Source of the DNA: an uncultured Paraprevotella sp.
GTDB lineage: Bacteria; Bacteroidota; Bacteroidia; Bacteroidales; Bacteroidaceae
Direction of reading: 5' to 3'
Assembly: GCA_944320765.1 (NCBI GenBank)
Contig: CALUIS010000011.1
Span: forward strand, 1 to 64,000
Length of the DNA stretch: 64,000 nucleotides
Positions within the stretch are counted from its first letter, which is position 1, and the number at the start of each line of letters is the position of its first letter. The notes under the pieces are model-generated. The model worked only from the letters and a program-made list of their open reading frames with translations. It was not told where the DNA came from and did not search any database. A program made the translations under genes and the position numbers. Below, piece after piece: positions 1-64,000 of this stretch.

Positions 1-375
1 TAATTAATTAACAAAACTCGGTTTAGGGCACTCAAAAGTGCCCTTTCAAAGGGGGATGCCCTAAATTGAGTGCTTACGTATGTCCAGTTTCCTTCATCGA
101 AGGACACGGACTGCTTTCCTACATTTGGACTCCAAGGTGTTTTCCAGAACCGAACCGGGCAAATGGCGAAAAGCGTGGGCTGTGTCCTTTTCTTTTTTTA
201 CCAGTCGATAAGTGTTAAGAAAAGTAATATGAACCATTATGAACTTGATGTGCATGAGGCATTAGGCTATTTTTGAATAAAAATAATTCGATTAGAAGTA
301 ATGACAACAAGTATCATAACCTATCTGTTCCTGCTTTCCGTCATAACTGAAGCATACAGACCAAATTCAATTACC
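1..375. other. leading intergenic stretch, no supported gene
   Basis: I see no convincing gene here. A 68-codon frame beginning with GTG at 70 is open to 276, but it has no recognisable domain, no promoter motif and a low-complexity phenylalanine run, so I do not call it. A 7-bp hairpin (GGGCACT/AGTGCCC, 26-43) followed by only three T could be the weak terminator of a gene lying left of the window. The stretch is AT-rich like the GTPase genes that follow it. Confidence 0.4.
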
Positions 376-633
376 ATGGAAAGAACGAATTATTACTGTG
401 AATATTGCGGAAAGAAGTTCCCTGATGTCCGCCAGCTCACTTCTGCCGCTTGCCCCCGCCATCCCGACGGCTCCAACAAAGGCCGTCACAAACTGTACGA
501 AGGCGCGGAGAAGAAAGAATACACCTGCAAGTATTGCGGGAAAAAGTTTCCCAGCATCATAGTGATGGTCGGAGGACAGTGCGTCAACCATCCCAAAGGT
601 ACAAACAAAGGCCCCCACACCCCTGCATTATAG
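376..633 (+). CDS. small protein with two tandem CxxC...C..H zinc fingers
   Basis: An 85-residue protein starting at the ATG at 376; an in-frame ATG at 301 would add 25 residues unrelated to the repeat, so I prefer 376. It consists of two copies of one module of about 40 residues. Each module has the pattern Y-C-x-Y-C-G-K-K-F-P, then a cysteine and a histidine about 15 residues later (CPRHP, CVNHP), then N-K-G-x-H. Two CxxC pairs each followed by Cx2H suggest two zinc sites. Small zinc fingers of this look are familiar from Bacteroidetes, but no specific function is known to me. It is followed closely by another zinc-ribbon gene and then by two large GTPases on the same strand, so all four may be co-transcribed. 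Fold: moderately sure; function: unknown. Confidence 0.7.
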   Translation: MERTNYYCEYCGKKFPDVRQLTSAACPRHPDGSNKGRHKLYEGAEKKEYTCKYCGKKFPSIIVMVGGQCVNHPKGTNKGPHTPAL

Positions 634-668
634 CCCCTATTACCTATTTATAAATAAGGAGTAAAACT

Positions 669-893
669 ATGTTCAGAGGAATAAGCTTGTTCAAATGCAC
701 CCGATGTGGCGAGAAGTTCAAAGCCCCCGACATCGAGTATTGCGCCACTGCATATTCGATGCCTCAACCCTGCCCGAAGTGCGGAAGCATCCGCACACGG
801 CCAGTCAGCTTGTTCGGGAAGTTAACGGAAAGATTCTATCGAAGTATTTGGGAGAGGATGGAAAAGGAGCAGGAACACCGTAATTTAATTTAA
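669..893 (+). CDS. small zinc-ribbon protein
   Basis: A 74-residue protein with CTRC near residues 10-13 and CPKC near residues 35-38, a spacing typical of a zinc ribbon, followed by a basic and aromatic helix-like tail (LTERFYRSIWERMEK). The two CxxC pairs probably bind one zinc. It sits 35 bases after the tandem zinc-finger gene and about 30 bases before the first GTPase, in the same direction. A degraded copy of this gene lies after the second GTPase (5061-5267), so the zinc-ribbon/GTPase unit seems to have undergone duplication. Function is unknown; a DNA-, RNA- or protein-binding adaptor is possible. Confidence 0.65.
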   Translation: MFRGISLFKCTRCGEKFKAPDIEYCATAYSMPQPCPKCGSIRTRPVSLFGKLTERFYRSIWERMEKEQEHRNLI

Positions 894-921
894 TTGAACA
901 CGATATTTAAAATATACCATT

Positions 922-3354
922 GTGGAACTCAACTATAAAGAAATAGCTTATCTAATAGGTTGCTATGCCATCATTGAAGATAAAGAGATCAATTCTCGTG
1001 AGTTAACTGTGTTAAACGATTTTTTGCCATTGCAAAAAGACAGCTTGCTGTATGCCGAACGCAAGAAAATATTCCAAGACGATGAGACAAAAATTCCACT
1101 AAAAGAACTTATTGATAGGTCATCACATTTACACTTAAACAAAGAAAAGAGCGAAGAACTTGTCCATTTCCTCGTCCGCATATCCTATGCAGACTTTTAT
1201 ATGGATTCAAAGGAAAGAAATCTTGCAGAAAAAGTGGCTAAGATTCTTAATGTACCCTTTGCCCCTATTGCCGAATATGAAGCTTCAAACAACAGCAAAA
1301 GCATATCAGACAGCAAACTAAAATGGCATGAATCCTTATGGGGAAAAGTCGAGAATTTTACATACGGATTCTCGGATAAGAACGAAAAACGGACTGATAG
1401 AATTTTAGGCGGCTTAGGTTTTGCTGATATATTGGAAGAAGTAACAGAAGAGGCTTCAACTGACATGGAGAGAGTTTCCGGAATCTTGAATACAATCAAT
1501 GATGATTTAAAAAACTGCGCACAAGGCTTGAACCAATTTAGCCCCACAAAAAACAAAAGCAGGAAGGATTTCGACAAAATAAAAGAGACCATTGCGGAAA
1601 TCAACAAAGAATTCAATCAGACCATAAACGAATCCGTATCACAAAACATAGAACTTTTGGACAAGAAAAAACGCAATATCCACTACTTCACCATTGCGTT
1701 TATGGGAAGGACAAAAGCGGGGAAAAGTACATTGCACAAAGTAGTGACGCAACAAAACGATGACGACATAGGCATAGGTAAACTGCGCACCACAAGGTAC
1801 AACCGCAGCTGGTACTGGGACAGATTACGGATTGTAGACACTCCGGGTATTGGTGCGCCAGGCGGGGAAGTTGACACAGAAATAGCAAAATCAATAATTG
1901 ATGAAGCAGACATGATTTGCTACATCGTGACAAGCGACTCCATACAGGAGACCGAATTTGATTTCTTTGAAACAATAAAAGATCGCAATAAGCCATTATA
2001 TATTATACTGAATTACAAAAGCAACCTTTCTGGCATTCGTCTAAAAAAATTCTTAGAGGCCCCCACCGACTGGAAAGATTGTAAAGGCCCGCAATCCATC
2101 GAAGGACATTTCAAGCGCATCGAAGAACGGCTAAGCGGTAAGTACAACATGGACGCCGTTGCAATCATCCCCTTACATCTATTGGCGGCACAATTATACG
2201 TAGAAGGCGGATTTGACGCTGAAATTTTAGAGAAATTAAAGACAGGTTCAAATATCACCTCTTTTATCAGAACGATAAAGGAAGAAATTTACAACACCGG
2301 TTGTCTAAAGAAAAGCCTAAGCATTATAGACGGGTCTTCATATAACATCCATCAAGTAAACGCCCGGATAAAGGCGGACTGCGATAGATTAAGGGAAGAT
2401 GCCAGTTTGCTGGAAAAAACAAGAGAAAAAATAAGCTCCTTTTTCTCAAATGAAAGAGGCAAACTCACGAGTCAACTATCCAGTATCACGGACTCTGTCA
2501 GGCAGGAACTTAAAAATAGGGCAAATACATTTTCTAACGAAAACTATGACAACGAAAATGCCGGTGCAGCATGGGAGAATGACTCTGTGGTGAAAAACAT
2601 TCTCGAACGTTATAAAGAAAGGATATCTGATTGTATCGAGGATTTTAAATCCAAACTAAAATCTGAATTAGAGGAAGTTACAAGTGATTTGCAGATACAT
2701 TTCAGATTCACCTCGTTCCAAAATATCAAAGGATCATCCATTAGTAACACACGGCTTGGAGTTGGCATTTTTGGAAGTATTTTAACGGCTGCAGCCCCAT
2801 TCATAATCTCACAGTTATGGCATCCTGGTGGATGGATCGCAGCGGCTGGGACAGCCGTTGTCGGAGTGATTGTTTCAATCTTTACCAGTTTGTTCACATC
2901 AAAAAGTGAAAAGATCAGAAAAGCCATAAACAAAATGAGAGAGCAGCTCGAAAAAGGCATTGATGAGAATATGAGCAAAAACAAAAATACCCTACTGGCA
3001 AATATAAACAGTTCCATAAACAGTGCATCCCAGGAGATCAATAATGCTTTTGTTGCCTACATTACTGGTGCTAATGACATTCTTAACGAGATGGATACGC
3101 TACTCAAGAAATGTGACAAATCAGAAAATGCAATTAACTCATTAATCGGTTTCAGAATTCTTGATTATGTCAGAAAGAACAAAGTGAAAGGCAAGAAGAT
3201 CAAGGATATGGCAAATGAATTTCTGATTGAGAACTACCCGGTAGAAAGAGATTGGACAAATCACTCTCTGACCTACAAATACGCCAATGCTTGTAATGAG
3301 AATGATAAAATGAAAGCCGAAAAGGCAACTCAAATGACTATTAACTTCAAATAA
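922..3354 (+). CDS. dynamin-like GTPase with TerB-like N-terminus
   Basis: An 810-residue protein starting at GTG (922). Residues about 1-120 are helical, acidic and resemble the TerB/tellurite-resistance fold (paired segments with D-x-E-I-N and D-S-K-E-R-N). A coiled segment follows. The GTPase core shows a P-loop GRTKAGKST at 262-270 and the switch-II/G3 motif DTPGIG at 306-311; the G4 motif is unclear. The C-terminal half is long and helical and contains a glycine/alanine-rich hydrophobic hairpin at about 611-658, followed by more coiled coil. This is the layout of bacterial dynamin-like membrane-remodelling GTPases: G domain, helical stalk, membrane-inserting paddle. Bacterial dynamins usually act as tandem partners, and a second GTPase begins 9 bases after this stop, so a hetero-complex is likely (inference). 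TerB-like domains are known from stress and phage-conflict loci. Cellular role unproven. Confidence 0.75.
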   Translation: MELNYKEIAYLIGCYAIIEDKEINSRELTVLNDFLPLQKDSLLYAERKKIFQDDETKIPLKELIDRSSHLHLNKEKSEELVHFLVRISYADFYMDSKERNLAEKVAKILNVPFAPIAEYEASNNSKSISDSKLKWHESLWGKVENFTYGFSDKNEKRTDRILGGLGFADILEEVTEEASTDMERVSGILNTINDDLKNCAQGLNQFSPTKNKSRKDFDKIKETIAEINKEFNQTINESVSQNIELLDKKKRNIHYFTIAFMGRTKAGKSTLHKVVTQQNDDDIGIGKLRTTRYNRSWYWDRLRIVDTPGIGAPGGEVDTEIAKSIIDEADMICYIVTSDSIQETEFDFFETIKDRNKPLYIILNYKSNLSGIRLKKFLEAPTDWKDCKGPQSIEGHFKRIEERLSGKYNMDAVAIIPLHLLAAQLYVEGGFDAEILEKLKTGSNITSFIRTIKEEIYNTGCLKKSLSIIDGSSYNIHQVNARIKADCDRLREDASLLEKTREKISSFFSNERGKLTSQLSSITDSVRQELKNRANTFSNENYDNENAGAAWENDSVVKNILERYKERISDCIEDFKSKLKSELEEVTSDLQIHFRFTSFQNIKGSSISNTRLGVGIFGSILTAAAPFIISQLWHPGGWIAAAGTAVVGVIVSIFTSLFTSKSEKIRKAINKMREQLEKGIDENMSKNKNTLLANINSSINSASQEINNAFVAYITGANDILNEMDTLLKKCDKSENAINSLIGFRILDYVRKNKVKGKKIKDMANEFLIENYPVERDWTNHSLTYKYANACNENDKMKAEKATQMTINFK

Positions 3355-3362
3355 ATAGAACA

Positions 3363-5060
3363 ATGTACGAAACAATCAATTATGCCAAATATCAACAACG
3401 GCTTGAGCAATTGATATTGAAGACTAAAAAGTTGTTGGCACAAACTGACAACAGTGACTTAGCGCAGAAAATGGATACCGAATTGCAAGAAGTCAGTGAG
3501 CGTAAAGAATTGCGATTAGCATTTGTCGGACAATACGGGTCAGGAAAGTCAACCATCATATCGGCATTGACCGGCAACAAAGACATTCTGATTGATGCCA
3601 ATATCTCTACCGACAAAGTCACTGAATACAGATGGAACAATATTGTTCTAATGGATACCCCAGGAATCTTAGCAGGCAAGGTCGAAGAGCATGACGAAAG
3701 AACCAAAGCCGCGCTAAAAGAGTGCGACCTGATTTTTTATGTATTAACCAGTCAACTATTTGATGACGTCATTTTTAATAACTTCATTGATCTGGCATAT
3801 AATCAGCACTTGGCAGACAAAATGTTCATTGTTGTAAACAAAATGAATATGGAGTATGGAGATTACGCCCAACTCGTACAAAACTACACCGCTTCTTTGC
3901 ACAACACGTTTAAAGAACGCGGCTATGATTTCTCGGCTTTCCCCATCGCCTTTATCGATGCAAACGATTACTTGGAGGGCGTCAAAGACGGAGATGATGA
4001 ATTTATACAAGTCAGCAATTTTGAAAAGTTTATCAATGATCTTAACTCTTTCGTAAGCAGCAAAGGACTTATCAAAAAGCAATTCGATACGCCTGTCCGT
4101 GTACTGCAAAGTTATGCAAAAGACATTGCCATCTCGGAAGTAGACCAAAATCTGGCTGAATTTTACCGCCAATTTGAGCAGAGGTTAAGCATTAGCGAAA
4201 GAGAACTCAAACGCGATGTTTCCAATGTGCTCTATTCTTTTGAGACAGATGCAATGACAAAAGTTTCAGCCCTGTCCAGTGGAATCGGCTCTTTAGGAGA
4301 AGCAGAATGGAAAGTTCAACAAGAAGAGTTGAACAGGGCATTACAGCAAAGCATAAATACAACTTCCACAAAGATTGAGAAGGTGGTAGAACAAAACTAT
4401 GCGGATTTATTAAAAGAAGTGGAGGACTTCGGCCATAGAGACACTCTTGCCAAATATATCAGCAGTATAGACGCCAAACTCAATTCCCCAAATATCAGCA
4501 TAGAAGAGAGGAACAACCTCAACTCTCAAAAAAGAGCATTAGACTGGCTTAAATCGGGTGCGACAAAGATTGGAGATATGGCACCTGGTGTTAACGGCGT
4601 TTTTGGAGGAATCAGTAATGCCTCAGGTTCTCAATTACATAACATAGTGCTAAATGTCGGACATTTCTTCGGGAAAAGTTTTAGACCGTGGGAGGCTGTC
4701 AGATGGGCCAGCAATATTGCCAAAGTAGCAAAATTCGGGATTCCCGTAGTTACAGCAGGAATAGACATCTGGATGCAGTTGCGTGAAGAGAAAAAGGAGA
4801 ACGAGAGATTGCAACAAATCAAAGAATCCAAGAATCAATTCATCACTGGCTACCAAGGAGAGCTGAACAAAGCCAAGGGACAATTTGAAGATTATCTGAA
4901 TACGGTATTGAAGAATTACCGAGACAAGCGCAATGATGTAAATAAGTCAAAGGACGAAATCATCAGAGCCTCAAAACGTAATGACTCCATCAATAAATCC
5001 ATAAATGAATTAGAAGGAGAATACGTAGATTTTATAGAAATGATTGAGGAAGACAAATAA
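3363..5060 (+). CDS. dynamin-family GTPase, partner of the upstream GTPase
   Basis: A 565-residue protein with P-loop GQYGSGKST at 56-64, DTPG at 98-101 and NKMN at 159-162, where the family usually has NKxD; the final Asp is replaced by Asn, which could alter nucleotide specificity or affinity. Long helical and coiled segments flank a moderately hydrophobic stretch near residues 410-465 (GHFFGKSF..., FGIPVVTAGIDIW), a candidate membrane-contacting paddle. The overall plan resembles the LeoA-type bacterial dynamin-like proteins. It is separated from the upstream GTPase by 8 bases, so translation is probably coupled. Both genes are AT-rich compared with the rest of the window. Possible roles are membrane repair, vesicle release or phage defence; the sequence does not decide among them. 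Confidence 0.72.
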   Translation: MYETINYAKYQQRLEQLILKTKKLLAQTDNSDLAQKMDTELQEVSERKELRLAFVGQYGSGKSTIISALTGNKDILIDANISTDKVTEYRWNNIVLMDTPGILAGKVEEHDERTKAALKECDLIFYVLTSQLFDDVIFNNFIDLAYNQHLADKMFIVVNKMNMEYGDYAQLVQNYTASLHNTFKERGYDFSAFPIAFIDANDYLEGVKDGDDEFIQVSNFEKFINDLNSFVSSKGLIKKQFDTPVRVLQSYAKDIAISEVDQNLAEFYRQFEQRLSISERELKRDVSNVLYSFETDAMTKVSALSSGIGSLGEAEWKVQQEELNRALQQSINTTSTKIEKVVEQNYADLLKEVEDFGHRDTLAKYISSIDAKLNSPNISIEERNNLNSQKRALDWLKSGATKIGDMAPGVNGVFGGISNASGSQLHNIVLNVGHFFGKSFRPWEAVRWASNIAKVAKFGIPVVTAGIDIWMQLREEKKENERLQQIKESKNQFITGYQGELNKAKGQFEDYLNTVLKNYRDKRNDVNKSKDEIIRASKRNDSINKSINELEGEYVDFIEMIEEDK

Positions 5061-5267
5061 CAATAGATCTCAAGAAACACCTATGCACCAGTTGCAGAGC
5101 GTGTTTCAAGATACCCTACAGGGAACATATGATAACCGTCCTGTCCATGCCATACATAGAAATGCTTGAAGTGAAAGAGCATCCGCACATGACTTGTAAT
5201 TTTGTTTGGGAAGCTGACGGAAAGAGTCTATCGGAGTATTTGGGAGAGGATGGAAGAAAAGAAATAA
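5061..5267 (+). pseudogene. degenerate copy of the zinc-ribbon gene
   Basis: This stretch repeats the 3' part of the zinc-ribbon gene at 669-893. At DNA level, 5181-5260 aligns with about 785-870: both read gcatccgcac, then TTTGGGAAGCTGACGG versus TTCGGGAAGTTAACGG, then TATTTGGGAGAGGATGGAA. In translation a first frame gives CTSCRACFKIP, matching CTRCGEKFKAP of the intact gene. The match then continues in another frame (LFGKLTERVYRSIWERMEEKK), so a frameshift and an in-frame TGA have broken it. The first CxxC pair survives but the second is lost. I read it as a decayed duplicate left at the far end of the GTPase pair. Confidence 0.7.
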
Positions 5268-5285
5268 AATTAAAAATTCAGCCCT

Positions 5286-5459
5286 ATGAATAGCAATGCA
5301 ATAACGACAACCAAAGTATTAGAAATGGCGAAAAATGGCTGGGATGCCATTGTAGAAATGTATAAGCAATCTACTCCTGAGCAAAGAGAAAAGATCTTGA
5401 AAATTTTAGGAGGAATAGCCGGATTTAGTGCTTTGCTGAAATATTTGAAAAGCTTATAA
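5286..5459 (+). CDS. 57-residue micro-protein, helical, hydrophobic C-terminus
   Basis: Runs from ATG 5286 to TAA 5457-5459. The N-terminal half is hydrophilic and helical (VLEMAKNGWDAIVEMYKQS), and the C-terminal third is a short hydrophobic segment with glycines (KILGGIAGFSALLKYLKSL) that could form an amphipathic or membrane-dipping helix. It lies on the same strand as the GTPases and is followed by further micro-proteins. I do not recognise a family. The composition and membrane-seeking tail suggest a small partner of the membrane-active GTPases, which is inference only. Confidence 0.5.
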   Translation: MNSNAITTTKVLEMAKNGWDAIVEMYKQSTPEQREKILKILGGIAGFSALLKYLKSL

Positions 5460-5519
5460 TAAGCCTATTTAGGTTAAAAGGATTTTGAAGCCATCGATGC
5501 AGCCATCGCCAACAACAAC

Positions 5520-5645
5520 ATGGAAGCACTGGCCCTCATGTTGCAAAGCGTCAACACGTTAGCGGCACAATCACCATTCAAAGCTTTGGTTGATCTGGCG
5601 CAGGTGAAGCAAAACTTTTTAACCAGTGACGAAATAGAAATCTAA
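5520..5645 (+). CDS. 41-residue small ORF, possibly the tail of a truncated gene
   Basis: An open frame reading MEALALMLQSVNTLAAQ then KALVDLAQVKQNF, ending at TAA 5643-5645. The same frame is open upstream for about 13 more codons (DFEAIDAAIANNN) back to a stop just before 5480, without an ATG. This suggests either that the true start is the ATG at 5520 or that the frame is the C-terminal remnant of a longer helical protein. No domain recognised. Low confidence as a functional gene. Confidence 0.3.
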   Translation: MEALALMLQSVNTLAAQSPFKALVDLAQVKQNFLTSDEIEI

Positions 5646-5674
5646 AAATTGTAATAACATAAACTGAATGAACT

Positions 5675-5809
5675 ATGAGCAAGAATAGAAAAATGGGAGC
5701 ACTCAAAGATGTGAATCCTGACGATGTAGTGGATTTGGTAAAAACGGCAGGCAAAATTATCCGTGATTTATTAAAAAAAGACAATACGGATAAGCAGAGT
5801 AAGAAATGA
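5675..5809 (+). CDS. 44-residue lysine-rich micro-protein
   Basis: Runs from ATG 5675 to TGA 5807-5809. The sequence is strongly basic at both ends with a central segment VDLVKTAGKIIRDLLKK that would make an amphipathic helix. It follows two other small frames on the same strand between the GTPase pair and the glycine-rich membrane protein. There is no recognisable family. Amphipathic micro-proteins of this kind can bind membranes or act as small toxins or antitoxins; nothing in the sequence decides this. Confidence 0.45.
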   Translation: MSKNRKMGALKDVNPDDVVDLVKTAGKIIRDLLKKDNTDKQSKK

Positions 5810-5941
5810 GGCTCATTAGATCCGACTATCAAAGTTGGATAAGTTTTGGTTTCAAAATACGGTGTATCCCTTACTGAAAAGGATTTGCAGTTGTTCTGAC
5901 AATTCGCAGGTAAAATAAATCTTAGTTAAAATGAGACAACA

Positions 5942-6310
5942 ATGGTAACAGTATATACAAAAGAAGAATTGGAGCAAGCCCTGAGAGCGAAAGAATCTCA
6001 TATTCGAATAAAAGGAGAATTAGCCGAAGTCATAAAGAAAAAAGTCAAAAGGCAGAAAACGGCTAAGAAAATCGGTATAGGAACTGCCGCCATAGGTGCT
6101 GCAGCATTAATCGCAGCTCCTCTGACAGGCGGCGCATCATTGATAGCTGGGGCAGGGGCGACAGCAATGGGATTAACCGTTGGCACTGTTACTATCACTG
6201 TGGCTGAATTAGCCATTTTGGTTGGAGGGACTGTTGCAATTACAGCCCTTTTAAAAGGGTATAAAAAAGTAAAGATGAATTCCGATGGTAGTATAGAACT
6301 TGAAAAATAA
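5942..6310 (+). CDS. small glycine-rich membrane protein (glycine-zipper-like)
   Basis: A 122-residue protein with a charged N-terminal part (EELEQALRAKE..., about 1-45, basic near the end) followed by two adjacent hydrophobic segments rich in Gly, Ala and Thr (about 46-75 and 80-102), then a short charged tail KKVKMNSDGSIELEK. The hydrophobic part, with GAAALIAAPLTGGASLIAGAGA and GTVTITVAELAILVGG, looks like a helical hairpin with glycine-zipper packing, as seen in small pore-forming or membrane-anchoring proteins. It has no signal peptide. It lies between the micro-proteins and the nuclease module, on the same strand. Function is unknown; a membrane partner of the GTPases or a stand-alone effector are both possible. 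Confidence 0.55.
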   Translation: MVTVYTKEELEQALRAKESHIRIKGELAEVIKKKVKRQKTAKKIGIGTAAIGAAALIAAPLTGGASLIAGAGATAMGLTVGTVTITVAELAILVGGTVAITALLKGYKKVKMNSDGSIELEK

Positions 6311-6320
6311 ATATAATCGT

Positions 6321-6488
6321 ATGGGAAATAAAAGTTGGGGTGGCGGTTATAACCAAGGAGTAGACGACGGTTATGACATGGCCAAAAATGAGTTCAAAGA
6401 TAAGACAAAGCTTGACTTTGACACATTAATGAAGATTGCCGACAAAGTAGGAAAAGTGCTCGGACATTTTTCAAAAAAGAAAGGGTAA
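6321..6488 (+). CDS. 55-residue small protein, Gly/Asp-rich start
   Basis: I chose the ATG at 6321 (MGNKSWGGGYNQGVDDGYD); an ATG at 6300 would overlap the end of the upstream gene by 11 bases and add seven residues. The N-terminus is rich in Gly, Asp and Tyr; the remainder is a charged helix (LDFDTLMKIADKVGKVLGHFSKKKG). No family recognised. It is the last of the run of small genes downstream of the GTPases, before the composition shifts to more GC-rich at the nuclease gene. Confidence 0.45.
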   Translation: MGNKSWGGGYNQGVDDGYDMAKNEFKDKTKLDFDTLMKIADKVGKVLGHFSKKKG

Positions 6489-6526
6489 GACTATGAGTAC
6501 AAATTAATCAACTTCAAAAAAAGTAT

Positions 6527-6988
6527 ATGGAAACCTTCAGAAAGAAAATCCAGCAAACGACAGGATGGTCGGATGCTATCGTCAACGCCATCCAGAGTGA
6601 AGACGAAGCGCGTATCTACATCGGTGCAGGACTGAAAGAAGCCATCGTCAATGGCAGACCGGCATTGATACAGCCCCGGATAGACCCGGACTATCAGATG
6701 CCGGAATGGTGGATAAAGGAACATGGAGAAAAATGGCGCGGATGGACGAACAGCGATTTGATGGGCGAAGGGTATCCTCCACACGATGAAAACGGAGACC
6801 CTTACGAACTGCACCACATCGGGCAACTGACCGATTCGCCTCTTGCCGAACTGACCTGGTCGCAACACCGGGAGGGGAAAAACTTTGCGGTGCTGCATAC
6901 TACCGAAGACTACTCGGACATTGACCGCGGAGCATTCGAGAAAGAGAAAGCCGCGCACTGGATGGCAAGGCATCGAACGAAAGCGTAG
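6527..6988 (+). CDS. LHH-type HNH/Endo VII nuclease, toxin-like
   Basis: A 153-residue protein whose C-terminal half (about 80-150) matches the HNH/endonuclease VII superfamily pattern of polymorphic-toxin nucleases: the motif PYELHHIGQ with the catalytic-type histidine pair at 96-97, then DSPLAELTW, an H-x-E segment, and a terminal IDRGAFEKEKAAHW block. This arrangement is typical of LHH nuclease domains found at the C-termini of secreted polymorphic toxins. Here the domain is almost free-standing: the first 75 residues contain no signal peptide, PAAR, Rhs or RHS-repeat part. Two paralogous genes follow immediately and are the best candidates for immunity proteins. The gene is visibly more GC-rich than the GTPase genes upstream, so it probably arrived separately. 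Confidence 0.75.
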   Translation: METFRKKIQQTTGWSDAIVNAIQSEDEARIYIGAGLKEAIVNGRPALIQPRIDPDYQMPEWWIKEHGEKWRGWTNSDLMGEGYPPHDENGDPYELHHIGQLTDSPLAELTWSQHREGKNFAVLHTTEDYSDIDRGAFEKEKAAHWMARHRTKA

Positions 6989-7052
6989 CAACGGAATACG
7001 GCACCACCGGAAATGAATTTATAATGAACCTCATGTGAAAGGGCTGACGCAA

Positions 7053-7778
7053 ATGAAATACAGAGACGGATATTTATGCGGACAAGACGACCTGGACCGG
7101 CTACCTGTGGACATTCTGGAGGACATCATCATCCGCATCTACCAAGACGACTACCTGAGCCGTGACGCCAAGCAGGAACTGCTGAAAGACTATCTGGACG
7201 AACGGAAGAACAAGCTGGACAAGGCTTTCCTGTACACAGACGAAAACCTGAAACGCCTGCGGGAGATGAACGGACTGATAGAACAGCAAAGCATCGAAGC
7301 CATACGCACGGCATACCGGATCTACCAAGATGAACTGGCGGAGAAGACCGCACATCCCGACACTTATACGGATATGGAAATCAAGCCCATACTGAAAGTG
7401 CCCGCCGACATCTATTATCAGGAAAAACCGGATTGCGTCTTCACGGAAAAGGAAGAGCGGATATGGGACGTGCTCTGTTCGCCACACAACAGGGATTACC
7501 GGACGTTCGGAATGCTTTCCACGGTGACCGACTTCTGCACTTCCCGGCCTGAGGCGGACTGTGAAGCCGTCATACGCGAATGTGTCTATGGCTGCATGGG
7601 CGAGGAAGAGTTCACCAGTTGGGGCGACGTGATGTGCCTGGACCGGGAGAAAGTGAAAGACATCCTCATCGTCCGCCCTTTTCACAACATTTATGACTTC
7701 TGCGGATTCGCCATGACGGATTTGCTGAAAGTCCAGAAGTTTCACCTTGAGATAGAACTGACCGATGAAATACTATAA
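7053..7778 (+). CDS. putative immunity protein, first of two paralogues
   Basis: A 241-residue cytoplasmic, acidic, largely helical protein. I prefer the ATG at 7053 over a GTG at 7035, because MKYRDGY then aligns with the start MKYYKGY of the next gene. The two proteins are paralogues: DDYLSRDAKQELLKDYLDER aligns with DKFVCESDKTWLMDKYKEER, LDKAFLYTDENLKRL with LDANFSFIDGNRRRL, and FTEKEERIWDVL with YGDDERDLWNIC. The position directly after a toxin-type nuclease, with a 14-base overlap to its paralogue, is what is expected for immunity genes, which are often duplicated. I do not recognise a named family, so the function is inferred from context only. Confidence 0.55.
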   Translation: MKYRDGYLCGQDDLDRLPVDILEDIIIRIYQDDYLSRDAKQELLKDYLDERKNKLDKAFLYTDENLKRLREMNGLIEQQSIEAIRTAYRIYQDELAEKTAHPDTYTDMEIKPILKVPADIYYQEKPDCVFTEKEERIWDVLCSPHNRDYRTFGMLSTVTDFCTSRPEADCEAVIRECVYGCMGEEEFTSWGDVMCLDREKVKDILIVRPFHNIYDFCGFAMTDLLKVQKFHLEIELTDEIL

Positions 7779-8418
7779 AGGGTATCCCGAAGAGATGAAG
7801 ATAGACGGACAGGCCGTCACCCTGCACGATGCGGAACGGACCATGCTTTCCCTTTATTGGGACAAATTCGTCTGTGAGTCGGACAAAACATGGCTGATGG
7901 ACAAATACAAAGAAGAGCGCATGAATTATCTGGATGCCAACTTCAGCTTCATTGACGGCAACCGTCGTCGACTGAAAAAAGTGGAACAACTCTGGATAAA
8001 CGCCCGGCAGCGGATGGAGAACCTCAGCCAACGGATGGGCGAGCGCGAACAAGAAAAGTTCCGACGGGGAGAAAGAAGTGCCGATCAACTGCGGGTGCAC
8101 ATAGAGGTTTGGAATCTGGAAGACACGGAAGAGGTCAGTTATGGGGACGATGAGCGGGATTTGTGGAACATCTGCTTTGGTGAAGATAGGAATTACCACA
8201 GCTATTGGGGATTCTTATGCGAAAGTATTGGCATCCACGAAAAGGAAAACACGACGTATGTCCGTCCCCACGTCAGTCCCCTATCTGCCGATTGTAAAGA
8301 TTGGCCTGCTAGTTTAGACTGCGATTTCCTCCGTCTGAAAGCCCACTATCAGGTTTCCTGGCAAGATATGCTGAAAATCTCTCGGTTCTATGTGACAGTC
8401 GATATGCATTACAAGTAA
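7765..8418 (+). CDS. putative immunity protein, second paralogue
   Basis: A 217-residue protein starting at ATG 7765, inside the last codons of its upstream paralogue (14-base overlap), so translation is likely coupled. It shares a helical N-terminal half with its neighbour, and a C-terminal half containing an E/D-R-x-x-W core and a final F-Y/H-V/L-x-V/I strand. It lacks signal peptide and membrane segments. It may be immunity to a divergent nuclease variant, as often seen where toxin tips are swapped and old immunity genes are kept. It is the last gene before the tRNA-Met remnant that ends the accessory region. Confidence 0.5.
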   Translation: MKYYKGYPEEMKIDGQAVTLHDAERTMLSLYWDKFVCESDKTWLMDKYKEERMNYLDANFSFIDGNRRRLKKVEQLWINARQRMENLSQRMGEREQEKFRRGERSADQLRVHIEVWNLEDTEEVSYGDDERDLWNICFGEDRNYHSYWGFLCESIGIHEKENTTYVRPHVSPLSADCKDWPASLDCDFLRLKAHYQVSWQDMLKISRFYVTVDMHYK

Positions 8419-8662
8419 ATCGTACTTTTTCAGACCAAATATAACGAACTTTCTCCTAATGCATTAATAAAGCTATGATGATATGTATCCAACGAGCTTA
8501 ATAGTAACATTTACCTCCCTAATTCTGCGTAAACAATGCGTAAACAAACGGTTTCAGTTAGGGGTATTTAGTGAGTTTTATAGGAGATAGTAAAATTCGT
8601 AACTATCTGTTACTTAATTAATATTAGTAAATCGAACTATCACAGAAAATCATCTTATCGTT
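8419..8662. other. AT-rich terminus of the accessory element, no gene
   Basis: This stretch contains no supportable gene. It is AT-rich and holds a tandem repeat, TGCGTAAACAA, at 8526-8536 and 8537-8547; a third copy lies beyond the tRNA remnant at 8755. It ends directly at the anticodon loop of the truncated tRNA. Its composition and position mark it as the end of an integrated element, the kind of place where a tyrosine recombinase binds. Confidence 0.45.
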
Positions 8663-8704
8663 CTCATAATCTGGAGGTCCCAGGTTCAAGCCCTGGCTGG
8701 TCCA
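8663..8704 (+). repeat. 3' half of tRNA-Met (candidate attachment site)
   Basis: The sequence is a perfect tRNA 3' half. It has anticodon loop CTCATAA (8663-8669, anticodon CAT), a 3' anticodon-stem strand TCTGG, a five-base variable loop, T-stem CCAGG/CCTGG enclosing the loop TTCAAGC, acceptor strand CTGGTCC and discriminator A. The partner strand CCAGA expected before the anticodon loop is absent (the bases are atcgtt), and no D-arm or 5' acceptor strand GGACCAG lies upstream. It is therefore not a functional tRNA. Truncation exactly at the anticodon loop is the usual crossover product of a tyrosine-recombinase element that integrates into a tRNA and restores an intact copy at its other end. 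Confidence 0.85.
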
Positions 8705-8715
8705 CGTTAAGAATC

Positions 8716-8746
8716 AAGCACTTACGAGCAACCGCAAGTGCTTTTT
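8716..8746 (+). terminator. rho-independent terminator behind the tRNA remnant
   Basis: The stem AAGCACTT/AAGTGCTT, extended by CG pairs around the loop AGCAAC, is followed by a run of six T. It is presumably the original terminator of the tRNA-Met gene. Confidence 0.75.
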
Positions 8747-8769
8747 TCTTTGTCTGCGTAAACAATGCG

Positions 8770-9758
8770 GCTGTAGGGATACAACGGGACGGGATTCCCG
8801 CCGTGCAAGTGCCAGAATGCCGCCAAATCCCGGCATTTCCTGTCAGAATGGAAGGTTTTCCGCATAGTCCCGCGTCTCCATGGAGGGACGGAAAGACGCA
8901 AACAGGTCCCGAACTGTTAAAAAACGGACGCGAGAACTGCCCGTATGAAGCATTTCTCCGCCATAGCATCCGTTTTCGTGCGGCAAAAACGGGATTTCTT
9001 TGCTGAAAGAAATTTCTTTCTTGCCGCAAAGACGAAAATTTCTTGCCGCAAAGAGATCCACGGAAGTGTGGAAAAAGGCAAAAAAGCGGGGCTGCGGACG
9101 TTTTTCCCGCCTGGTTGGGGGCCGCCCGCGTGCAAAACCCGCCTGACGTTTTGCAAGGCTTCCTCCCCGTCCGGACGACGCAGGAACGGCATCCGTCCGC
9201 ACGGCGTCCCGCCACGGGCGGCAAAGTGTCGCGCAAACCCGGGCTACGGCTTTCACCCTGCGTTCCCGTGGACCCGCGAGGTTCGCACATTTCCGTCCGT
9301 CCCCGCCCTTGCGCCCGTCCGCGCGATTCTCGCGGGGCCGGTTTTGACGTTTTGACAAAATGTATTTTGGATTTCCGTCGCCCGCCGGGCTTCCAGAAGG
9401 GCGCCGGACGGGAAAGCCGTCGATGCCGCCGGGAGACGGAAGCAGTCGTGGACGTCGAACTCGCGCCTGCCTGATGAAGCCCGGAAGCAACATGACACCC
9501 GTGGGAAAAAGCGGGAACCCTTGAAGGAATCCCCCCAAAAGAAACCTTACACCGGAAAGAGGACACGTCCCCATCACAGACTTTCCCACCTAACGTTTTT
9601 CGTGTGATTCTCTCGCTGGAATATTCTCCAAAAAGACTTTTTAGTTCCTTATTCCTCCCTTTTTCCTTTGACAATTTGCAGATTCCGCTTTTTTTTGCGA
9701 ATATTGCAACACTTTTCGGAAGGACCACAAACCCCGAAGCCAAAGAAGACTACAAAAT
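8770..9758. other. long gene-free stretch with palindromic repeat
   Basis: About 1 kb with no believable gene. Open frames exist on both strands because the sequence is GC-rich, but they are rich in Arg, Pro and Cys, overlap one another and show no domain. The stretch contains a repeat element around 8993-9054 that recurs at 59,799-59,855. Shortly before the phosphatidyltransferase gene the sequence becomes AT-rich (from about 9600), where its promoter should lie, although I see no clean TAnnTTTG. Confidence 0.5.
8993..9054. repeat. dispersed palindromic repeat, copy A
   Basis: It contains TCTTTGCTGAAAGAAAT (8997-9013) and, twice, a segment TTTCTTGCCGCAAAG. The 29 bases at 9026-9054 are the exact reverse complement of 59,799-59,827 (copy B), and the 17 bases at 8997-9013 recur in direct orientation at 59,821-59,837. 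It is a non-coding repeat family of unknown nature. Confidence 0.7.
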
Positions 9759-10700
9759 ATGACATCATCCACACTCAAAGAACGTGTACAGGCCACGATG
9801 AAATCGGAAGATACGGAAGGGGCTTTCGAACTTTACGTCACACGCACACCGGGTTATCTTTGGGCCCTGCTCTTCAAAAAGCTGCACGTCCATCCCATCG
9901 CCGTCACGTTGATGTCCATTGCCATTGGCGCATTGGCCGGCTACTTTTTCTGGCCGGAGGACATCTGCATGAACCTCATCGGGATGTTCCTCCTCGTGTG
10001 GGCCAACTGGTACGATTGCGCCGACGGGCAGCTGGCCCGCATGACCGGGCAGAAGACGCTCATCGGGCGCATCCTCGACGGGTTCGCGGGAGACGTGTGG
10101 TTCTTCTCCATCTATCTTTTCCTCAGCCTCAGGCTTACCCACGAAACCGCCCCCTGGGGGACGCCGTGGGGCATCTGGATCTGGCTGATTTGCGCTTACT
10201 CCGGTTTTCACTGCCATTCCAAGCAATGCGCCTTGGCCGACTATTACCGCAACATCCACCTCTATTTCCTGAAGGGGGAATCCGGAAGCGAGCTGGACTC
10301 CTACGCCCAACAACGGGAACTGATGCGGTCGCTTCCTTGGGACCGCAAGGAATGGTTCCACAAAATCTACCTCTATTTCTACGGCAACTACACGCGGGGG
10401 CAGGAGCGGCAGACCCCGAAATTCCAGAAGTTCTACGCATTGGTGCGCCAACGCTATCCGGACGGCATCCCCGCGCCGCTCAAGGAAAGGTTCCGTGCGG
10501 CCAGCCTCCCGCTGATGAAATATGCCAACATCCTGACATTCGACGCACGGGTCATCGTTTTGTTCCTCTCACTTTTGATTAACATGCCGTGGCTCTATCT
10601 CGCCTTTGAGATATTCGTACTCGAAGCCTTGCGCTACTACACGCGGCATGTTCATGAGGCCTTCTGCGAACAGTTCACAAAGGAATTGGAGAATGGATAG
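9759..10700 (+). CDS. CDP-alcohol phosphatidyltransferase family membrane protein
   Basis: A 313-residue membrane protein. It contains the family signature starting at D86: D86-x-x-D89-G-x-x-A-R94, then eight residues, G103-x-x-x-D107. The last aspartate is at 112, giving D-x4-D where the family normally has D-x3-D. Several hydrophobic segments flank the motif (about 53-70, 72-84, 113-130, 138-155, 260-285). The enzyme class transfers a phosphoalcohol between CDP-alcohol and another alcohol in the inner membrane. The next gene, a cytidylyltransferase of the IspD/TarI type, overlaps by eight bases and could supply the CDP-activated substrate. That makes synthesis of an unusual phospholipid or polyol-phosphate headgroup plausible (inference). 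Confidence 0.8.
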   Translation: MTSSTLKERVQATMKSEDTEGAFELYVTRTPGYLWALLFKKLHVHPIAVTLMSIAIGALAGYFFWPEDICMNLIGMFLLVWANWYDCADGQLARMTGQKTLIGRILDGFAGDVWFFSIYLFLSLRLTHETAPWGTPWGIWIWLICAYSGFHCHSKQCALADYYRNIHLYFLKGESGSELDSYAQQRELMRSLPWDRKEWFHKIYLYFYGNYTRGQERQTPKFQKFYALVRQRYPDGIPAPLKERFRAASLPLMKYANILTFDARVIVLFLSLLINMPWLYLAFEIFVLEALRYYTRHVHEAFCEQFTKELENG

Positions 10701-11418
10701 CAAGACACTTCACATCGCATTGCTGCTGGCCGGCGGGCAAGGACACCGCATGCACAGCGACCGCCCCAAGCAATTCATCGAGGTGGAAGGGATGCCGGTC
10801 ATCTCCTACACGATGCAGGCTTTCCAGCAGCACCCTGAGATCGACCGCATCTACGTGGTCTGCAATCCGGAATGGGCCGGTTTCGTGGAAGCCACCGCCT
10901 GGAAAGGAGACATCGGGAAATTCAGCGGCGTGTTCCCGGCCGGAGAAACGAGCATCGACTCCCTGCGGAACGGCATCGCAGGGCTGAATGCCGCCATCGC
11001 CGGCCAGAACCCGGTAGTCCTGACGCATGAGGCCGTACGCCCGCTCGTGTCAACCGAAATCATCAGCCGCAACCTTCAAACCTTCCGCACGTACGGCAAC
11101 GCCGTCACTGCCGTTCGGAGCAACGAGGCTTACATGGTAAGCCCCGGCGGCACATATTCGGAAGAAAGCATCCCGCGCGAGCTGTTGTTCCGGGCGCAGA
11201 CCCCCATCACTTTCAGCCTCGACGAACTGGCCGACGCATTCAACCAAGCCGAACGGGTGAAGCTCCGCCGCTCGCAGTCCCTCTACACGCTGGTCGCGGA
11301 AGTGTTCCCGTCCAAAAGGCTTTATATTTCCCCGGGGTCGGAACGGAACTTCAAGCTGACCTTGCCTGAAGACATCAACACGCTGAAAGCCCTGCTGGCC
11401 TACCGCAAAAAGGACTAA
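10693..11418 (+). CDS. IspD/TarI-like cytidylyltransferase
   Basis: A 241-residue nucleotidyltransferase starting at ATG 10693, inside the end of the phosphatidyltransferase (shared ATGGATAG). The N-terminus carries the CTP-binding signature LLAGGQGHRM with the following RPKQF, and the centre has an HEAVRPLVS block, the equivalent of the family's HDaaRP segment. These are hallmarks of 2-C-methylerythritol 4-phosphate cytidylyltransferase (IspD) and of the related polyol-phosphate enzymes such as TarI. The translational coupling to a CDP-alcohol phosphatidyltransferase argues for the second role, making a CDP-polyol, but an isoprenoid function cannot be excluded. I therefore give no gene symbol. 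Confidence 0.8.
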   Translation: MDSKTLHIALLLAGGQGHRMHSDRPKQFIEVEGMPVISYTMQAFQQHPEIDRIYVVCNPEWAGFVEATAWKGDIGKFSGVFPAGETSIDSLRNGIAGLNAAIAGQNPVVLTHEAVRPLVSTEIISRNLQTFRTYGNAVTAVRSNEAYMVSPGGTYSEESIPRELLFRAQTPITFSLDELADAFNQAERVKLRRSQSLYTLVAEVFPSKRLYISPGSERNFKLTLPEDINTLKALLAYRKKD

Positions 11419-11438
11419 TCCGGCCCAAAGGCACCGGA

Positions 11439-12569
11439 CTACTTTTCCTTCCCCTCAAAGTACCCGTGCCGCAAACGCCAAGCGTAATGCCACATCTTGA
11501 ACAGCGGGCTCCACAACACTTCCTCAGGATAGTCTGAAAGGAACCGCATGTTGCGCCCCACCTTGCGGCGGAAGCGGTGGAATGCCGACTCCCCGGCCTT
11601 GCGCCGTATGCGTTCATCATACTGCCCGAAATTCCCGGCCAGCAACACCTCGTCCAGCAGCCGTTTGCCGTACCTCCCGGAAGGCTCCACCAGCAAATGC
11701 CCGTCCGCCATCCCGAACACTTCCTGCAGCACGTACATCACCGCCGACGCGAAACGCTTGAGATGCAGCCGTTCCAACGCCTGCACCGCCTCCTTACGGT
11801 CGGCCTCGGAACAAGGCTGGCGCAATACGAAGTAATAGTCCAGCAACTGGCGCAACCCGATTCCTTCATCAAAGAGATGGCGGTAAATATGCACCAGCAA
11901 ATAAATCCGGTTCATCGCCAAGGTAGGGACAGACACCTCGCCCACACGTTCCGGCAACTGCACCTTATGGAGCAGGGAATAGGGCTTCCATTCCGCGAAA
12001 TAACGCTGCAGCCTGCGGTTCATCCCCCAGCAGTTCATCCACGAGGGGGTGAAATGCAACTCGACGGGAATGTCTTTCACCACGGGAAAATCCACATGGT
12101 GATACACCACTTCCACGCCGGGGCAATACTTCCTCGCATAATCCACCACCCGCTTGCGCCCGGCATCCATCCACAGGTCGATATCACCCGGCGTGCGATG
12201 CAACGGCCGGAGATAAAACGCCGCGTTCCCCTGCCCCTTGAGCAGGACCGTCCCCATGCCTTCCTGGGCGAACTTGTCACATATCATCACTGCCGCCCGG
12301 TTCAACTTCCGGTTGGCGGCCTCCACCTGCTGCACCAGCCCGATCCAAGGCATCACCACGTCCGCAGGCGGTTTCTGCATGATGGACAGGCGCTCCACGC
12401 CGTCAAGCACAATGGGGGCGAGGGCATGCCTGCGCCCCAGTTCATACACAGCCGCCCAGCCGGCCTTGTCCAACTTCACGTCCCGGTCATGGCACGTCCC
12501 TATGCCCAACCGGAGCAATTTGAAAAAAGCCTCCCCGGGCTGCATGTATTTCTTTTGTCCTGCCTTCAT
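11439..12569 (-). CDS. nucleotidyltransferase family protein (NTP_transf_5 type)
   Basis: A 376-residue protein with the pattern of the uncharacterised nucleotidyltransferase family PF14907. Around residues 100-130 it has VLLKGQGNAAFY, then RTPGDIDLWMD, where the paired aspartates would bind metal. A helical C-terminal part follows with FRRKVGRNMRFLSDYP and repeated basic-aromatic motifs. Members are often near polysaccharide or lipid biosynthesis genes in Bacteroidetes, but substrates are unknown. It is convergent with the cytidylyltransferase gene (20 bases between stops), so it is a separate unit. It is the only gene of its transcript, preceded by a TATCTTTG-type promoter. Confidence 0.8.
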   Translation of the reverse strand: MKAGQKKYMQPGEAFFKLLRLGIGTCHDRDVKLDKAGWAAVYELGRRHALAPIVLDGVERLSIMQKPPADVVMPWIGLVQQVEAANRKLNRAAVMICDKFAQEGMGTVLLKGQGNAAFYLRPLHRTPGDIDLWMDAGRKRVVDYARKYCPGVEVVYHHVDFPVVKDIPVELHFTPSWMNCWGMNRRLQRYFAEWKPYSLLHKVQLPERVGEVSVPTLAMNRIYLLVHIYRHLFDEGIGLRQLLDYYFVLRQPCSEADRKEAVQALERLHLKRFASAVMYVLQEVFGMADGHLLVEPSGRYGKRLLDEVLLAGNFGQYDERIRRKAGESAFHRFRRKVGRNMRFLSDYPEEVLWSPLFKMWHYAWRLRHGYFEGKEK

Positions 12570-12610
12570 TCTTTAATATTTTGGAAAATCCGTCCTGACG
12601 AACCGCATTG

Positions 12611-12618
12611 CAAAGATA
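12611..12618 (-). promoter_or_regulatory. -7 element TATCTTTG of the NTP_transf_5 gene
   Basis: On the minus strand the bases read TATCTTTG, matching the Bacteroidetes consensus TAnnTTTG, about 42 bases upstream of the start at 12569. Confidence 0.55.
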
Positions 12619-12715
12619 ACATTTTTTTCTTCCCGCTCCACGCGACAGGGCAAACAACAAACGTTTTTGTAAACTAAAACAACTAAAAAAGGACGCGAAA
12701 GCCTTGGAAAAAGAC

Positions 12716-12723
12716 TATCTTTG
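12716..12723 (+). promoter_or_regulatory. -7 element TATCTTTG of the META lipoprotein gene
   Basis: TATCTTTG matches TAnnTTTG and lies 36 bases before the ATG at 12760; this supports the ATG at 12760 rather than the in-frame codon at 12721, which lies inside the promoter. Confidence 0.6.
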
Positions 12724-12759
12724 CAGCGTAATCATACTAAACCAACAAAGAAAGTGAAA

Positions 12760-13545
12760 ATGAAAAAGCTAAAAACCATGGGCGCGGCCACAGTCGCCCT
12801 CATCATGGCAAGCAGCTGCGGAAGCAGCAGGAACGCATTACAAACCAGCGCATTGGAAGGAGAATGGAACATCATGACGGTCAACGGGCAGAAAGCCGAA
12901 GCCGAAAAGGCACCTTATATAGGAATGGACTTGCAAAAAAAACGGCTGTACGGCTGTGCGGGGTGTAACCGCATAATGGGTTCGCTCCAGATAGACTCGC
13001 TGCAGGCCGGCCGCCTGTCATTCGCCCAGATAGGTTCCACACGGATGCTCTGTGCCAACATGGAAACCGAACGCGCCGTACTGGAAGCCCTGGACCAGGT
13101 GGCGGAATACGAGGGGACGGAAGAGGAACTGACCCTGACGGACGACAAGGGACACGCCTTGCTCACCTTGAGCAAACGCCCGGCATCCACCCTGGCCTCC
13201 CTCAGCGGGCCGTGGGACATCGCGCAAGTATACGGCCAAGCCATAGACAGCATCGAGAAGACCGACAAAAGACCGTTCCTGGAATTCGACGCAGACAAGA
13301 AGACCGTACACGGCAATGCCGGATGCAACATCGTGAACGGCGGCTTCACCCAAAAGGAAGGCTTGCCTGCCTCGCTGGAATTCGGCCAGTTGATTTCTAC
13401 CATGATGGCCGGACCGGGCATGACGTTGGAACGGCAGGTGCTGGACGCGATGAACAACGTGAAAAGTTTCGTTGTCAAGGACACCCAGACTGCTGCCTTG
13501 CTCGATGAGAACGGCGAAGAGGTGCTGACCCTGAAGAAACCTTGA
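12760..13545 (+). CDS. lipoprotein with two META domains
   Basis: A 261-residue protein. The N-terminus MKKLKTMGAATVALIMASSC is a lipoprotein signal with the lipobox cysteine at residue 20, so it is probably anchored in the outer or inner membrane facing the periplasm. The mature part contains two tandem META domains (about 30-125 and 140-258). Each has a W-x-I start, a G-x-x-G-C-N motif (LYGCAGCNRIMG and VHGNAGCNIVNGG) and the T-R-x-x-C or T-M-M-A segment followed by a helix and two strands. META domains occur in the heat-shock protein HslJ and in surface lipoproteins; some are linked to stress or antibiotic tolerance. The gene is monocistronic with a clear promoter. Confidence 0.85.
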   Translation: MKKLKTMGAATVALIMASSCGSSRNALQTSALEGEWNIMTVNGQKAEAEKAPYIGMDLQKKRLYGCAGCNRIMGSLQIDSLQAGRLSFAQIGSTRMLCANMETERAVLEALDQVAEYEGTEEELTLTDDKGHALLTLSKRPASTLASLSGPWDIAQVYGQAIDSIEKTDKRPFLEFDADKKTVHGNAGCNIVNGGFTQKEGLPASLEFGQLISTMMAGPGMTLERQVLDAMNNVKSFVVKDTQTAALLDENGEEVLTLKKP

Positions 13546-13624
13546 TTTCTTCAGGGGCGGCACCCCCTTCTAATCTAAAAAACAAGCCATAAAAACGAAT
13601 CGAACCGCCCAAAGGACAAGCAAG

Positions 13625-14233
13625 CTACAGCAGCAGCTCCCCCTTTCCCTGTCGGACGATGTCGAACGCGTCGTCCACGCAGTCCACCACGGTGGAAGCT
13701 TCCGCGCCGCCGTAGCCTCCGTCGATGACCAAAGCCACCTTCGGGCCGTACTTCTCATGAATCAACTCCGGGTCGGTGGTATATTCCATTACCTCATCCT
13801 CGTCATGCACAGACATGGTGAGGACAGGATTCCCCAACTCGGCCACCAGTCCCCGCGCGATATTGTTGTCCGGCACACGGATACCTACCTCCTTCTTATT
13901 CTTATATAATTTAGGCAGACGGCTGCTCGTGGGCAGGATGAATGTGAAAGGCCCCGGCAGGTTCTTCTTCAGCAGTTTGAAGGCGGCGTTGCTCACCTGC
14001 GCGTACTCGCTGATATTGGACAGGTCGTAACAGATGATGGACAAGTTGCTCTTTTGCGGGTTCACCCCCTTCAAGGCACAAAGTTTCTCCACGGCCCGCA
14101 CGTTGAGCGCGTCGCACCCGATGGCATACACCGTGTCCGTGGGATACACGATCAGTTCCCCGTCCCGCAATGCCTTCAGGGCCTTGGCCATCTCCCGGGG
14201 ATTGGGATTTTCCGGATAAATTCTAATCAACAT
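13625..14233 (-). CDS. YciO/Sua5/YrdC-family protein
   Basis: A 202-residue protein of the YrdC-like fold. It has the N-terminal ATP/threonine-binding motif GELIVYPTDTVYAIGCDA, the K-x-R-like segment (LKGVNPQKSNLSIICYDLSN), LPGPFTFIL, GIRVPDN and the closing PVLTMSV and GGYGGAEASTVVD blocks. Sua5/TsaC proteins make threonylcarbamoyl-AMP for tRNA t6A37 modification. The overall order and the CYDLS/PGPFTFIL region resemble E. coli YciO, a paralogue whose in vivo role is less certain. It has no Sua5 C-terminal domain. Divergent from the malic enzyme gene. Confidence 0.85.
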   Translation of the reverse strand: MLIRIYPENPNPREMAKALKALRDGELIVYPTDTVYAIGCDALNVRAVEKLCALKGVNPQKSNLSIICYDLSNISEYAQVSNAAFKLLKKNLPGPFTFILPTSSRLPKLYKNKKEVGIRVPDNNIARGLVAELGNPVLTMSVHDEDEVMEYTTDPELIHEKYGPKVALVIDGGYGGAEASTVVDCVDDAFDIVRQGKGELLL

Positions 14234-14256
14234 GGCTGTTTCTGGTTTAAGCCTTG

Positions 14257-14264
14257 CAAAGGTA
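14257..14264 (-). promoter_or_regulatory. -7 element TACCTTTG of the YciO-like gene
   Basis: The minus strand reads TACCTTTG (TAnnTTTG consensus), 24 bases before the start codon. Confidence 0.5.
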
Positions 14265-14346
14265 TCATTTTCTTTTGGTTTGTCCGCAATGGAATTACAA
14301 TATAATGAAAAACACGAGAGTAATACTTCAAAATATAATTTTTTCG

Positions 14347-14354
14347 TATCTTTG
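14347..14354 (+). promoter_or_regulatory. -7 element TATCTTTG of the malic enzyme gene
   Basis: TATCTTTG lies 42 bases before the ATG at 14396 in an AT-rich intergenic region. No clear TTTG -33 element is seen. Confidence 0.55.
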
Positions 14355-14395
14355 CGTACAGTTTAGACGTAAAAGATACACCAAAACAGGACAAC

Positions 14396-16687
14396 ATGGC
14401 AAAAATCACCAAAGAAATGGCTTTGCGCTATCATGAACAGGGCAAGCCGGGAAAAATCGAAGTGGTGCCCACCAAGCCCCACAGCACACAGACAGACTTA
14501 TCGCTGGCCTACTCCCCCGGGGTGGCCGAACCATGCCTCGAGATTCAGAAGAACCCGCACGATGCCTACCGCTATACGGCGAAAGGCAACCTCGTGGCCG
14601 TCATCTCCAACGGCACGGCTGTCCTCGGACTGGGCGACATCGGCGCGTTGGCCGGCAAACCCGTGATGGAAGGCAAGGGCCTGCTCTTCAAGATATACTC
14701 CGGCATCGACGTGTTCGACATCGAGGTCAACGAGAAAGACCCGGAGAAATTCATCCAGGCCGTGAAGGCCATCGCCCCCACCTTCGGCGGCATCAACCTG
14801 GAGGACATCAAGGCCCCGGAATGCTTCGAGATTGAACGACGGCTGAAAGAGGAGCTGGACATCCCCGTCATGCACGATGACCAGCACGGCACGGCCATCA
14901 TCTCCAGTGCCGGACTGCTGAACGCTCTGGAAGTGGCCGGAAAGAAGATTGAGGACGTAAAGATTGTGGTGAACGGCGCAGGCGCGTCCGCCGTTTCCTG
15001 CACCAAGCTGTATATCTCGCTGGGCGCACGCCTCGAGAACATCCTGATGCTGGACAGCAAGGGGGTCATCACCAAGGAGCGTACCGACTTGAACGAGCAG
15101 AAGCGTTTCTTCGCCACCGACCGCACGGACGTGCATACGCTGGCCGAAGCCATCAAGGGAGCGGACGTGTTCCTCGGCCTGTCGCGCGGCAACGTGCTGA
15201 CGCAGGACATGGTACGCAGCATGGCCCCCTCCCCCATCGTGTTCGCGTTGGCCAACCCCGTGCCTGAGATTTCATACGAGGATGCCATGGCCTCACGCCC
15301 CGACGTGCTGATGGCCACGGGCCGTTCGGACTATCCCAACCAGATCAACAACGTCATCGGCTTCCCCTACATCTTCCGCGGCGCACTCGACACGGGTGCC
15401 ACCGCCATCAACGAGGAGATGAAGCTGGCCGCCGTACGCGCCATCGCCGGCATCGCCAAGAAGCCCGTACCCGATGTGGTGAACGCGGCCTACCACGTGA
15501 ACAACCTCACGTTCGGCCCCTCTTACTTCATCCCCAAGCCCGTAGACCCGCGCCTCATCACCGAGGTGTCCATGGCCGTGGCCAGGGCCGCCATGGAAAG
15601 CGGCGTGGCCCGCAAACCCATCGAGGACTGGGACGCCTACGCCCTGCACTTGCGGGAACTGATGGGCTACGAATCCAAGCTGACCCGCCAGCTGAGAGAC
15701 GCCGCCCGCCGCGACCCGCAGCGCGTGGTGTTCGCCGAGGGCATTCACCCGAACATGCTGAAGGCCGCCGTAGAGGCCAAGGCCGAAGGCATCTGCAAGC
15801 CCATCCTGCTGGGAAACGACGAGCGCATCGCCAAACTGGCCAAGGAACTGGACCTCAGCCTGGACGGCATCGAGGTCATCAACCTCCGCCACGACGACGA
15901 GGCCGAACGCCGCGAACGCTACGCCAAGATTCTGGCCGAGAAGAAAGCCCGCGAAGGCTACACCTTCGAGGAAGCCAACGACAAGATGTTCGAGCGCAAC
16001 TACTTCGGCATGATGATGGTGGAGACGGGCGAGGCCGACGCCTTCATCACGGGCGTGTACACCAAATACTCCAACACCATCAAGGTGGCCAAGGAGGTCA
16101 TCGGCATCCAGCCGGGCTACAAGCACTTCGGCACCATGCACATCATGAACAGCAAGAAGGGAACTTACTTCCTGGCCGACACGCTCATCAACCGCCATCC
16201 GGACACGGAGACGCTCATCGACATCGCCCGTCTGTCCGAGAAGACCGTGCGTTTCTTCAACCATGAGCCGGTGATGGCCATGCTGTCGTACTCCAACTTC
16301 GGTACGGACAACAACGGCAGTCCGGCCAGCATGCACAAGGCCGTGGAATACATGCAGGCGAACTATCCCGACCTGGCCATCGACGGCGAGATGCAGGTGA
16401 ACTTCGCCATCAACGACAAGCTGCGCGACCGCAAGTACCCGTTCACCCGCCTGCAGGGCAAGGAAGTCAACACCCTTGTCTTCCCGAACCTGAGTTCCGC
16501 CAACGCGGGCTACCAGCTGCTGCAGGCCCTGAACGGCGACGAGATGGAGATGATTGGCCCCATCCAGATGGGCCTGAACAAGCCGATTCACTTCACCGAC
16601 TTCGAGAGTTCCGTGCGCGACATCGTGAACATCACGGCCGTGGCCGTCATCGACGCCATCGTGATGAAGAAGAAGCAAGGGAAGTAA
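14396..16687 (+). CDS. NADP-dependent malic enzyme with phosphotransacetylase-like domain
   Basis: A 763-residue cytoplasmic enzyme. Residues about 1-160 form the malic N-domain (AYSPGVAEPCLEI, and the LEDIKAPECFEIE metal-binding region), about 160-400 the NAD(P)-binding domain (HDDQHGTAI, VVNGAGASAVS, FALANPVPE). About 430-755 is a phosphotransacetylase-like domain (RVVFAEGIHPNMLKAA... and VNTLVFPNLSSANAGYQLLQ). This fusion is the MaeB type, which converts malate to pyruvate, CO2 and reduced cofactor. The PTA-like part is thought to be regulatory, sensing acetyl-CoA or related metabolites. The gene is a single transcript ending at a strong terminator. Confidence 0.93.
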   Translation: MAKITKEMALRYHEQGKPGKIEVVPTKPHSTQTDLSLAYSPGVAEPCLEIQKNPHDAYRYTAKGNLVAVISNGTAVLGLGDIGALAGKPVMEGKGLLFKIYSGIDVFDIEVNEKDPEKFIQAVKAIAPTFGGINLEDIKAPECFEIERRLKEELDIPVMHDDQHGTAIISSAGLLNALEVAGKKIEDVKIVVNGAGASAVSCTKLYISLGARLENILMLDSKGVITKERTDLNEQKRFFATDRTDVHTLAEAIKGADVFLGLSRGNVLTQDMVRSMAPSPIVFALANPVPEISYEDAMASRPDVLMATGRSDYPNQINNVIGFPYIFRGALDTGATAINEEMKLAAVRAIAGIAKKPVPDVVNAAYHVNNLTFGPSYFIPKPVDPRLITEVSMAVARAAMESGVARKPIEDWDAYALHLRELMGYESKLTRQLRDAARRDPQRVVFAEGIHPNMLKAAVEAKAEGICKPILLGNDERIAKLAKELDLSLDGIEVINLRHDDEAERRERYAKILAEKKAREGYTFEEANDKMFERNYFGMMMVETGEADAFITGVYTKYSNTIKVAKEVIGIQPGYKHFGTMHIMNSKKGTYFLADTLINRHPDTETLIDIARLSEKTVRFFNHEPVMAMLSYSNFGTDNNGSPASMHKAVEYMQANYPDLAIDGEMQVNFAINDKLRDRKYPFTRLQGKEVNTLVFPNLSSANAGYQLLQALNGDEMEMIGPIQMGLNKPIHFTDFESSVRDIVNITAVAVIDAIVMKKKQGK

Positions 16688-16707
16688 AAAACCTGCTACT
16701 GAATGAT

Positions 16708-16752
16708 AAATCCGTCGCGGCAACTTTCCGGTTTCCGCGACGGATTTTTTTT
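16708..16752. terminator. strong bidirectional-looking terminator
   Basis: A 13-bp perfect stem AAATCCGTCGCGG/CCGCGACGGATTT is followed by further T. It lies between the convergent malic enzyme and TonB-receptor genes and has A residues on the other side, so it may serve both. Confidence 0.85.
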
Positions 16753-16757
16753 GCTGC

Positions 16758-19136
16758 CTAAAGCTCCACCGTCAGCCCGATGGTGGGCAGCAGCGTGCCG
16801 CTCACCTGCTCGATGCGGCGCATCTTGTAGCGTTGCTCGGCAAGCGGGGCCTCGGGATTCTCCACCACGCCCGTACTCATGAACACGTCTTGCTGGCGGA
16901 GCTTGCTCACCGTCACGTTCTGCAAGTCCACATACAGTCCCAGCCGCCAACGCTTGAAATAGAACTCCTTGTCCACACGCACATCCAGCTGGGCATAGCC
17001 CGGCAACCGCTCCTGGTTGTAACGGCTGTAATCGGATGCCGAACGCCCGTGGGCATCCCAATAAGTCTTATAGGAAGAAGCCACCTCGTCGTAGGGCGTA
17101 TAGGGCGAGCCGCCGATGCAGCTGAGCCGCATCCCCACGCTCCAACGACGCGGAAGGTCATACGTGCCGCTCATGTTGAAGATGACGCGGTTGTCCCATG
17201 CCGAAGGAACGTACGCCGCATGGCGGTCGGCACGGTATTCGCTGCGGTACCACGTGAGGGAACCGGTCAGGTTCAGACGGTCGGGCAACGTCCAGCGCAT
17301 AAGAGCTTCCACACCGTAGGCCCGGCCTTGCGCCGTGGATACCAACGCCTCGTTGCCCACCACGCCGTAATCCGTCCCCTTACACGTCAGAGGCACACCG
17401 TCGGCCAGCGACAACGGCACACGATGGTAGGATTTATAAAAACCTTCCACCGACAAGGCCCAATGTTCGTTGGCTCTCCACTCTCCGCCCAACGCGGCCT
17501 GCGCCACATTCATATAACGGAGATTCCGGTTCACCAGCCTCCCACCTTCCTTGAATCCCAACGCGGTGTAAGGCGGTAACTGGTGATACCATCCGGCCGA
17601 AGCGGCCGCCGACCAATGGGGAGAGAACACGTAACGGAAAGAAGCCCGCGGAGAGAGCTGCTCCCACGGACGGGACATGCGCGACGAATAGTTGTTGCCG
17701 TCCGCCCGCAGACCAAGGGCCGCGCTCCAACGTTCCTCGGCAGCAGTGTAGGAAGCGGAGAAAGAAGCCCCGTAGCTCACCAGCCCCAGATGCGTACGGT
17801 ACACCGACCAGTCACCCAAAGCCAGCAGCCGGCGTTCGTTGTCGGCATAGTCGATGTAGTTCACCTCCGCGCTTTCCTTCAAGGTCCACCCCCCGGAAAG
17901 CGTGGTCAGGTTCTCCGCCCGGAACGTAGTCTTCTGTTCCGTGGAACGAAGCCGCAGGGTCAGGTTCTCTTCCGATGTCTCGTTATTATCCCTGTATTTC
18001 AGGTTTCTGTCGTTCAAGAAATTGTGGCTCAGCACGTAAGTCTGCACGTGACGGCCCGCGTAGTGGCGGTAAGTGGCCCCCACGGTGAATGTCTCCTGCT
18101 CGATTTTGGGCAGGTAGCTCAGGATGTAGTCCGAACTCTCGTCCTCTCCTTCCAGGTCGGTGTTCAGTTCCATGCGGTCCACCCCGGCCAGCCCCATGAA
18201 GGTCAGCTCGTCGTAGGGGGTCAGCCGGGTCTTCACCTTGAACTGCCCGTCGATGTAATTGGGCAAGAAAGGCAGTCCGATCATCTTAAACAACAGTTGC
18301 AGGTAAGACTGGCGGATGGAGAACAGGTAAGTGGTTTTTTCCCCGATATGCCCGCTCCCGCTCAACGCCGCCTCGGACGCGCCCAGCGTGGCCTTGAACG
18401 ACTGCCGCTCCGAGTAGCCGTCGCGCAAACGGAAATCCAGCACGGAACTCATGGCACCGGAACGGTCGGCCGGAAACGAACCGGTGTAGAACTTGATTTC
18501 ACGCACCAGGTCGGCATTGACGATGCTCACCGGCCCGCCCGTGGCCCCTTGCGTGGCGAAGTGGTTGATGTTCGGTATCTCGATGCCGTCCATATAGAAC
18601 TTGTTTTCAGACGGACCGCCGCCACGGACAATCAGGTCGTTGCGATAGCCTATCGGCGAGAAGGCCACCCCGGGGTAGCCGCGCACGATGCGCGAGATGT
18701 CGCGGTTGCCGCCCGGACTCTTCTCTATCTCCCGCAGCCCGATGACTTGCACGCTGACGGGAGACTCCGCCGTCTTTCCGTACGACTTAGGACGCACGGT
18801 CACGATGCCCAACGACTTGACATCCTCATTCAGCTCCACGTTCACCTCGGGAGTGGCCGCCGACACGATGTAATCCGGTGTCTCTTTCGGCGCGTACCCC
18901 ATGGCCGTGACCCGGAAAGAATAGATGCCGGGGGGAACGTCCTGCAAACGGAACACTCCCGCCGTATCCGTCACGGCAAACAAGGTATCCGCCGCCACCG
19001 GAGACACCCTCGCCCCGACCACCGGCTGACGGCTCATCCGGTCTATCACCCGCCCACGGACATCAAAAACGTTCTGGCCCATCACCCGGACAAGGCACAG
19101 ACAGCCCCAAAGCCATATCCATAAGATTCTTTTCAT
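16758..19136 (-). CDS. TonB-dependent outer membrane receptor with N-terminal CarboxypepD_reg-like domain
   Basis: A 792-residue protein using the ATG at 19136. MKRILWIWLWGCLCLVRVMGQ is a signal peptide. It is followed by a carboxypeptidase-regulatory-like beta-sandwich (about 22-110: VFDVRGRVIDRMSRQPVVGARV, PPGIYSFRVTAMGYAP), a plug domain (about 125-230: ISRIVRGYPGVAFSPIGYRNDLIVRGGGPSENKFYMDGIEIP) and a 22-stranded-barrel-type remainder. The C-terminus ends in hydrophobic/aromatic strands (GTLLPTIGLTVEL). It is shorter than a typical SusC and has no SusD partner, so it may be a ligand-specific transporter of another kind. It is divergent from the first hybrid regulator with about 100 bases of shared control region; co-regulation is likely but not shown. 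Confidence 0.88.
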   Translation of the reverse strand: MKRILWIWLWGCLCLVRVMGQNVFDVRGRVIDRMSRQPVVGARVSPVAADTLFAVTDTAGVFRLQDVPPGIYSFRVTAMGYAPKETPDYIVSAATPEVNVELNEDVKSLGIVTVRPKSYGKTAESPVSVQVIGLREIEKSPGGNRDISRIVRGYPGVAFSPIGYRNDLIVRGGGPSENKFYMDGIEIPNINHFATQGATGGPVSIVNADLVREIKFYTGSFPADRSGAMSSVLDFRLRDGYSERQSFKATLGASEAALSGSGHIGEKTTYLFSIRQSYLQLLFKMIGLPFLPNYIDGQFKVKTRLTPYDELTFMGLAGVDRMELNTDLEGEDESSDYILSYLPKIEQETFTVGATYRHYAGRHVQTYVLSHNFLNDRNLKYRDNNETSEENLTLRLRSTEQKTTFRAENLTTLSGGWTLKESAEVNYIDYADNERRLLALGDWSVYRTHLGLVSYGASFSASYTAAEERWSAALGLRADGNNYSSRMSRPWEQLSPRASFRYVFSPHWSAAASAGWYHQLPPYTALGFKEGGRLVNRNLRYMNVAQAALGGEWRANEHWALSVEGFYKSYHRVPLSLADGVPLTCKGTDYGVVGNEALVSTAQGRAYGVEALMRWTLPDRLNLTGSLTWYRSEYRADRHAAYVPSAWDNRVIFNMSGTYDLPRRWSVGMRLSCIGGSPYTPYDEVASSYKTYWDAHGRSASDYSRYNQERLPGYAQLDVRVDKEFYFKRWRLGLYVDLQNVTVSKLRQQDVFMSTGVVENPEAPLAEQRYKMRRIEQVSGTLLPTIGLTVEL

Positions 19137-19153
19137 CGTTCTGCTATTTAGTG

Positions 19154-19161
19154 CAAAAATA
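19154..19161 (-). promoter_or_regulatory. -7 element TATTTTTG of the TonB-receptor gene
   Basis: The minus strand reads TATTTTTG, 18 bases upstream of the start at 19136. This supports that start over an upstream in-frame codon. Confidence 0.5.
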
Positions 19162-19210
19162 CGCATAGAAACCCAACCGACCGCACCGTTCCCAGTTTTT
19201 ATCTGAAAAA

Positions 19211-19242
19211 TTTGACGATACATCCGATTCTATATAACTTTG
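19211..19242 (+). promoter_or_regulatory. full Bacteroidetes promoter of the first hybrid regulator
   Basis: TTTG at 19211-19214, a spacer of exactly 20 bases, then TAACTTTG at 19235-19242. This matches the -33/-7 consensus, 23 bases before the ATG at 19266. Confidence 0.75.
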
Positions 19243-19265
19243 TGTCTCTTAAATCCTGTCCGCCC

Positions 19266-22200
19266 ATGCCGTTCAAGAGAATCCTTCTCCATATATGCCT
19301 GTGGCTGCTCTTCCCTTCATGGAGTGCGGCACAAACCATTTGGACCGAAGAGTTCCCCTTCGCGGCGGAACTCCCGTCCAACGAGATGACTTGCATCCAT
19401 CAGGACCGCGACGGGTTCATCTGGACAGGCACCACCAATGGGCTGGCCCGGTATGACGGTTACCGCCTGCAGACGTTCCAAGCCAACCGGCACGATCCCT
19501 CGCGGCTCACGAACAACCACATCACCTGCCTCGCGGAAGACAGCCTCCGGCTATGGGTCGGCACGGCACACGGGCTGACCCTCATCGACAAACAGACCTA
19601 CCGCACGGACCTCCCGGAAGCGGACGTGCTGCGGAATACCCGTATCCGGGCCCTTTGCACCGACGGACAGAACACCGTATGGGCCGCCACCGACCACCAG
19701 ATTCTCAGATTCCACCTCTCGCCCCATCCCCAAGACACCTTGTTCATTCCCCCGAACGGGGACTCCTATAACCACATCAATTCTCTTTTCTATGACCCGC
19801 CGACGGAAACCTTATGGATCTGCGCCACCCAGGGCATCTTTACCTGGTCCGCACGGGAACGACACCTGCGGGAACTGCCTGCCGACGGACAACCCGCCAA
19901 CCCCACCAGTCTCTTCCGCGACCGCGACGGACACTACTGGCTCGGCACCTGGGGACAAGGCCTGTGGCAACTTATTCCCGATGAAAACGGGAGGAACGCA
20001 CGTTACGTGCGGCAAGACATCCCGCCCGCACAAGGGAAAAACGCCGAAGGACGATTCTTCAGCCTGACGCAAGACAACAAATCCGGATACCTTTGGGCCT
20101 TGTCCTACAACAGGCTATATGCCTTCCGCCATGACAAATCCACGGAGAAACTAATCTCCGTAAACCTGCCCCCGCATGTTGACACCGGCAAGATGTACAC
20201 CCAACTGCTCCGCGACCGCGACGGAAACCTCTGGGCCAGTTCTTATGACGGCGGCACCCTGCTGACGTTCCACACGGAAACCCTGCACAACTACCCGCTT
20301 TCCGAAATCCACCCCGTTCTCGGCGGAACGCCCAACCTGCTCACGCTGGACCGCGACAGCCAAGGACGCTTCTGGTTCGTCCAGGACCGGTTCGGTCTCT
20401 GCCTGTACGACCCGGCAAACGGGATGACCCACTTTGCCGCCCCCGACATACGAAAACTTACAGTGGACGTGCGCGTCACTGCTGCCAGCCCTTCCACAGG
20501 CGGCCTATGGGTGGCAGACCCGCACGACAGCCACGTGCGCCTCTTCTCCTACGGCCATGGCACATTCAAGGTGTCCCATACCTTCCGACTTACAACCGGC
20601 ATCCCCGCCAGCCAGATGGAAGAGACCCCGGACGGAAAGCTCTATCTGCGTTGCGGGCATCGCGTCTTTTGCTATGACGCACACAGCCTGCGTCTCCTCT
20701 CCGCCACTCCCGACAGCCTGCCGATTTCCTGCCTGTCCGCCGACACCCACGGAACAGTCTGGGGGGCCACCGACCGTCACATTTACCGAATCCGGGAAGA
20801 AGAAGGGCACCTCAGTGGCCTGCGCCAGAAGCCGGAATTCCAAATTCCTGAAAAAGAAACGATTCGTTTCTTACAGACCGACGGGATGCACGGTTTCTGG
20901 GTAGCCACCAACTTGGGCCGCATCCTCCATGCCACACAAGGACAGGCCGGATTCCAGGACTTCAGCGACCGGTTCGACACGCAAGGCCGGACGGTTCTCA
21001 ACCTGCTGTGCCAAGGTCAGGACCTATGGCTGGTATCCCACAACCGGATTGTCCATTACGACATCCGGAACCAATATTCACGTCCTTACGCGCCTGCGGA
21101 CGGCAATATGGCCCCTTCCATCTTCCGCGACCAAGCCGCCTGCCTCTCCCCGGACGGCACGCTCCATGCAGGGGGGCGCGGCGGAATTGTCTCCATCACC
21201 CCGCCCGCTTTCTCCATGTCCCCAGGACAGCCTCACCCCGTAATCCTTACCGACATCCGGAGCGGTATGGAAAGCCTGCTGTTCAGCCCGTCTCCCCGCT
21301 ACACGCAAGGGACACCCAACCGCCACGCCGTCACCCTCCGTCCGGAAGCCGCGAACCTTGCCGTCAGCTTCTCAACGTTAGACTACGGAGGCGGAGCCCG
21401 GACACGCTATGCCTACCGCTTGGGAGGAATAGACAAGGACTGGAACTACCTGCCCGAAGGAGAAAATACCGCCTACTACCAGAACCTGCCTAAAGGGAAA
21501 TACCGCCTGTTCGTAAAGGCCACCGATGCCCACGGGAAATGGCAGGCCCCCGTCGCCCTTCTGGACCTCACTCGCCTCCCGGCCTGGTACGAGACCCTTT
21601 GGGCTTATATGGCTTACGCCGCAGCCATCCTGCTCGTGACCGGAATGCTGCTGAGGTTTTATCTCGGAAGGCTGCACAGCCAGAACCGGCTGCGGCTCCA
21701 AGAGGAACTCACACGGGCCAAGCTGGACTATTTCACCAACATCTCCCACGACCTGCTCACGCCGCTCGGCGTCATCTCCTGCGTGGGGGACTATTGGGAA
21801 CAACGCCATCCGGAGGAACGGGAACAGACCGATGTCCTCCACCATAACATCGCCCGCCTGAAACGGCTGCTGGGCCAGGCCTTGGACTTCCGCAAGGCCG
21901 AAAGCGGGAACATGGAGCTGAACGTGGAGCAAGGGGATGTCTTCGCCTTCGCACACCAGCTTGCCGACAACTTGTTCCTTCCGCTGACCCGGCAGAAAGG
22001 AGTGCGGCTATGCTGCCACATCCCCGAAGGGAACTGCCCCGCCGCCTTGGACTTCGACAAGGCCGACAAAATTCTCTACAACCTCATGTCCAACGCCGTG
22101 AAGTACACGCCGGAAGGGAAATGCATCGGTTTCACCGTGGAAGTCCGGTCACTCGACGGAAAACCGCAAGCCTGCTTCTCCGTGCGGGACGAAGGACCGG

Positions 22201-23252
22201 GCATACCGCACAAGGAACAATCCAAGATTTTTGAACGGTTCTACACCGGCAGCAACGGGAAAGGGCGGCTTTCCCACGGCATCGGGCTGGCTTTGTCCCG
22301 CGAACTCGCCGCACTGCATCAGGGATCGCTCACAGTGGAGAGCGAACCCGGCAAAGGGTCATGCTTCACCTTGTCACTCCCCATCGGACTGCCCTACCGC
22401 GAACCGGACCTTCCGTCCATGCCGGAAGCGGAAGACCTGCAGGAACGGCCGGAAGAGGAGCGTCCCGTCGTCCTGCTGGTGGACGACCATGCGGATTTGC
22501 CCCGGCTGATGGCCAAAGTGCTTTCCCCCGCCTACCGCATCCTGACCGCCGCGAACGGCCAGGAAGCTTTGGCGTTGCTGGCACGGCAGGAAGCGGACCT
22601 CATCGTCTCGGATGTCATGATGCCCGTGATGGACGGTCTCGAGCTGTGCCGCCGTCTCAAGGCGGACCTCGCCACCAGCCACATCCCCGTCATCATGCTC
22701 ACGGCCAAACAAAGCGCAGAGGACCGGGCGGAATGCTACGAAGCCGGTGCCGACAGCTATCTGTCCAAGCCTTTCGAGCTGAAAGTCCTGGCTGCCCGTA
22801 TCGACAACCTGCTCCGCTCCCGGAAGGACCGCCAGCTGGCTTTCCGCAAGGAAGACCGCGTCCGCCTGGCCGAACTGGACTATTCCTCCGGCGACACCCG
22901 GTTCCTGCAGGACATGGCCGACCACATCCACGCCCATCTCGCGGAGGAAAGCTTCGGGCTGGAGCAGCTCGCCGCCGCGCTCAACGTGTCGAAATCCACG
23001 CTCCACCGGAAAGTCAAGGCCATGACCGGCCTCACCCCCCTGGACTTCATCCGGAACATCAAGCTGAAATACGCCTGCGCCATGCTCTCGCGCCACGACC
23101 GCACGATTACCGAAGTGGCATACGCCACGGGGTTCTCCACGCCCAAATACTTCACCAAGTGCTTCAAGGAGGAGTTCGGGATGACGCCCACAGCCTACCA
23201 GCAGAGCCGGCAGCCTGAAGGGACGGCTCCGGAAATGCCACACGAGGGATAA
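19266..23252 (+). CDS. hybrid two-component system sensor/regulator (HTCS 1)
   Basis: A 1,328-residue one-polypeptide regulator. It has a signal peptide (MPFKRILLHICLWLLFPSWSAAQ), then about 700 residues of periplasmic two-bladed propeller repeats (QDRDGFIWTGTTNGLARYDGY and similar), a YYY-type immunoglobulin-like domain (YAYRLGGIDKDWNYLPEGENTAYYQNLPKGKY), one transmembrane helix and a histidine kinase (H-box NISHDLLTP with H828; HATPase FDKADKILYNLMSNAVKYTP). The C-terminus has a receiver domain (LLVDDHADLP, phospho-acceptor D1116 in SDVMMPVMDG, K in LSKPF) and an AraC-type HTH. Such proteins bind an oligosaccharide in the periplasm and activate adjacent glycan genes. It stands directly upstream of, and on the same strand as, the first hydrolase cluster. 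Confidence 0.95.
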   Translation: MPFKRILLHICLWLLFPSWSAAQTIWTEEFPFAAELPSNEMTCIHQDRDGFIWTGTTNGLARYDGYRLQTFQANRHDPSRLTNNHITCLAEDSLRLWVGTAHGLTLIDKQTYRTDLPEADVLRNTRIRALCTDGQNTVWAATDHQILRFHLSPHPQDTLFIPPNGDSYNHINSLFYDPPTETLWICATQGIFTWSARERHLRELPADGQPANPTSLFRDRDGHYWLGTWGQGLWQLIPDENGRNARYVRQDIPPAQGKNAEGRFFSLTQDNKSGYLWALSYNRLYAFRHDKSTEKLISVNLPPHVDTGKMYTQLLRDRDGNLWASSYDGGTLLTFHTETLHNYPLSEIHPVLGGTPNLLTLDRDSQGRFWFVQDRFGLCLYDPANGMTHFAAPDIRKLTVDVRVTAASPSTGGLWVADPHDSHVRLFSYGHGTFKVSHTFRLTTGIPASQMEETPDGKLYLRCGHRVFCYDAHSLRLLSATPDSLPISCLSADTHGTVWGATDRHIYRIREEEGHLSGLRQKPEFQIPEKETIRFLQTDGMHGFWVATNLGRILHATQGQAGFQDFSDRFDTQGRTVLNLLCQGQDLWLVSHNRIVHYDIRNQYSRPYAPADGNMAPSIFRDQAACLSPDGTLHAGGRGGIVSITPPAFSMSPGQPHPVILTDIRSGMESLLFSPSPRYTQGTPNRHAVTLRPEAANLAVSFSTLDYGGGARTRYAYRLGGIDKDWNYLPEGENTAYYQNLPKGKYRLFVKATDAHGKWQAPVALLDLTRLPAWYETLWAYMAYAAAILLVTGMLLRFYLGRLHSQNRLRLQEELTRAKLDYFTNISHDLLTPLGVISCVGDYWEQRHPEEREQTDVLHHNIARLKRLLGQALDFRKAESGNMELNVEQGDVFAFAHQLADNLFLPLTRQKGVRLCCHIPEGNCPAALDFDKADKILYNLMSNAVKYTPEGKCIGFTVEVRSLDGKPQACFSVRDEGPGIPHKEQSKIFERFYTGSNGKGRLSHGIGLALSRELAALHQGSLTVESEPGKGSCFTLSLPIGLPYREPDLPSMPEAEDLQERPEEERPVVLLVDDHADLPRLMAKVLSPAYRILTAANGQEALALLARQEADLIVSDVMMPVMDGLELCRRLKADLATSHIPVIMLTAKQSAEDRAECYEAGADSYLSKPFELKVLAARIDNLLRSRKDRQLAFRKEDRVRLAELDYSSGDTRFLQDMADHIHAHLAEESFGLEQLAAALNVSKSTLHRKVKAMTGLTPLDFIRNIKLKYACAMLSRHDRTITEVAYATGFSTPKYFTKCFKEEFGMTPTAYQQSRQPEGTAPEMPHEG

Positions 23253-23322
23253 AAAAGACGCATGAGAGTATCCGCACCCCAGTTTGCCACTTTTCTGCAC
23301 CCCCGCGTCCCCGCCTTTTGCT

Positions 23323-23330
23323 TAAGTTTG
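23323..23330 (+). promoter_or_regulatory. -7 element TAAGTTTG before the secreted-protein/GH2 operon
   Basis: TAAGTTTG lies 28 bases upstream of the ATG at 23359, in a 106-base gap after the regulator. It suggests that the hydrolase operon has its own promoter, which is the expected target of the hybrid regulator. Confidence 0.5.
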
Positions 23331-23358
23331 CGGCGTATTCATCTTAAATTCTTGCATC

Positions 23359-24648
23359 ATGAACATCAAAACCCTATTACTCTCAGGGCTGCTCTCCACG
23401 GCAGGCATTCTCTTCGCCGGAAGCACGGCAAAGGCACAGACAGGGGAGGACGAGGATTTCAGCCTCTACCTGAACGCCTCTGAAGACCAGCCCTATGACG
23501 TGACGGACAAGGTGGAAAACGCCTCCTGCACCGGAAACACCGGATGGAACCGCCACCGCAACGATGCCGCGGCAGGCTACAACAAGCACAACACGGATTT
23601 CGACTCGGACATTTACAGCGGCACCGGCATCGAATCATGGTACTGGTCGCCCGAACACAACGGCGAACTCATCTGGCAGGAAGTGGACGGCCTGCTTCCC
23701 GGACGTTACCGGGTGACGGCCTATGCCGTGGGGCAAATCTACAACGATGCTTCACGCAAAGGCCAGAACGTCGGCAGCCTCTACCTCTTTGCCAACGACC
23801 AGCGCACGCCCGTCACTTCCAACAAATGGGAAGAAGTGGAGGTCACATGCGAAGTCCATGCGGGCAGCACGCTCCACATCGGCATCGCAGCCGGGGACGA
23901 CAATGTCAACGACTGGGTCAGCATCGCCGGCGTGCGGGTGGCCTGCATCGGAGCGGGAGAACCGGAAAAAGTGGCCTTGAACGAATCATACGACGTATGT
24001 GCCGTGAATGCGGACACTTACGCGGATGTCTATTTGTCTAAATACATCCCGGACACTTGCCCCACCTGGCTCTGCCTTCCTTTTAATATGGACGAGACAC
24101 AAACCGCGACCTACTTCAGCGAAGTGAAGGAAGTCACCGCCGCCGAACAGAAAGGGGAAACAGTCCGGCTCACCCTGCAGGACGCGGCTACCATCCGGAC
24201 CGGAATCCCTTATCTGGTGAAGGCCCTGCAACCCGACCATACCCTAATGGTCGTGGAACGTGCGTTCGTGACCCCGACCGCCCCGCAACCCGTTGAAATC
24301 GGCGAAGGCATCACACTGACGGGTACCTACCGCCGCACGGAAGGCATCGAAGGAGCCTACCTGCTGTCGGAAGACGGACAGTCCCTTGTCCGGGCGGACG
24401 GATACACCAAAGCCAAAGGGTTCAGCGCTTACCTCACCGTGGAAGGGACGGAAAGCCCGGCCCTGCAGGTCAACTACCGCCGGGGGACGACCGCTGTGGA
24501 AACGCTGTCCACCACTCCTGAGACCACAGTGGATGTGTACACCCTTTCCGGCATCCGCATCCGCCACAACGTCCCACGCGAAGAAGCCCTCGAGGGATTG
24601 CGCAAAGGCATCTATATCATCAACCGTCAAAAAGTAACATTGCCATGA
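23359..24648 (+). CDS. secreted carbohydrate-binding-like protein with sorting-type tail
   Basis: A 429-residue secreted protein. The signal peptide ends near ...GSTAKAQ (about residue 27). Residues about 30-200 look like a jelly-roll module (TGWNRHRNDAA..., IESWYWSPEHNGELIWQEVDGLLPGRYRVTAYAVG..., GSTLHIGIAAGDDN). This pattern, with TG-W at the start and L-x-x-G-x-Y-x-V, is typical of the lectin-like domains appended to Bacteroidetes glycosidases. The last about 45 residues (VDVYTLSGIRI..., LRKGIYIINRQKV) match the C-terminal tails common in Bacteroides secreted proteins and similar to type IX sorting signals. There is no catalytic motif. It overlaps the following GH2 gene by ATGA, so the two are translationally coupled. 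Confidence 0.7.
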   Translation: MNIKTLLLSGLLSTAGILFAGSTAKAQTGEDEDFSLYLNASEDQPYDVTDKVENASCTGNTGWNRHRNDAAAGYNKHNTDFDSDIYSGTGIESWYWSPEHNGELIWQEVDGLLPGRYRVTAYAVGQIYNDASRKGQNVGSLYLFANDQRTPVTSNKWEEVEVTCEVHAGSTLHIGIAAGDDNVNDWVSIAGVRVACIGAGEPEKVALNESYDVCAVNADTYADVYLSKYIPDTCPTWLCLPFNMDETQTATYFSEVKEVTAAEQKGETVRLTLQDAATIRTGIPYLVKALQPDHTLMVVERAFVTPTAPQPVEIGEGITLTGTYRRTEGIEGAYLLSEDGQSLVRADGYTKAKGFSAYLTVEGTESPALQVNYRRGTTAVETLSTTPETTVDVYTLSGIRIRHNVPREEALEGLRKGIYIINRQKVTLP

Positions 24649-27317
24649 ATACCGCTATGAACAAAATATTCCGCATTTGCCTCGCACTGGGATGCCTCGC
24701 CGGCATCCCCGCACTTTCCGCCGCACAAGACGGACGCAAGACCTGCATAGACCAAGGGTGGAAATTCCATTACGGCACGGTACGGGAAGCCATTTCGCCC
24801 GATTTCAACGACACGTCCTGGCGCACGCTGGACCTGCCACACGACTGGAGCGTCGAGACTGAAGCCGCCGCACAAGCCGGCGAAAACATCGGTCCGTTCT
24901 CGAAAAACAACCCCGGCGGATCGGCCACAGGGCAGACTGTGGGTGGGGAGGGTTGGTACCGCAAGACCTTCACTTTGTCCGCCGCAGACGAGGACAAACG
25001 CATCTCCCTCTATTTCGAAGGGGTCTATGCCCAGTCGGAAGTGTGGGTGAACGGCATCAAGGTCTACTTCAATCCTTACGGCTACTCATCCTACCGTTTC
25101 GACATCACGGACTACTGCAAGCCGGCCGGCGAGGAGAACACCGTCACCGTACGGGCCGTGAACGAAGGACGGAACACCCGTTGGTATGCCGGCTCCGGCA
25201 TCTACCGCCACGTCTGGCTCATGAAGACCCCGGAGGTGTATCTGGACGAATGGGAAACCGCGATAGTGACGGACAACCTGACCGATGAAACGGCGGAAAT
25301 CAGCGTCACTTCCACAGTTTTCAACGCTTCCGCCCTCAGTACGGAACTGAAAGCCGCCGTGCAGCTTCTCACGCCCGACGGCCGCCAGATGGCGGATGCC
25401 GACACCGTGAACCTCAGCCTCAACGCCCACGATGAGGGAGACGCAGCCTGGACACTACAGGTGGACGCGCCGCAAACCTGGAGTCCAGAAGCCCCGCGTC
25501 TCTACACGGCCCGCATCCTCCTGCTGGACGGGGAAGAGGCCACCGACCAAATTGACATTCCTTTCGGCATCCGGACCTTGGAATTCTCGGCAGAAAAAGG
25601 CTTCCTGCTCAATGGCGAACCCACGAAACTGAAAGGCGGATGCGTGCACCACGACCATGGGCTGCTGGGTGCAGCCTCTTACGACCGTGCGGAGGAACGG
25701 AAGGCCGAACTGCTCAAAAGCTACGGTTTCAACGCGGTCCGCTGCTCGCACAACATTCCGGCAGAGAGTTTTCTGGATGCCTGCGACCGCGTGGGCCTGC
25801 TGGTCATCGACGAGGCTTTCGACCAGTGGCGCATCGCCAAGAACCCGGACGACTATGCCCGTTTCTTCGACGAATATAGCGAACGCGACCTGCAAATCAT
25901 GGTGAAACGCGACCGCAACCACCCGAGCGTCATCATGTGGAGCATCGGCAACGAGATTCCCGGACGCGCCGATGACGACGGCGTGGAGATTGCCCGGAAC
26001 TTCCGCGAACAAATCCTGCGGATGGATGCCACCCGGGCCGTCACGGCCGGCGTGAACGACTTCTGGGACAAGCCGGAATTCACTTGGGACAACGACATCT
26101 GGAGGGCGTTCCAGCATCTGGATGCCTGCGGCTATAATTATATGTATGGCAAATACGAGAGCGACCACGCCCGCTACCCCGACCGCGTCATGTACGGCAG
26201 CGAGAGCTATCCGAAGCAGGCCTCACAGAACTGGGACTTGGTGGAGAAACACCCCTACGTCATCGGCGATTTCGTATGGACGGCCATGGACTATCTGGGC
26301 GAGGCCGGCATTGCACACGCCCTTTACCTGAACAACGGGGAGGGCAACCCGCAATTCATGGATTGGCCCTGGTACAACGGCTGGTGCGGCGACATCGACC
26401 TCATCGGCGAGAAGAAGCCGCAATCATACTACCGTGATGTCCTCTGGCGCATCCGTCCCATCACGATGGCCGTGGAGCCGCCCGTCCCCTCCGGACAATG
26501 GCAGGCCATCAGCGGATGGGGCTGGCAGAATGAACGGGTGGACTGGACATTTCCCGGCTACACCGAGCAAGACCTGATGACGGTCAACGTCTACACTCGC
26601 GCCCCACAAGTGCGGCTCTACCTGAACGGCGAGTTAATCGGTGAAAAAGCGGTTTCCGACACCTATTGGGCCGGATTCAGCGTGCCTTACCGCCCGGGGA
26701 CATTGAAAGCCGTGGAATGGGACGGCACCGCCGAAGGAGAGTCCTTTGAACTGGAGACCACGGGCGAACCGGTGGGCATCCGCCTCCGCGCCGACCGCAC
26801 GACCATCACTGCCGACGGGACGGACTTGGCTTACGTCGTGGCCGAACTGGTGGACGCCGAAGGGCGGGTCGTGCAGACGGATGACCGCAAGGTCTCCTTC
26901 TCCTGCACCGGCGAAGGTGTCCTTCTGGCCTCCGGAAACGCCGCGCCGGACGACATGGAAAGTTTCCGTTCCGCCTCTCCCATGCTGTTCGAGGGAAAGG
27001 CACTGGCCATCCTGAAATCCACCGGGAAGCCCGGAGAGATGACCCTGACCGCCTCATGCGACGGGTTCAACGATGCCACTCTGACCGTTAAGACCGCTGA
27101 GGCGCTTCCCGACGGCCCGTCCGCCCTTGTCCCCGTTGCAGCACAGGAACAGGACCTTCAGGTATACGCCGCAAACCGTCGCATCTACGTCACCGGCACG
27201 GACGACTACCATATCTATAACTCCAACGGCATGGAGACCGACCGCAATGCCACACTGGCCGCAGGCGTATATCTCGTCCGCAGCGGATCGGCCGTCCGGA
27301 AAGTCATCGTGAAGTAA
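24645..27317 (+). CDS. GH2 family glycosidase (beta-galactosidase type) 1
   Basis: An 890-residue secreted enzyme (signal peptide MNTAMNKIFRICLALGCLAGIPALSAAQ). GH2 order: sugar-binding jelly roll (about 30-195, DTSWRTLDLPHDWSVE), immunoglobulin-like domain (about 200-310), TIM-barrel catalytic domain (about 315-590). The acid/base is E437 in WSIGNE and the nucleophile E520 in YGSESYP. After the barrel comes a DUF4982-like domain, another beta-sandwich, and a sorting-type C-terminus (VYLVRSGSAVRKVIVK). GH2 members with this order are mostly beta-galactosidases, but glucuronidases and others exist. Start at 24645 overlaps the upstream gene by ATGA; an alternative ATG is at 24657. In context it would release terminal galactose from the oligosaccharides produced by neighbours. 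Confidence 0.9.
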   Translation: MNTAMNKIFRICLALGCLAGIPALSAAQDGRKTCIDQGWKFHYGTVREAISPDFNDTSWRTLDLPHDWSVETEAAAQAGENIGPFSKNNPGGSATGQTVGGEGWYRKTFTLSAADEDKRISLYFEGVYAQSEVWVNGIKVYFNPYGYSSYRFDITDYCKPAGEENTVTVRAVNEGRNTRWYAGSGIYRHVWLMKTPEVYLDEWETAIVTDNLTDETAEISVTSTVFNASALSTELKAAVQLLTPDGRQMADADTVNLSLNAHDEGDAAWTLQVDAPQTWSPEAPRLYTARILLLDGEEATDQIDIPFGIRTLEFSAEKGFLLNGEPTKLKGGCVHHDHGLLGAASYDRAEERKAELLKSYGFNAVRCSHNIPAESFLDACDRVGLLVIDEAFDQWRIAKNPDDYARFFDEYSERDLQIMVKRDRNHPSVIMWSIGNEIPGRADDDGVEIARNFREQILRMDATRAVTAGVNDFWDKPEFTWDNDIWRAFQHLDACGYNYMYGKYESDHARYPDRVMYGSESYPKQASQNWDLVEKHPYVIGDFVWTAMDYLGEAGIAHALYLNNGEGNPQFMDWPWYNGWCGDIDLIGEKKPQSYYRDVLWRIRPITMAVEPPVPSGQWQAISGWGWQNERVDWTFPGYTEQDLMTVNVYTRAPQVRLYLNGELIGEKAVSDTYWAGFSVPYRPGTLKAVEWDGTAEGESFELETTGEPVGIRLRADRTTITADGTDLAYVVAELVDAEGRVVQTDDRKVSFSCTGEGVLLASGNAAPDDMESFRSASPMLFEGKALAILKSTGKPGEMTLTASCDGFNDATLTVKTAEALPDGPSALVPVAAQEQDLQVYAANRRIYVTGTDDYHIYNSNGMETDRNATLAAGVYLVRSGSAVRKVIVK

Positions 27318-27409
27318 CCATTATCAACAATTATTCTTTCCTCCATTTTTATGATAATATGAAAAAGAAATATCCAATCATATCGTCCTTTTATTCCCAC
27401 GAACATCAC

Positions 27410-29986
27410 ATGAAGAAGTTATGTTGCGGAGTCTGTACCACTCTTTTGCTAATGAGTCTTCACCCGACGGTACAGGCCCAAACATTTAGAGCCGATTTGA
27501 GTCTGAGCGATCCGGCAGTAATGGCAGATCCTGCGTCTCAAGCCTATTACATGACGGGGACAGGCGGTGATATATTCAAAAGCGTCGATCTTGAAATATG
27601 GGAGAAACTACCCTGGGCTATCAACACCAGCGGTATTGACTGGATAGGAACGACCTATACCGCTCCCTCGCCAGGACAAGTCTGGGCGCCAGAATTATAT
27701 TATAAAGACGGAATTTATTATGATGTAGTCACGTTCACCAACCCTAATGCGAAGACCGAAGGCACGAACCATTCGCGCCGCAGCATCCATATCCTGAAGA
27801 GCGACCGTCCGGAAGGGCCTTATTCCAAGATTGAAGACAGTGACGCCTTGTATCTGCCCGCTTCGAAAATGGCCATTGATGGTACGATTTGGGAAGAAGA
27901 CGGCAAACTCTATCTTGTATATGTATACGAATGGGTACAAGCCGGTGATGGCGCCATGGAATATATTGAATTGAAGCCAGACCTGACAGGTACTGTCGGC
28001 GAGTCGCATACGATATGCCGTGCCAGTGACGGCCGGGCATGGAACAACAGTTCCGTGACAGACGGCCCGTTCATCTTCCGTACCCAGACAGGACGGCTCG
28101 GCATGATATGGACCAGCTGGAGAGACGGAGTGTACGTGCAGGGCGTCTCCTACTCGGACAACGGCCGTCTGGATGGCAACTGGAGCCATGAACCGATGCC
28201 CGTCACGCCGGACAATCACGGACATGGCATGATGTTCCGCACATTCGACGGCCAGCTGCTGATGTCCATCCACAGCAACCGTAATATCGATCTGGACGCT
28301 CAACATTTTGAACGCCATCCCGTGTTCTTCGTCATGGACGACAGTGGCGATGAACTTAGGGCAGTCATGGAATACAGACCGATATACGATGTCTGTCATC
28401 CGGCGCAAGTGGTGATAAGAAACGCCGGCATGGATTATTCCACCCATGGCTGGACCTGCAATTCGGACGCTGTGAATCAAGGAATAGCTTCCAATCAAAG
28501 CGGGGCGATCACTGGCAAATATTACGAATGTTGGGATGCGGAATCGTTCACCGGAGAGATATTTCAGGAACTTGCACTGCCCAACGGTACTTACAAACTG
28601 ACTGCCGCTGCCTTCAGAAGCTATCCTGCCGCGGGAGCTACAGAAGACGATGAAGCTGTTTGCCTGTTTGCCAATGAAGACGAATGCCATATTACATCTT
28701 CTGTCCCAGAGGAATATAGCGTGGTGGTCCACGTGACCAATGGCCGTCTGCGTTTCGGCCTTCGCTCGGCCCAAAAAGCCTACCAATGGATGGGTATCGA
28801 TAACGTCAGTATCACTTATTATGGCACAGAAGAGATCGGCGCAGACGAATTGGAACAGATGGAAAACGGGGAAGATGCCATATATTTGATGCACAAACAG
28901 ACCGGACAGTATTTCAACTGCGGGCAGAGTTGGGGTACACAGGCCGTATTAGGGCCTCATCCGCTGGATTTGTATTTGGTGGACCTTCCGGAGGGGAAAT
29001 ATGCCATAGACACGAAAATCAAGAACGGAGATGCCGACCATTATGTCGGCGCAAACGGCTATCTGGACGCTCCTTTCGTGCCTTTCCTGATTACGATGGT
29101 CGATTCCGCGACTTGCACGCTTTCCGCCAACTCGCGCTTCTGGGGAAGTGGTGGCGCGAACTCTGTAATTCGCACAGACTACACTTCCGATTTTTCCTAT
29201 ACCCGCTGGGTGATGAAGAAAAAAAGTGATTTGCTGGCAGACTTCCGGCTGGCCGACACGGAGCATCCCGCAGATGCCACATTCCTGATCCGTGGAGGTA
29301 ATTTCGGACGGAATGACACTCGTGTGGCCCGTTATTGGAAGGGCAATCTCACGGCAGGAGGAGATGTGGTCAATCAATGTGCCGAAGCCCCAGCCGAAGC
29401 ATTTGACATTTATCAGGAATTATCAGGCGTTCCAAACGGATTTTATGAACTTTATGTGCAAGGCTTTTATAGGGATGGCGCTGGCAATGTGGCTTCGGAA
29501 CGAAAAGAAGAAGGAGCGGAACGTTTGCCTGCCGTATTTTATGCCAATGAAAAACAAGTGCCGGTGATGTCCGTCTTTGAACACGCCAACGATGCGGCCC
29601 TCCCGACACAAGGCGTAACAGACACGCCCTCGGGCCGAATACCCGCAACCCTGGAAGCAGCTTCCGCAGCTTTCTCTGCCGGATTATATACCCATAAATT
29701 GTTAGTGGAAGTAACAGACGGCACGATGAGACTGGGGGTAAGAAAGACCAATGGAAATGTTCCGGCAGACAACTGGACGGTGTTTGATAACTTTGAGTTA
29801 TATTATCTGGGAACAGAACGCCCTTCGGCAGTGAAAGCGACAGAAGCTACGGAAAATACAATGGCCAGATTGCGGGGCATTTATGACCTTTGCGGACGGA
29901 AGGTTTCCGATTCGACAGAACATACAGACATGCTCCAGAAAGGAGTCTATATCGTCAACGGAAAGAAAATATTAATCAGCAGATAA
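27410..29986 (+). CDS. GH43-like secreted hydrolase with lectin-like modules
   Basis: An 858-residue protein; I use the ATG at 27410, where MKKLCCGVCTTLLLMSLHPTVQAQ forms a signal peptide (an in-frame ATG at 27359 gives a longer leader). The N-terminal 300 residues form a five-bladed propeller of GH43 type: DPAVMADP, then VWAPELYY, then DGTIWEEDGKLYLVYVYEW. The block normally reading EGP is VTDGPFIF, with Asp in place of Glu. The C-terminal part carries two lectin-like modules (STHGWTCNS..., LPNGTYKLTAAAFRS... and VPNGFYELYVQGFYRDG...) and a sorting-type tail. GH43 enzymes are mostly arabinosidases, xylosidases or galactosidases. The gene is visibly more AT-rich and uses other codons than its neighbours, suggesting separate acquisition. 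Confidence 0.78.
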   Translation: MKKLCCGVCTTLLLMSLHPTVQAQTFRADLSLSDPAVMADPASQAYYMTGTGGDIFKSVDLEIWEKLPWAINTSGIDWIGTTYTAPSPGQVWAPELYYKDGIYYDVVTFTNPNAKTEGTNHSRRSIHILKSDRPEGPYSKIEDSDALYLPASKMAIDGTIWEEDGKLYLVYVYEWVQAGDGAMEYIELKPDLTGTVGESHTICRASDGRAWNNSSVTDGPFIFRTQTGRLGMIWTSWRDGVYVQGVSYSDNGRLDGNWSHEPMPVTPDNHGHGMMFRTFDGQLLMSIHSNRNIDLDAQHFERHPVFFVMDDSGDELRAVMEYRPIYDVCHPAQVVIRNAGMDYSTHGWTCNSDAVNQGIASNQSGAITGKYYECWDAESFTGEIFQELALPNGTYKLTAAAFRSYPAAGATEDDEAVCLFANEDECHITSSVPEEYSVVVHVTNGRLRFGLRSAQKAYQWMGIDNVSITYYGTEEIGADELEQMENGEDAIYLMHKQTGQYFNCGQSWGTQAVLGPHPLDLYLVDLPEGKYAIDTKIKNGDADHYVGANGYLDAPFVPFLITMVDSATCTLSANSRFWGSGGANSVIRTDYTSDFSYTRWVMKKKSDLLADFRLADTEHPADATFLIRGGNFGRNDTRVARYWKGNLTAGGDVVNQCAEAPAEAFDIYQELSGVPNGFYELYVQGFYRDGAGNVASERKEEGAERLPAVFYANEKQVPVMSVFEHANDAALPTQGVTDTPSGRIPATLEAASAAFSAGLYTHKLLVEVTDGTMRLGVRKTNGNVPADNWTVFDNFELYYLGTERPSAVKATEATENTMARLRGIYDLCGRKVSDSTEHTDMLQKGVYIVNGKKILISR

Positions 29987-30044
29987 CAATCGGTATGGAA
30001 TCATCCATATCGGATAATAATTAACATAACAACAATAGTACAAC

Positions 30045-32528
30045 ATGAACAATCAAATCCTATCCACCGCAACAAATCGACTGAAATGGATAGTCGTCGC
30101 TCTGTTCACTCTCTGGAGCGGGACAAGCTTCTCCACCACCGAAAAGGTATCTGGAACTGACCTGACCGCAACCTTGGAATGGAAAGAAGGCCGAGAACTG
30201 GATTTCAACACCGGATGGAAATTCTTCCTGGCCGACACGGCCGCCGCCTCACGCCCGGATTTCGATGACTCAACCTGGCGCACGCTGGACCTGCCCCACG
30301 ACTGGAGCATCGAAGGAGCGCCCGAAGCATCCAACCCGGCTGGGAACGACGGCGGATACTATCCCACCGGCATCGGCTGGTATCGCAAGACATTCGATTT
30401 CAAGCCCGATGCGGAATACCCCGAAACGTCCGTCTATTTTGAGGGCGTGTACATGAACGCCCGGGTCTTCCTCAACGGACACGATTTGGGCGGAAGGCCC
30501 TACGGCTACTCCTCGTTCTTCCTCGACCTGACACCCTACCTCAAGGCCGGGCGCAACGTCATCGCCGTGCGGGTGGACAACTCCGCCCAGAAGAACTGCC
30601 GCTGGTACACCGGCTCGGGCATCTACCGCAATGTGAAGCTGATCCGTACCCCGCGGATTCACTTCGAGCCGTGGGGAGTCGTGGTGCGTGCCAAGGCTGA
30701 TGACCCGTTCAACGCCACGGCCGAGGTGGAAGCCACCGTGACCAACCGGTCAGGCAAGGACGAACTTATCACGCTGGAAGGCCGGGTACAAAAACCAGGA
30801 AGTACCCAAGAGGCCGGACGTTTCTCCGTCCAAACAAAACTGGAAGCCGGAGAGACACGCACCGTCAGGATTCCACAGCTCAGCCTGGGGAAACCTGAAC
30901 TTTGGAGTCCGAAGAATCCCGTACTCTACCGGCTGACGTGCAGTGTCAAGGGCAGCGAAAGCAGCGTGGCGGACCAGACAGAGGAGACTTTCGGCGTGCG
31001 CACCGTGGAGTACGATGCCCGCCACGGCCTGCGCCTCAACGGACAAGCCATCGAACTGAACGGAGCCTGCGTGCACCACGACAACGGCCCGCTCGGCGCG
31101 GCCTCCTACCGCGACGCGGAATGGCGCAAGGTGCGGCTGCTGAAGGAGGCCGGCTTCAACGCCGTACGTACCTCGCACAACATCCCGTCCGAAACCTTCC
31201 TCGATGCCTGCGACAGCCTGGGGCTGCTCGTCATCGACGAGGCGTTCGACGGCTGGCGCGAGGCCAAGAACACCCACGACTACTCCACGCTCTTCGACCG
31301 CTGGTGGACAAAGGACATCGAGTCGATGGTGATGCGCGACCGTAACCACCCCTCCATCTTCTGCTGGAGTATCGGCAACGAGATCATCGAGCGCAAGAAG
31401 CCCGAGGCCGTGCTGACGGCCTACGCCCTGGCCGGCTATGTGCGCCAACTGGACCCCACGCGCCCCGTCACCTCCGCCCTCGCGGCCTGGGACAGCGACT
31501 GGGAAATCTACGACCCGCTGGCCGCCGCGCACGACATCGTGGGCTACAACTACATGATGCACAAAGGCCCGTCGGATCACGAGCGCGTCCCCTCCCGCGT
31601 CATGATGCAGACGGAATCCTACCCCCGTGAGGCCTTCAACAACTGGACCCGCGTGGACGACTATCCCTATGTCATCGGCGACTTCGTGTGGACGGGCATC
31701 GACTATCTGGGCGAGTCCGGCATAGGCCGCTACTTCTACAAGGGTGAGACCGAAGGCGAGCATTACCACCGCAACCAGTTCCCCTGGCACGGCGCATGGT
31801 GCGGCGACATCGACCTCACGGGCTGGCGCAAGCCCATCTCCTTCTACCGCGAGATGCTTTACTCCCCCGAACGGAACAAACTGCATCTCTCCGTGAAGGA
31901 ACCTTCGGGCTATTACGGTGAGATCAAGGAGACGCTCTGGAGCGTGTGGCCCACGTGGGAAAGCTGGAACTGGCCGGGGCATGAGGGCAAGGACATCGAC
32001 GTGGAAATCTACTCCCGCCATCCATCCGTACGCCTCTACCTGAACGGAAAGCTCGTGGCAGAACGGGCCACCACCCGGGAGCAGGGATTCAAGGCCGTCA
32101 TCACCGTGCCTTACGAGCCGGGGACGCTGCGGGTGGCCGGAGTGGAAGACGGCAGGGAGGTGGAAAGCCGCACGCTGGAAACCGCCGGCAAGCCCGCACG
32201 CATCCGCCTCACCGCCGACCGCACGGAGATGGCGGCGGACGGCAGCTCGCTGACCTACGTCAACGTGGAGGTCACGGACAAGGAAGGCCGCGTGATACCC
32301 AATGCCGACAACCAGCTCCGGTTCCGTCTGGAAGGTCCGGCCACGCTGTTGGCCACCTGCAGCGGAGACCTGAAGGACTGCGTCCCCTATACTTCCCCCG
32401 AACGCAAGGCATGGAAAGGACGCGCCATGGCCGTGGTGAAGGCCGGGCGCGAGGAAGGCTCCGTCACCCTCAGCGTGTCAGGAAAAGGATTGAAGAAAAC
32501 CTCCGTCTCCATCCGGATAGGAGAATAA
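30045..32528 (+). CDS. GH2 family glycosidase (beta-galactosidase type) 2
   Basis: An 827-residue secreted GH2 enzyme. The N-terminus (ATNRLKWIVVALFTLWSGTSFS) is a signal peptide. Jelly-roll domain about 40-215 (DDSTWRTLDLPHDWSIEG), Ig-like domain about 220-325, catalytic barrel about 330-600 with acid/base E446 (WSIGNE) and nucleophile E524 (MQTESYP), DUF4982-like domain and a terminal Ig-like domain. It lacks the sorting-type tail of the first GH2 gene, so it may be periplasmic while the other is at the surface. It is similar in plan to the first GH2 but not a recent duplicate. Last gene of the block; a hairpin follows (32538-32569). Confidence 0.9.
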   Translation: MNNQILSTATNRLKWIVVALFTLWSGTSFSTTEKVSGTDLTATLEWKEGRELDFNTGWKFFLADTAAASRPDFDDSTWRTLDLPHDWSIEGAPEASNPAGNDGGYYPTGIGWYRKTFDFKPDAEYPETSVYFEGVYMNARVFLNGHDLGGRPYGYSSFFLDLTPYLKAGRNVIAVRVDNSAQKNCRWYTGSGIYRNVKLIRTPRIHFEPWGVVVRAKADDPFNATAEVEATVTNRSGKDELITLEGRVQKPGSTQEAGRFSVQTKLEAGETRTVRIPQLSLGKPELWSPKNPVLYRLTCSVKGSESSVADQTEETFGVRTVEYDARHGLRLNGQAIELNGACVHHDNGPLGAASYRDAEWRKVRLLKEAGFNAVRTSHNIPSETFLDACDSLGLLVIDEAFDGWREAKNTHDYSTLFDRWWTKDIESMVMRDRNHPSIFCWSIGNEIIERKKPEAVLTAYALAGYVRQLDPTRPVTSALAAWDSDWEIYDPLAAAHDIVGYNYMMHKGPSDHERVPSRVMMQTESYPREAFNNWTRVDDYPYVIGDFVWTGIDYLGESGIGRYFYKGETEGEHYHRNQFPWHGAWCGDIDLTGWRKPISFYREMLYSPERNKLHLSVKEPSGYYGEIKETLWSVWPTWESWNWPGHEGKDIDVEIYSRHPSVRLYLNGKLVAERATTREQGFKAVITVPYEPGTLRVAGVEDGREVESRTLETAGKPARIRLTADRTEMAADGSSLTYVNVEVTDKEGRVIPNADNQLRFRLEGPATLLATCSGDLKDCVPYTSPERKAWKGRAMAVVKAGREEGSVTLSVSGKGLKKTSVSIRIGE

Positions 32529-32537
32529 GTCGAAAGA

Positions 32538-32569
32538 AACATCCCCGGAAGAAATGCACCGGGGATGTT
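32538..32569 (+). terminator. hairpin after the second GH2 gene
   Basis: An 11-bp perfect stem AACATCCCCGG/CCGGGGATGTT with a 10-base loop lies 10 bases after the GH2 stop. It lacks a clear T-run, so it may be a terminator or an RNA-stabilising hairpin. Confidence 0.5.
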
Positions 32570-32603
32570 GCCGGAACGGACTGGGACTGGACTGCCCCGT
32601 CTG

Positions 32604-32651
32604 TGAAGTACACCCCAAAAGTTGGACACAAAACCTTTGGGGTGCACTTCA
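32604..32651. mobile_element. 48-bp MITE-like element / IS-end remnant
   Basis: TGAAGTaCACCCCAAA at the left and TTTGGGGTgCACTTCA at the right form a 16-bp terminal inverted repeat with one mismatch, around 16 internal bases (agttggacacaaaacc). The sequence resembles the terminal repeats I remember for IS3-family elements (CACCCCAAAAGTTGGACA), brought together without a transposase. Confidence 0.5.
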
Positions 32652-32689
32652 GTTTGTCCCGGCCACAATTTCAAGCCCTGAAACGCACC

Positions 32690-32752
32690 GTACCAAGCCT
32701 TGGGACTCAAATACCAAGCCCCGAGACTCAAGTACCAAGGCTTGGTACTTTC
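32690..32752. repeat. three 21-base tandem units containing a palindrome
   Basis: Units gtaccaagccttgggactcaa, ataccaagccccgagactcaa and gtaccaaggcttggtactttc are contiguous. The third contains a perfect palindrome GTACCAAGGCTTGGTAC (32732-32748). It could be an operator for a dimeric regulator or simply a degenerate repeat. Confidence 0.6.
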
Positions 32753-32895
32753 GCAAGAACCGGAAGCGGCATTCCGACGGAGGGGAACTGCGCCTGGACG
32801 GAAGGCTGCCATAGGAAGCGAGGGAAAGGTGCGCCGGAACGGCCGGCAGCGAAAAAACGGGACGGTTTCCAGACAGAACCTTCCATCTTTTTGCG

Positions 32896-32903
32896 TATAT
32901 TTG
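32896..32903 (+). promoter_or_regulatory. -7 element TATATTTG of the second hybrid regulator
   Basis: TATATTTG (TAnnTTTG) lies 18 bases upstream of the ATG at 32922. It supports that start over in-frame codons further upstream. Confidence 0.6.
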
Positions 32904-32921
32904 CAAACGGAAGCACCTATC

Positions 32922-35900
32922 ATGAAAAGCCATCCGACATACCGGCTCATCCTGTGGTGGATAACGGGAGCGGCATTCCTCATGGCCGGACGCTCCGCCG
33001 CCCAGACCTGCACGGCAGAACCCCTGCCGTTCGCCCCCTCCTTGCCCTCCCAGGAAATCACCGCCCTCCACCAGGACCGCGAAGGCTTCCTCTGGATAGG
33101 CACCACATTCGGCGTGGCACGTTATGACGGCTACACGACCACTACGTTCAAGTCCGACCATGCCCATCCGTCCCGCCTGACAGACAACCGCATCACCTTC
33201 ATCACCGACACGGAACACCGGGTATTCATCGGCACGCGCCACGGGCTGAACGTGTTTGACAAACAGACGTGGACGTGGACCGACCCGGGGGCAAGCCCCT
33301 TTGCCCGAACGAACATCAAATACGTTTTCGCCGACAGCCAAGGACAAGTATGGGTCGCCTCCCCGCAAACCCTCTACCGCTGCGACGAACAGCTCCAAGC
33401 CATAAGCCAATACAACCTTGGCGCGACCGCCACGTCGGTCTACGAGGACCGCGACGGACGGATTTGGGCCTTGACCTGGGGCAAGGGCCTCTTCCGCTAC
33501 GACCGGGACACGGACCGCTTCACCCCTCTTCCGCCCATCGGCAAGGCCAACATCCCCTTTGTCCTCTACCAAGATCGCGACCGCCGCTATTGGTTGGGTA
33601 CATGGGGGGACGGCCTCTACCGGTTCTGTCCCGAGGAAGACACCTCCGGCATGTACGTACGGCAAGACGTGCCGGGCAACATCTATTTCGACATCGAGCA
33701 GGATGACCGGAACGGATTGTTTTACATGCTCTCGTTCAACGCCCTGCAAGTCTGCCAGTACGACAACGGACTTGTCCCCATCCCTCCGTCCGCCTCCTTC
33801 AACCGTTCCCGCATGTACTCCACCATCCTGAAAGACCGGGACGGCCACCTTTGGTTCGGTGCTTTCGATGCCGGTTTCCATCTTGTGTTCCCTCCAGCCA
33901 CCATCGAGCCGCATCCACTGCCGCTCGCCAAACAAGACACCGGAACCGACCCCATCCTCAACTGCCTGTACGAAGATGAGGAAGGGGTCTTGTGGTTCAA
34001 CCAGGACAGGCAAGGCCTTGGGTACTACAATCCTGCCAACCGGCAGTACGCCCCCCATCCTTACCCCCAACTCCAGCCCGTCGAAGTGAACCGCATCGTC
34101 CGTTCCAATGGGCCTCGTGCGGCATGGGTCTCCTCCCCTTACATCCCGGTAGTGTTCCGCACAGAACGACGGGGAATGCGGCTTCACTTCACCGACACAC
34201 TCCGCCTGCCGGCCTCCGGGACGGGACGCATCACGGCACTCCGTGAAGACCGCCAAGGCCGGCTGTGGATTGCCACCGAGAGCCGGCTGTCCGTCTACGA
34301 CCTACAGGGCCGGAGATTCATCACCCCGCCCGCCACTCTCCCCAAAGAAGGCATATACGCCTTGGAGGAAGACCGCCAAGGCCGCATCTGGATGGCCGAT
34401 GCCGATGGCACGCTTTTCTGCCACTATCCCCCCACTTCCGGAGGCCCCGCGGAACGGACAAGGACTTATCCGATTCCGTCCGGCTCCCGACCTCTGCACA
34501 TCAGCCTTCTCTGCGCCGACCCGCATGACCGAATCTGGCTGGCCACGGCCTTGGGCGGACTGCTCCGGTTGGACCCCGAAACGGGAATATGGGACGACCA
34601 TACGGAATCCTGCCTGCCGGACATGCCACAAATTCTCCATCTTTGCCATAAGGATTCATCCCTTTGGGTCGTCACCCCGAGATATGTAGTCCGCTACAAT
34701 CCGTCCGACCACACCCGGCAAATCCATGACACGCCCAACCAGCTCTCCCCGGTACAGACTTTCCGCGACCATGCGGCCTGCATGAGTCCCGAGGGGCTGC
34801 TCTACGCCGGAGGACACGGAGGCCTCATCGCCATCGACACCCGTAAGCCCACACCCACACCGGTGTCCCATCCCATGACGCTCACCGACTTGCGCGTGGG
34901 TGGGAAAAGCATGTTGTCCATCCCGGAACTCCATGGCCTCATGAACGGGCGGAACATCCAGCTCCCTCCGACGGCCACCCGGATAGAGTTCGTGTTCTCG
35001 TCTTTTGACTACGCCCAGTCGGGCAACCTGAGAATGGCCTACCGTCTGGAAGGATTGGACACCGCCACTATCATAGGCCCCAAGGGAGAAAACCGGATTC
35101 TCTACGACCGTTTGCCGAAAGGCACCTACACCTTGCAGGTCTGGACCACCGACGAGAATGGGAAAGCGACCGGCAAGCCCTCCACTTACACCGTGGTCAA
35201 GCAACCGGCATGGTACGAGACGTGGACGGCATTCCTTATATATATACTTACGGCCCTTTCCCTGCTGGCTTGCCTGGCCAGGCTCTATACCCAACGGCTC
35301 CGGAAGAAGAACGCCCTCCTGCTCCGGGAAGAGATGACGCGCACCAAACTGGAATACTTCACCAACATGTCCCACGAACTGCTCACGCCGCTCACCATCC
35401 TGTCCTGCCTGTCCGATGAAATCGGGCAGAACAGCCCGCCGGGAAGTCCCGTTGCACGAAGTATGCGGGACAATGTGAACCGGCTGAGGAAACTCATCCG
35501 CCAGGCACTGGACTTCCGGAAGATAGAACAGAAGAACCTTCCCCTGAAAGTCCGCTACGGCGATGTGGCCTCTTTCGTGCGCCGTATCGGGCAGGCCGAC
35601 TTCACGCTCCTGGCCCAGAAGAAAGACATCGACTTCCGCATGGACCTCTTGCCGGAGGAGGTCTACGGCTTCTACGACGCGGACAAGCTGGAAGAGATGC
35701 TGTTCAACCTTCTGTCCAACGCCATCAAATACACCCCGGCACACCATGCCGTGGGCATCCGCCTGCGTGTGGCGGAAAGCGGACTCACCAAACGGCTGCG
35801 TCTGGAAATCTGGGACGAAGGAACCGGCATCGCACCGGAAGAACAGGACAAGGTGTTCACCCGCTTCTACCGCTCCCCGCAAGGCACCGGGGCGGAATCG

Positions 35901-36866
35901 AACGGCATCGGCCTATCGCTGACCCGCGAGCTGGCCACCCTGCACCACGGAACGCTCACCCTGCAAAGCACGGCAGGAAGAGGAAGCCGCTTCACCCTCG
36001 AAATTCCGTTGGACGAGACGGCATATACCGCCGAAGAGAAAGCGGACGCTCTTCCTGCCACCCCTTCCGCGACGGCATCTTCCCCGACACCGGCATCCGA
36101 CACGCGCCCCACCCTCCTCATTGTGGACGACAACGTGGAAATCACCGGTTCCATCGCCCGCCTGATGGGACGACGCTATCGGATTCTGCCCGCGCACAGT
36201 GCTGCCGAAGCCACTCCACTTCTACAGGAACAGAACATCGACCTGATGGTGTGCGACCTGCGCATGCCGGGCATGAGCGGACTGGAGTTCTGCCGGATGG
36301 TAAAAGCCGACCTGGCCACCAGCCATATCCCTGTCATCATCCTCACGGCACAGGATTCCGACACCACCCGTGCGGCCTGCTATGAGGCCGGGGCTGACGG
36401 ATACATCGCCAAGCCTTTTGAAACCCAAGTCCTCACAGCCCGTATCGACAACCTGCTTCATCAATACCGGCAACACAACCGGCAATTCCTGCACACGCCG
36501 GACATGAATGCCGACTCCCTGCCGTACCAGGACCGCGACAAGGCTTTTCTGGAAGAGCTTGTCCGGGCAGTGGAAAGCCATCTGGCCGACAGCGGGTTCA
36601 AATTAGACTACCTGGCTTCCGAACTCCGGCTCTCCAAGTCCACCATGAACCGCAAAATCAAGACGATGACCGGACTGACACCCATGGATTTCGTGAAAGG
36701 CATCCGTCTGCGCACCGCCTGCCGGCTGCTGCGCGACGGGAAGCTGACCGTATCGGAGATAGCCTATACCGTGGGATTCAGCGACCCCAAGTACTTCGCC
36801 AAATGCTTCAAGGAAGAATACGGGCAGACACCCAGCCAGTTCCAGGAGCAGGAAAAGGCAGTGTAG
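32922..36866 (+). CDS. hybrid two-component system sensor/regulator (HTCS 2)
   Basis: A 1,314-residue regulator of the same architecture as HTCS 1. It has a signal peptide (YRLILWWITGAAFLMAGRSAAQ), propeller repeats (HQDREGFLWIGTTFGVARYDGY, EDRQGRLWIATESRLSVYD), a YYY-type domain, a transmembrane helix, and a histidine kinase with H818 in NMSHELLTP. The C-terminus has a receiver with D1112 in CDLRMPGMSG and K in IAKPF, and an AraC-type HTH (TVSEIAYTVGFSDPKYFAKCF). The two regulators are clearly homologous but differ enough in the propeller to sense different ligands. It precedes the rhamnosidase and GH30-like genes and probably controls them. Confidence 0.95.
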   Translation: MKSHPTYRLILWWITGAAFLMAGRSAAQTCTAEPLPFAPSLPSQEITALHQDREGFLWIGTTFGVARYDGYTTTTFKSDHAHPSRLTDNRITFITDTEHRVFIGTRHGLNVFDKQTWTWTDPGASPFARTNIKYVFADSQGQVWVASPQTLYRCDEQLQAISQYNLGATATSVYEDRDGRIWALTWGKGLFRYDRDTDRFTPLPPIGKANIPFVLYQDRDRRYWLGTWGDGLYRFCPEEDTSGMYVRQDVPGNIYFDIEQDDRNGLFYMLSFNALQVCQYDNGLVPIPPSASFNRSRMYSTILKDRDGHLWFGAFDAGFHLVFPPATIEPHPLPLAKQDTGTDPILNCLYEDEEGVLWFNQDRQGLGYYNPANRQYAPHPYPQLQPVEVNRIVRSNGPRAAWVSSPYIPVVFRTERRGMRLHFTDTLRLPASGTGRITALREDRQGRLWIATESRLSVYDLQGRRFITPPATLPKEGIYALEEDRQGRIWMADADGTLFCHYPPTSGGPAERTRTYPIPSGSRPLHISLLCADPHDRIWLATALGGLLRLDPETGIWDDHTESCLPDMPQILHLCHKDSSLWVVTPRYVVRYNPSDHTRQIHDTPNQLSPVQTFRDHAACMSPEGLLYAGGHGGLIAIDTRKPTPTPVSHPMTLTDLRVGGKSMLSIPELHGLMNGRNIQLPPTATRIEFVFSSFDYAQSGNLRMAYRLEGLDTATIIGPKGENRILYDRLPKGTYTLQVWTTDENGKATGKPSTYTVVKQPAWYETWTAFLIYILTALSLLACLARLYTQRLRKKNALLLREEMTRTKLEYFTNMSHELLTPLTILSCLSDEIGQNSPPGSPVARSMRDNVNRLRKLIRQALDFRKIEQKNLPLKVRYGDVASFVRRIGQADFTLLAQKKDIDFRMDLLPEEVYGFYDADKLEEMLFNLLSNAIKYTPAHHAVGIRLRVAESGLTKRLRLEIWDEGTGIAPEEQDKVFTRFYRSPQGTGAESNGIGLSLTRELATLHHGTLTLQSTAGRGSRFTLEIPLDETAYTAEEKADALPATPSATASSPTPASDTRPTLLIVDDNVEITGSIARLMGRRYRILPAHSAAEATPLLQEQNIDLMVCDLRMPGMSGLEFCRMVKADLATSHIPVIILTAQDSDTTRAACYEAGADGYIAKPFETQVLTARIDNLLHQYRQHNRQFLHTPDMNADSLPYQDRDKAFLEELVRAVESHLADSGFKLDYLASELRLSKSTMNRKIKTMTGLTPMDFVKGIRLRTACRLLRDGKLTVSEIAYTVGFSDPKYFAKCFKEEYGQTPSQFQEQEKAV

Positions 36867-36975
36867 CCCAACCGTCAAGGAGCAACTGCTCCGCCTGAAA
36901 GGGGATTTGGCCTCCTTGCCGCGATTTTCCACCCTTTTGGAAATATATTCCCCCTTTCCAGCCGTCCGTTTCCGC

Positions 36976-36983
36976 TATATTTG
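36976..36983 (+). promoter_or_regulatory. -7 element TATATTTG of the rhamnosidase gene
   Basis: TATATTTG (TAnnTTTG) lies 27 bases before the ATG at 37011; it supports that start over an in-frame codon at 36981, which lies inside the element. Confidence 0.6.
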
Positions 36984-37010
36984 CGGCGGAAACATGTTAA
37001 AAACAATATC

Positions 37011-40000
37011 ATGAGACAAAAGACAAACAACCGAACCTTCCTTTTCCTGAAGCGGACCGCACTGTGGTGCGCCGCCGGCTTGCTGGGCATCCAGTCCGCC
37101 CAAGCCCTGGAAGTGGAAAGGTTGCGCACGGAGGCCGTGAAGAACCCCGTGGGCATTGATGTGGAAAAACCGATGTTCAGCTGGCGCATGGATGCCGGCG
37201 ACGAACGCGGAGTGAAACAGACGGCATACGAAATCGCCGTATTCTCCGACGCAGCCTGCACCGAACAGGTATGGACCTCCGGCCGCGTGGAATCCGACAG
37301 GCAGATTGACGTGGCCTACGAAGGCGACAAGCTACAGCCCTCCACCCGTTATTATTGGACCGTCACCGTGTGGGACAACAAGGGCGGCGAATCCACTTCC
37401 ACCGAAAAGGCCTACTTCGAGACCGGCCTGATGGGCGGCGGATGGAACGGCGCACGCTGGATTCAAGCCACCGACACGCCGCTGACCTCGGAGGAGGAGG
37501 GCATCCACCACTATTCCGTAGAGGCGGACTTTGAAGTGGACAATATTTCCACTGGCGTGATTTTCGCCGCCAACGAGGACCAGAGCCATTATTACATGTG
37601 GCAAATCAACTTCGAGACGGGGTATGCCCGCCTCCGTCCGCACGTCTACCGCGGCGACCAGCAGTTCGCCACTTGCCTGGAAGAAATCGACCTGCGCCCC
37701 CTCATCGACCTGCAACTGCACCAGACGTACCACTTGCGCATCGAAGTGGACGGCCAGACGGCCTATACCTATATAGATGACGTGCTGGTGGACACCCGCA
37801 CCAACCCCGACGGCGGGAACTACGGCTACGGGAACATCGGTGTCTGGGAATACGGCAGCGAACGGGCCTATTTCGACAACATCGTGGTGACCGACCTCGG
37901 CGGAGAGACCCCGGAGACACTCATCAGTGAGGATTTCTCGGACAGTTCAAACCCCTTCACCAGCGGAACCATCACAGAAGGACGCCTGCTCGTCAACACA
38001 GCCTCCTGGTATAAGGCAGAATCCGAAAGCGAGGATACAGACATCACCCGCTACACCATCGAAACCGACTTTGAGATTGACAACCTCTCCGCCGGAATCA
38101 TCTTCGGCGCGAACGAAGCCCACAGCCACTATTACATGTGGCAAATCAACCTCGAAGCCGGCTATCCCCGTCTCCGTCCACACGTATGGCGCGGCCCCAA
38201 TCTGGCGGACGCCACCTGTCTTGCGGAAATCGAGCTGCGCCCGCTCGTCAACGTGCAGCTGCACCAGACTTACCGCCTGCGCATCGAAGTGGACGGCAGC
38301 GTGGCCCGCACCTACATCGACGACATCCTGGTGGACACCCGCGATGAACCGGACGGCGGAACTTACGGATATGGACAAATAGGCATCCGTCAAGACCGTG
38401 CCTTGAACGAATACAGCGATACAGAACGGGCCTATTTCGACAATTTCACCGTAACAAGCCTGGACGGCGACGCCCCGGAAGTGCTGATTAGCGAAGACTT
38501 CTCGGACGATGCCAACCCCTTCACCGCCGGGCAAATCCAGGACGGACGGTTGTTCATCGAGGCTTCCTATTCGTGGTACGTCGTCCCCGGAACGTCCAAC
38601 CTGGCCTATGACGTGGAGCTGGACTTCATCGTCGAACGCGACAACGCGGGCATCATCTTCTCCGGCTACGACACCAACAACTTCCACATGTGGGGCATCA
38701 ACATACGCGACAAGGCCACCCCGTTCCTGCGCCGCCATGTGAAGACCAACGGCAGCTTCGCCACCTCCGATGCCGACCTTGGCGCATTCTTCAGCAAGGC
38801 CGACCTGACCAACGCCCTCCATCACCTGAAAATCAGCGTCAGGGGAAATGTCGTGCAGACCTACATCGACGGGCAGCTCGTGGACACCTATTCCGACACC
38901 TCCGGACGGCTCGTCAACGGCCTCGTCGGCTTCCGCGCCTACTACGACCGGACCATGAACGAGACGGCATATTATGACAACATCAAGGTGACCGCCTACA
39001 ATGACACCGAGGACACGCAAGGCACCGTGACCTTCTCCGAGGATTTTGAAGGAGCGGGCATGGCGTTCAACGACGGTACGATCGTGGTAAAGGAGGGCAG
39101 CAAGATGCTGTGCGTGCAGTCCACCTACGACGAGACCTGCTCCATGCAGACCGGCAAGGAAAAGGGAATGCCCCTCTTCCGCAAGGCCTTCACGACCAAA
39201 GGCGCGGTGAAATCGGCCAAAATCTATGCTTCCGCCCTCGGCGTGTTCGACCTCTACCTCAACGGAAAGCGTGTGGGCGTGGACGGATCGGACATATATG
39301 ACGAGCTGAAACCGGGATGGACGGACTACCGGAAGGAAATCAACTACATGACCTACGACGTGACTTCCCTGATGCGCGAAGGCGGCAACGTCATCGGCGC
39401 ACAAGTGAGCAACGGGTGGTGGGGAGGAGCCATCGCCCATGGCATGTACGGCAGCAACCCCACACTCGGCTTCATCGCCCAACTGCGGATAGAGTACGAG
39501 GACGGAACGGTAGAACACGTCGTGACCGACACGGACTGGAGCAGCTCTTACTATGGCCCGCTCATCCTGGGCGACATCTACAACGGCGAGACGTACGACG
39601 CACGGCGCGAAAGCGACTGGTCGTCCCCGGAATACGACGCTTCCGGCTGGAACTTCACGGCCGAGAACACCGAATTCCACGGTGAAATCACCGCTTTCCG
39701 CGGGCAGACGGTAAGGGTGCGCGACGAATTCCGCCTCACGCCGAAGACCATCACCGTATATGAAGGCGCGAAACCCACCGGAACCACTTACGGGGAAATC
39801 AACGTGACCCGTACGCTCTCCGGAACGGAACCGCTCCAGCTGAAAGCAGGCGAGACGGCCCTCGTCGACCTGGGACAGAACATGACCGGCTGGATCCGCT
39901 TCACGGCCAAGGGCCAATCCGGCACCAACCTGCGCGTCAAGTTCGGCGAGATGCTGAACGACAACGGTGCCTCCGACCGACTCAACGACGGCCCCGGCGG

Positions 40001-41843
40001 AAGCCTCTACACCTACAACCTGCGCACGGCGGAAGCCACCCTGCACTACACGCTGAGAGGCGCGGAAGACGGCGAGACCTTCCAGCCGTCCACCACCTTC
40101 TTCGGATTCCGCTACTGCGAAATCACGACCTCGTCCGACGTGGAAATCAGCCAGCTCACCGGAGAGTTCGTAGGTTCTGACCTGGAAGAACACGCCACCT
40201 TCGAGACCAGCCATCCCGACGTGAACCAGCTCTACAGCAACATCCGCTGGAGCCAGCGCGACAACTTCCTGAGCGTGCCCACCGACTGCCCGCAACGCGA
40301 CGAACGGCTTGGATGGACCGGCGACATACAGGTGTTCGCCCGCGCCGCCACCTACCATGCCGACACCCGCGCCTTCCTCCGCAAGTGGCTGGGCGACCTG
40401 CGGCAGAGCCAGCGCGAAGACGGGGCTTATCCCGACATCGCCCCCTTCCCCAACTTCTGGGGATTCGGCACCGGCGGCTGGGGCGACGCTGGAGTCATCG
40501 TTCCTTGGACAGTCTATCTCATGACCGGCGACCAGGCCGTGCTGGAGGAATGCTACGCCTCCATGACGCACTACATGGACTGGCTCTCCCTGCAAGGCGA
40601 CGGCCAATACAAATACAACGGGGCGGGAACGTCCACCGGAGACTGGCTCTCCTACGAGAACACGGACTCACGCTATGTCTGCGTATGCCATTACGCCAAC
40701 GTGGCACAACTGATGAGCAAGATTGCCGGCGCGTTGAGCGAATCGCCGACAGACACGTACTTTGCAGACTCCCTGAAGTATGCGGAACTGTACGACAACA
40801 TCAGGGCGGAATGGCAGACACGCTATCTGGACGGAAACGGCCAGCCCGCCGTCTCCACCCAAACCTCCTACCTGATGGCCCTGAAATTCGGCCTGCTGCC
40901 CGAGGCTTCCGTGGAACGGGCACGGGAAATCCTGCGCGAGAAAATCGAAAACAACGGCTACAAGCTGAGCACCGGCTTCATCGGAACGAGCATCCTGAAC
41001 CAGACGCTGAGCGAACAAGGCATGGACGACCTGGCTTACGACCTGCTGCTGCAACGCGAGAACCCGTCCTGGCTCTACAGCGTGGACCAAGGCGCCACCA
41101 CCATCTGGGAGCGTTGGGACTCCTATACCAAGGAAAGCGGATTCAACAAGCATGAATGGAACATGAACTCGTTCAACCACTATTCCTACGGAGTGGTGTC
41201 GGAATGGATGTTCCGCCGCGTGGCCGGCATCGAGGCCGACGAGGCGCAACCGGGATTCAAGCATTTCTTCCTGATGCCCACGCCGGACGAGCGCACCTAC
41301 TTCCCCGCCGGACAGGAACGCATCACCAGCGTGAAAGCCAGCCACGGCAGCGGCTACGGACTTATCCGCAGCGAGTGGCAACGCACCGATGACGGACGTG
41401 TCAGCTACAAAGCCACCGTCCCGGCCAACAGCACGGCCACACTCTACCTGCCCGTACTGAGCGGCAACGATGAAATCACCGAAAGCGGCAAGGCATTGGA
41501 GGAAGCCGAAGGCGTGACCTTCAAAGGCATCGAGGACGGCAAGGCGGTCATCGGGCTGGAGTCTGGCTCGTATGAGTTCACCACGGAAGAGGGAAAAAGC
41601 GACCACGTGGAAGAAACGGCCTACAAATCCTTCCGCATCCATCCCAACCCCTTCCATGACATGCTGAACATCAACTGCGGCGAGACGGTCAGGCAAGTCA
41701 GCGTGACGGCCGGAAACGGACAGACCGTCTGTATCCAGAACCACGGCAGAAGCATCAACACTTCCGCCTGGACGCCGGGCCTCTATATCGTGCAAGTAGA
41801 CACCGCCGAGGGACGCTACTGCACGAAAGCCATCAAGGAGTAA
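37011..41843 (+). CDS. GH78 alpha-L-rhamnosidase with three inserted lectin-like modules
   Basis: A 1,610-residue secreted enzyme with signal peptide ending near QSAQA. Residues about 30-135 are the Fn3-like N-domain of bacterial rhamnosidases (LRTEAVKNPVGIDVEKPMFSWRM). About 145-660 is an insert of three consecutive concanavalin-like modules; the first two are near copies (VDNISTGVIFAANE..., IDNLSAGIIFGANE..., each with SHYYMWQIN and LRPHV), the third is more divergent. The GH78 N- and D-type beta domains and the (alpha/alpha)6 barrel follow, with the catalytic block PTDCPQRDERLGWTGD (candidate general acid E1098). The protein ends with a beta-domain and a sorting-type tail. It would remove terminal rhamnose from plant glycans while anchored to a polymer by its modules. 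The modules are unusual in this position. Confidence 0.9.
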   Translation: MRQKTNNRTFLFLKRTALWCAAGLLGIQSAQALEVERLRTEAVKNPVGIDVEKPMFSWRMDAGDERGVKQTAYEIAVFSDAACTEQVWTSGRVESDRQIDVAYEGDKLQPSTRYYWTVTVWDNKGGESTSTEKAYFETGLMGGGWNGARWIQATDTPLTSEEEGIHHYSVEADFEVDNISTGVIFAANEDQSHYYMWQINFETGYARLRPHVYRGDQQFATCLEEIDLRPLIDLQLHQTYHLRIEVDGQTAYTYIDDVLVDTRTNPDGGNYGYGNIGVWEYGSERAYFDNIVVTDLGGETPETLISEDFSDSSNPFTSGTITEGRLLVNTASWYKAESESEDTDITRYTIETDFEIDNLSAGIIFGANEAHSHYYMWQINLEAGYPRLRPHVWRGPNLADATCLAEIELRPLVNVQLHQTYRLRIEVDGSVARTYIDDILVDTRDEPDGGTYGYGQIGIRQDRALNEYSDTERAYFDNFTVTSLDGDAPEVLISEDFSDDANPFTAGQIQDGRLFIEASYSWYVVPGTSNLAYDVELDFIVERDNAGIIFSGYDTNNFHMWGINIRDKATPFLRRHVKTNGSFATSDADLGAFFSKADLTNALHHLKISVRGNVVQTYIDGQLVDTYSDTSGRLVNGLVGFRAYYDRTMNETAYYDNIKVTAYNDTEDTQGTVTFSEDFEGAGMAFNDGTIVVKEGSKMLCVQSTYDETCSMQTGKEKGMPLFRKAFTTKGAVKSAKIYASALGVFDLYLNGKRVGVDGSDIYDELKPGWTDYRKEINYMTYDVTSLMREGGNVIGAQVSNGWWGGAIAHGMYGSNPTLGFIAQLRIEYEDGTVEHVVTDTDWSSSYYGPLILGDIYNGETYDARRESDWSSPEYDASGWNFTAENTEFHGEITAFRGQTVRVRDEFRLTPKTITVYEGAKPTGTTYGEINVTRTLSGTEPLQLKAGETALVDLGQNMTGWIRFTAKGQSGTNLRVKFGEMLNDNGASDRLNDGPGGSLYTYNLRTAEATLHYTLRGAEDGETFQPSTTFFGFRYCEITTSSDVEISQLTGEFVGSDLEEHATFETSHPDVNQLYSNIRWSQRDNFLSVPTDCPQRDERLGWTGDIQVFARAATYHADTRAFLRKWLGDLRQSQREDGAYPDIAPFPNFWGFGTGGWGDAGVIVPWTVYLMTGDQAVLEECYASMTHYMDWLSLQGDGQYKYNGAGTSTGDWLSYENTDSRYVCVCHYANVAQLMSKIAGALSESPTDTYFADSLKYAELYDNIRAEWQTRYLDGNGQPAVSTQTSYLMALKFGLLPEASVERAREILREKIENNGYKLSTGFIGTSILNQTLSEQGMDDLAYDLLLQRENPSWLYSVDQGATTIWERWDSYTKESGFNKHEWNMNSFNHYSYGVVSEWMFRRVAGIEADEAQPGFKHFFLMPTPDERTYFPAGQERITSVKASHGSGYGLIRSEWQRTDDGRVSYKATVPANSTATLYLPVLSGNDEITESGKALEEAEGVTFKGIEDGKAVIGLESGSYEFTTEEGKSDHVEETAYKSFRIHPNPFHDMLNINCGETVRQVSVTAGNGQTVCIQNHGRSINTSAWTPGLYIVQVDTAEGRYCTKAIKE

Positions 41844-41863
41844 ATCGGAACAGTTCATAACTC

Positions 41864-41904
41864 AAGAGGCGGCAACCCTGAAAAAGGACATGCCGCCTCT
41901 TTTT
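41864..41904 (+). terminator. terminator of the rhamnosidase gene
   Basis: An 11-bp stem AAGAGGCGGCA/TGCCGCCTCTT followed by a T-run lies 20 bases after the stop. Confidence 0.85.
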
Positions 41905-41964
41905 GTGCCATTCGCCCGATAAGCCCAAAATTCGCACCTGATACCGAATTTGTGCGGCACAGGC

Positions 41965-41995
41965 TTGCAAAAGTTGAAACAATCTGTTATCTTTG
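41965..41995 (+). promoter_or_regulatory. promoter of the GH30-like gene
   Basis: TTGC at 41965-41968, a 19-base spacer and TATCTTTG at 41988-41995 fit the Bacteroidetes consensus. Together with the preceding terminator it shows that the GH30-like gene is a separate transcript. Confidence 0.65.
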
Positions 41996-42057
41996 CACAG
42001 GCTCGAAGCCTTACCGCCGACATTCCCGGCATCGAACGACACTTAACAAAACTCAAT

Positions 42058-44847
42058 ATGAAAAACTATTCATTACGACTGATCTCGCTCTGTCTGGCAG
42101 GATGGGGCACGTTGACAACCTACGCACAGACCTACAGTTCGAGCAGCAACCTGACAGCCCAACCGGAGGCCGACCGCATCGTACCCTTCCGCCTCTCGGA
42201 ACCGGGCATCGTGCGGGAAGTGGAATGGGGAGCCGACGAAGCCTGGTTGGACGAAGCAAACGTACGCCGCAGCGTGGCCTTCATGGGCAAGGACAACGTG
42301 TCCGTCATGCGCGTTTCGTTCCAACCCACCTACCCGCTGGTGGACGGCGACCTGCAGCAAGCGCAGAAAGACACCATCAACGAACGCATCCGGATACTCG
42401 GCTTCTGCAAGGATGATGTCAAGCTGTGCATCAACTGCGACCACCCGTCCGTGGACGACAGTTACATCCAGAACGCCGAGGCTTGGGCCAACCTCATCGA
42501 CGTGACCGCGCGCTATTACCAAGACGCGGGCTACGAAGTCGTCTCCGTCGCCCCGTTCAACGAGCCGGACTTCGGCTGGAACCAGTGGGTGCCGGGCAGC
42601 CAGGACGCCAACGAAAAAGTCCGCCAGGAGGGATTCCGGCAGGTGGCCATCAAGCTGCGTGAGAACCCGCGCTTCGACAATATCCGCATTTGCGGCGGCA
42701 ACACGCTCAACTGCGACGGGGCACTCTCTTGGTTCAACTACCTGAAGGACTATATTGACGAAGGAAACACCCACCAGCTGGCGGGCAGCTTCGACAACTT
42801 CGCCAACTTCTATATCACCGTGCGGAACAACAACAAACACGCCACCGCCGACGAGATGCACAACGTCATGGAAGCCATGGTGGGAATGGAATACGGACTG
42901 CAGACCGGCATCTGGTGGGGATCGGCCGAATATGCCCGCGGCGAATTCTGCAAGGCCAGCCACGGCGAACGCCTGGCCTATGCCGAACACCGTCCCAACT
43001 GGACAGCCGCCTCCGTCTACCGCGCACCGGACGGCAAGGTGCAGGCCTTCGGCGGCACGTCTGAACGACAGGCCGCCACGACTACATACCGTTTCCTCTC
43101 GAAAGACCGCGACGTGTTCTTCGACGGGCACGGGCCGCAACGGGAATATGTCATGGAACTGCCGGGCGGAACGGGCTACCAGAACGGGCAGACGGGTGCG
43201 GAACGCGTGGTGAACATCACGTGGGGCGACGACATCGCTCCGGTGGTGGACGGCACCTACGTGCTCTACAACCGCTACGCCGGAAGGGTTCTGGACAACA
43301 ACGCCGGCACGCCCACGATGTCCACCTATTCGTCCACGAAGACTAGCATCCGCTGGAATGTGAACCCCGTGGACGCCCGCATCGGCGGCGACTACAGCTA
43401 CCACCAGGTCCTCTCTGCCAGCACCAGACAGACGTTGGACGTCCTCAACTTCTCCATGGAAGACGGGGCGGACATCATCATGTACAATAACGACAAGAAG
43501 AGCAACCAGCAATGGTATCTGGAATATGCCGGCGACGGATGGTTCCGCATCCGCAGCCGCAACAGCTCGCTGTGCCTCGCCGCCAGCGGCAACAAGATTA
43601 TACAGGCCGCCTACGACGCAGACCTCGAGTCGCAACAGTGGCGTTTCATCCCCGTCGGCACGCGTCCGCGAATCCGCAAAATCGACACCCCCGCCGACGT
43701 GACAGCCGAGGGACGCGCCTCTTCCATCCTTCTGACATGGAAAGCCGTGGATGCCACAGACCCTACCTATACCATATTACGCTCGGAAAAGGCAGACAGC
43801 GACTATGAAATCATCGCACGGGGCGTGACCGACACGGCCTTCGTGGACAACAAGGCCATGGCTGGACATACCTATTATTATACGGTCAAGACGGTGGACG
43901 CATGTGTCAACTCCTCGGAAGCCTCCACTGCCGTGAATGCCGCCGTCAATGGCGGGAACGACCTTATCGCCCGCTACGAGTTTGAAGGGAACGCCAACGA
44001 CACGACCCTCAACCTCCGTCATGCCGCCCTTTCCGGCACCACCTACGCCGAAGGCCGGTCGGGCAACCATTCGCTCCAGCTGAACGGCAGCACCGACTTC
44101 GCGCAACTGCCGACTTCCATAGCCCAAAGCAAGGAAATCACCATCGCCACTTGGATGAAATGGAAGGGCGGAAACGACTGGCAGCGAGTGTTCGACTTCG
44201 GTAACGGCGAGGACGAATACTTGTTCCTCACCCCACGGGCCGACAACGGAAAACTCCGCTTCGCCATCAAGAACGGCGGAGACGAGCAACGGCTGGAAGG
44301 CACCAGCATGACATCCTACCGCAAAGACTGGGTACATATCGCCCTCACCATGGACGAAGAGAGTGTCTGCCTCTATCAGGACGGAGAACTCATCGCATCG
44401 TCAACCGACATCACGCTCCGCCCCTCCGACATCCAGCCATTGCTGAACTACATCGGACACAGCCAGTTTGCCGCCGACCCGAACTTCAACGGATGCATTG
44501 ACGACTTCCGCGTCTATGACTATGCCTTGAATGCGGATGAGATAAAGAAACTCACGGATGTCAGCAGCGGCATTTGCGGCACACCGATGGACGAACCTTC
44601 GGCATTCAGCGTCAGTCCGCTTCCCGCCGACAGCCATCTTGACATCCTTTATCAGTCAGACAACGGTACGGAGAAGGTGGAATTCCGGATTTACGACCTG
44701 CAAGGCCATCTGGCCGCCACGGCATCCGGACAAAACGGAACCGCCGTCTCCATCCGAACCAGCCATCTGGCCGATGGGGTTTACATCCTGAAAGCCCAGT
44801 GCGGAACAATCTCGCACAGCAAGAAGTTCACCGTACGGCATCCATAA
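42058..44847 (+). CDS. GH30-like endo-glycosidase with ricin, Fn3 and LamG-type modules
   Basis: A 929-residue secreted protein; ATG 42058 gives signal peptide MKNYSLRLISLCLAGWGTLTTYAQ. Residues about 25-390 look like a (beta/alpha)8 clan-A glycosidase, with the acid/base motif VAPFNEPDF (E169). The nucleophile is uncertain, possibly near YARGEF or GGTSERQ. About 400-545 is a ricin-type beta-trefoil lectin with QQW repeats (NQQWYLEY, SQQWRFIPV), about 550-635 an Fn3 domain, about 640-845 a LamG-like jelly roll (GNANDTTLNLRHAAL..., CIDDFRVYDYALNADEI). The tail ends in a type IX-like sorting sequence. GH30-like enzymes include endo-beta-1,6-galactanases and xylanases. With the rhamnosidase and galactosidases nearby, arabinogalactan side chains are a plausible substrate. 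Confidence 0.75.
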   Translation: MKNYSLRLISLCLAGWGTLTTYAQTYSSSSNLTAQPEADRIVPFRLSEPGIVREVEWGADEAWLDEANVRRSVAFMGKDNVSVMRVSFQPTYPLVDGDLQQAQKDTINERIRILGFCKDDVKLCINCDHPSVDDSYIQNAEAWANLIDVTARYYQDAGYEVVSVAPFNEPDFGWNQWVPGSQDANEKVRQEGFRQVAIKLRENPRFDNIRICGGNTLNCDGALSWFNYLKDYIDEGNTHQLAGSFDNFANFYITVRNNNKHATADEMHNVMEAMVGMEYGLQTGIWWGSAEYARGEFCKASHGERLAYAEHRPNWTAASVYRAPDGKVQAFGGTSERQAATTTYRFLSKDRDVFFDGHGPQREYVMELPGGTGYQNGQTGAERVVNITWGDDIAPVVDGTYVLYNRYAGRVLDNNAGTPTMSTYSSTKTSIRWNVNPVDARIGGDYSYHQVLSASTRQTLDVLNFSMEDGADIIMYNNDKKSNQQWYLEYAGDGWFRIRSRNSSLCLAASGNKIIQAAYDADLESQQWRFIPVGTRPRIRKIDTPADVTAEGRASSILLTWKAVDATDPTYTILRSEKADSDYEIIARGVTDTAFVDNKAMAGHTYYYTVKTVDACVNSSEASTAVNAAVNGGNDLIARYEFEGNANDTTLNLRHAALSGTTYAEGRSGNHSLQLNGSTDFAQLPTSIAQSKEITIATWMKWKGGNDWQRVFDFGNGEDEYLFLTPRADNGKLRFAIKNGGDEQRLEGTSMTSYRKDWVHIALTMDEESVCLYQDGELIASSTDITLRPSDIQPLLNYIGHSQFAADPNFNGCIDDFRVYDYALNADEIKKLTDVSSGICGTPMDEPSAFSVSPLPADSHLDILYQSDNGTEKVEFRIYDLQGHLAATASGQNGTAVSIRTSHLADGVYILKAQCGTISHSKKFTVRHP

Positions 44848-44851
44848 AAAC

Positions 44852-44897
44852 AACGGCGGAATACCCTGTATGGAATAAGCAGGGCATTCCGCCGTTT
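44852..44897. terminator. hairpin terminator between GH30-like gene and lrgB
   Basis: A 17-bp stem AACGGCGGAATaCCCTG/CAGGGcATTCCGCCGTT with one mismatch lies just after the stop. It lies between convergent genes and may act on both. Confidence 0.75.
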
Positions 44898-44918
44898 CTA
44901 TCCGCCATCGGCTTATTG

Positions 44919-45614
44919 TCAAGCTATCCCCAACCAATGCAACAGTAAAGGCGTGAAGATGGCTGTCAACAACCCGTTCAGAATCAGTCCCAAGCTGGCA
45001 TACGCCCCATAAATGTGGCCGTACTCCATCGCCCGGGATGTGCCTACGGCGTGTGAGGCCGTCCCCATGCTCAAGCTTTGGGCTATCGGACTCTTCACGT
45101 GCCCCACCTGCAGGATTTTGAAACCGCACACGGCACCAAACAACCCGACCAGCACCACAATAGCCGCCGTCAGCGAAGGAATGCCGCTCAAGGATTCCGT
45201 CACAGCCATCGCGATAGGCGTGGTGACGGACTTAGGGGCAAGGGAGATAATCACATCGTCGGACGCTCCCATCCACTTGGCGGTCAGCACCACCGACACA
45301 ATGCCCACGAAGCACCCCACCAGTTGGGAAACCAGCAACGGCATCAACTGCTTCCTGATGCTCTTGAGTTGCAGATACAAAGGCACGCCCAAGGCCACAA
45401 TGGCCGGCTTGAGCCAGAAATCAATGATGGACGCACTCTCGGCATACGCACTATACGGAATCCCGGTCAGTTTCAGGAAACCAATCAGGAACAAGATGGC
45501 CAGCAATATCGGGTTCAACACCACCCAGCCCGTACGGGCCTGCAACTGCTTGGCCAGAAAATACACGCCAAACGTGAGCGCAATCAGGAAAAAGTCACTT
45601 TCTAAATACTCCAT
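44919..45614 (-). CDS. LrgB-family membrane protein
   Basis: A 231-residue polytopic inner-membrane protein of the LrgB/CidB family: hydrophobic throughout, with the conserved block ISLAPKSVTTPIAMAV and the segment GTASHAVGTSRAM. LrgB acts with the holin-like LrgA in murein hydrolase control and cell lysis, and in some bacteria in pyruvate or other small-acid transport. Its start overlaps the end of lrgA by 20 bases, so the two are translated together. Confidence 0.92.
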   Translation of the reverse strand: MEYLESDFFLIALTFGVYFLAKQLQARTGWVVLNPILLAILFLIGFLKLTGIPYSAYAESASIIDFWLKPAIVALGVPLYLQLKSIRKQLMPLLVSQLVGCFVGIVSVVLTAKWMGASDDVIISLAPKSVTTPIAMAVTESLSGIPSLTAAIVVLVGLFGAVCGFKILQVGHVKSPIAQSLSMGTASHAVGTSRAMEYGHIYGAYASLGLILNGLLTAIFTPLLLHWLGIA

Positions 45615-45945
45615 GTTTTCTTACCCATTGATGTACATGTCCCGTCACTACCAATACCAACACCGTGCTTACGACCGTGGCCGTGACAATCGGCCAGAAC
45701 TCCGCCGCAATCACATCGAAATACAACATCAACGCCACGCCGGGCGGAACGAAGAAAAATCCCATGTTGCTCACCAGAAAATCCGAGATTCCCTTGACCC
45801 ACCGGAGCTTCACCCAGCCGGCCTGCAGGAAGGCCGCCAGCAGAAGCATACCGATGATGCTGCCCGGAAGCTTGATGCCCGTGGCCCACACCACGAAATC
45901 GCCCAACGCCAGGCAACCGAACAGAACCGTACACTGCCTTACCAT
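45595..45945 (-). CDS. LrgA/CidA-family holin-like protein
   Basis: A 116-residue protein with four hydrophobic segments and the family motif KLPGSIIGMLLL followed by FFVPPGVALM. It is the holin-like partner of LrgB in the same operon. Confidence 0.92.
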   Translation of the reverse strand: MVRQCTVLFGCLALGDFVVWATGIKLPGSIIGMLLLAAFLQAGWVKLRWVKGISDFLVSNMGFFFVPPGVALMLYFDVIAAEFWPIVTATVVSTVLVLVVTGHVHQWVRKHGVFRK

Positions 45946-45994
45946 ATTATTCCAATCTTTTTAGCCTAATTAGCCTAACTATGAAAAACGGTTG

Positions 45995-46002
45995 CAAAGT
46001 TA
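45995..46002 (-). promoter_or_regulatory. -7 element TAACTTTG of lrgAB
   Basis: The minus strand reads TAACTTTG, 50 bases upstream of lrgA. A TTTG at 46025-46028 lies about 22 bases further up. Confidence 0.55.
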
Positions 46003-46180
46003 CAACAAAGAATCCATCAGAAAGGCAAATGCAAAGGAAATATTCACCCCGCGCCGCCAATATTGTCACAAGACCGTCATACCACCGTTTCCCCTCTTCA
46101 ATGGAATAACAGAAAAAAGACGGATGGCGGCCTCGCACCGGCATATTTTTCGTAATTTTACCCCATCAAAACCTATTGTC

Positions 46181-47596
46181 ATGAAAAAAAGAATACTATC
46201 CATCTGCGCCGTACTCTGTATGGCACTCGTCGCAATGGCCGAAGGAAAGGCCAAGTATGTCTTCTATTTTATCGGGGACGGCATGGGCGTGAACCAGGTC
46301 AACGGGACCGAGACCTATCTGGCCGCACTTGAAGGCCGCATCGGCACCTCCCCCCTTTGCTTCGCGCAATTCCCCTATGCCGGACTGGTCACCACCTTCT
46401 CCGCCTCGAACGGCATCACCGACTCCGCAGCCGGAGGAACGGCACTCGCCACGGGTCATAAGACGAAAAACGGCGCGCTGGGCGTGAAAGCCGACCTCAC
46501 GACACCGGTGCGGAGCGTGGCCGCAGCAGCCCAGGCCGACGGCAAGGCCGTGGGCATCGCCACCAGTGTCTCCATCGACCATGCCACGCCGGCCTCGTTC
46601 TATGCCCACGTGAAGGACCGCGGCATGTACCACCAGATAGGGAAAGACCTTATCACCGCAGGCTTCGACTTCTATGCAGGTTCCGACTTCCTCGAACCGG
46701 AGAACCGTGAACTCAGCGGAGAGCAGACCCTCTACGAGCAATGCGAGAAAGCGGGCTACACCATCGCACGGGGCTATGCGGACTACCAGCAAAAGGAAGA
46801 AAAGGCCGACAAGATGCTCTTGCTGCAGACCGAGGCCGCCAGCCAAAAGGACCGCACTTCCATCCCCTACGCCATCGACCGCCAGAAGGATGACCTGACG
46901 CTCCGGGACATCACCCGCGCCGCCATCGATTTCCTGAGCCAGAAGGACAAAGACGGCTTCTTCCTGATGGTTGAAGGCGGAAAAATCGACTGGGGTTGCC
47001 ACAGCAACGATGCCGCCACCGTGTTCCAGGAAGTCATCGACCTGGACGAGGCCGTAAAAGTGGCTTGCGAATTCTACCGGCAGCACCCCGAAGAGACCCT
47101 GATCCTCATCACCGCCGACCACGAGACGGGCGGCATAGCCTTGGGCGCAGGCTCCACCGAACTGCATTTCGACCTGTTGAAGAACCAACGCCAAAGCGCG
47201 GAAGCGTTCAGCCGGATAATTGCAGCACAGCATCAAATCGAGGGCGACCGATTCACGTGGGATTTCGTGCGACAGCAATTGAAGGAACATTTCGGATTCT
47301 GGTCACAGATTCCTTTGGACGAAAAGGATACCGCACGGCTGAAGAAGGCATACGAGGAATTCTGCGAGGGCGTGGCGAAAGACACACGGACCCTCTATGC
47401 CAGCGAGAACGTCATCGCCGGAACCGCCCGCAAGCTGATGGCACGGAAAGCCATGGTCAGCTGGCAGAGCAACGAGCATTCCAACGGCTACGTCCCGGTG
47501 TTCGCCATCGGTGCGGGAGCAGAGAAATTTACCGGACGCATCGACAATACGGAAATCCCGCGGAAGATAGCCGAAGCCGCAGGATACGACTTCTGA
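46181..47596 (+). CDS. alkaline phosphatase
   Basis: A 471-residue periplasmic enzyme; the signal peptide is MKKRILSICAVLCMALVAMA. It shows the phosphatase metal-binding and nucleophile motifs: D33 in FIGDGMG, the catalytic serine S82 in ITDSAAGGTALATG, and HETGG in ITADHETGG. A third metal site block EGGKIDWGCHSND is also present. It hydrolyses phosphomonoesters, probably to gain phosphate. Its own promoter region is AT-rich, with only a weak TAATTTTA element about 30 bases upstream. Confidence 0.93.
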   Translation: MKKRILSICAVLCMALVAMAEGKAKYVFYFIGDGMGVNQVNGTETYLAALEGRIGTSPLCFAQFPYAGLVTTFSASNGITDSAAGGTALATGHKTKNGALGVKADLTTPVRSVAAAAQADGKAVGIATSVSIDHATPASFYAHVKDRGMYHQIGKDLITAGFDFYAGSDFLEPENRELSGEQTLYEQCEKAGYTIARGYADYQQKEEKADKMLLLQTEAASQKDRTSIPYAIDRQKDDLTLRDITRAAIDFLSQKDKDGFFLMVEGGKIDWGCHSNDAATVFQEVIDLDEAVKVACEFYRQHPEETLILITADHETGGIALGAGSTELHFDLLKNQRQSAEAFSRIIAAQHQIEGDRFTWDFVRQQLKEHFGFWSQIPLDEKDTARLKKAYEEFCEGVAKDTRTLYASENVIAGTARKLMARKAMVSWQSNEHSNGYVPVFAIGAGAEKFTGRIDNTEIPRKIAEAAGYDF

Positions 47597-47611
47597 AATG
47601 AAAGGGAAACC

Positions 47612-48544
47612 TCACTCCTCGAAACTCACATAGGGCTGCAAGCGTTCCAGGTCGGACGGGGCGAACTCCTCGTAAAGCGACAACGCTTGCAGACTTTTTA
47701 TCGCCCCGTACTTCCGGCGGTGTTCCACAATGACCTTGCTCTGGTAGAAATCCAGATAAGGATGGCGGCGCAAGGCATTCAATGACATCCGGTTGACATG
47801 CAACGGACGGGACACGGACGGAGAGACGGTGAACCAACGCTCCAGCCCCTCCGGCAAATCCTCCACCTCGGCCAGCTGCCCCACGGAGACGAACCCGCCC
47901 AGACGGTCCCGGTAGTCCACAATCCGTCTGGCATAATAAGGTCCTATGCCGGGAATCTTCTTCAACACAGCCGTGTCCGCCGCATTCAGTTCCACCGTTG
48001 TCCCCTCCGGGAATTTCTCCTGGCGCGGACGCTTCGGAATGCTGTCCCGCACCGGCACTCCCTCGGGATAAAGGTCGGACATCAGCCTGAACTCCTCGGC
48101 GATGCGGATGTAAGGACGCAGGCGGTCGTAATCCCCCTTCGTCAGGCCATACAGCTTGGCAAAGTCTTCCGGACGATGATAACGCCCGCCACGCGCACGA
48201 TACTTATAGATGTTACGCACCTGCCACGGGGCCAGCCCCAAACGCAAAAAAGTAGTGGAATCCGCCGTATTCGGGTCGAACTCAAAAGTCTCCACCCGAC
48301 GCTTCCCTTCTTGCGCATAAGCCGCCTCTCCATGCGGGGCTTCGGCCTTCTCCTGCCGCAGGCTGTCGAAGAATCCGGCATAAGCCAACGAGTCCGCCGG
48401 CGGGCCTTCAACAGCCTCCCGGGAACCGGACCACACAGAGAACAGCGCGGACAGCACGACCCCCACCAACACCCCCGCCATCACCAGCATCACCCGCCGG
48501 TCGGCCTTGGAGAAATAAAAGAAGTCGCGCCAACCCCGTCCCAT
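47612..48544 (-). CDS. ComEA-like helix-hairpin-helix protein
   Basis: A 310-residue protein with a single N-terminal membrane segment (about 17-38) and an extracytoplasmic remainder with several helix-hairpin-helix elements: FDPNTADSTTFLRLGLAPWQVRNIYKYRARGG, VELNAADTAVLKKIPGIGPYYARRIVDYRDRLGG and a third near the C-terminus. The motif order VELNAADxxxLxxIPGIGPxxAxxI is that of ComEA-type DNA-binding proteins. It could bind DNA at the cell surface, or simply serve as a non-specific DNA-binding module. It follows the sodium symporter gene by six bases on the same strand. Confidence 0.85.
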   Translation of the reverse strand: MGRGWRDFFYFSKADRRVMLVMAGVLVGVVLSALFSVWSGSREAVEGPPADSLAYAGFFDSLRQEKAEAPHGEAAYAQEGKRRVETFEFDPNTADSTTFLRLGLAPWQVRNIYKYRARGGRYHRPEDFAKLYGLTKGDYDRLRPYIRIAEEFRLMSDLYPEGVPVRDSIPKRPRQEKFPEGTTVELNAADTAVLKKIPGIGPYYARRIVDYRDRLGGFVSVGQLAEVEDLPEGLERWFTVSPSVSRPLHVNRMSLNALRRHPYLDFYQSKVIVEHRRKYGAIKSLQALSLYEEFAPSDLERLQPYVSFEE

Positions 48545-48550
48545 ACCAGC

Positions 48551-49909
48551 CTATCGGATCAGCTCATTGATAAAGATGGAAGCGATGCCTATCGGTGCCA
48601 CATACTTCAGCAGGAAGATATAGAAACCAAAGAAGGGAATGCGGAGCCTGCCGCCGTTCGTCACCTCCTCGCGCACGATGCGGCGGTCGAGATACCATCC
48701 CGTAAAGATGGAGATGAACATGCCGCCCAAGGGAAGCATCAGCTTGGCCGTCAGAAAGTCCGAAAGGTCGAACAACGTCATGCCACCCAACCGGACCCCG
48801 TTCAGCACGCCGAACGACAAGGCACAAAGCACGCCCAGCACCGTGCAGATGGAAGTCACCCAGATAGCCGCCTTCCGGCGGGAAAAGCCGAACCGCTCGT
48901 GCAGATAGGCCGTAGCCACCTCATGCAGCGAGATGGTGGAAGTCAGGGTCGCCAGCACCAGCAACACATAGAACATCAGGGAAAAGACATAGCCCAGCCC
49001 CGGCATCCCCTCGAAAGCCAGATGGAACACATTGGGCAGGGTGACGAACACCAGCCCCGGCCCGGCGTCAACGGAAAGTCCCGGCACGGAGAACACGGCG
49101 GGGAAGATGACAAAGCCGGCCAGCACGGCCACCGAAGTGTCTATCAAGGCCACGCTGCCCGCCGTCTTCATCAGGTTGGCGTCCTTCGTGAAATAAGAGG
49201 CATAGGTGCAGAGGCATCCCATGCCGACACTCATCGAGAAGAAGGTCTGCCCCATGGCATCCAGCAGCACCTCGCCCGTAATCTTGCTGAAATCCGGCTT
49301 CAGCAGGAAAGTCAGGCCGTCCGCCGCGCCGGGCAAAGAAAGCGAACAGACCACCAGGACGCAGATAATCAGCAACAGCAGGGGCATCATCACCTTGGAG
49401 CAACGCTCAATGCCTTCCTTCACGCCCCGCACCACGATGACGTGCGTCAGCAGCATGAACAGGAACATGTAAACCACCGGCCGCCAAGGGTTGCTCACAA
49501 AATCATTGAAATAGGCCGTGAAGTCCTTCGCCCCCAGGAAAGCCCCCGAAGCGGAAGCCACGGTGTATTCCAGCGTCCATCCGGCCACCACGCCGTAATA
49601 GCCCAAAATGAGGAAAGCCGCCAGCACCCCCATCATGCCGACCCATTTCCAAGGCGTGCCGGGAGCCAGCACGTCGTAGGCCTGCCCCGTGTTGGCCCGC
49701 GAACGGCGACCTATCAGGAACTCGGCCACCATCACCGGAACGCCGAAGAACAGGACGCAGCAGACATACACCAGGATGAACGCCGCCCCGCCGTCCTCCC
49801 CCGTCAGGTAAGGGAAACGCCAAATGTTGCCCAGCCCGACAGCCGAGCCGGCCGATGCCAGAATGATTCCAATCTTACTCCCGAAATTCGCCCTTTCACT
49901 TGTTGCCAT
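48551..49909 (-). CDS. sodium-dependent neurotransmitter-symporter-family transporter
   Basis: A 452-residue membrane protein with about 11-12 transmembrane helices and the family signature near the N-terminus: SAGSAVGLGNIWRFPYLTGEDGGAAF. The NSS/SNF family imports amino acids or related amines with sodium. It is transcribed with the downstream HhH protein from a promoter whose -7 element lies at 49945-49952. The substrate cannot be told from the sequence. Confidence 0.93.
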   Translation of the reverse strand: MATSERANFGSKIGIILASAGSAVGLGNIWRFPYLTGEDGGAAFILVYVCCVLFFGVPVMVAEFLIGRRSRANTGQAYDVLAPGTPWKWVGMMGVLAAFLILGYYGVVAGWTLEYTVASASGAFLGAKDFTAYFNDFVSNPWRPVVYMFLFMLLTHVIVVRGVKEGIERCSKVMMPLLLLIICVLVVCSLSLPGAADGLTFLLKPDFSKITGEVLLDAMGQTFFSMSVGMGCLCTYASYFTKDANLMKTAGSVALIDTSVAVLAGFVIFPAVFSVPGLSVDAGPGLVFVTLPNVFHLAFEGMPGLGYVFSLMFYVLLVLATLTSTISLHEVATAYLHERFGFSRRKAAIWVTSICTVLGVLCALSFGVLNGVRLGGMTLFDLSDFLTAKLMLPLGGMFISIFTGWYLDRRIVREEVTNGGRLRIPFFGFYIFLLKYVAPIGIASIFINELIR

Positions 49910-49944
49910 AGCTTTTTCTTCTATAAACAGATGCTTGATGGCGA

Positions 49945-49952
49945 CAAATGTA
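49945..49952 (-). promoter_or_regulatory. -7 element TACATTTG of the symporter operon
   Basis: The minus strand reads TACATTTG, 35 bases upstream of the symporter start. It is only 12 bases from the -7 element of the divergent VanZ gene, so the two promoters overlap. Confidence 0.55.
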
Positions 49953-49964
49953 CAAAAAAAGAAT

Positions 49965-49972
49965 TACTTTTG
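49965..49972 (+). promoter_or_regulatory. -7 element TACTTTTG of the VanZ-family gene
   Basis: TACTTTTG (TAnnTTTG) lies 22 bases before the ATG at 49995. Confidence 0.55.
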
Positions 49973-49994
49973 CAGATAAATTGTCAGGAATATC

Positions 49995-50378
49995 ATGCGC
50001 AAACTTACGAAATGGATAAAAAGCCACCCGCTGACCGTGGCACTCGTCATCGCCATCTGGTATCTCTCGCTGTTCACGCCGCCAGAGACGCCATTGTCCC
50101 GAATCCGCTTCATCGACAAGTGGACCCACTTGGCCATGTACGGCTCGCTGGTGCTTGCCCTATGGATAGAGGACTGGCGCACAAGGCGGGAAGCTCCTTC
50201 GTGGCGGCGCACCGCCTGCCTTTATCTCGCCCCCGTGGCCATGAGCGGCCTCATCGAGTTGGCGCAAGCCTACTGCACCACCGACCGCAGCGGCGACTGG
50301 CTCGACCTGGCGGCCAATGCCGTGGGGGCCTTGCTCGGCGCGGCGGCAGGCTGCCTCATCGCCCGCCGGCCGCACTGA
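49995..50378 (+). CDS. VanZ-family membrane protein
   Basis: A 127-residue protein with four hydrophobic segments and the VanZ pattern DKWTHLAMYGSL followed by a polar loop and a C-terminal segment with IELAQ and DLAANAVGALLGA. VanZ-like proteins confer low-level teicoplanin resistance in enterococci; the role of the Bacteroidetes relatives is unknown. Its end overlaps by 23 bases the end of the convergent GH43-type gene. Confidence 0.85.
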   Translation: MRKLTKWIKSHPLTVALVIAIWYLSLFTPPETPLSRIRFIDKWTHLAMYGSLVLALWIEDWRTRREAPSWRRTACLYLAPVAMSGLIELAQAYCTTDRSGDWLDLAANAVGALLGAAAGCLIARRPH

Positions 50379-51552
50379 CCTTGCCTTTCAGGGATTTGTC
50401 CGCCTCCCACTCCACCTTGAACACATACGGTTCGGACACCTTCCCTCCACTGACGTTCACGTCCGCCACCCCGTACAGATAGGCAGGCTTGCCGTCCACC
50501 ATCAACACGGCAGGCCGTTCCAGCTTGCCGGACGGACAGCGCACGAACAGCCCCGGAGTTTTCATCAGCTCCTCCCTGTCGGCCGATGTCTTCCAATAGT
50601 CGAACACCGTCCCCATCGCGATCCGCGCATCCGCCAGCCTGAAACTCTTCCCGTCCTTGGACTCCCACAAGATGAGATACCCCCATCCGCCGGTATTCCC
50701 GCCCAAATTGTCGGTCGTCAGCAGGTAATACTTGCCGTCCACGCTGAACGCCTGCGCGTCTTCCAGATAGGACACGTTGTCCGTGATTGGCGCGTCGCAC
50801 ATCCTGTAAGGGCCTTCCAAGCGGTCGGACACGGCATAGCCATACTTGGCCTTCATGTGTTCCGGTGTCCCGCACTTATAATAAATGTAATACTTCCCTT
50901 CTATTTTCAAGAAGGCCGGATTATCCGCGCCTATGGCCGCCTGGTAAGTCCAGTGCGTGGAATCCTCGGAAGCCTCCACCATAATGCCGCCCCGATCCCC
51001 GGCAAAACGCCACGGCCCTTCCAACCGGTCGGCCACCATCATGCCCACACGCTGTTTCGTCCCCTCCTTGGAAGGATTCTGGCAGATGTAGAGCAGCACG
51101 TACTTCCCGTCCACGTATTCCAGCCTCGGGTTATGCGGGGCGGACATCGTGGCCGGGTCGGGAAACATGGAAGTCTTCATCACGGTGGACACATAACGGA
51201 ACGGCCCTTCCGGCTTATCGGACACATAATGGGCAATCTCCGCGTTCGGCCCGGTCCAGCCCTCCATCCCTTCCTTGGCCGACCAACGGCTACAGAAGGC
51301 ATGAACCCGCCCGTCCTGCCCCCAAATGGGCGAGAAGCACCAGATGAACCAATCCTCGTCCGACGCCGCCGGGCCGATGAAACGAGCCGACAAGGCCATA
51401 TCGGAATAAGGCAAAGTGAGATGCACCCCTTGCGCGGAACGGAGCGAGTCCCGCCACACTTGTTGCGCCATGGCCGGACGACCTACGGCCATCATCCACA
51501 AGAAGAAGGCCGCTCCTGCCAGCAACCTCCCGGCAAACCTACGTTTTTCCAT
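50356..51552 (-). CDS. GH43-type secreted beta-propeller protein
   Basis: A 398-residue secreted protein with signal peptide MEKRRFAGRLLAGAAFFLWMMAVGRPAMAQ. It contains propeller-type repeats typical of GH43/GH117-like enzymes: GRVHAFCSRW, DGKYVLLYICQNP, IEGKYYIYYKCGTPEH, VDGKYYLLTTDNLGG. The exact acidic catalytic trio cannot be assigned; candidates are the Asp in FPDPATM and the Glu/Asp in SYLEDAQAF. It stands alone, with its own promoter. Target unknown; possibly a galactosyl- or arabinosyl-type glycan. Confidence 0.7.
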   Translation of the reverse strand: MEKRRFAGRLLAGAAFFLWMMAVGRPAMAQQVWRDSLRSAQGVHLTLPYSDMALSARFIGPAASDEDWFIWCFSPIWGQDGRVHAFCSRWSAKEGMEGWTGPNAEIAHYVSDKPEGPFRYVSTVMKTSMFPDPATMSAPHNPRLEYVDGKYVLLYICQNPSKEGTKQRVGMMVADRLEGPWRFAGDRGGIMVEASEDSTHWTYQAAIGADNPAFLKIEGKYYIYYKCGTPEHMKAKYGYAVSDRLEGPYRMCDAPITDNVSYLEDAQAFSVDGKYYLLTTDNLGGNTGGWGYLILWESKDGKSFRLADARIAMGTVFDYWKTSADREELMKTPGLFVRCPSGKLERPAVLMVDGKPAYLYGVADVNVSGGKVSEPYVFKVEWEADKSLKGKVSAAGGR

Positions 51553-51573
51553 ACGAGTCTGTTTTCAACGACA

Positions 51574-51581
51574 CAAAATTA
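51574..51581 (-). promoter_or_regulatory. -7 element TAATTTTG of the GH43-type gene
   Basis: The minus strand reads TAATTTTG, 21 bases upstream of the start. Confidence 0.55.
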
Positions 51582-51653
51582 AAGGAAACAGACCGTGCAG
51601 GTTAGTACTTTTGCGGAAAAAACTGGAAACTATAGGGTATTCGCACAAGACAA

Positions 51654-52130
51654 TCACGCCCCGCCCCAAAGCTTGTAAGGATACACGCGGAGATGGGAAT
51701 TGTAGTAGCGGCGGTCGCCCGTCACTTCCCGCCCGATGAACGGCGGCTTCTCGAAAGCCTCGTCCTCGGCGGACAGCTCCACCTCGGCCATGACCAGCCC
51801 CTCGTTGTCGCCGTAGAACTCGTCCACCTCGAACACATGCTTCCCCGCACGCACCAGGTAGCGCGTCTTGTCTATCACGCCCGGCTCGCACAGCTTCATC
51901 AAGTCCTCGGCGTCCCGCAGGGCGATTTCCGTCTCGAACTCATAGCGAGAGATGCCCGCCGCGTCCGACCGCCCCTTGATGGTCAGATACCCCTTGTCGT
52001 CACGGATGCGCACCCTCACGGTGGCATTCCCCGCCGTGGTGATGTACCCCTGCCGGATGCGGCTGCTCTGATAAGCCTGCGACTTGAAGTCGCCATCGAC
52101 CAGGAACTTGCGCTCTATCTCAAAACTCAT
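51654..52130 (-). CDS. CYTH-domain protein (triphosphatase/adenylyl-cyclase class IV type)
   Basis: A 158-residue protein with the family signature MSFEIERKFLV (ExExK motif) and later paired acidic-basic strands ending in a beta tunnel (VEIDEFYGDN-like segment, EVELSAEDEAFEKP). CYTH proteins hydrolyse inorganic or thiamine triphosphate. Its start lies within the end of the small membrane protein gene upstream (shared ATGAGTTTTGA), so they are translationally coupled. Confidence 0.9.
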   Translation of the reverse strand: MSFEIERKFLVDGDFKSQAYQSSRIRQGYITTAGNATVRVRIRDDKGYLTIKGRSDAAGISRYEFETEIALRDAEDLMKLCEPGVIDKTRYLVRAGKHVFEVDEFYGDNEGLVMAEVELSAEDEAFEKPPFIGREVTGDRRYYNSHLRVYPYKLWGGA

Positions 52131-52269
52131 TGCCCATCAACGCAAAGGCTATAATGCCCAGGATGATTAACACGGCCAACGCGCCGATCAAGGCGCCCAT
52201 CGCCCTTTTCTGCTGCTTCGCCTCGCGTGCGGCCCGCGCCGCCCGCCTCATTTGTTTCTTCACGCTCAT
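52120..52269 (-). CDS. 49-residue single-pass membrane micro-protein
   Basis: Starts at the ATG complementary to 52267-52269 and stops at 52120-52122. The N-terminal half is strongly basic (MSVKKQMRRAARAAREAKQQKR); the C-terminal half is one hydrophobic helix (ALIGALAVLIILGIIAFALM). Short basic-plus-TM proteins like this are common in Bacteroides next to CYTH genes, but the function is unknown. It overlaps the CYTH gene start by 11 bases. It lies between prfB (52322) and the CYTH gene, on the same strand. Confidence 0.65.
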   Translation of the reverse strand: MSVKKQMRRAARAAREAKQQKRAMGALIGALAVLIILGIIAFALMGNEF

Positions 52270-52321
52270 AGTAGTATCATTTAAAGGTTCAAGTCCATTT
52301 CGTCAATCAGGACCGGAAGGC

Positions 52322-53434
52322 TCATTCCCCGCCGCCGAATTCCATCAGGTAAGCCTTGATGAAGCCGTCGAGCTTGCCGTCCATCACGCCGTTCACGTCC
52401 GATGTCTGGTAGTTGGTACGGTGGTCCTTCACGCGGCGGTCGTCGAACACGTAGCTGCGTATCTGGCTGCCCCACTCGATTTTTTTCTTGCCCGCCTCGA
52501 TCTCGGCCTGCTTGGCCTTGCGCTTCTGCAAGGCACGGTCATAAAGTTGGGACTTCAAGAGGCGCATGGCGTTTTCGCGGTTCTCCAGCTGCTTGCGGCT
52601 CTCCGTGTTCTCGATGAGGATCTCCTCCTCCTCGCCCGTGTCCGGGTCTTTATATTGGTAGCGCAGGCGCACGCCGGTCTCCACCTTGTTGACGTTCTGC
52701 CCGCCGGCCCCGCCGGAACGGAACAAGTCCCACGACACGCGGGCCGGGTCCACATACACTTCGATGGAGTCGTCCACCAGCGGAGTGACGAACACCGACG
52801 CGAACGAGGTCATGCGCTTGCCCTGCGCGTTATAAGGCGACACGCGCACCAGGCGGTGCACGCCGTTTTCCGACTTCAGATAACCGTAGGCATACTCGCC
52901 CTCAATCTGCATGGTGACGGTCTTGATGCCCGCCTCGTCGCCGTCCTGGTAGTTGCTGATGGTACACTTGTATCCGTGCGCCTCGGCCCACCGCATATAC
53001 ATGCGCATCAGCATCGACGCCCAATCCTGGCTCTCCGTGCCGCCCGCACCGGAATTGATTTTCAGCACGGCGTCCATCGGATCCTCCTCCTGGCGGAGCA
53101 TGTTGCGCAGCTCCAGGTCCTCCACCGCCTCCACGGTCTTGGCATACAGCTCGTCCACTTCCTCCTCCGTCACGGTTTCCTCCTTGTAGAACTCGAACGC
53201 CAGCTCCAGCTCGTCGCACAGCGTCTTGACCTCCTTGTATCCGTCCAGCCACTTCTGCAGCCCCTTCACCTTCTTCATCTGTTCCTCGGCCGCCTTGGCG
53301 TCGTCCCAGAATCCCGGTGCCTGGGTGCGGAGCTGTTCCTCCTCCACTTGGATTTGCTTGTTTTCAATGTCCAGATAGCGGTAAAGCGCGTCCACGCGCC
53401 CCTTCACGTCCTTCAGTTGCTCAATGGTTATCAT
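52322..53434 (-). CDS. prfB: peptide chain release factor 2
   Basis: A 370-residue class I release factor. The start is the ATG at 53434; a possible codon at 53452 would be only five bases from the promoter element. It carries the GGQ motif (SGGAGGQNVNK) that triggers peptide release, and in the stop-codon recognition loop SPYNAQGKR where E. coli RF2 has SPF. The programmed frameshift used by E. coli prfB is absent: the codons around LYRYLDIE run in one frame (TAT CTG GAC) instead of CTT TGA C. It terminates translation at UGA and UAA. Confidence 0.95.
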   Translation of the reverse strand: MITIEQLKDVKGRVDALYRYLDIENKQIQVEEEQLRTQAPGFWDDAKAAEEQMKKVKGLQKWLDGYKEVKTLCDELELAFEFYKEETVTEEEVDELYAKTVEAVEDLELRNMLRQEEDPMDAVLKINSGAGGTESQDWASMLMRMYMRWAEAHGYKCTISNYQDGDEAGIKTVTMQIEGEYAYGYLKSENGVHRLVRVSPYNAQGKRMTSFASVFVTPLVDDSIEVYVDPARVSWDLFRSGGAGGQNVNKVETGVRLRYQYKDPDTGEEEEILIENTESRKQLENRENAMRLLKSQLYDRALQKRKAKQAEIEAGKKKIEWGSQIRSYVFDDRRVKDHRTNYQTSDVNGVMDGKLDGFIKAYLMEFGGGE

Positions 53435-53456
53435 ACGAATGCAATGTTTCAAACCA

Positions 53457-53464
53457 CAAAATTA
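53457..53464 (-). promoter_or_regulatory. -7 element TAATTTTG of prfB
   Basis: The minus strand reads TAATTTTG, 22 bases upstream of the ATG at 53434; it rules out the in-frame codon at 53452. Confidence 0.6.
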
Positions 53465-53510
53465 GCTAAAAAAACGAGAAGCACCTACTTTCGGCCTAAA
53501 AGAATGCGCA

Positions 53511-54755
53511 TTATCTAACTTTCAACCTGTCCTTCGTTCTGAATTCATTCATGTTCGAAACGATGACAGTCTCTCCGGGCTGAATGCCCTCCACGACCTC
53601 GACATACAGCGAACTGCTCTCACCGAGAAGCACCGTACGCTTTTCAGCTTTGCCGTCATTGACAATCCAAAGCTGATACTCACCGGGGCCGGAATAGTAA
53701 GCCCTGTTCGGTATCATGACGGCATTCTCTTTTATGGAAGTCACCACATATACATCAGCCCTAAGTCCGGGGCGCAAGATTTGGTTAGAAGCATCGTCCA
53801 GAACTACAGTAAAACTCATTTTCCCGTTGGATATCGAAGGGACGATGTTCGCCACGCTACCGGAAAGAGACACGCTTCCGACCTTCACCTCCACACGGCT
53901 CCCGGCATTGAACTGCCCCGCGTAACTGTCTGAAATTTCCGCTTTGACTTTGAACCTGCTCAAATCCGACAACACGGCCAACTGTTCCCCTTGGGCCACA
54001 CCGGCTCCGATAGCCTCGTTCACCCACGACAAGGTGGCATCGAAAGGCGCAAGCACGCGCGCATCGCCGAACTCCTTCTGCTTGAGAGACAGATTCCGCT
54101 CCGCAATGCCGAATTCGAGTTCATTGACTTTCAGGGTGGACTTCACAATCTTCTTCTTGTTCTCATAGTTCAACTTCAACTGCTCAAACTGGAGTCTCGC
54201 CACTTCATAGTCCAGTTCCCGCTGCCGCACCATGTCCTCGGTGCTGGCCCCAATGCTGTCGAGATAATGCTCGTTGGCCATCAGCACCTTCATCCGCTTC
54301 AGGCGCATGTCATCCACGGCCACCTGTTTCTCCAGCTCGCTGATTTCGCTGGCGGCTTCCGTGCGGAACTGCTCCAACTTATATTTCTGGATTTCCACGG
54401 CATCCATCTCCGCCTGCAGGTTGACGTTGGCCGAAGACAAGTCCAGTCTGAGAATCGTATCACCTTTGTGTACCTGTTCACCTGATTTTTTATAGACCTC
54501 CAATATCTTCGTGGCGATGGGCGACGTGAGGGTCTCTTCATAGAAAGGCGCGACCGTCCCCGTGGCCCCTACGGAAACTTCCAACGTCCCTTTCGACGCT
54601 TCCGCCACATCGACAGACGCCAGACTGATTCCCGGCCGCACAACATTCGCGATTACGACCGCCACGACGACAAGACAAGCGGCCGATACCACCATCCGTA
54701 CATATCTCTTTATTTTTCTCTTTCGCTTTTCCGTTGCTGACAATTCCCTATCCAT
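53511..54755 (-). CDS. periplasmic adaptor (HlyD/MacA-type efflux subunit)
   Basis: A 414-residue membrane-fusion protein. One transmembrane helix near the N-terminus (about 18-42), lipoyl/barrel-sandwich parts (VGATGTVAPFYEETLTSPIATKIL... and GEQLAVLSDLSRFKVKAEISD) and a long alpha-hairpin (about 105-220, LQAEMDAVEIQKYKLEQF...). This is the adaptor of ABC-driven tripartite pumps, linking permease and TolC. Last gene of the five-gene operon, 9 bases after the TolC-family gene. Confidence 0.92.
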   Translation of the reverse strand: MDRELSATEKRKRKIKRYVRMVVSAACLVVVAVVIANVVRPGISLASVDVAEASKGTLEVSVGATGTVAPFYEETLTSPIATKILEVYKKSGEQVHKGDTILRLDLSSANVNLQAEMDAVEIQKYKLEQFRTEAASEISELEKQVAVDDMRLKRMKVLMANEHYLDSIGASTEDMVRQRELDYEVARLQFEQLKLNYENKKKIVKSTLKVNELEFGIAERNLSLKQKEFGDARVLAPFDATLSWVNEAIGAGVAQGEQLAVLSDLSRFKVKAEISDSYAGQFNAGSRVEVKVGSVSLSGSVANIVPSISNGKMSFTVVLDDASNQILRPGLRADVYVVTSIKENAVMIPNRAYYSGPGEYQLWIVNDGKAEKRTVLLGESSSLYVEVVEGIQPGETVIVSNMNEFRTKDRLKVR

Positions 54756-54764
54756 ACGTCCCCG

Positions 54765-56243
54765 CTATCTTTTATATTCGTAATCATAAACAATGTCTGT
54801 CCCCTTCTCAAAATCGAAGAGGGTGATATATCTCAGGTTATAATAATAGTACCAGGACAAATACAACTGGTAGATGTAGTTCCGCCGGGCATCGTCCTTC
54901 TCCTGCTCGGCATAGTTGAGGTCGGTGACGCTGATGTCCCCGACGGCAAACCGGTTCAAGGCGATATGGTAACGTTCCTGTGCCACCGATTCGGCTTCCC
55001 GGTAGATCTTTGCCAACTCCTGCTGGTCCAGGAAGTTTTCCGCCAGAATCCGTACTTTCTCGTCAAACTCGCGCTCCTCCCGTTCGGTTTTGTTCACGGT
55101 CAGCTCATAATCCGCCTTGGCCTGGATATAATTCCCCTTCCTTTTCCCCCAGTCGAGAATGGGGATGCTGATGCCAATCTGGGCCACCTGCCTGTTATCA
55201 AGATGGGTATAAGTCCTGGCAAAGGTGGGATGACTGCCCGTCGTGCCCACTGACAGATTCAGGTTTACATCCGGCAACCGTTCCCGTTTCATCTTGGCCA
55301 CATTGGCTTCAGCCTCTATCAGCCTGATTTTAAGGTTGTCGTATATCGGATTGTTCTCGTACGCCTTCCGTCGGACATCCTCTATACCGACGGCAGATAT
55401 CTTCTTCAGTTCCGGCACGACCGGAAAGATTTCGATGCTGTCGGCCAGCCCGAGATAAATCTTCAGCGCATTCATTTTCTCGAGATAGTCATTCTCTGCC
55501 GTAAGGACATTGGCATTGGCGTTCAGAAGGCCTACCCTCAGCTGCATCAGGTCGCTGCCGGAGATGGTTCCGATTTTCTCCTTCCCGCAAGCCGCCTTAT
55601 ACAGCTCGGAAGCATTCCGCCGGTTCTGACGGGCATTCTCGAGGTTGGACATCGAGGTCAGCAGGTCGAAATAGCAGGACACGGTCGAAATGTTCACGTT
55701 CTCAAGATTGGCCACATACTCCGACTTGCTCTTCTCGAACCTCAGCGGCTCGATCTTCTTCTGCCACTTGTAGGGATTATAGGCAAACAGGGGTTGCGAC
55801 AAGGTGACCGAAAACGGGACGGCCAGGAAACTCCCCGTCCCGCCGGCACCGAGTTGGTCCATCCGCTCGAGATTGGACTCCAGATAAATCTCACCTCCGG
55901 TAAACGGTATGACCTGCCTCACGGTAAGCCCCAAATACTCGCTCAAATAATTGTTGGGAATGAATTTGTACGAGCCGTCCTCCTGCTGGTACGAATTCAG
56001 CTGCCTGTTCAGCGAGGGCAATGTCCCGGAAAACGAGATACCCGGCAGCCTGTCAGCCTTATAGTTCCGGAAAGTCCAATACGCCTTCAGCATATTGTTC
56101 CGGCTCTCCATCGATGCCACCGACTGGGCTTGCCCGAGCGCCATGGCCTCTTCAATCGTCAGGCGCAGCTGCCGTTCCTGTGCCGAGAGCCGGAACGCCA
56201 AGACACTCAGACATACTATAATCCACAGACCTTTCATATTCAT
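54765..56243 (-). CDS. TolC-family outer-membrane efflux protein
   Basis: A 492-residue protein with signal peptide MNMKGLWIIVCLSVLAFRLSA. Two long repeated helical halves with typical TolC motifs (AMALGQAQSVASMESRNNMLKAYW... and AEANVAKMKRERLPDVNLNLSVG; NRFAVGDISVTDLNYAEQEKDDARRNYIYQLYLSW). It forms the outer-membrane duct of the pump. The start ATG overlaps the permease stop as ATGA; a second ATG six bases inside is possible. Confidence 0.92.
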   Translation of the reverse strand: MNMKGLWIIVCLSVLAFRLSAQERQLRLTIEEAMALGQAQSVASMESRNNMLKAYWTFRNYKADRLPGISFSGTLPSLNRQLNSYQQEDGSYKFIPNNYLSEYLGLTVRQVIPFTGGEIYLESNLERMDQLGAGGTGSFLAVPFSVTLSQPLFAYNPYKWQKKIEPLRFEKSKSEYVANLENVNISTVSCYFDLLTSMSNLENARQNRRNASELYKAACGKEKIGTISGSDLMQLRVGLLNANANVLTAENDYLEKMNALKIYLGLADSIEIFPVVPELKKISAVGIEDVRRKAYENNPIYDNLKIRLIEAEANVAKMKRERLPDVNLNLSVGTTGSHPTFARTYTHLDNRQVAQIGISIPILDWGKRKGNYIQAKADYELTVNKTEREEREFDEKVRILAENFLDQQELAKIYREAESVAQERYHIALNRFAVGDISVTDLNYAEQEKDDARRNYIYQLYLSWYYYYNLRYITLFDFEKGTDIVYDYEYKR

Positions 56244-57415
56244 TCCTCCTTCAGCAATTCCGCAGGCTTCATGCCGAATACCTTAAAGGCCGGATACAAC
56301 GCACACAGAACGGACAGTGCCAGGGTCAGCACGACAGTAAACCCGACGACCGGCAATGATGTCTCCCACGGGAAACTAAGCAAAATGACAATGATTCCGG
56401 AAATGGAAGATAAGCCGGTGATTAAGACGTTCTGCAGAATCACCAAGTTCATAACACTTCTCCTGGAGGCACCGCAAGCCATGCGCAAAGCGAGTTCACG
56501 CTTCCGCTCCTCCACATCCATCAGGTTGATACCGACCGTACCGATGAGCGTGAACAGCAAGAGAAACAAGGCGGGAATACCCACTGCAATAAGCTGGATA
56601 ATGGAACTTTCCATACTGGCTTTCTCCCCCTCATACAACAGGGTCAGATAAGGGTCCGACTGATTGCCGGGTATCGCCCGGTTCCATTCAAGGTAGAAGT
56701 CGTTGACAAAATCATCTTCATATCCCGGCTTGACCCGTGCGGCCAGTTCTTCATATACTCCTGTCGGTCCCATAAATGAAAAAGGAAGGACGATACAAGG
56801 AAGCGCCTCCTCCAGAGCGGCTTCCTTTACTCCGGATACAATACCTGTAATCGAATAAGCCTGTCCCCTCCAATATACAATTTTTCCCACCGGATTCTCG
56901 AGTCCAGACGCAGCGGCCAACTGCTCTGTAATCACAGCCGGGGCCAAGCCATTCACCCGTTCACCGTCACGGAACCATCGCCCCCGTGTAATATCCAGTT
57001 TGAATACCCCCTCTGCCGCTTCATCAGCCACCTTATAATGAGCATAGACTTTTTTTCCTGAAGCAAAAGAGACAGAATCAGCCCAGTAGTTCTTTGCAGG
57101 TCTTTGATAAGGTAGAATCTGCAAGCATTCACTGATACCCTCTACGTAAGGTTTCTTTTCGAGTTTTTCCTTTACAGCATCCATTGCTTCCGCTGATTTT
57201 ACAAAAGCCTGCCCGTCATGATTTTTGTTGACCAAATATCCAAAACCGATTACGTTGTCCACGTCCAACATTCCCGGCGACCGGTAACTTCTGAACAAAT
57301 CCAACGTTACCGCCAAAGAGACGGACAATGCGATAAACACCAAAACTTGCTCAAATATCACTGCCGTAAACTTTTTCTTCTGGTTATACAGCATGGTCAA
57401 TATATGCTTGATCAT
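56240..57415 (-). CDS. ABC transporter permease (MacB/FtsX-type) 2
   Basis: A 391-residue protein with one N-terminal transmembrane helix, a large periplasmic domain (about 45-270) and three C-terminal helices. The C-terminal FtsX domain includes the block LMDVEERKRELALRMACGASRRSVMNLVI, typical of MacB-like permeases. It overlaps both neighbours by four bases (ATGA), so the pump genes are translated as a coupled unit. Confidence 0.9.
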   Translation of the reverse strand: MIKHILTMLYNQKKKFTAVIFEQVLVFIALSVSLAVTLDLFRSYRSPGMLDVDNVIGFGYLVNKNHDGQAFVKSAEAMDAVKEKLEKKPYVEGISECLQILPYQRPAKNYWADSVSFASGKKVYAHYKVADEAAEGVFKLDITRGRWFRDGERVNGLAPAVITEQLAAASGLENPVGKIVYWRGQAYSITGIVSGVKEAALEEALPCIVLPFSFMGPTGVYEELAARVKPGYEDDFVNDFYLEWNRAIPGNQSDPYLTLLYEGEKASMESSIIQLIAVGIPALFLLLFTLIGTVGINLMDVEERKRELALRMACGASRRSVMNLVILQNVLITGLSSISGIIVILLSFPWETSLPVVGFTVVLTLALSVLCALYPAFKVFGMKPAELLKEE

Positions 57416-58626
57416 AAGTCCCTCCCTTTTAGTTCTGCAGCTATGTTTTTATTCGCAATACGGTATGCCGGAATTCCACCGGAAACCAAGGCAAACAGCA
57501 ACGCCAGTATCAAAGTGACCGCCGATACGGAGAAATCCAAGCTGATACCGGACAAGACCGATACGGCATTGCGACTTGTGTACAACAATCTGTCAATCAG
57601 CGATATCACCGGCCTTACAAAGATAAGGGCAAGGACGTAACCTATCAGTGAAAGCAAGACATTTTCCGAGATGATTTGCCCAAAAGCCTGCCACTTGGTC
57701 GCGCCAAGCGCCCGCTTAATGGCAACCTCCGTAGCCGAAGCATACACTTTGGCCGAACTGAGCGTCATGATGTTCAATGCCGGAATCAAGATGAGCAACA
57801 ACAAGATGGCGACAGCCCCGTAATTGAACATGTTTCCCCCGACGTATTTGAACTTGGCCTCCTGCAACGTCAGGACATCATCTTTCCTGATGTCAACATC
57901 TATACCTTTGGCCTGATAATATTGCGTCAAGGCATGTTTCAGGTTTTCCTGCATTTCATTTACCGGGACTTTTTTGTCAAAAAGGATATTGATTGAATAG
58001 CATTCCCCGTATGACGGCATGAACTTGTTATATCGATCTGAGACCCATATGACGACCTTCTCAAATGGATTCTGAAGGAAAGAAAAATCCTGCACGACCC
58101 CGACAACGGTATATTCCGTCTCTTGGATTGTCATTTTCTTCCCGAGAGGGTCACCGGGAAAACTCCTGTCGGCAAAACTTTTCGTAATGACCGCCTGGGG
58201 AATAGCATCCTCCGTAAACGGCCTGCCCGAAACGAAATCAAACTCATTGATTTCAAAATGGGAGCTGCTCACAAAGCCCACGCTTGCCATTCTTACCCTT
58301 CCGTTGGCAAATACCAGCGTTTCTTCCGTATTGCTGATACTGTAACCGGCCGCCCCTGGTAACGCCAACACAAACCGTTCTATATCCTGCGTCTCTATCC
58401 CATCAATTTCATCCCCATTTTTATCCGTAAACCACGCCCCCAATCTAATTTCATTTTCTGCATTCACGAACGGGCGGGCATCGCTTCTTACCAATTTGGC
58501 CGTAGTCAACAACAGGATGATTAGCGTAAATGCCACCGCCATACCAAGAATATAAAAAGTGGAATATAGTTTATCATTCCACGCGCTGCGTGCCGCATTC
58601 CTTATGTATGTCAAGACCATCTTCAT
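57412..58626 (-). CDS. ABC transporter permease (MacB/FtsX-type) 1
   Basis: A 404-residue permease of the same layout: N-terminal helix (about 21-43), periplasmic domain (about 45-280) and FtsX domain with SSAKVYASATEVAIKRALGATKWQAFGQII. The presence of two different permeases suggests a heterodimeric transmembrane part. Begins 18 bases after the ATPase gene. Confidence 0.9.
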   Translation of the reverse strand: MKMVLTYIRNAARSAWNDKLYSTFYILGMAVAFTLIILLLTTAKLVRSDARPFVNAENEIRLGAWFTDKNGDEIDGIETQDIERFVLALPGAAGYSISNTEETLVFANGRVRMASVGFVSSSHFEINEFDFVSGRPFTEDAIPQAVITKSFADRSFPGDPLGKKMTIQETEYTVVGVVQDFSFLQNPFEKVVIWVSDRYNKFMPSYGECYSINILFDKKVPVNEMQENLKHALTQYYQAKGIDVDIRKDDVLTLQEAKFKYVGGNMFNYGAVAILLLLILIPALNIMTLSSAKVYASATEVAIKRALGATKWQAFGQIISENVLLSLIGYVLALIFVRPVISLIDRLLYTSRNAVSVLSGISLDFSVSAVTLILALLFALVSGGIPAYRIANKNIAAELKGRDL

Positions 58627-58644
58627 TTCTCGCTACTGTTTGGT

Positions 58645-59334
58645 TTATTGTTTTGCCTCCTTGATGACATCCGTTATCTTCCCATCGTTCATGGTTACCA
58701 TGACGGAAGCCTCAGCAGCCAGCGCTGCATCATGAGTCACCATCACCACCGTCATCCCTTCCGCATTAAGTTCCAACAGCAAGTCCATGATTTCACGCCC
58801 CATACGACTGTCCAGATTTCCCGTAGGCTCGTCAGCCAAAAGCACGTGAGGATGCGCCATCATGGCCCGGGCTATCGCCGCCCGTTGGCACTGACCACCC
58901 GAAAGTTGGGAAGGAAAATGTTTCATACGGCTTCCCAATCCCACTTTCTCCATGATAGAAACGGCACGCTCCCTCACCTCTTTTGATGGTAGATTTTCGC
59001 GGCTGTAAAGCATTGGAAGTTCCACATTCTGCAAAATATTCAGGCTCGGAATCAGATGGAAGCTTTGGAAAATGAAACCGAACTTCTCATTCCTCAACCG
59101 GGAAAGTTCCTTGTCGGTCATATGGCCCGTATCTGTCCCCTCTATGCGTATGGTTCCCTTCGTCGGGGTGTCCAAATGCCCGATGATGTTCAGCAAAGTA
59201 GATTTACCACATCCGGATGGACCCATAATGGACACAAAGTCCCCTTTCCTCACATGCAGACTGACCCCATTAAGGGCAAAAGTCTCAATTTCATCGGTCG
59301 AGAATACCTTGTAGATGTTTTCAAGCTCTATCAT
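58645..59334 (-). CDS. ABC transporter ATP-binding protein (MacB/LolD-type)
   Basis: A 229-residue ATPase; the start is the ATG at 59334 (an upstream TTG at 59343 is in frame but unlikely). Walker A GPSGCGKST at about 37-45, signature LSGGQCQRAAIARAM (with C where most have Q), Walker B VLLADEPTGNLD and the switch His in VMVTHD. It powers the two permeases. The first gene of the operon, with a 200-base leader. Confidence 0.93.
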   Translation of the reverse strand: MIELENIYKVFSTDEIETFALNGVSLHVRKGDFVSIMGPSGCGKSTLLNIIGHLDTPTKGTIRIEGTDTGHMTDKELSRLRNEKFGFIFQSFHLIPSLNILQNVELPMLYSRENLPSKEVRERAVSIMEKVGLGSRMKHFPSQLSGGQCQRAAIARAMMAHPHVLLADEPTGNLDSRMGREIMDLLLELNAEGMTVVMVTHDAALAAEASVMVTMNDGKITDVIKEAKQ

Positions 59335-59546
59335 AATAAGCAAGTTTTATGGTACATTTTTTATGCTACGATGGACAACATATCCAATAGTCTATAATCT
59401 GATGCAACGGATAAATTATCTTCCGACACGGAGTCTCCTTATAGAAATAATCTTTGGTGCAGTTCCCCAAAGTCAAACCTGCACTTACAGCTATAAAAAA
59501 CCGAACTAAAGCAAATACCCCCTTTCATCAAAACGTTCATTTTTGA

Positions 59547-59554
59547 CAAAGATA
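59547..59554 (-). promoter_or_regulatory. possible -7 element TATCTTTG of the efflux operon
   Basis: The minus strand reads TATCTTTG, but it lies 213 bases upstream of the ATPase start. If used, the transcript has a long leader. Confidence 0.35.
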
Positions 59555-59798
59555 CAAATTCCCCCCCTCTAAAAATAAAATTTTTGAAGCAAATATTAGC
59601 ACTTCCACGTCAACCCAACCATAAAACACAAGAATACCATTTGACACCGTTTGCCGGGTTTTACGAACAAAAAGTAAGAAAAACGGCGCAAACGCTCCCC
59701 GCCGGAATCCACAAAAAGCACCGGAAAATCCGTTTTCCCGCACAAAAAAATGACAGAACCCGCTTTTTCCGGCCATTTTCTCCGCACCACCGACGATT

Positions 59799-59855
59799 TC
59801 TTTGCGGCAAGAAATTTTCGTCTTTGCTGAAAGAAATAAATTTCTTGCCGCAAAG
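59799..59855. repeat. dispersed palindromic repeat, copy B
   Basis: An 18-bp perfect inverted repeat, CTTTGCGGCAAGAAATTT (59800-59817) and AAATTTCTTGCCGCAAAG (59838-59855), with a 20-base spacer. The bases 59799-59827 are the exact reverse complement of 9026-9054 (copy A). Confidence 0.75.
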
Positions 59856-60100
59856 CGGAGCGGAAAGTTCCGATTTCCATACAAATTTGTCCGCAAGAAG
59901 GAAAATAGCAGACAAAAACCGCGTTCTCCGCCGCTATTTGGGAGAAAAAACGAGCGGATTTCCAAAAACAAAATGTCTGCGCAAACGGCCTTCCCGCTTA
60001 CCGTCCCGGACTGCCTTTGCGGACAAGCCGCCCTCCGCCCCGTCCGGAAGAAAGCGTTCCGCCCCGCATGGCGGCAAAACGCCAGAATCCCGACGCGCGA

Positions 60101-60150
60101 GAATCGCGTATTTGCAGCCGCCCCTTGCCCCAGCCCCAAATACGCGATTC
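60101..60150. repeat. 14-bp perfect inverted repeat
   Basis: GAATCGCGTATTTG (60101-60114) and CAAATACGCGATTC (60137-60150) enclose a C-rich spacer of 22 bases. Confidence 0.6.
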
Positions 60151-60320
60151 CCGGAAACCCGGAAGTGACATTCTGAAAACTTTCATCTCTGCCACGATTC
60201 CCCTCCCCCGATTCAATTCAAGTTCATTTTGCGGTTATCCTCCTTATATTGGCAAGCAAACGTCTTGCAGTTCATTTCTCATATACTTGCCAAGACTTTT
60301 ATAAACATACTACTGATAGA

Positions 60321-61244
60321 CTACTCCGCATCAAAGAGTAATTCAAGCTTGGCTGCTTCGTCCTTCAGTTTCCGTGGATTCTGTTTCGCCAACTTAACAA
60401 GATTGGCGAGTTTCCATCTTACAGACGGGTAATCCTTGAAATATTCAAACTCATATCCTTCCCATTCCGGCTCGCCCAGTTCAAAACCGACCAAAAACCT
60501 CTTGTCATCATCAGTCATCAATCGGTTGACTTCGGTTATCAGTTTAATCCTTGTTTCTTCAAACTCCTCGTATGAGAAAGAAATGTCTGTCATACCGTCA
60601 AATTGGTTTGCCATTGCCTCATGTTGGTCAATGAGTCTCGGGACAAACGATTCATGGATAGGCCGGTCGCTGCCAAGCAGGTTGAAGATAAGTCCTTCCC
60701 TGCAATCTGCCATCGGCAAATCCATATACGTCACATCAAACAGGTCGCGAGGATGTTGACGGGAAAGAGCCGCCGCAATCTTCCCGCCATATAGCTGTGT
60801 CAGCGGTACTATATCGGCCTCACAATAGAGTCCGAACTCCTCTTGCGCCTTATCGCTCAGTGGCATGGTTACTGCCTCGCCACCGACAAGACCTCGCTTT
60901 GTTTGGTTTACCTCCACCTTGACTTGCTTGCCTCGGTACTCGCAAAGCAATTTGCAAATGTCGTACTTAGGCACGATATGCATCCCTTTGAAAGCCTTTT
61001 CAGCTTTCTCTTTGATGGATTTCAAGTGCAGGTTGATGTCTTTCAAGCTTTGGTTTCTGTCTGCCAATGGAGTATATGTCAGGTCAATATCAACCGAATA
61101 GCGAGGTAAGTTCTTAAGAAAAAGGTTGATGGCTGTACCGCCATGTACGGCAAACACACCCTCTTCCATAACTATTGGCATCAGCCGTAACAGAAGTTCC
61201 ACTTTCTGAGCGTATATCTGTGTATTGGCGTTGTTCCTATTCAT
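60321..61244 (-). CDS. AbiEii-type nucleotidyltransferase toxin
   Basis: A 307-residue protein of the AbiEii/AbiGii toxin family (start at the ATG at 61244; an in-frame ATG at 61253 is also possible). It shows the nucleotidyltransferase motif VHGGTAINLF and the acidic pair RYSVDIDLTY, later VEVNQTKRG and YGGKIAAALSRQHPRDLFDV. Type IV AbiE toxins transfer nucleotides to tRNA acceptor ends or other targets, stopping growth during phage infection. Coupled to the upstream antitoxin by an 8-base overlap (ATGAATAG). No membrane or secretion signal. Confidence 0.88.
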   Translation of the reverse strand: MNRNNANTQIYAQKVELLLRLMPIVMEEGVFAVHGGTAINLFLKNLPRYSVDIDLTYTPLADRNQSLKDINLHLKSIKEKAEKAFKGMHIVPKYDICKLLCEYRGKQVKVEVNQTKRGLVGGEAVTMPLSDKAQEEFGLYCEADIVPLTQLYGGKIAAALSRQHPRDLFDVTYMDLPMADCREGLIFNLLGSDRPIHESFVPRLIDQHEAMANQFDGMTDISFSYEEFEETRIKLITEVNRLMTDDDKRFLVGFELGEPEWEGYEFEYFKDYPSVRWKLANLVKLAKQNPRKLKDEAAKLELLFDAE

Positions 61245-61998
61245 ATTCTGCAAGTTCTTTGGGTATGGTCATATTATATTTGGCGATATATTTCCCAGTA
61301 GGCACTACCATGTATCGGGATGTGCCCAATATTACAGAATCCAATTTTAAAGCCTGGAACCAAGGATGGGCAGCTTTTTCTGCCATATAGACAAACAGTC
61401 GTTTCACTTTTTGCGAGGTGCATGATTCAAGCAGCGACTGTACCAGTTTAGGGCGGAGCGTTGTCAGACTCTCCATGATGTAATATATATCCAGCAGGGA
61501 GGAAGCTGCATCCGACAGATGAAGGCACTCCAAAAAAGCCCTCTCAGGAGAGGAAACGAGCAGGCTGCCACCATCAACAGCCATAGGCTCGACAGCCTTC
61601 AAGCCTGGGCCAAGGAAAGAGGTAGTCATGTACTTGACAGCCATGTCCCATTCCCCTTGAACAATCCAGGAGGGCAATTTGTTTTCCTTGTCGGTAAACA
61701 GATAGGCATTAGGCTTTCCGAGGGAAAGATAATGTGAGTACCCCCGAAGTTCCAAAGCCGTATAAGCACCCACGATGCATTGCTTGCCAAGTTGAGAATT
61801 ATAGGCAGCCACAACTTGTAATAATGACGGTGACATGCCTTTCAAGGCATAAACCCCCTTGGAGATGCGTGTCAGCCATCCTCTTTTCATATATGAATGC
61901 TGTTCTTTGGCATTAAGCCCTTGCCTTGTGAGCCAATCCCCGAAGAATAATGCCTCATGCGGATGGGTTTCCAATATCTGCTGTATTTTTGTTGCCAT
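61237..61998 (-). CDS. AbiEi-type antitoxin
   Basis: A 253-residue protein starting at the ATG at 61998. Residues about 1-60 are a winged-helix-like DNA-binding part (QILETHPHEALFFGDWLTRQGLNAKEQHSYMKRGWLTRISKGVY), the rest the AbiEi C-terminal domain (GALKGMSPSLLQVVAAYNSQL..., SPERAFLECLHL...). The antitoxin is expected to repress its own operon by binding the promoter at 62036-62067. Confidence 0.87.
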   Translation of the reverse strand: MATKIQQILETHPHEALFFGDWLTRQGLNAKEQHSYMKRGWLTRISKGVYALKGMSPSLLQVVAAYNSQLGKQCIVGAYTALELRGYSHYLSLGKPNAYLFTDKENKLPSWIVQGEWDMAVKYMTTSFLGPGLKAVEPMAVDGGSLLVSSPERAFLECLHLSDAASSLLDIYYIMESLTTLRPKLVQSLLESCTSQKVKRLFVYMAEKAAHPWFQALKLDSVILGTSRYMVVPTGKYIAKYNMTIPKELAEYE

Positions 61999-62035
61999 AT
62001 TCGCATTTATTATGAGTTTAACGATAAATTCTAAG

Positions 62036-62067
62036 CAAAAATACCATTCCCCACCCAAACCACCAAA
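62036..62067 (-). promoter_or_regulatory. full promoter of the AbiE operon
   Basis: On the minus strand TTTG (62067-62064), a spacer of 20 bases and TATTTTTG (62043-62036) match the Bacteroidetes consensus, 37 bases upstream of the antitoxin start. Confidence 0.75.
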
Positions 62068-62206
62068 TATTCTAAGATGCCTCTAAAGTACAACTGTATT
62101 CAAGCATTGACTTACCTCACACGCTTCTGGTACAGGCAGGGCTTCCGCCATAGCCGCATTTGCCTGCATATCCGTATCTTTACGCATGTTCTTCCCGAGA
62201 ATACTA

Positions 62207-64000
62207 TCACACCTCGTCCTCCTTCCGTTCCGGCAGCGGCGGGAGGGGACAGAGCTTGTCCACGTCGGGCAGCGTCTCGTCGGCATACATCGCGTCAATC
62301 TCGGCGGCATAGTTCTTGTTCACCACGGGACGCTTGATCTTCAGCGTGTTCGTCAGCTCGCCCTTCTCCATGCTGAAAGGTTCGGGCAGGAGCGTGATGC
62401 GCTTCACCTGCTCATAATGGGCGAACTCCTGCTGCAAGGTGCTGATGCGGAAGAGCAGCATCTTGTTGATGTCCGCGTTGCGGCACAAGTCAGCCGTATC
62501 CGTGAACGGGATGTGATGCCGCTCGGCAAACTCCTTCAGCAACGTGTACTCCGGCACGATGAGGGCGGAGACGAACTTGCGCTGGTCGGCGATGACCACA
62601 ATCTGGTCGATATAGCGGTCCACCACCAACTTGGACTCTATCATCTGCGGGGCGATGTACTTGCCGTTGGAGGTCTTGAACAAGTCCTTGATGCGGTCGG
62701 TGAGGTACAGCTCGCCGTTCTTCATGTATCCGGCGTCGCCCGTGTGGAACCATCCGTCCTCGTCGATGGCCGCACGGGTGGCCCCCTCCTTGCGGTAATA
62801 GCCCTTGGTGATGGTCGTGCCGCGCAGCAGGATCTCGTTGTCCTCGCCGAACTTCAGCTCCAGCCCCTCAATCAGCCGGCCGACGGAACCGATGGTCTTG
62901 TACTTCCCGCAGTGGTCGCACGACACGGTGGCCGTGGACTCCGTCAGGCCATAGCCGGCCAGCATGTTGAGTCCGGCCGAATGGACGAACTCTTCCACGG
63001 CAGGCGGGATGGCCGCCCCGGCCGTGGGGAAGAAATTGGCCCGCTCCAGCCCCAGCGTCTTCTTCAGCAGGGCGATGATGGTCTTCTCGAAGAAGGCGTA
63101 GCGCAACCGCAGCGACACGGGCGGGATAAGTCCCCGCATCTTATACCTTATATTATATATCTTTCCGATGAGCAAGGCTTCCTGCAACAGTTTTCGCTGC
63201 ACGGAGTTGCTCCGCCGGATTTTCTCCTGCACGCCGGCATACACTTTCTCCCAAAAGCGCGGGACGGCACACATGCACGTGGGATGCACCTCCTGCAGCG
63301 ACTGCAGCACATCGGCCGGACGGAGGTTGACGGCCAGCCTCGTCCCCTCGGCCAGGCACAAATACGACCACGCCCGCTCGAACACATGCGTGAAGGGCAG
63401 GAAGTTCAAGGCCACATCCTTGTCGCCCAGGGGAAGGACACTGTCATTGGCAATCAAAGCGTCGCGATACATCCGATGGGTCAGCATCACCCCTTTGCTG
63501 GCCCCTGTGGTGCCGGAAGTGTAGAGGATGTTGGCCAAATCGTCCAGCTGCAGCTCTCCGGCCCGCCTTTCCAGCTCCGCGTCATCCTCCAGCCTGTCCG
63601 CCAGCTTCAGGAACTCCTCGAAATAGACCGACACGGTGTCCTGCGGACTCTTCACCACGGCGGGGTCGAAGATGACCAGCTTCTGCAGCGTGGGGCAATG
63701 TGGCATACAGCGCAAGGCCGTGTCGTACTGGTACTGCTCCCCGACAAAAAGGTAGCGCACCTCGGCGTCGTTCACCATGTAGACCACCTGGCTCTCCGAA
63801 CTGGTGGCATAAAAGGGAATCGTCACCGCACGTATGCCATACGCCCCGAAATCCACATACAGGCATTCCGGCTTGTTCTGCGAGAACACGGCCAGATTCT
63901 CCTGTACCCCGACCCCCAGCGTCAGCAACGCACGGGAAACCTTCCGCACGTAATCCGAAAACTGGTTCCACGTGACCGGTATCCATGCATTCTTTTCATA
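62207..64000 (-). CDS. long-chain fatty acid-CoA ligase, 5' end outside the window
   Basis: The frame is open to the last base of the window (YEKNAWIPVTWNQFSDYVRK...), so the protein's start lies beyond position 64000. The visible 597 residues contain the AMP-binding signature LYTSGTTGASKGVMLTHR, the second core motif GYGLTESTATVS, the adenylation motif WFHTGDAGY and DRIKDLFKTSNGKYIAP, typical of long-chain acyl-CoA synthetases. It activates fatty acids to acyl-CoA. A natural stop lies at 62207-62209. The 209-base gap to the AbiE antitoxin holds the AbiE promoter but no other feature I can support. Confidence 0.9.
   Translation of the reverse strand, partial: YEKNAWIPVTWNQFSDYVRKVSRALLTLGVGVQENLAVFSQNKPECLYVDFGAYGIRAVTIPFYATSSESQVVYMVNDAEVRYLFVGEQYQYDTALRCMPHCPTLQKLVIFDPAVVKSPQDTVSVYFEEFLKLADRLEDDAELERRAGELQLDDLANILYTSGTTGASKGVMLTHRMYRDALIANDSVLPLGDKDVALNFLPFTHVFERAWSYLCLAEGTRLAVNLRPADVLQSLQEVHPTCMCAVPRFWEKVYAGVQEKIRRSNSVQRKLLQEALLIGKIYNIRYKMRGLIPPVSLRLRYAFFEKTIIALLKKTLGLERANFFPTAGAAIPPAVEEFVHSAGLNMLAGYGLTESTATVSCDHCGKYKTIGSVGRLIEGLELKFGEDNEILLRGTTITKGYYRKEGATRAAIDEDGWFHTGDAGYMKNGELYLTDRIKDLFKTSNGKYIAPQMIESKLVVDRYIDQIVVIADQRKFVSALIVPEYTLLKEFAERHHIPFTDTADLCRNADINKMLLFRISTLQQEFAHYEQVKRITLLPEPFSMEKGELTNTLKIKRPVVNKNYAAEIDAMYADETLPDVDKLCPLPPLPERKEDEV

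Follow-up and report, generated by a model that had tools for sequence, protein, structure and literature searches.

A tRNA(CAT) 3' half in a gut Paraprevotella genome is very probably the distal scar of an element within an eroded stack

The 42 bases at positions 8663-8704 of the DNA analyzed here (the window, which is the first 64 kb of contig C11) are a genuine attachment-site scar, and very probably the distal scar of an element that entered a tRNA(CAT) gene at its anticodon loop, lying within an eroded stack. The source genome was assembled into 48 contigs with a total of 2.93 Mb, and its nearest named relatives are Paraprevotella species. This kind of event is already well known and its mechanism is standard; Islander records 2083 class A (anticodon-centred) islands and 125 tandem arrays (PMC4383910). 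Our sequence comparisons indicate a stack of two or more partly eroded elements rather than one clean island.

The initial annotation described a perfect tRNA 3' half that starts at the anticodon loop and has no 5' half, and this was borne out. The fragment CTCATAATCTGGAGGTCCCAGGTTCAAGCCCTGGCTGGTCCA (8663-8704, + strand) corresponds base for base to the final 42 positions of a tRNA(CAT) gene, running from the anticodon loop through the discriminator base, and the break falls precisely at the loop (CTCATAA). The bases on its 5' side (...ATCATCTTATCGTT) do not form a tRNA 5' half, and no intact tRNA was found by ARAGORN in the 64 kb of the window. When the whole genome was searched for the 42-base pattern with up to three mismatches allowed, two copies were found and both were perfect: the one in the window and one at C35:14828-14869, inside an intact tRNA(CAT) gene (C35:14796-14870) whose 3' part it forms; this gene lies 167 bp from the end of the 15-kb contig C35. 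The reversed pattern, used as a control, gave no match. The two copies are identical over 66 bp (8663-8728), comprising the 42 tRNA bases and 24 more, and past this point they stay nearly identical through a terminator hairpin. The pairing of a displaced fragment with an intact tRNA gene in one genome, by which Islander defines its islands, is thus seen here with both members perfect. The scar and the intact gene are on separate contigs and their linkage is not directly seen; the orientation of the flanks agrees with that in the related genomes G015 and G030.

The same 42-base sequence was found in 23 of the 61 genomes searched, the source genome included (up to three mismatches), and the reversed control gave no match in any of them; therefore, the exact match in the window is not a matter of chance. 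Cut copies of tRNA(CAT) were seen in 11 examined genomes, again including the source genome, with several different arm types, so that this tRNA(CAT) appears as a shared landing site. The initial annotation predicted an intact tRNA-Met(CAT), and an intact tRNA(CAT) does exist on C35, next to its conserved host neighbour. ARAGORN calls every CAT tRNA Met, and its "Met" here reflects the anticodon alone. The best near-full-length E. coli matches to the target tRNA are CAT tRNAs annotated as tRNA-Ile in RefSeq, and the source genome has a second CAT tRNA on C21. It is possible, judging from the sequences, that the "tRNA-Met" is a tRNA-Ile2; by overall identity the target gene is about equally close to both. 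Separately, in the records of four uncultured gut phages from human and pig faeces (NC_055895, NC_055899, NC_055903 and NC_055904) there is a tRNA gene 97.3% identical to the target tRNA over all 75 bases.

The left neighbour of the intact tRNA on C35 is a Ca2+-ATPase gene (named by eye from its sequence and not from a library match), and in many members of the genus a homologue of this gene adjoins an intact tRNA(CAT). Rightward of the scar, the first conserved chromosomal gene encodes a CDP-alcohol phosphatidyltransferase (9759-10700, + strand; Pfam PF01066), which occurs in nearly the whole genus. On one contig of G015 (C305), the Ca2+-ATPase gene, an intact tRNA(CAT) (5789-5863) and the CDP-alcohol transferase gene (from 6275, 411 bp downstream of the tRNA) follow one another in this order. 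G015 thus joins the neighbours found on C35 and C11 around one intact tRNA, which is the expected look of the unoccupied site. An intact tRNA at this place with the same left neighbours in relatives, which the initial annotation had named as the observation that would speak against its reading, was not seen; the left neighbours in G015 are chromosomal. Both versions of the site are therefore represented among the relatives, empty as the joined flanks of G015 and occupied as the complete elements of G030 and G010. In addition, G003 and G008 appear to form another pair of occupied and unoccupied sites at this tRNA: what follows the cut copy on its right side in G003 is similar to what follows the intact gene in G008.

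The 147 bp immediately before the scar (8516-8662, + strand) are the right (P) arm of an element, ending with ATCATCTTATCGTT just before the core, and are 81% identical to G030 L060:18573-18719. The end motif of this arm recurs in G017 and G024, and the border ATCGTT/CTCATAA is seen at cut copies in four genomes, G017 and G024 among them. G030 carries a complete element of ~17 kb on one contig (L060, C62), with the intact tRNA at L060:1721-1795, a relaxase gene at 10408-11619, a gene for a VapE-like protein at 13452-14819, a tyrosine integrase gene with Arm-DNA-bind_5 and SAM_5 domains at 16588-18090, and last the 42-bp scar (18720-18761). The element on G010:C3 is organized in the same way and spans 30 kb; its integrase (C3:65504-66925) is 49% identical and lies 280 bp before its scar at C3:67203. 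In both genomes the integrase is at the distal end and not beside the intact tRNA. In the variable part of the G030 element (L060:2265-8406), we noted by eye proteins resembling the products of abortive-infection, restriction-like and Fic-type genes. Taken together, the intact partner, the conserved host neighbour, the joined site of G015 and the complete elements in relatives support the earlier assignment of the fragment to integration by a tyrosine recombinase.

Further information comes from the repeats in the arms. The arm-type direct repeat TCTGCGTAAACAATGCGTAAACAAAC in the right arm of the window (8524-8549, + strand) is placed as in G030, and belongs to a 31-bp stretch that the left arm of the corresponding G024 element also has. 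Complete elements carry a common arm repeat at their two ends (23 bp in G030, 24 bp in G010 and 14 bp in G028, with shuffle maxima of 11-13); the rule has an exception in one G012 element, whose core has five mismatches and in which the pairing of arms was not seen. To the right of the scar, 8705-8769 (+ strand) is the left-arm remnant of a second element of the same type, consisting of the terminator hairpin (8716-8747) and the truncated repeat TCTGCGTAAACAATGCG (8753-8769), and 63 bp of it match, at 97% identity, what follows the intact tRNA of G024. The 17-bp repeat TCTGCGTAAACAATGCG is common to this remnant and the right arm (8524-8540), and its inner 15 bases occur genome-wide only at these two positions (up to one mismatch). 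The scar is therefore flanked by arms from two elements of one type, on its left side by a right arm and on its right side by a left arm that is cut off. G030 has the same arm-core-arm arrangement with a fuller left arm to the right of its scar. One interpretation, which we consider doubtful, is that the arm-core-arm sequence (8516-8769) amounts to an almost complete attP-like site, copied in the chromosome and left behind after the neighbouring element eroded.

Position 8704 had also been proposed as the clean right boundary of the accessory region, and this could not be upheld, because the left arm of another element follows immediately and is itself followed by a dispersed repeat. This repeat copy, ~550-600 bp long, occupies 8770-9375 (+ strand), outside the element. 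There are ~40 copies in the genome, mostly 71-83% identical, in a count for which not every candidate was scored; besides the copies at C28:13672-14279 and C13:59882-60480 there are some 38 others. Despite the divergence, core length stayed within 544-548 bp among the 22 copies measured; the core was aligned at 87% mean column identity and has a sharp right end (GACGTTTTGACAAAATG). The closest relative, G007, has the repeat at least 15 times at 71-74%, three other genomes gave weak short matches and the remaining genomes searched gave none, so that the repeat is abundant only in the source genome and G007. We tried to assign the repeat to an Rfam family, but only sub-threshold microRNA matches were obtained. 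A coding function was rejected as well, because no reading frame is conserved, most copies have stops in all six frames and the lengths of 544-548 bp do not go in multiples of three. The signal of a conserved RNA structure is weak (double changes in 15 of 131 pairs, covariation term -2.96), and a literature search on a Paraprevotella repeat returned no relevant paper. The minus-strand ORF at 8664-9743 crosses both the attachment site and the repeat and was not taken as a gene. The chromosome in common with G007 starts at ~9628, and the interval 8704-9628 is neither the left-hand element nor ordinary chromosome.

The position of this repeat raises the question of whether the right flank is original. 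A possibility that we take seriously without favoring it is that the scar, itself genuine, acquired its present right neighbour secondarily, when copies of the 550-bp repeat recombined and joined the stack to the CDP-alcohol transferase region. This concerns the right flank only and is compatible with a stack. One repeat copy directly separates the arm remnant from the conserved chromosome, and another lies just to the right of the tRNA-Phe gene on C28. In G007 it is tRNA-Phe, not tRNA(CAT), that lies 420 bp upstream of the transferase gene, and thiL and tRNA-Phe come before the transferase in both G007 and P. clara (G012). In the source genome thiL is on C1 and the two tRNA-Phe genes are on C28 and C19, all of them away from the transferase, so that the gene order here is not stable and was rearranged at least once. 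However, the intact tRNA(CAT) of G015 is directly upstream of the transferase with no repeat between them, so the present neighbourhood can be ancestral. In P. clara (L054, G012:C11) we also observed a region with integrase-like ORFs (3175-8700) between tRNA-Phe and the same transferase gene, and the neighbouring tRNA-Phe may also be a landing site.

The arms next to the intact tRNA differ from those next to the scar. On C35, the arms after the intact tRNA are of the GTGACC type (GTGACCTTCAGGTGACC), as against TGCGTAAACAATGCG in the window, where the right-end arm motif is TGCGTAAACAA; the left arm on C35 and the 500 bp to the left of the scar have no common match of 9 bp or more. Because of this difference, the intact tRNA probably borders an element other than that of the window, and in this respect the predicted partner departs from the initial annotation. 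A single element between C35 and the scar, bounded on one side by the intact tRNA with an adjacent integrase and ending cleanly on the other at 8704, would agree with the orientation and order of the scar and the intact tRNA, and since both contigs end inside repeats its middle could simply be unassembled. C35 runs into an ISL3-family insertion sequence (DDE_Tnp_ISL3, C35:14946-15037) 75 bp past the tRNA; this insertion sequence is present in several copies, at the ends of C33, C41 and C43 and complete in C34, and breaks the assembly. At the other side, the first 77 bases of the window are also present on C27 and at the end of C3, indicating that C11 starts in a repeat. We nevertheless consider a single element quite unlikely: the arms on C35 and in the window are unlike, although arms match within complete elements; a second left arm is present to the right of the scar; and the complete relatives with a window-type right end have a distal integrase.

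An integrase had been expected at the other end, but it was not found there: C35 stops in the insertion sequence, and the complete relatives carry the gene distally. It was not found just inside the right end of the window element either, where the last genes before the scar gave no family match. Among the scanned ORFs of window positions 1-8662 there was no tyrosine integrase and no relaxase; these 8.66 kb are the only part of the element assembled in place, and the interval to C35 is not fully assembled. No homologue of the G030/G010-type integrase was detected in the assembly at E<=1e-10. PF00589 gave six matches in the genome (on C15, C3, C30, C2, C44 and C9), none of them beside the scar or the intact tRNA. 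C44, which encodes a 401-aa integrase and a 450-aa efflux-pump-like protein, was considered as the missing left end and rejected, because genome-wide searches located no attachment core or window-type arm repeat there. As no matching integrase was found, the element has probably lost its own means of moving. The missing integrase, in the visible 8.66 kb and in the assembly, would also suit a decayed or duplicated tRNA pseudogene with no tie to integration, but such an origin is exceedingly improbable, as the 42 bases are perfect, cut copies in four genomes have the same ATCGTT/CTCATAA border, and the complete integrase-bearing elements of G030 and G010 end at the same cut.

For the recombinase step in this genome and the order of the eroded stack, we infer the following history. 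A tyrosine recombinase of the Bacteroidales Arm-DNA-bind_5/Phage_int_SAM_5 type would have inserted into tRNA(CAT), at the anticodon loop, an element that brought its own copy of the 3' half of the tRNA. Recombination between the carried copy and the gene would have rebuilt the full tRNA at one end, now on C35, and displaced the original 3' half to the window. The arm to the left of the scar would be the right end of one element, with Leo GTPases and an LHH nuclease as cargo, and the arm to its right would be the shortened left end of another such element, of which only ~65 bp remain beside the 550-bp dispersed repeat. The intact tRNA on C35 would border an element end with different arms. What speaks against a stack is that further scars would be expected between C35 and the window, yet only two copies of the core were found (up to three mismatches); the middle of the stack may be missing from the assembly, or its core may have diverged, as in G012 with its five mismatches. 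The location of the scar and the intact tRNA on different contigs and the rearranged gene order seen by comparison with G007 also count against the proposed history.

The site resembles several known systems. As in the class A islands of Islander (PMC4383910), a 3' fragment cut at the anticodon loop is displaced and an intact copy is present elsewhere in the genome; unlike them, the site has its two ends on different contigs and no integrase was found in its visible part, which keeps it from passing the Islander filters. The integrative and mobilizable element of G030, also from Bacteroidales, has in common with the window the tRNA, the 42-bp core, the right end (81% over 147 bp) and the position of the arm repeat, whereas on its right side it has the integrase, the relaxase and the VapE-like protein where the window has Leo GTPases and the LHH nuclease. 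ICECleSHZ29-like ICEs of Flavobacteriia, in the same phylum, are also found at the 3' part of tRNA-Met(CAT) (PMC12561888), but their repeat is 17 bp at the 3' end of the gene, as compared with 42 bp from the anticodon loop here. Tandem integration of Salmonella genomic island 1 (PMC2297512) is similar in that site-specific elements are stacked at one site, and differs in host, integrase and target and in that the stack here is eroded.

The cargo genes to the left of the scar, all on the + strand, include two for dynamin-like GTPases: a LeoBC type at 922-3354 (PADLOC LeoBC, E=9.1e-90; Pfam Dynamin_N) and a LeoA type at 3363-5060 (PADLOC LeoA, E=1.4e-89; Pfam Dynamin_N and DLP_helical). PADLOC is a library of known and candidate anti-phage systems, and we regard the adjacent LeoBC and LeoA genes as a candidate anti-phage system. 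A literature search on Leo returned nothing on these elements. The last named gene before the scar, at 6527-6988, encodes a protein with an LHH nuclease domain of the HNH/ENDO VII superfamily (Pfam PF14411, E=2e-17). It is followed by two overlapping ORFs (7035-7778 and 7765-8418) without a Pfam or PADLOC match at 0.01. The whole of 6527-8418 looks like a toxin fragment with possible immunity genes.

The scar fixes one end of an accessory region with Leo and nuclease genes in a gut Paraprevotella. If the attP-like site at 8516-8769 were confirmed, it might serve as a second docking site, at which further elements of the same family could stack without touching the tRNA gene. Comparison of arm repeats offers a simple way to tell an eroded stack from a single island where assemblies break, and a single tRNA(CAT) gene serves several types of element as their landing site throughout this family of gut bacteria.
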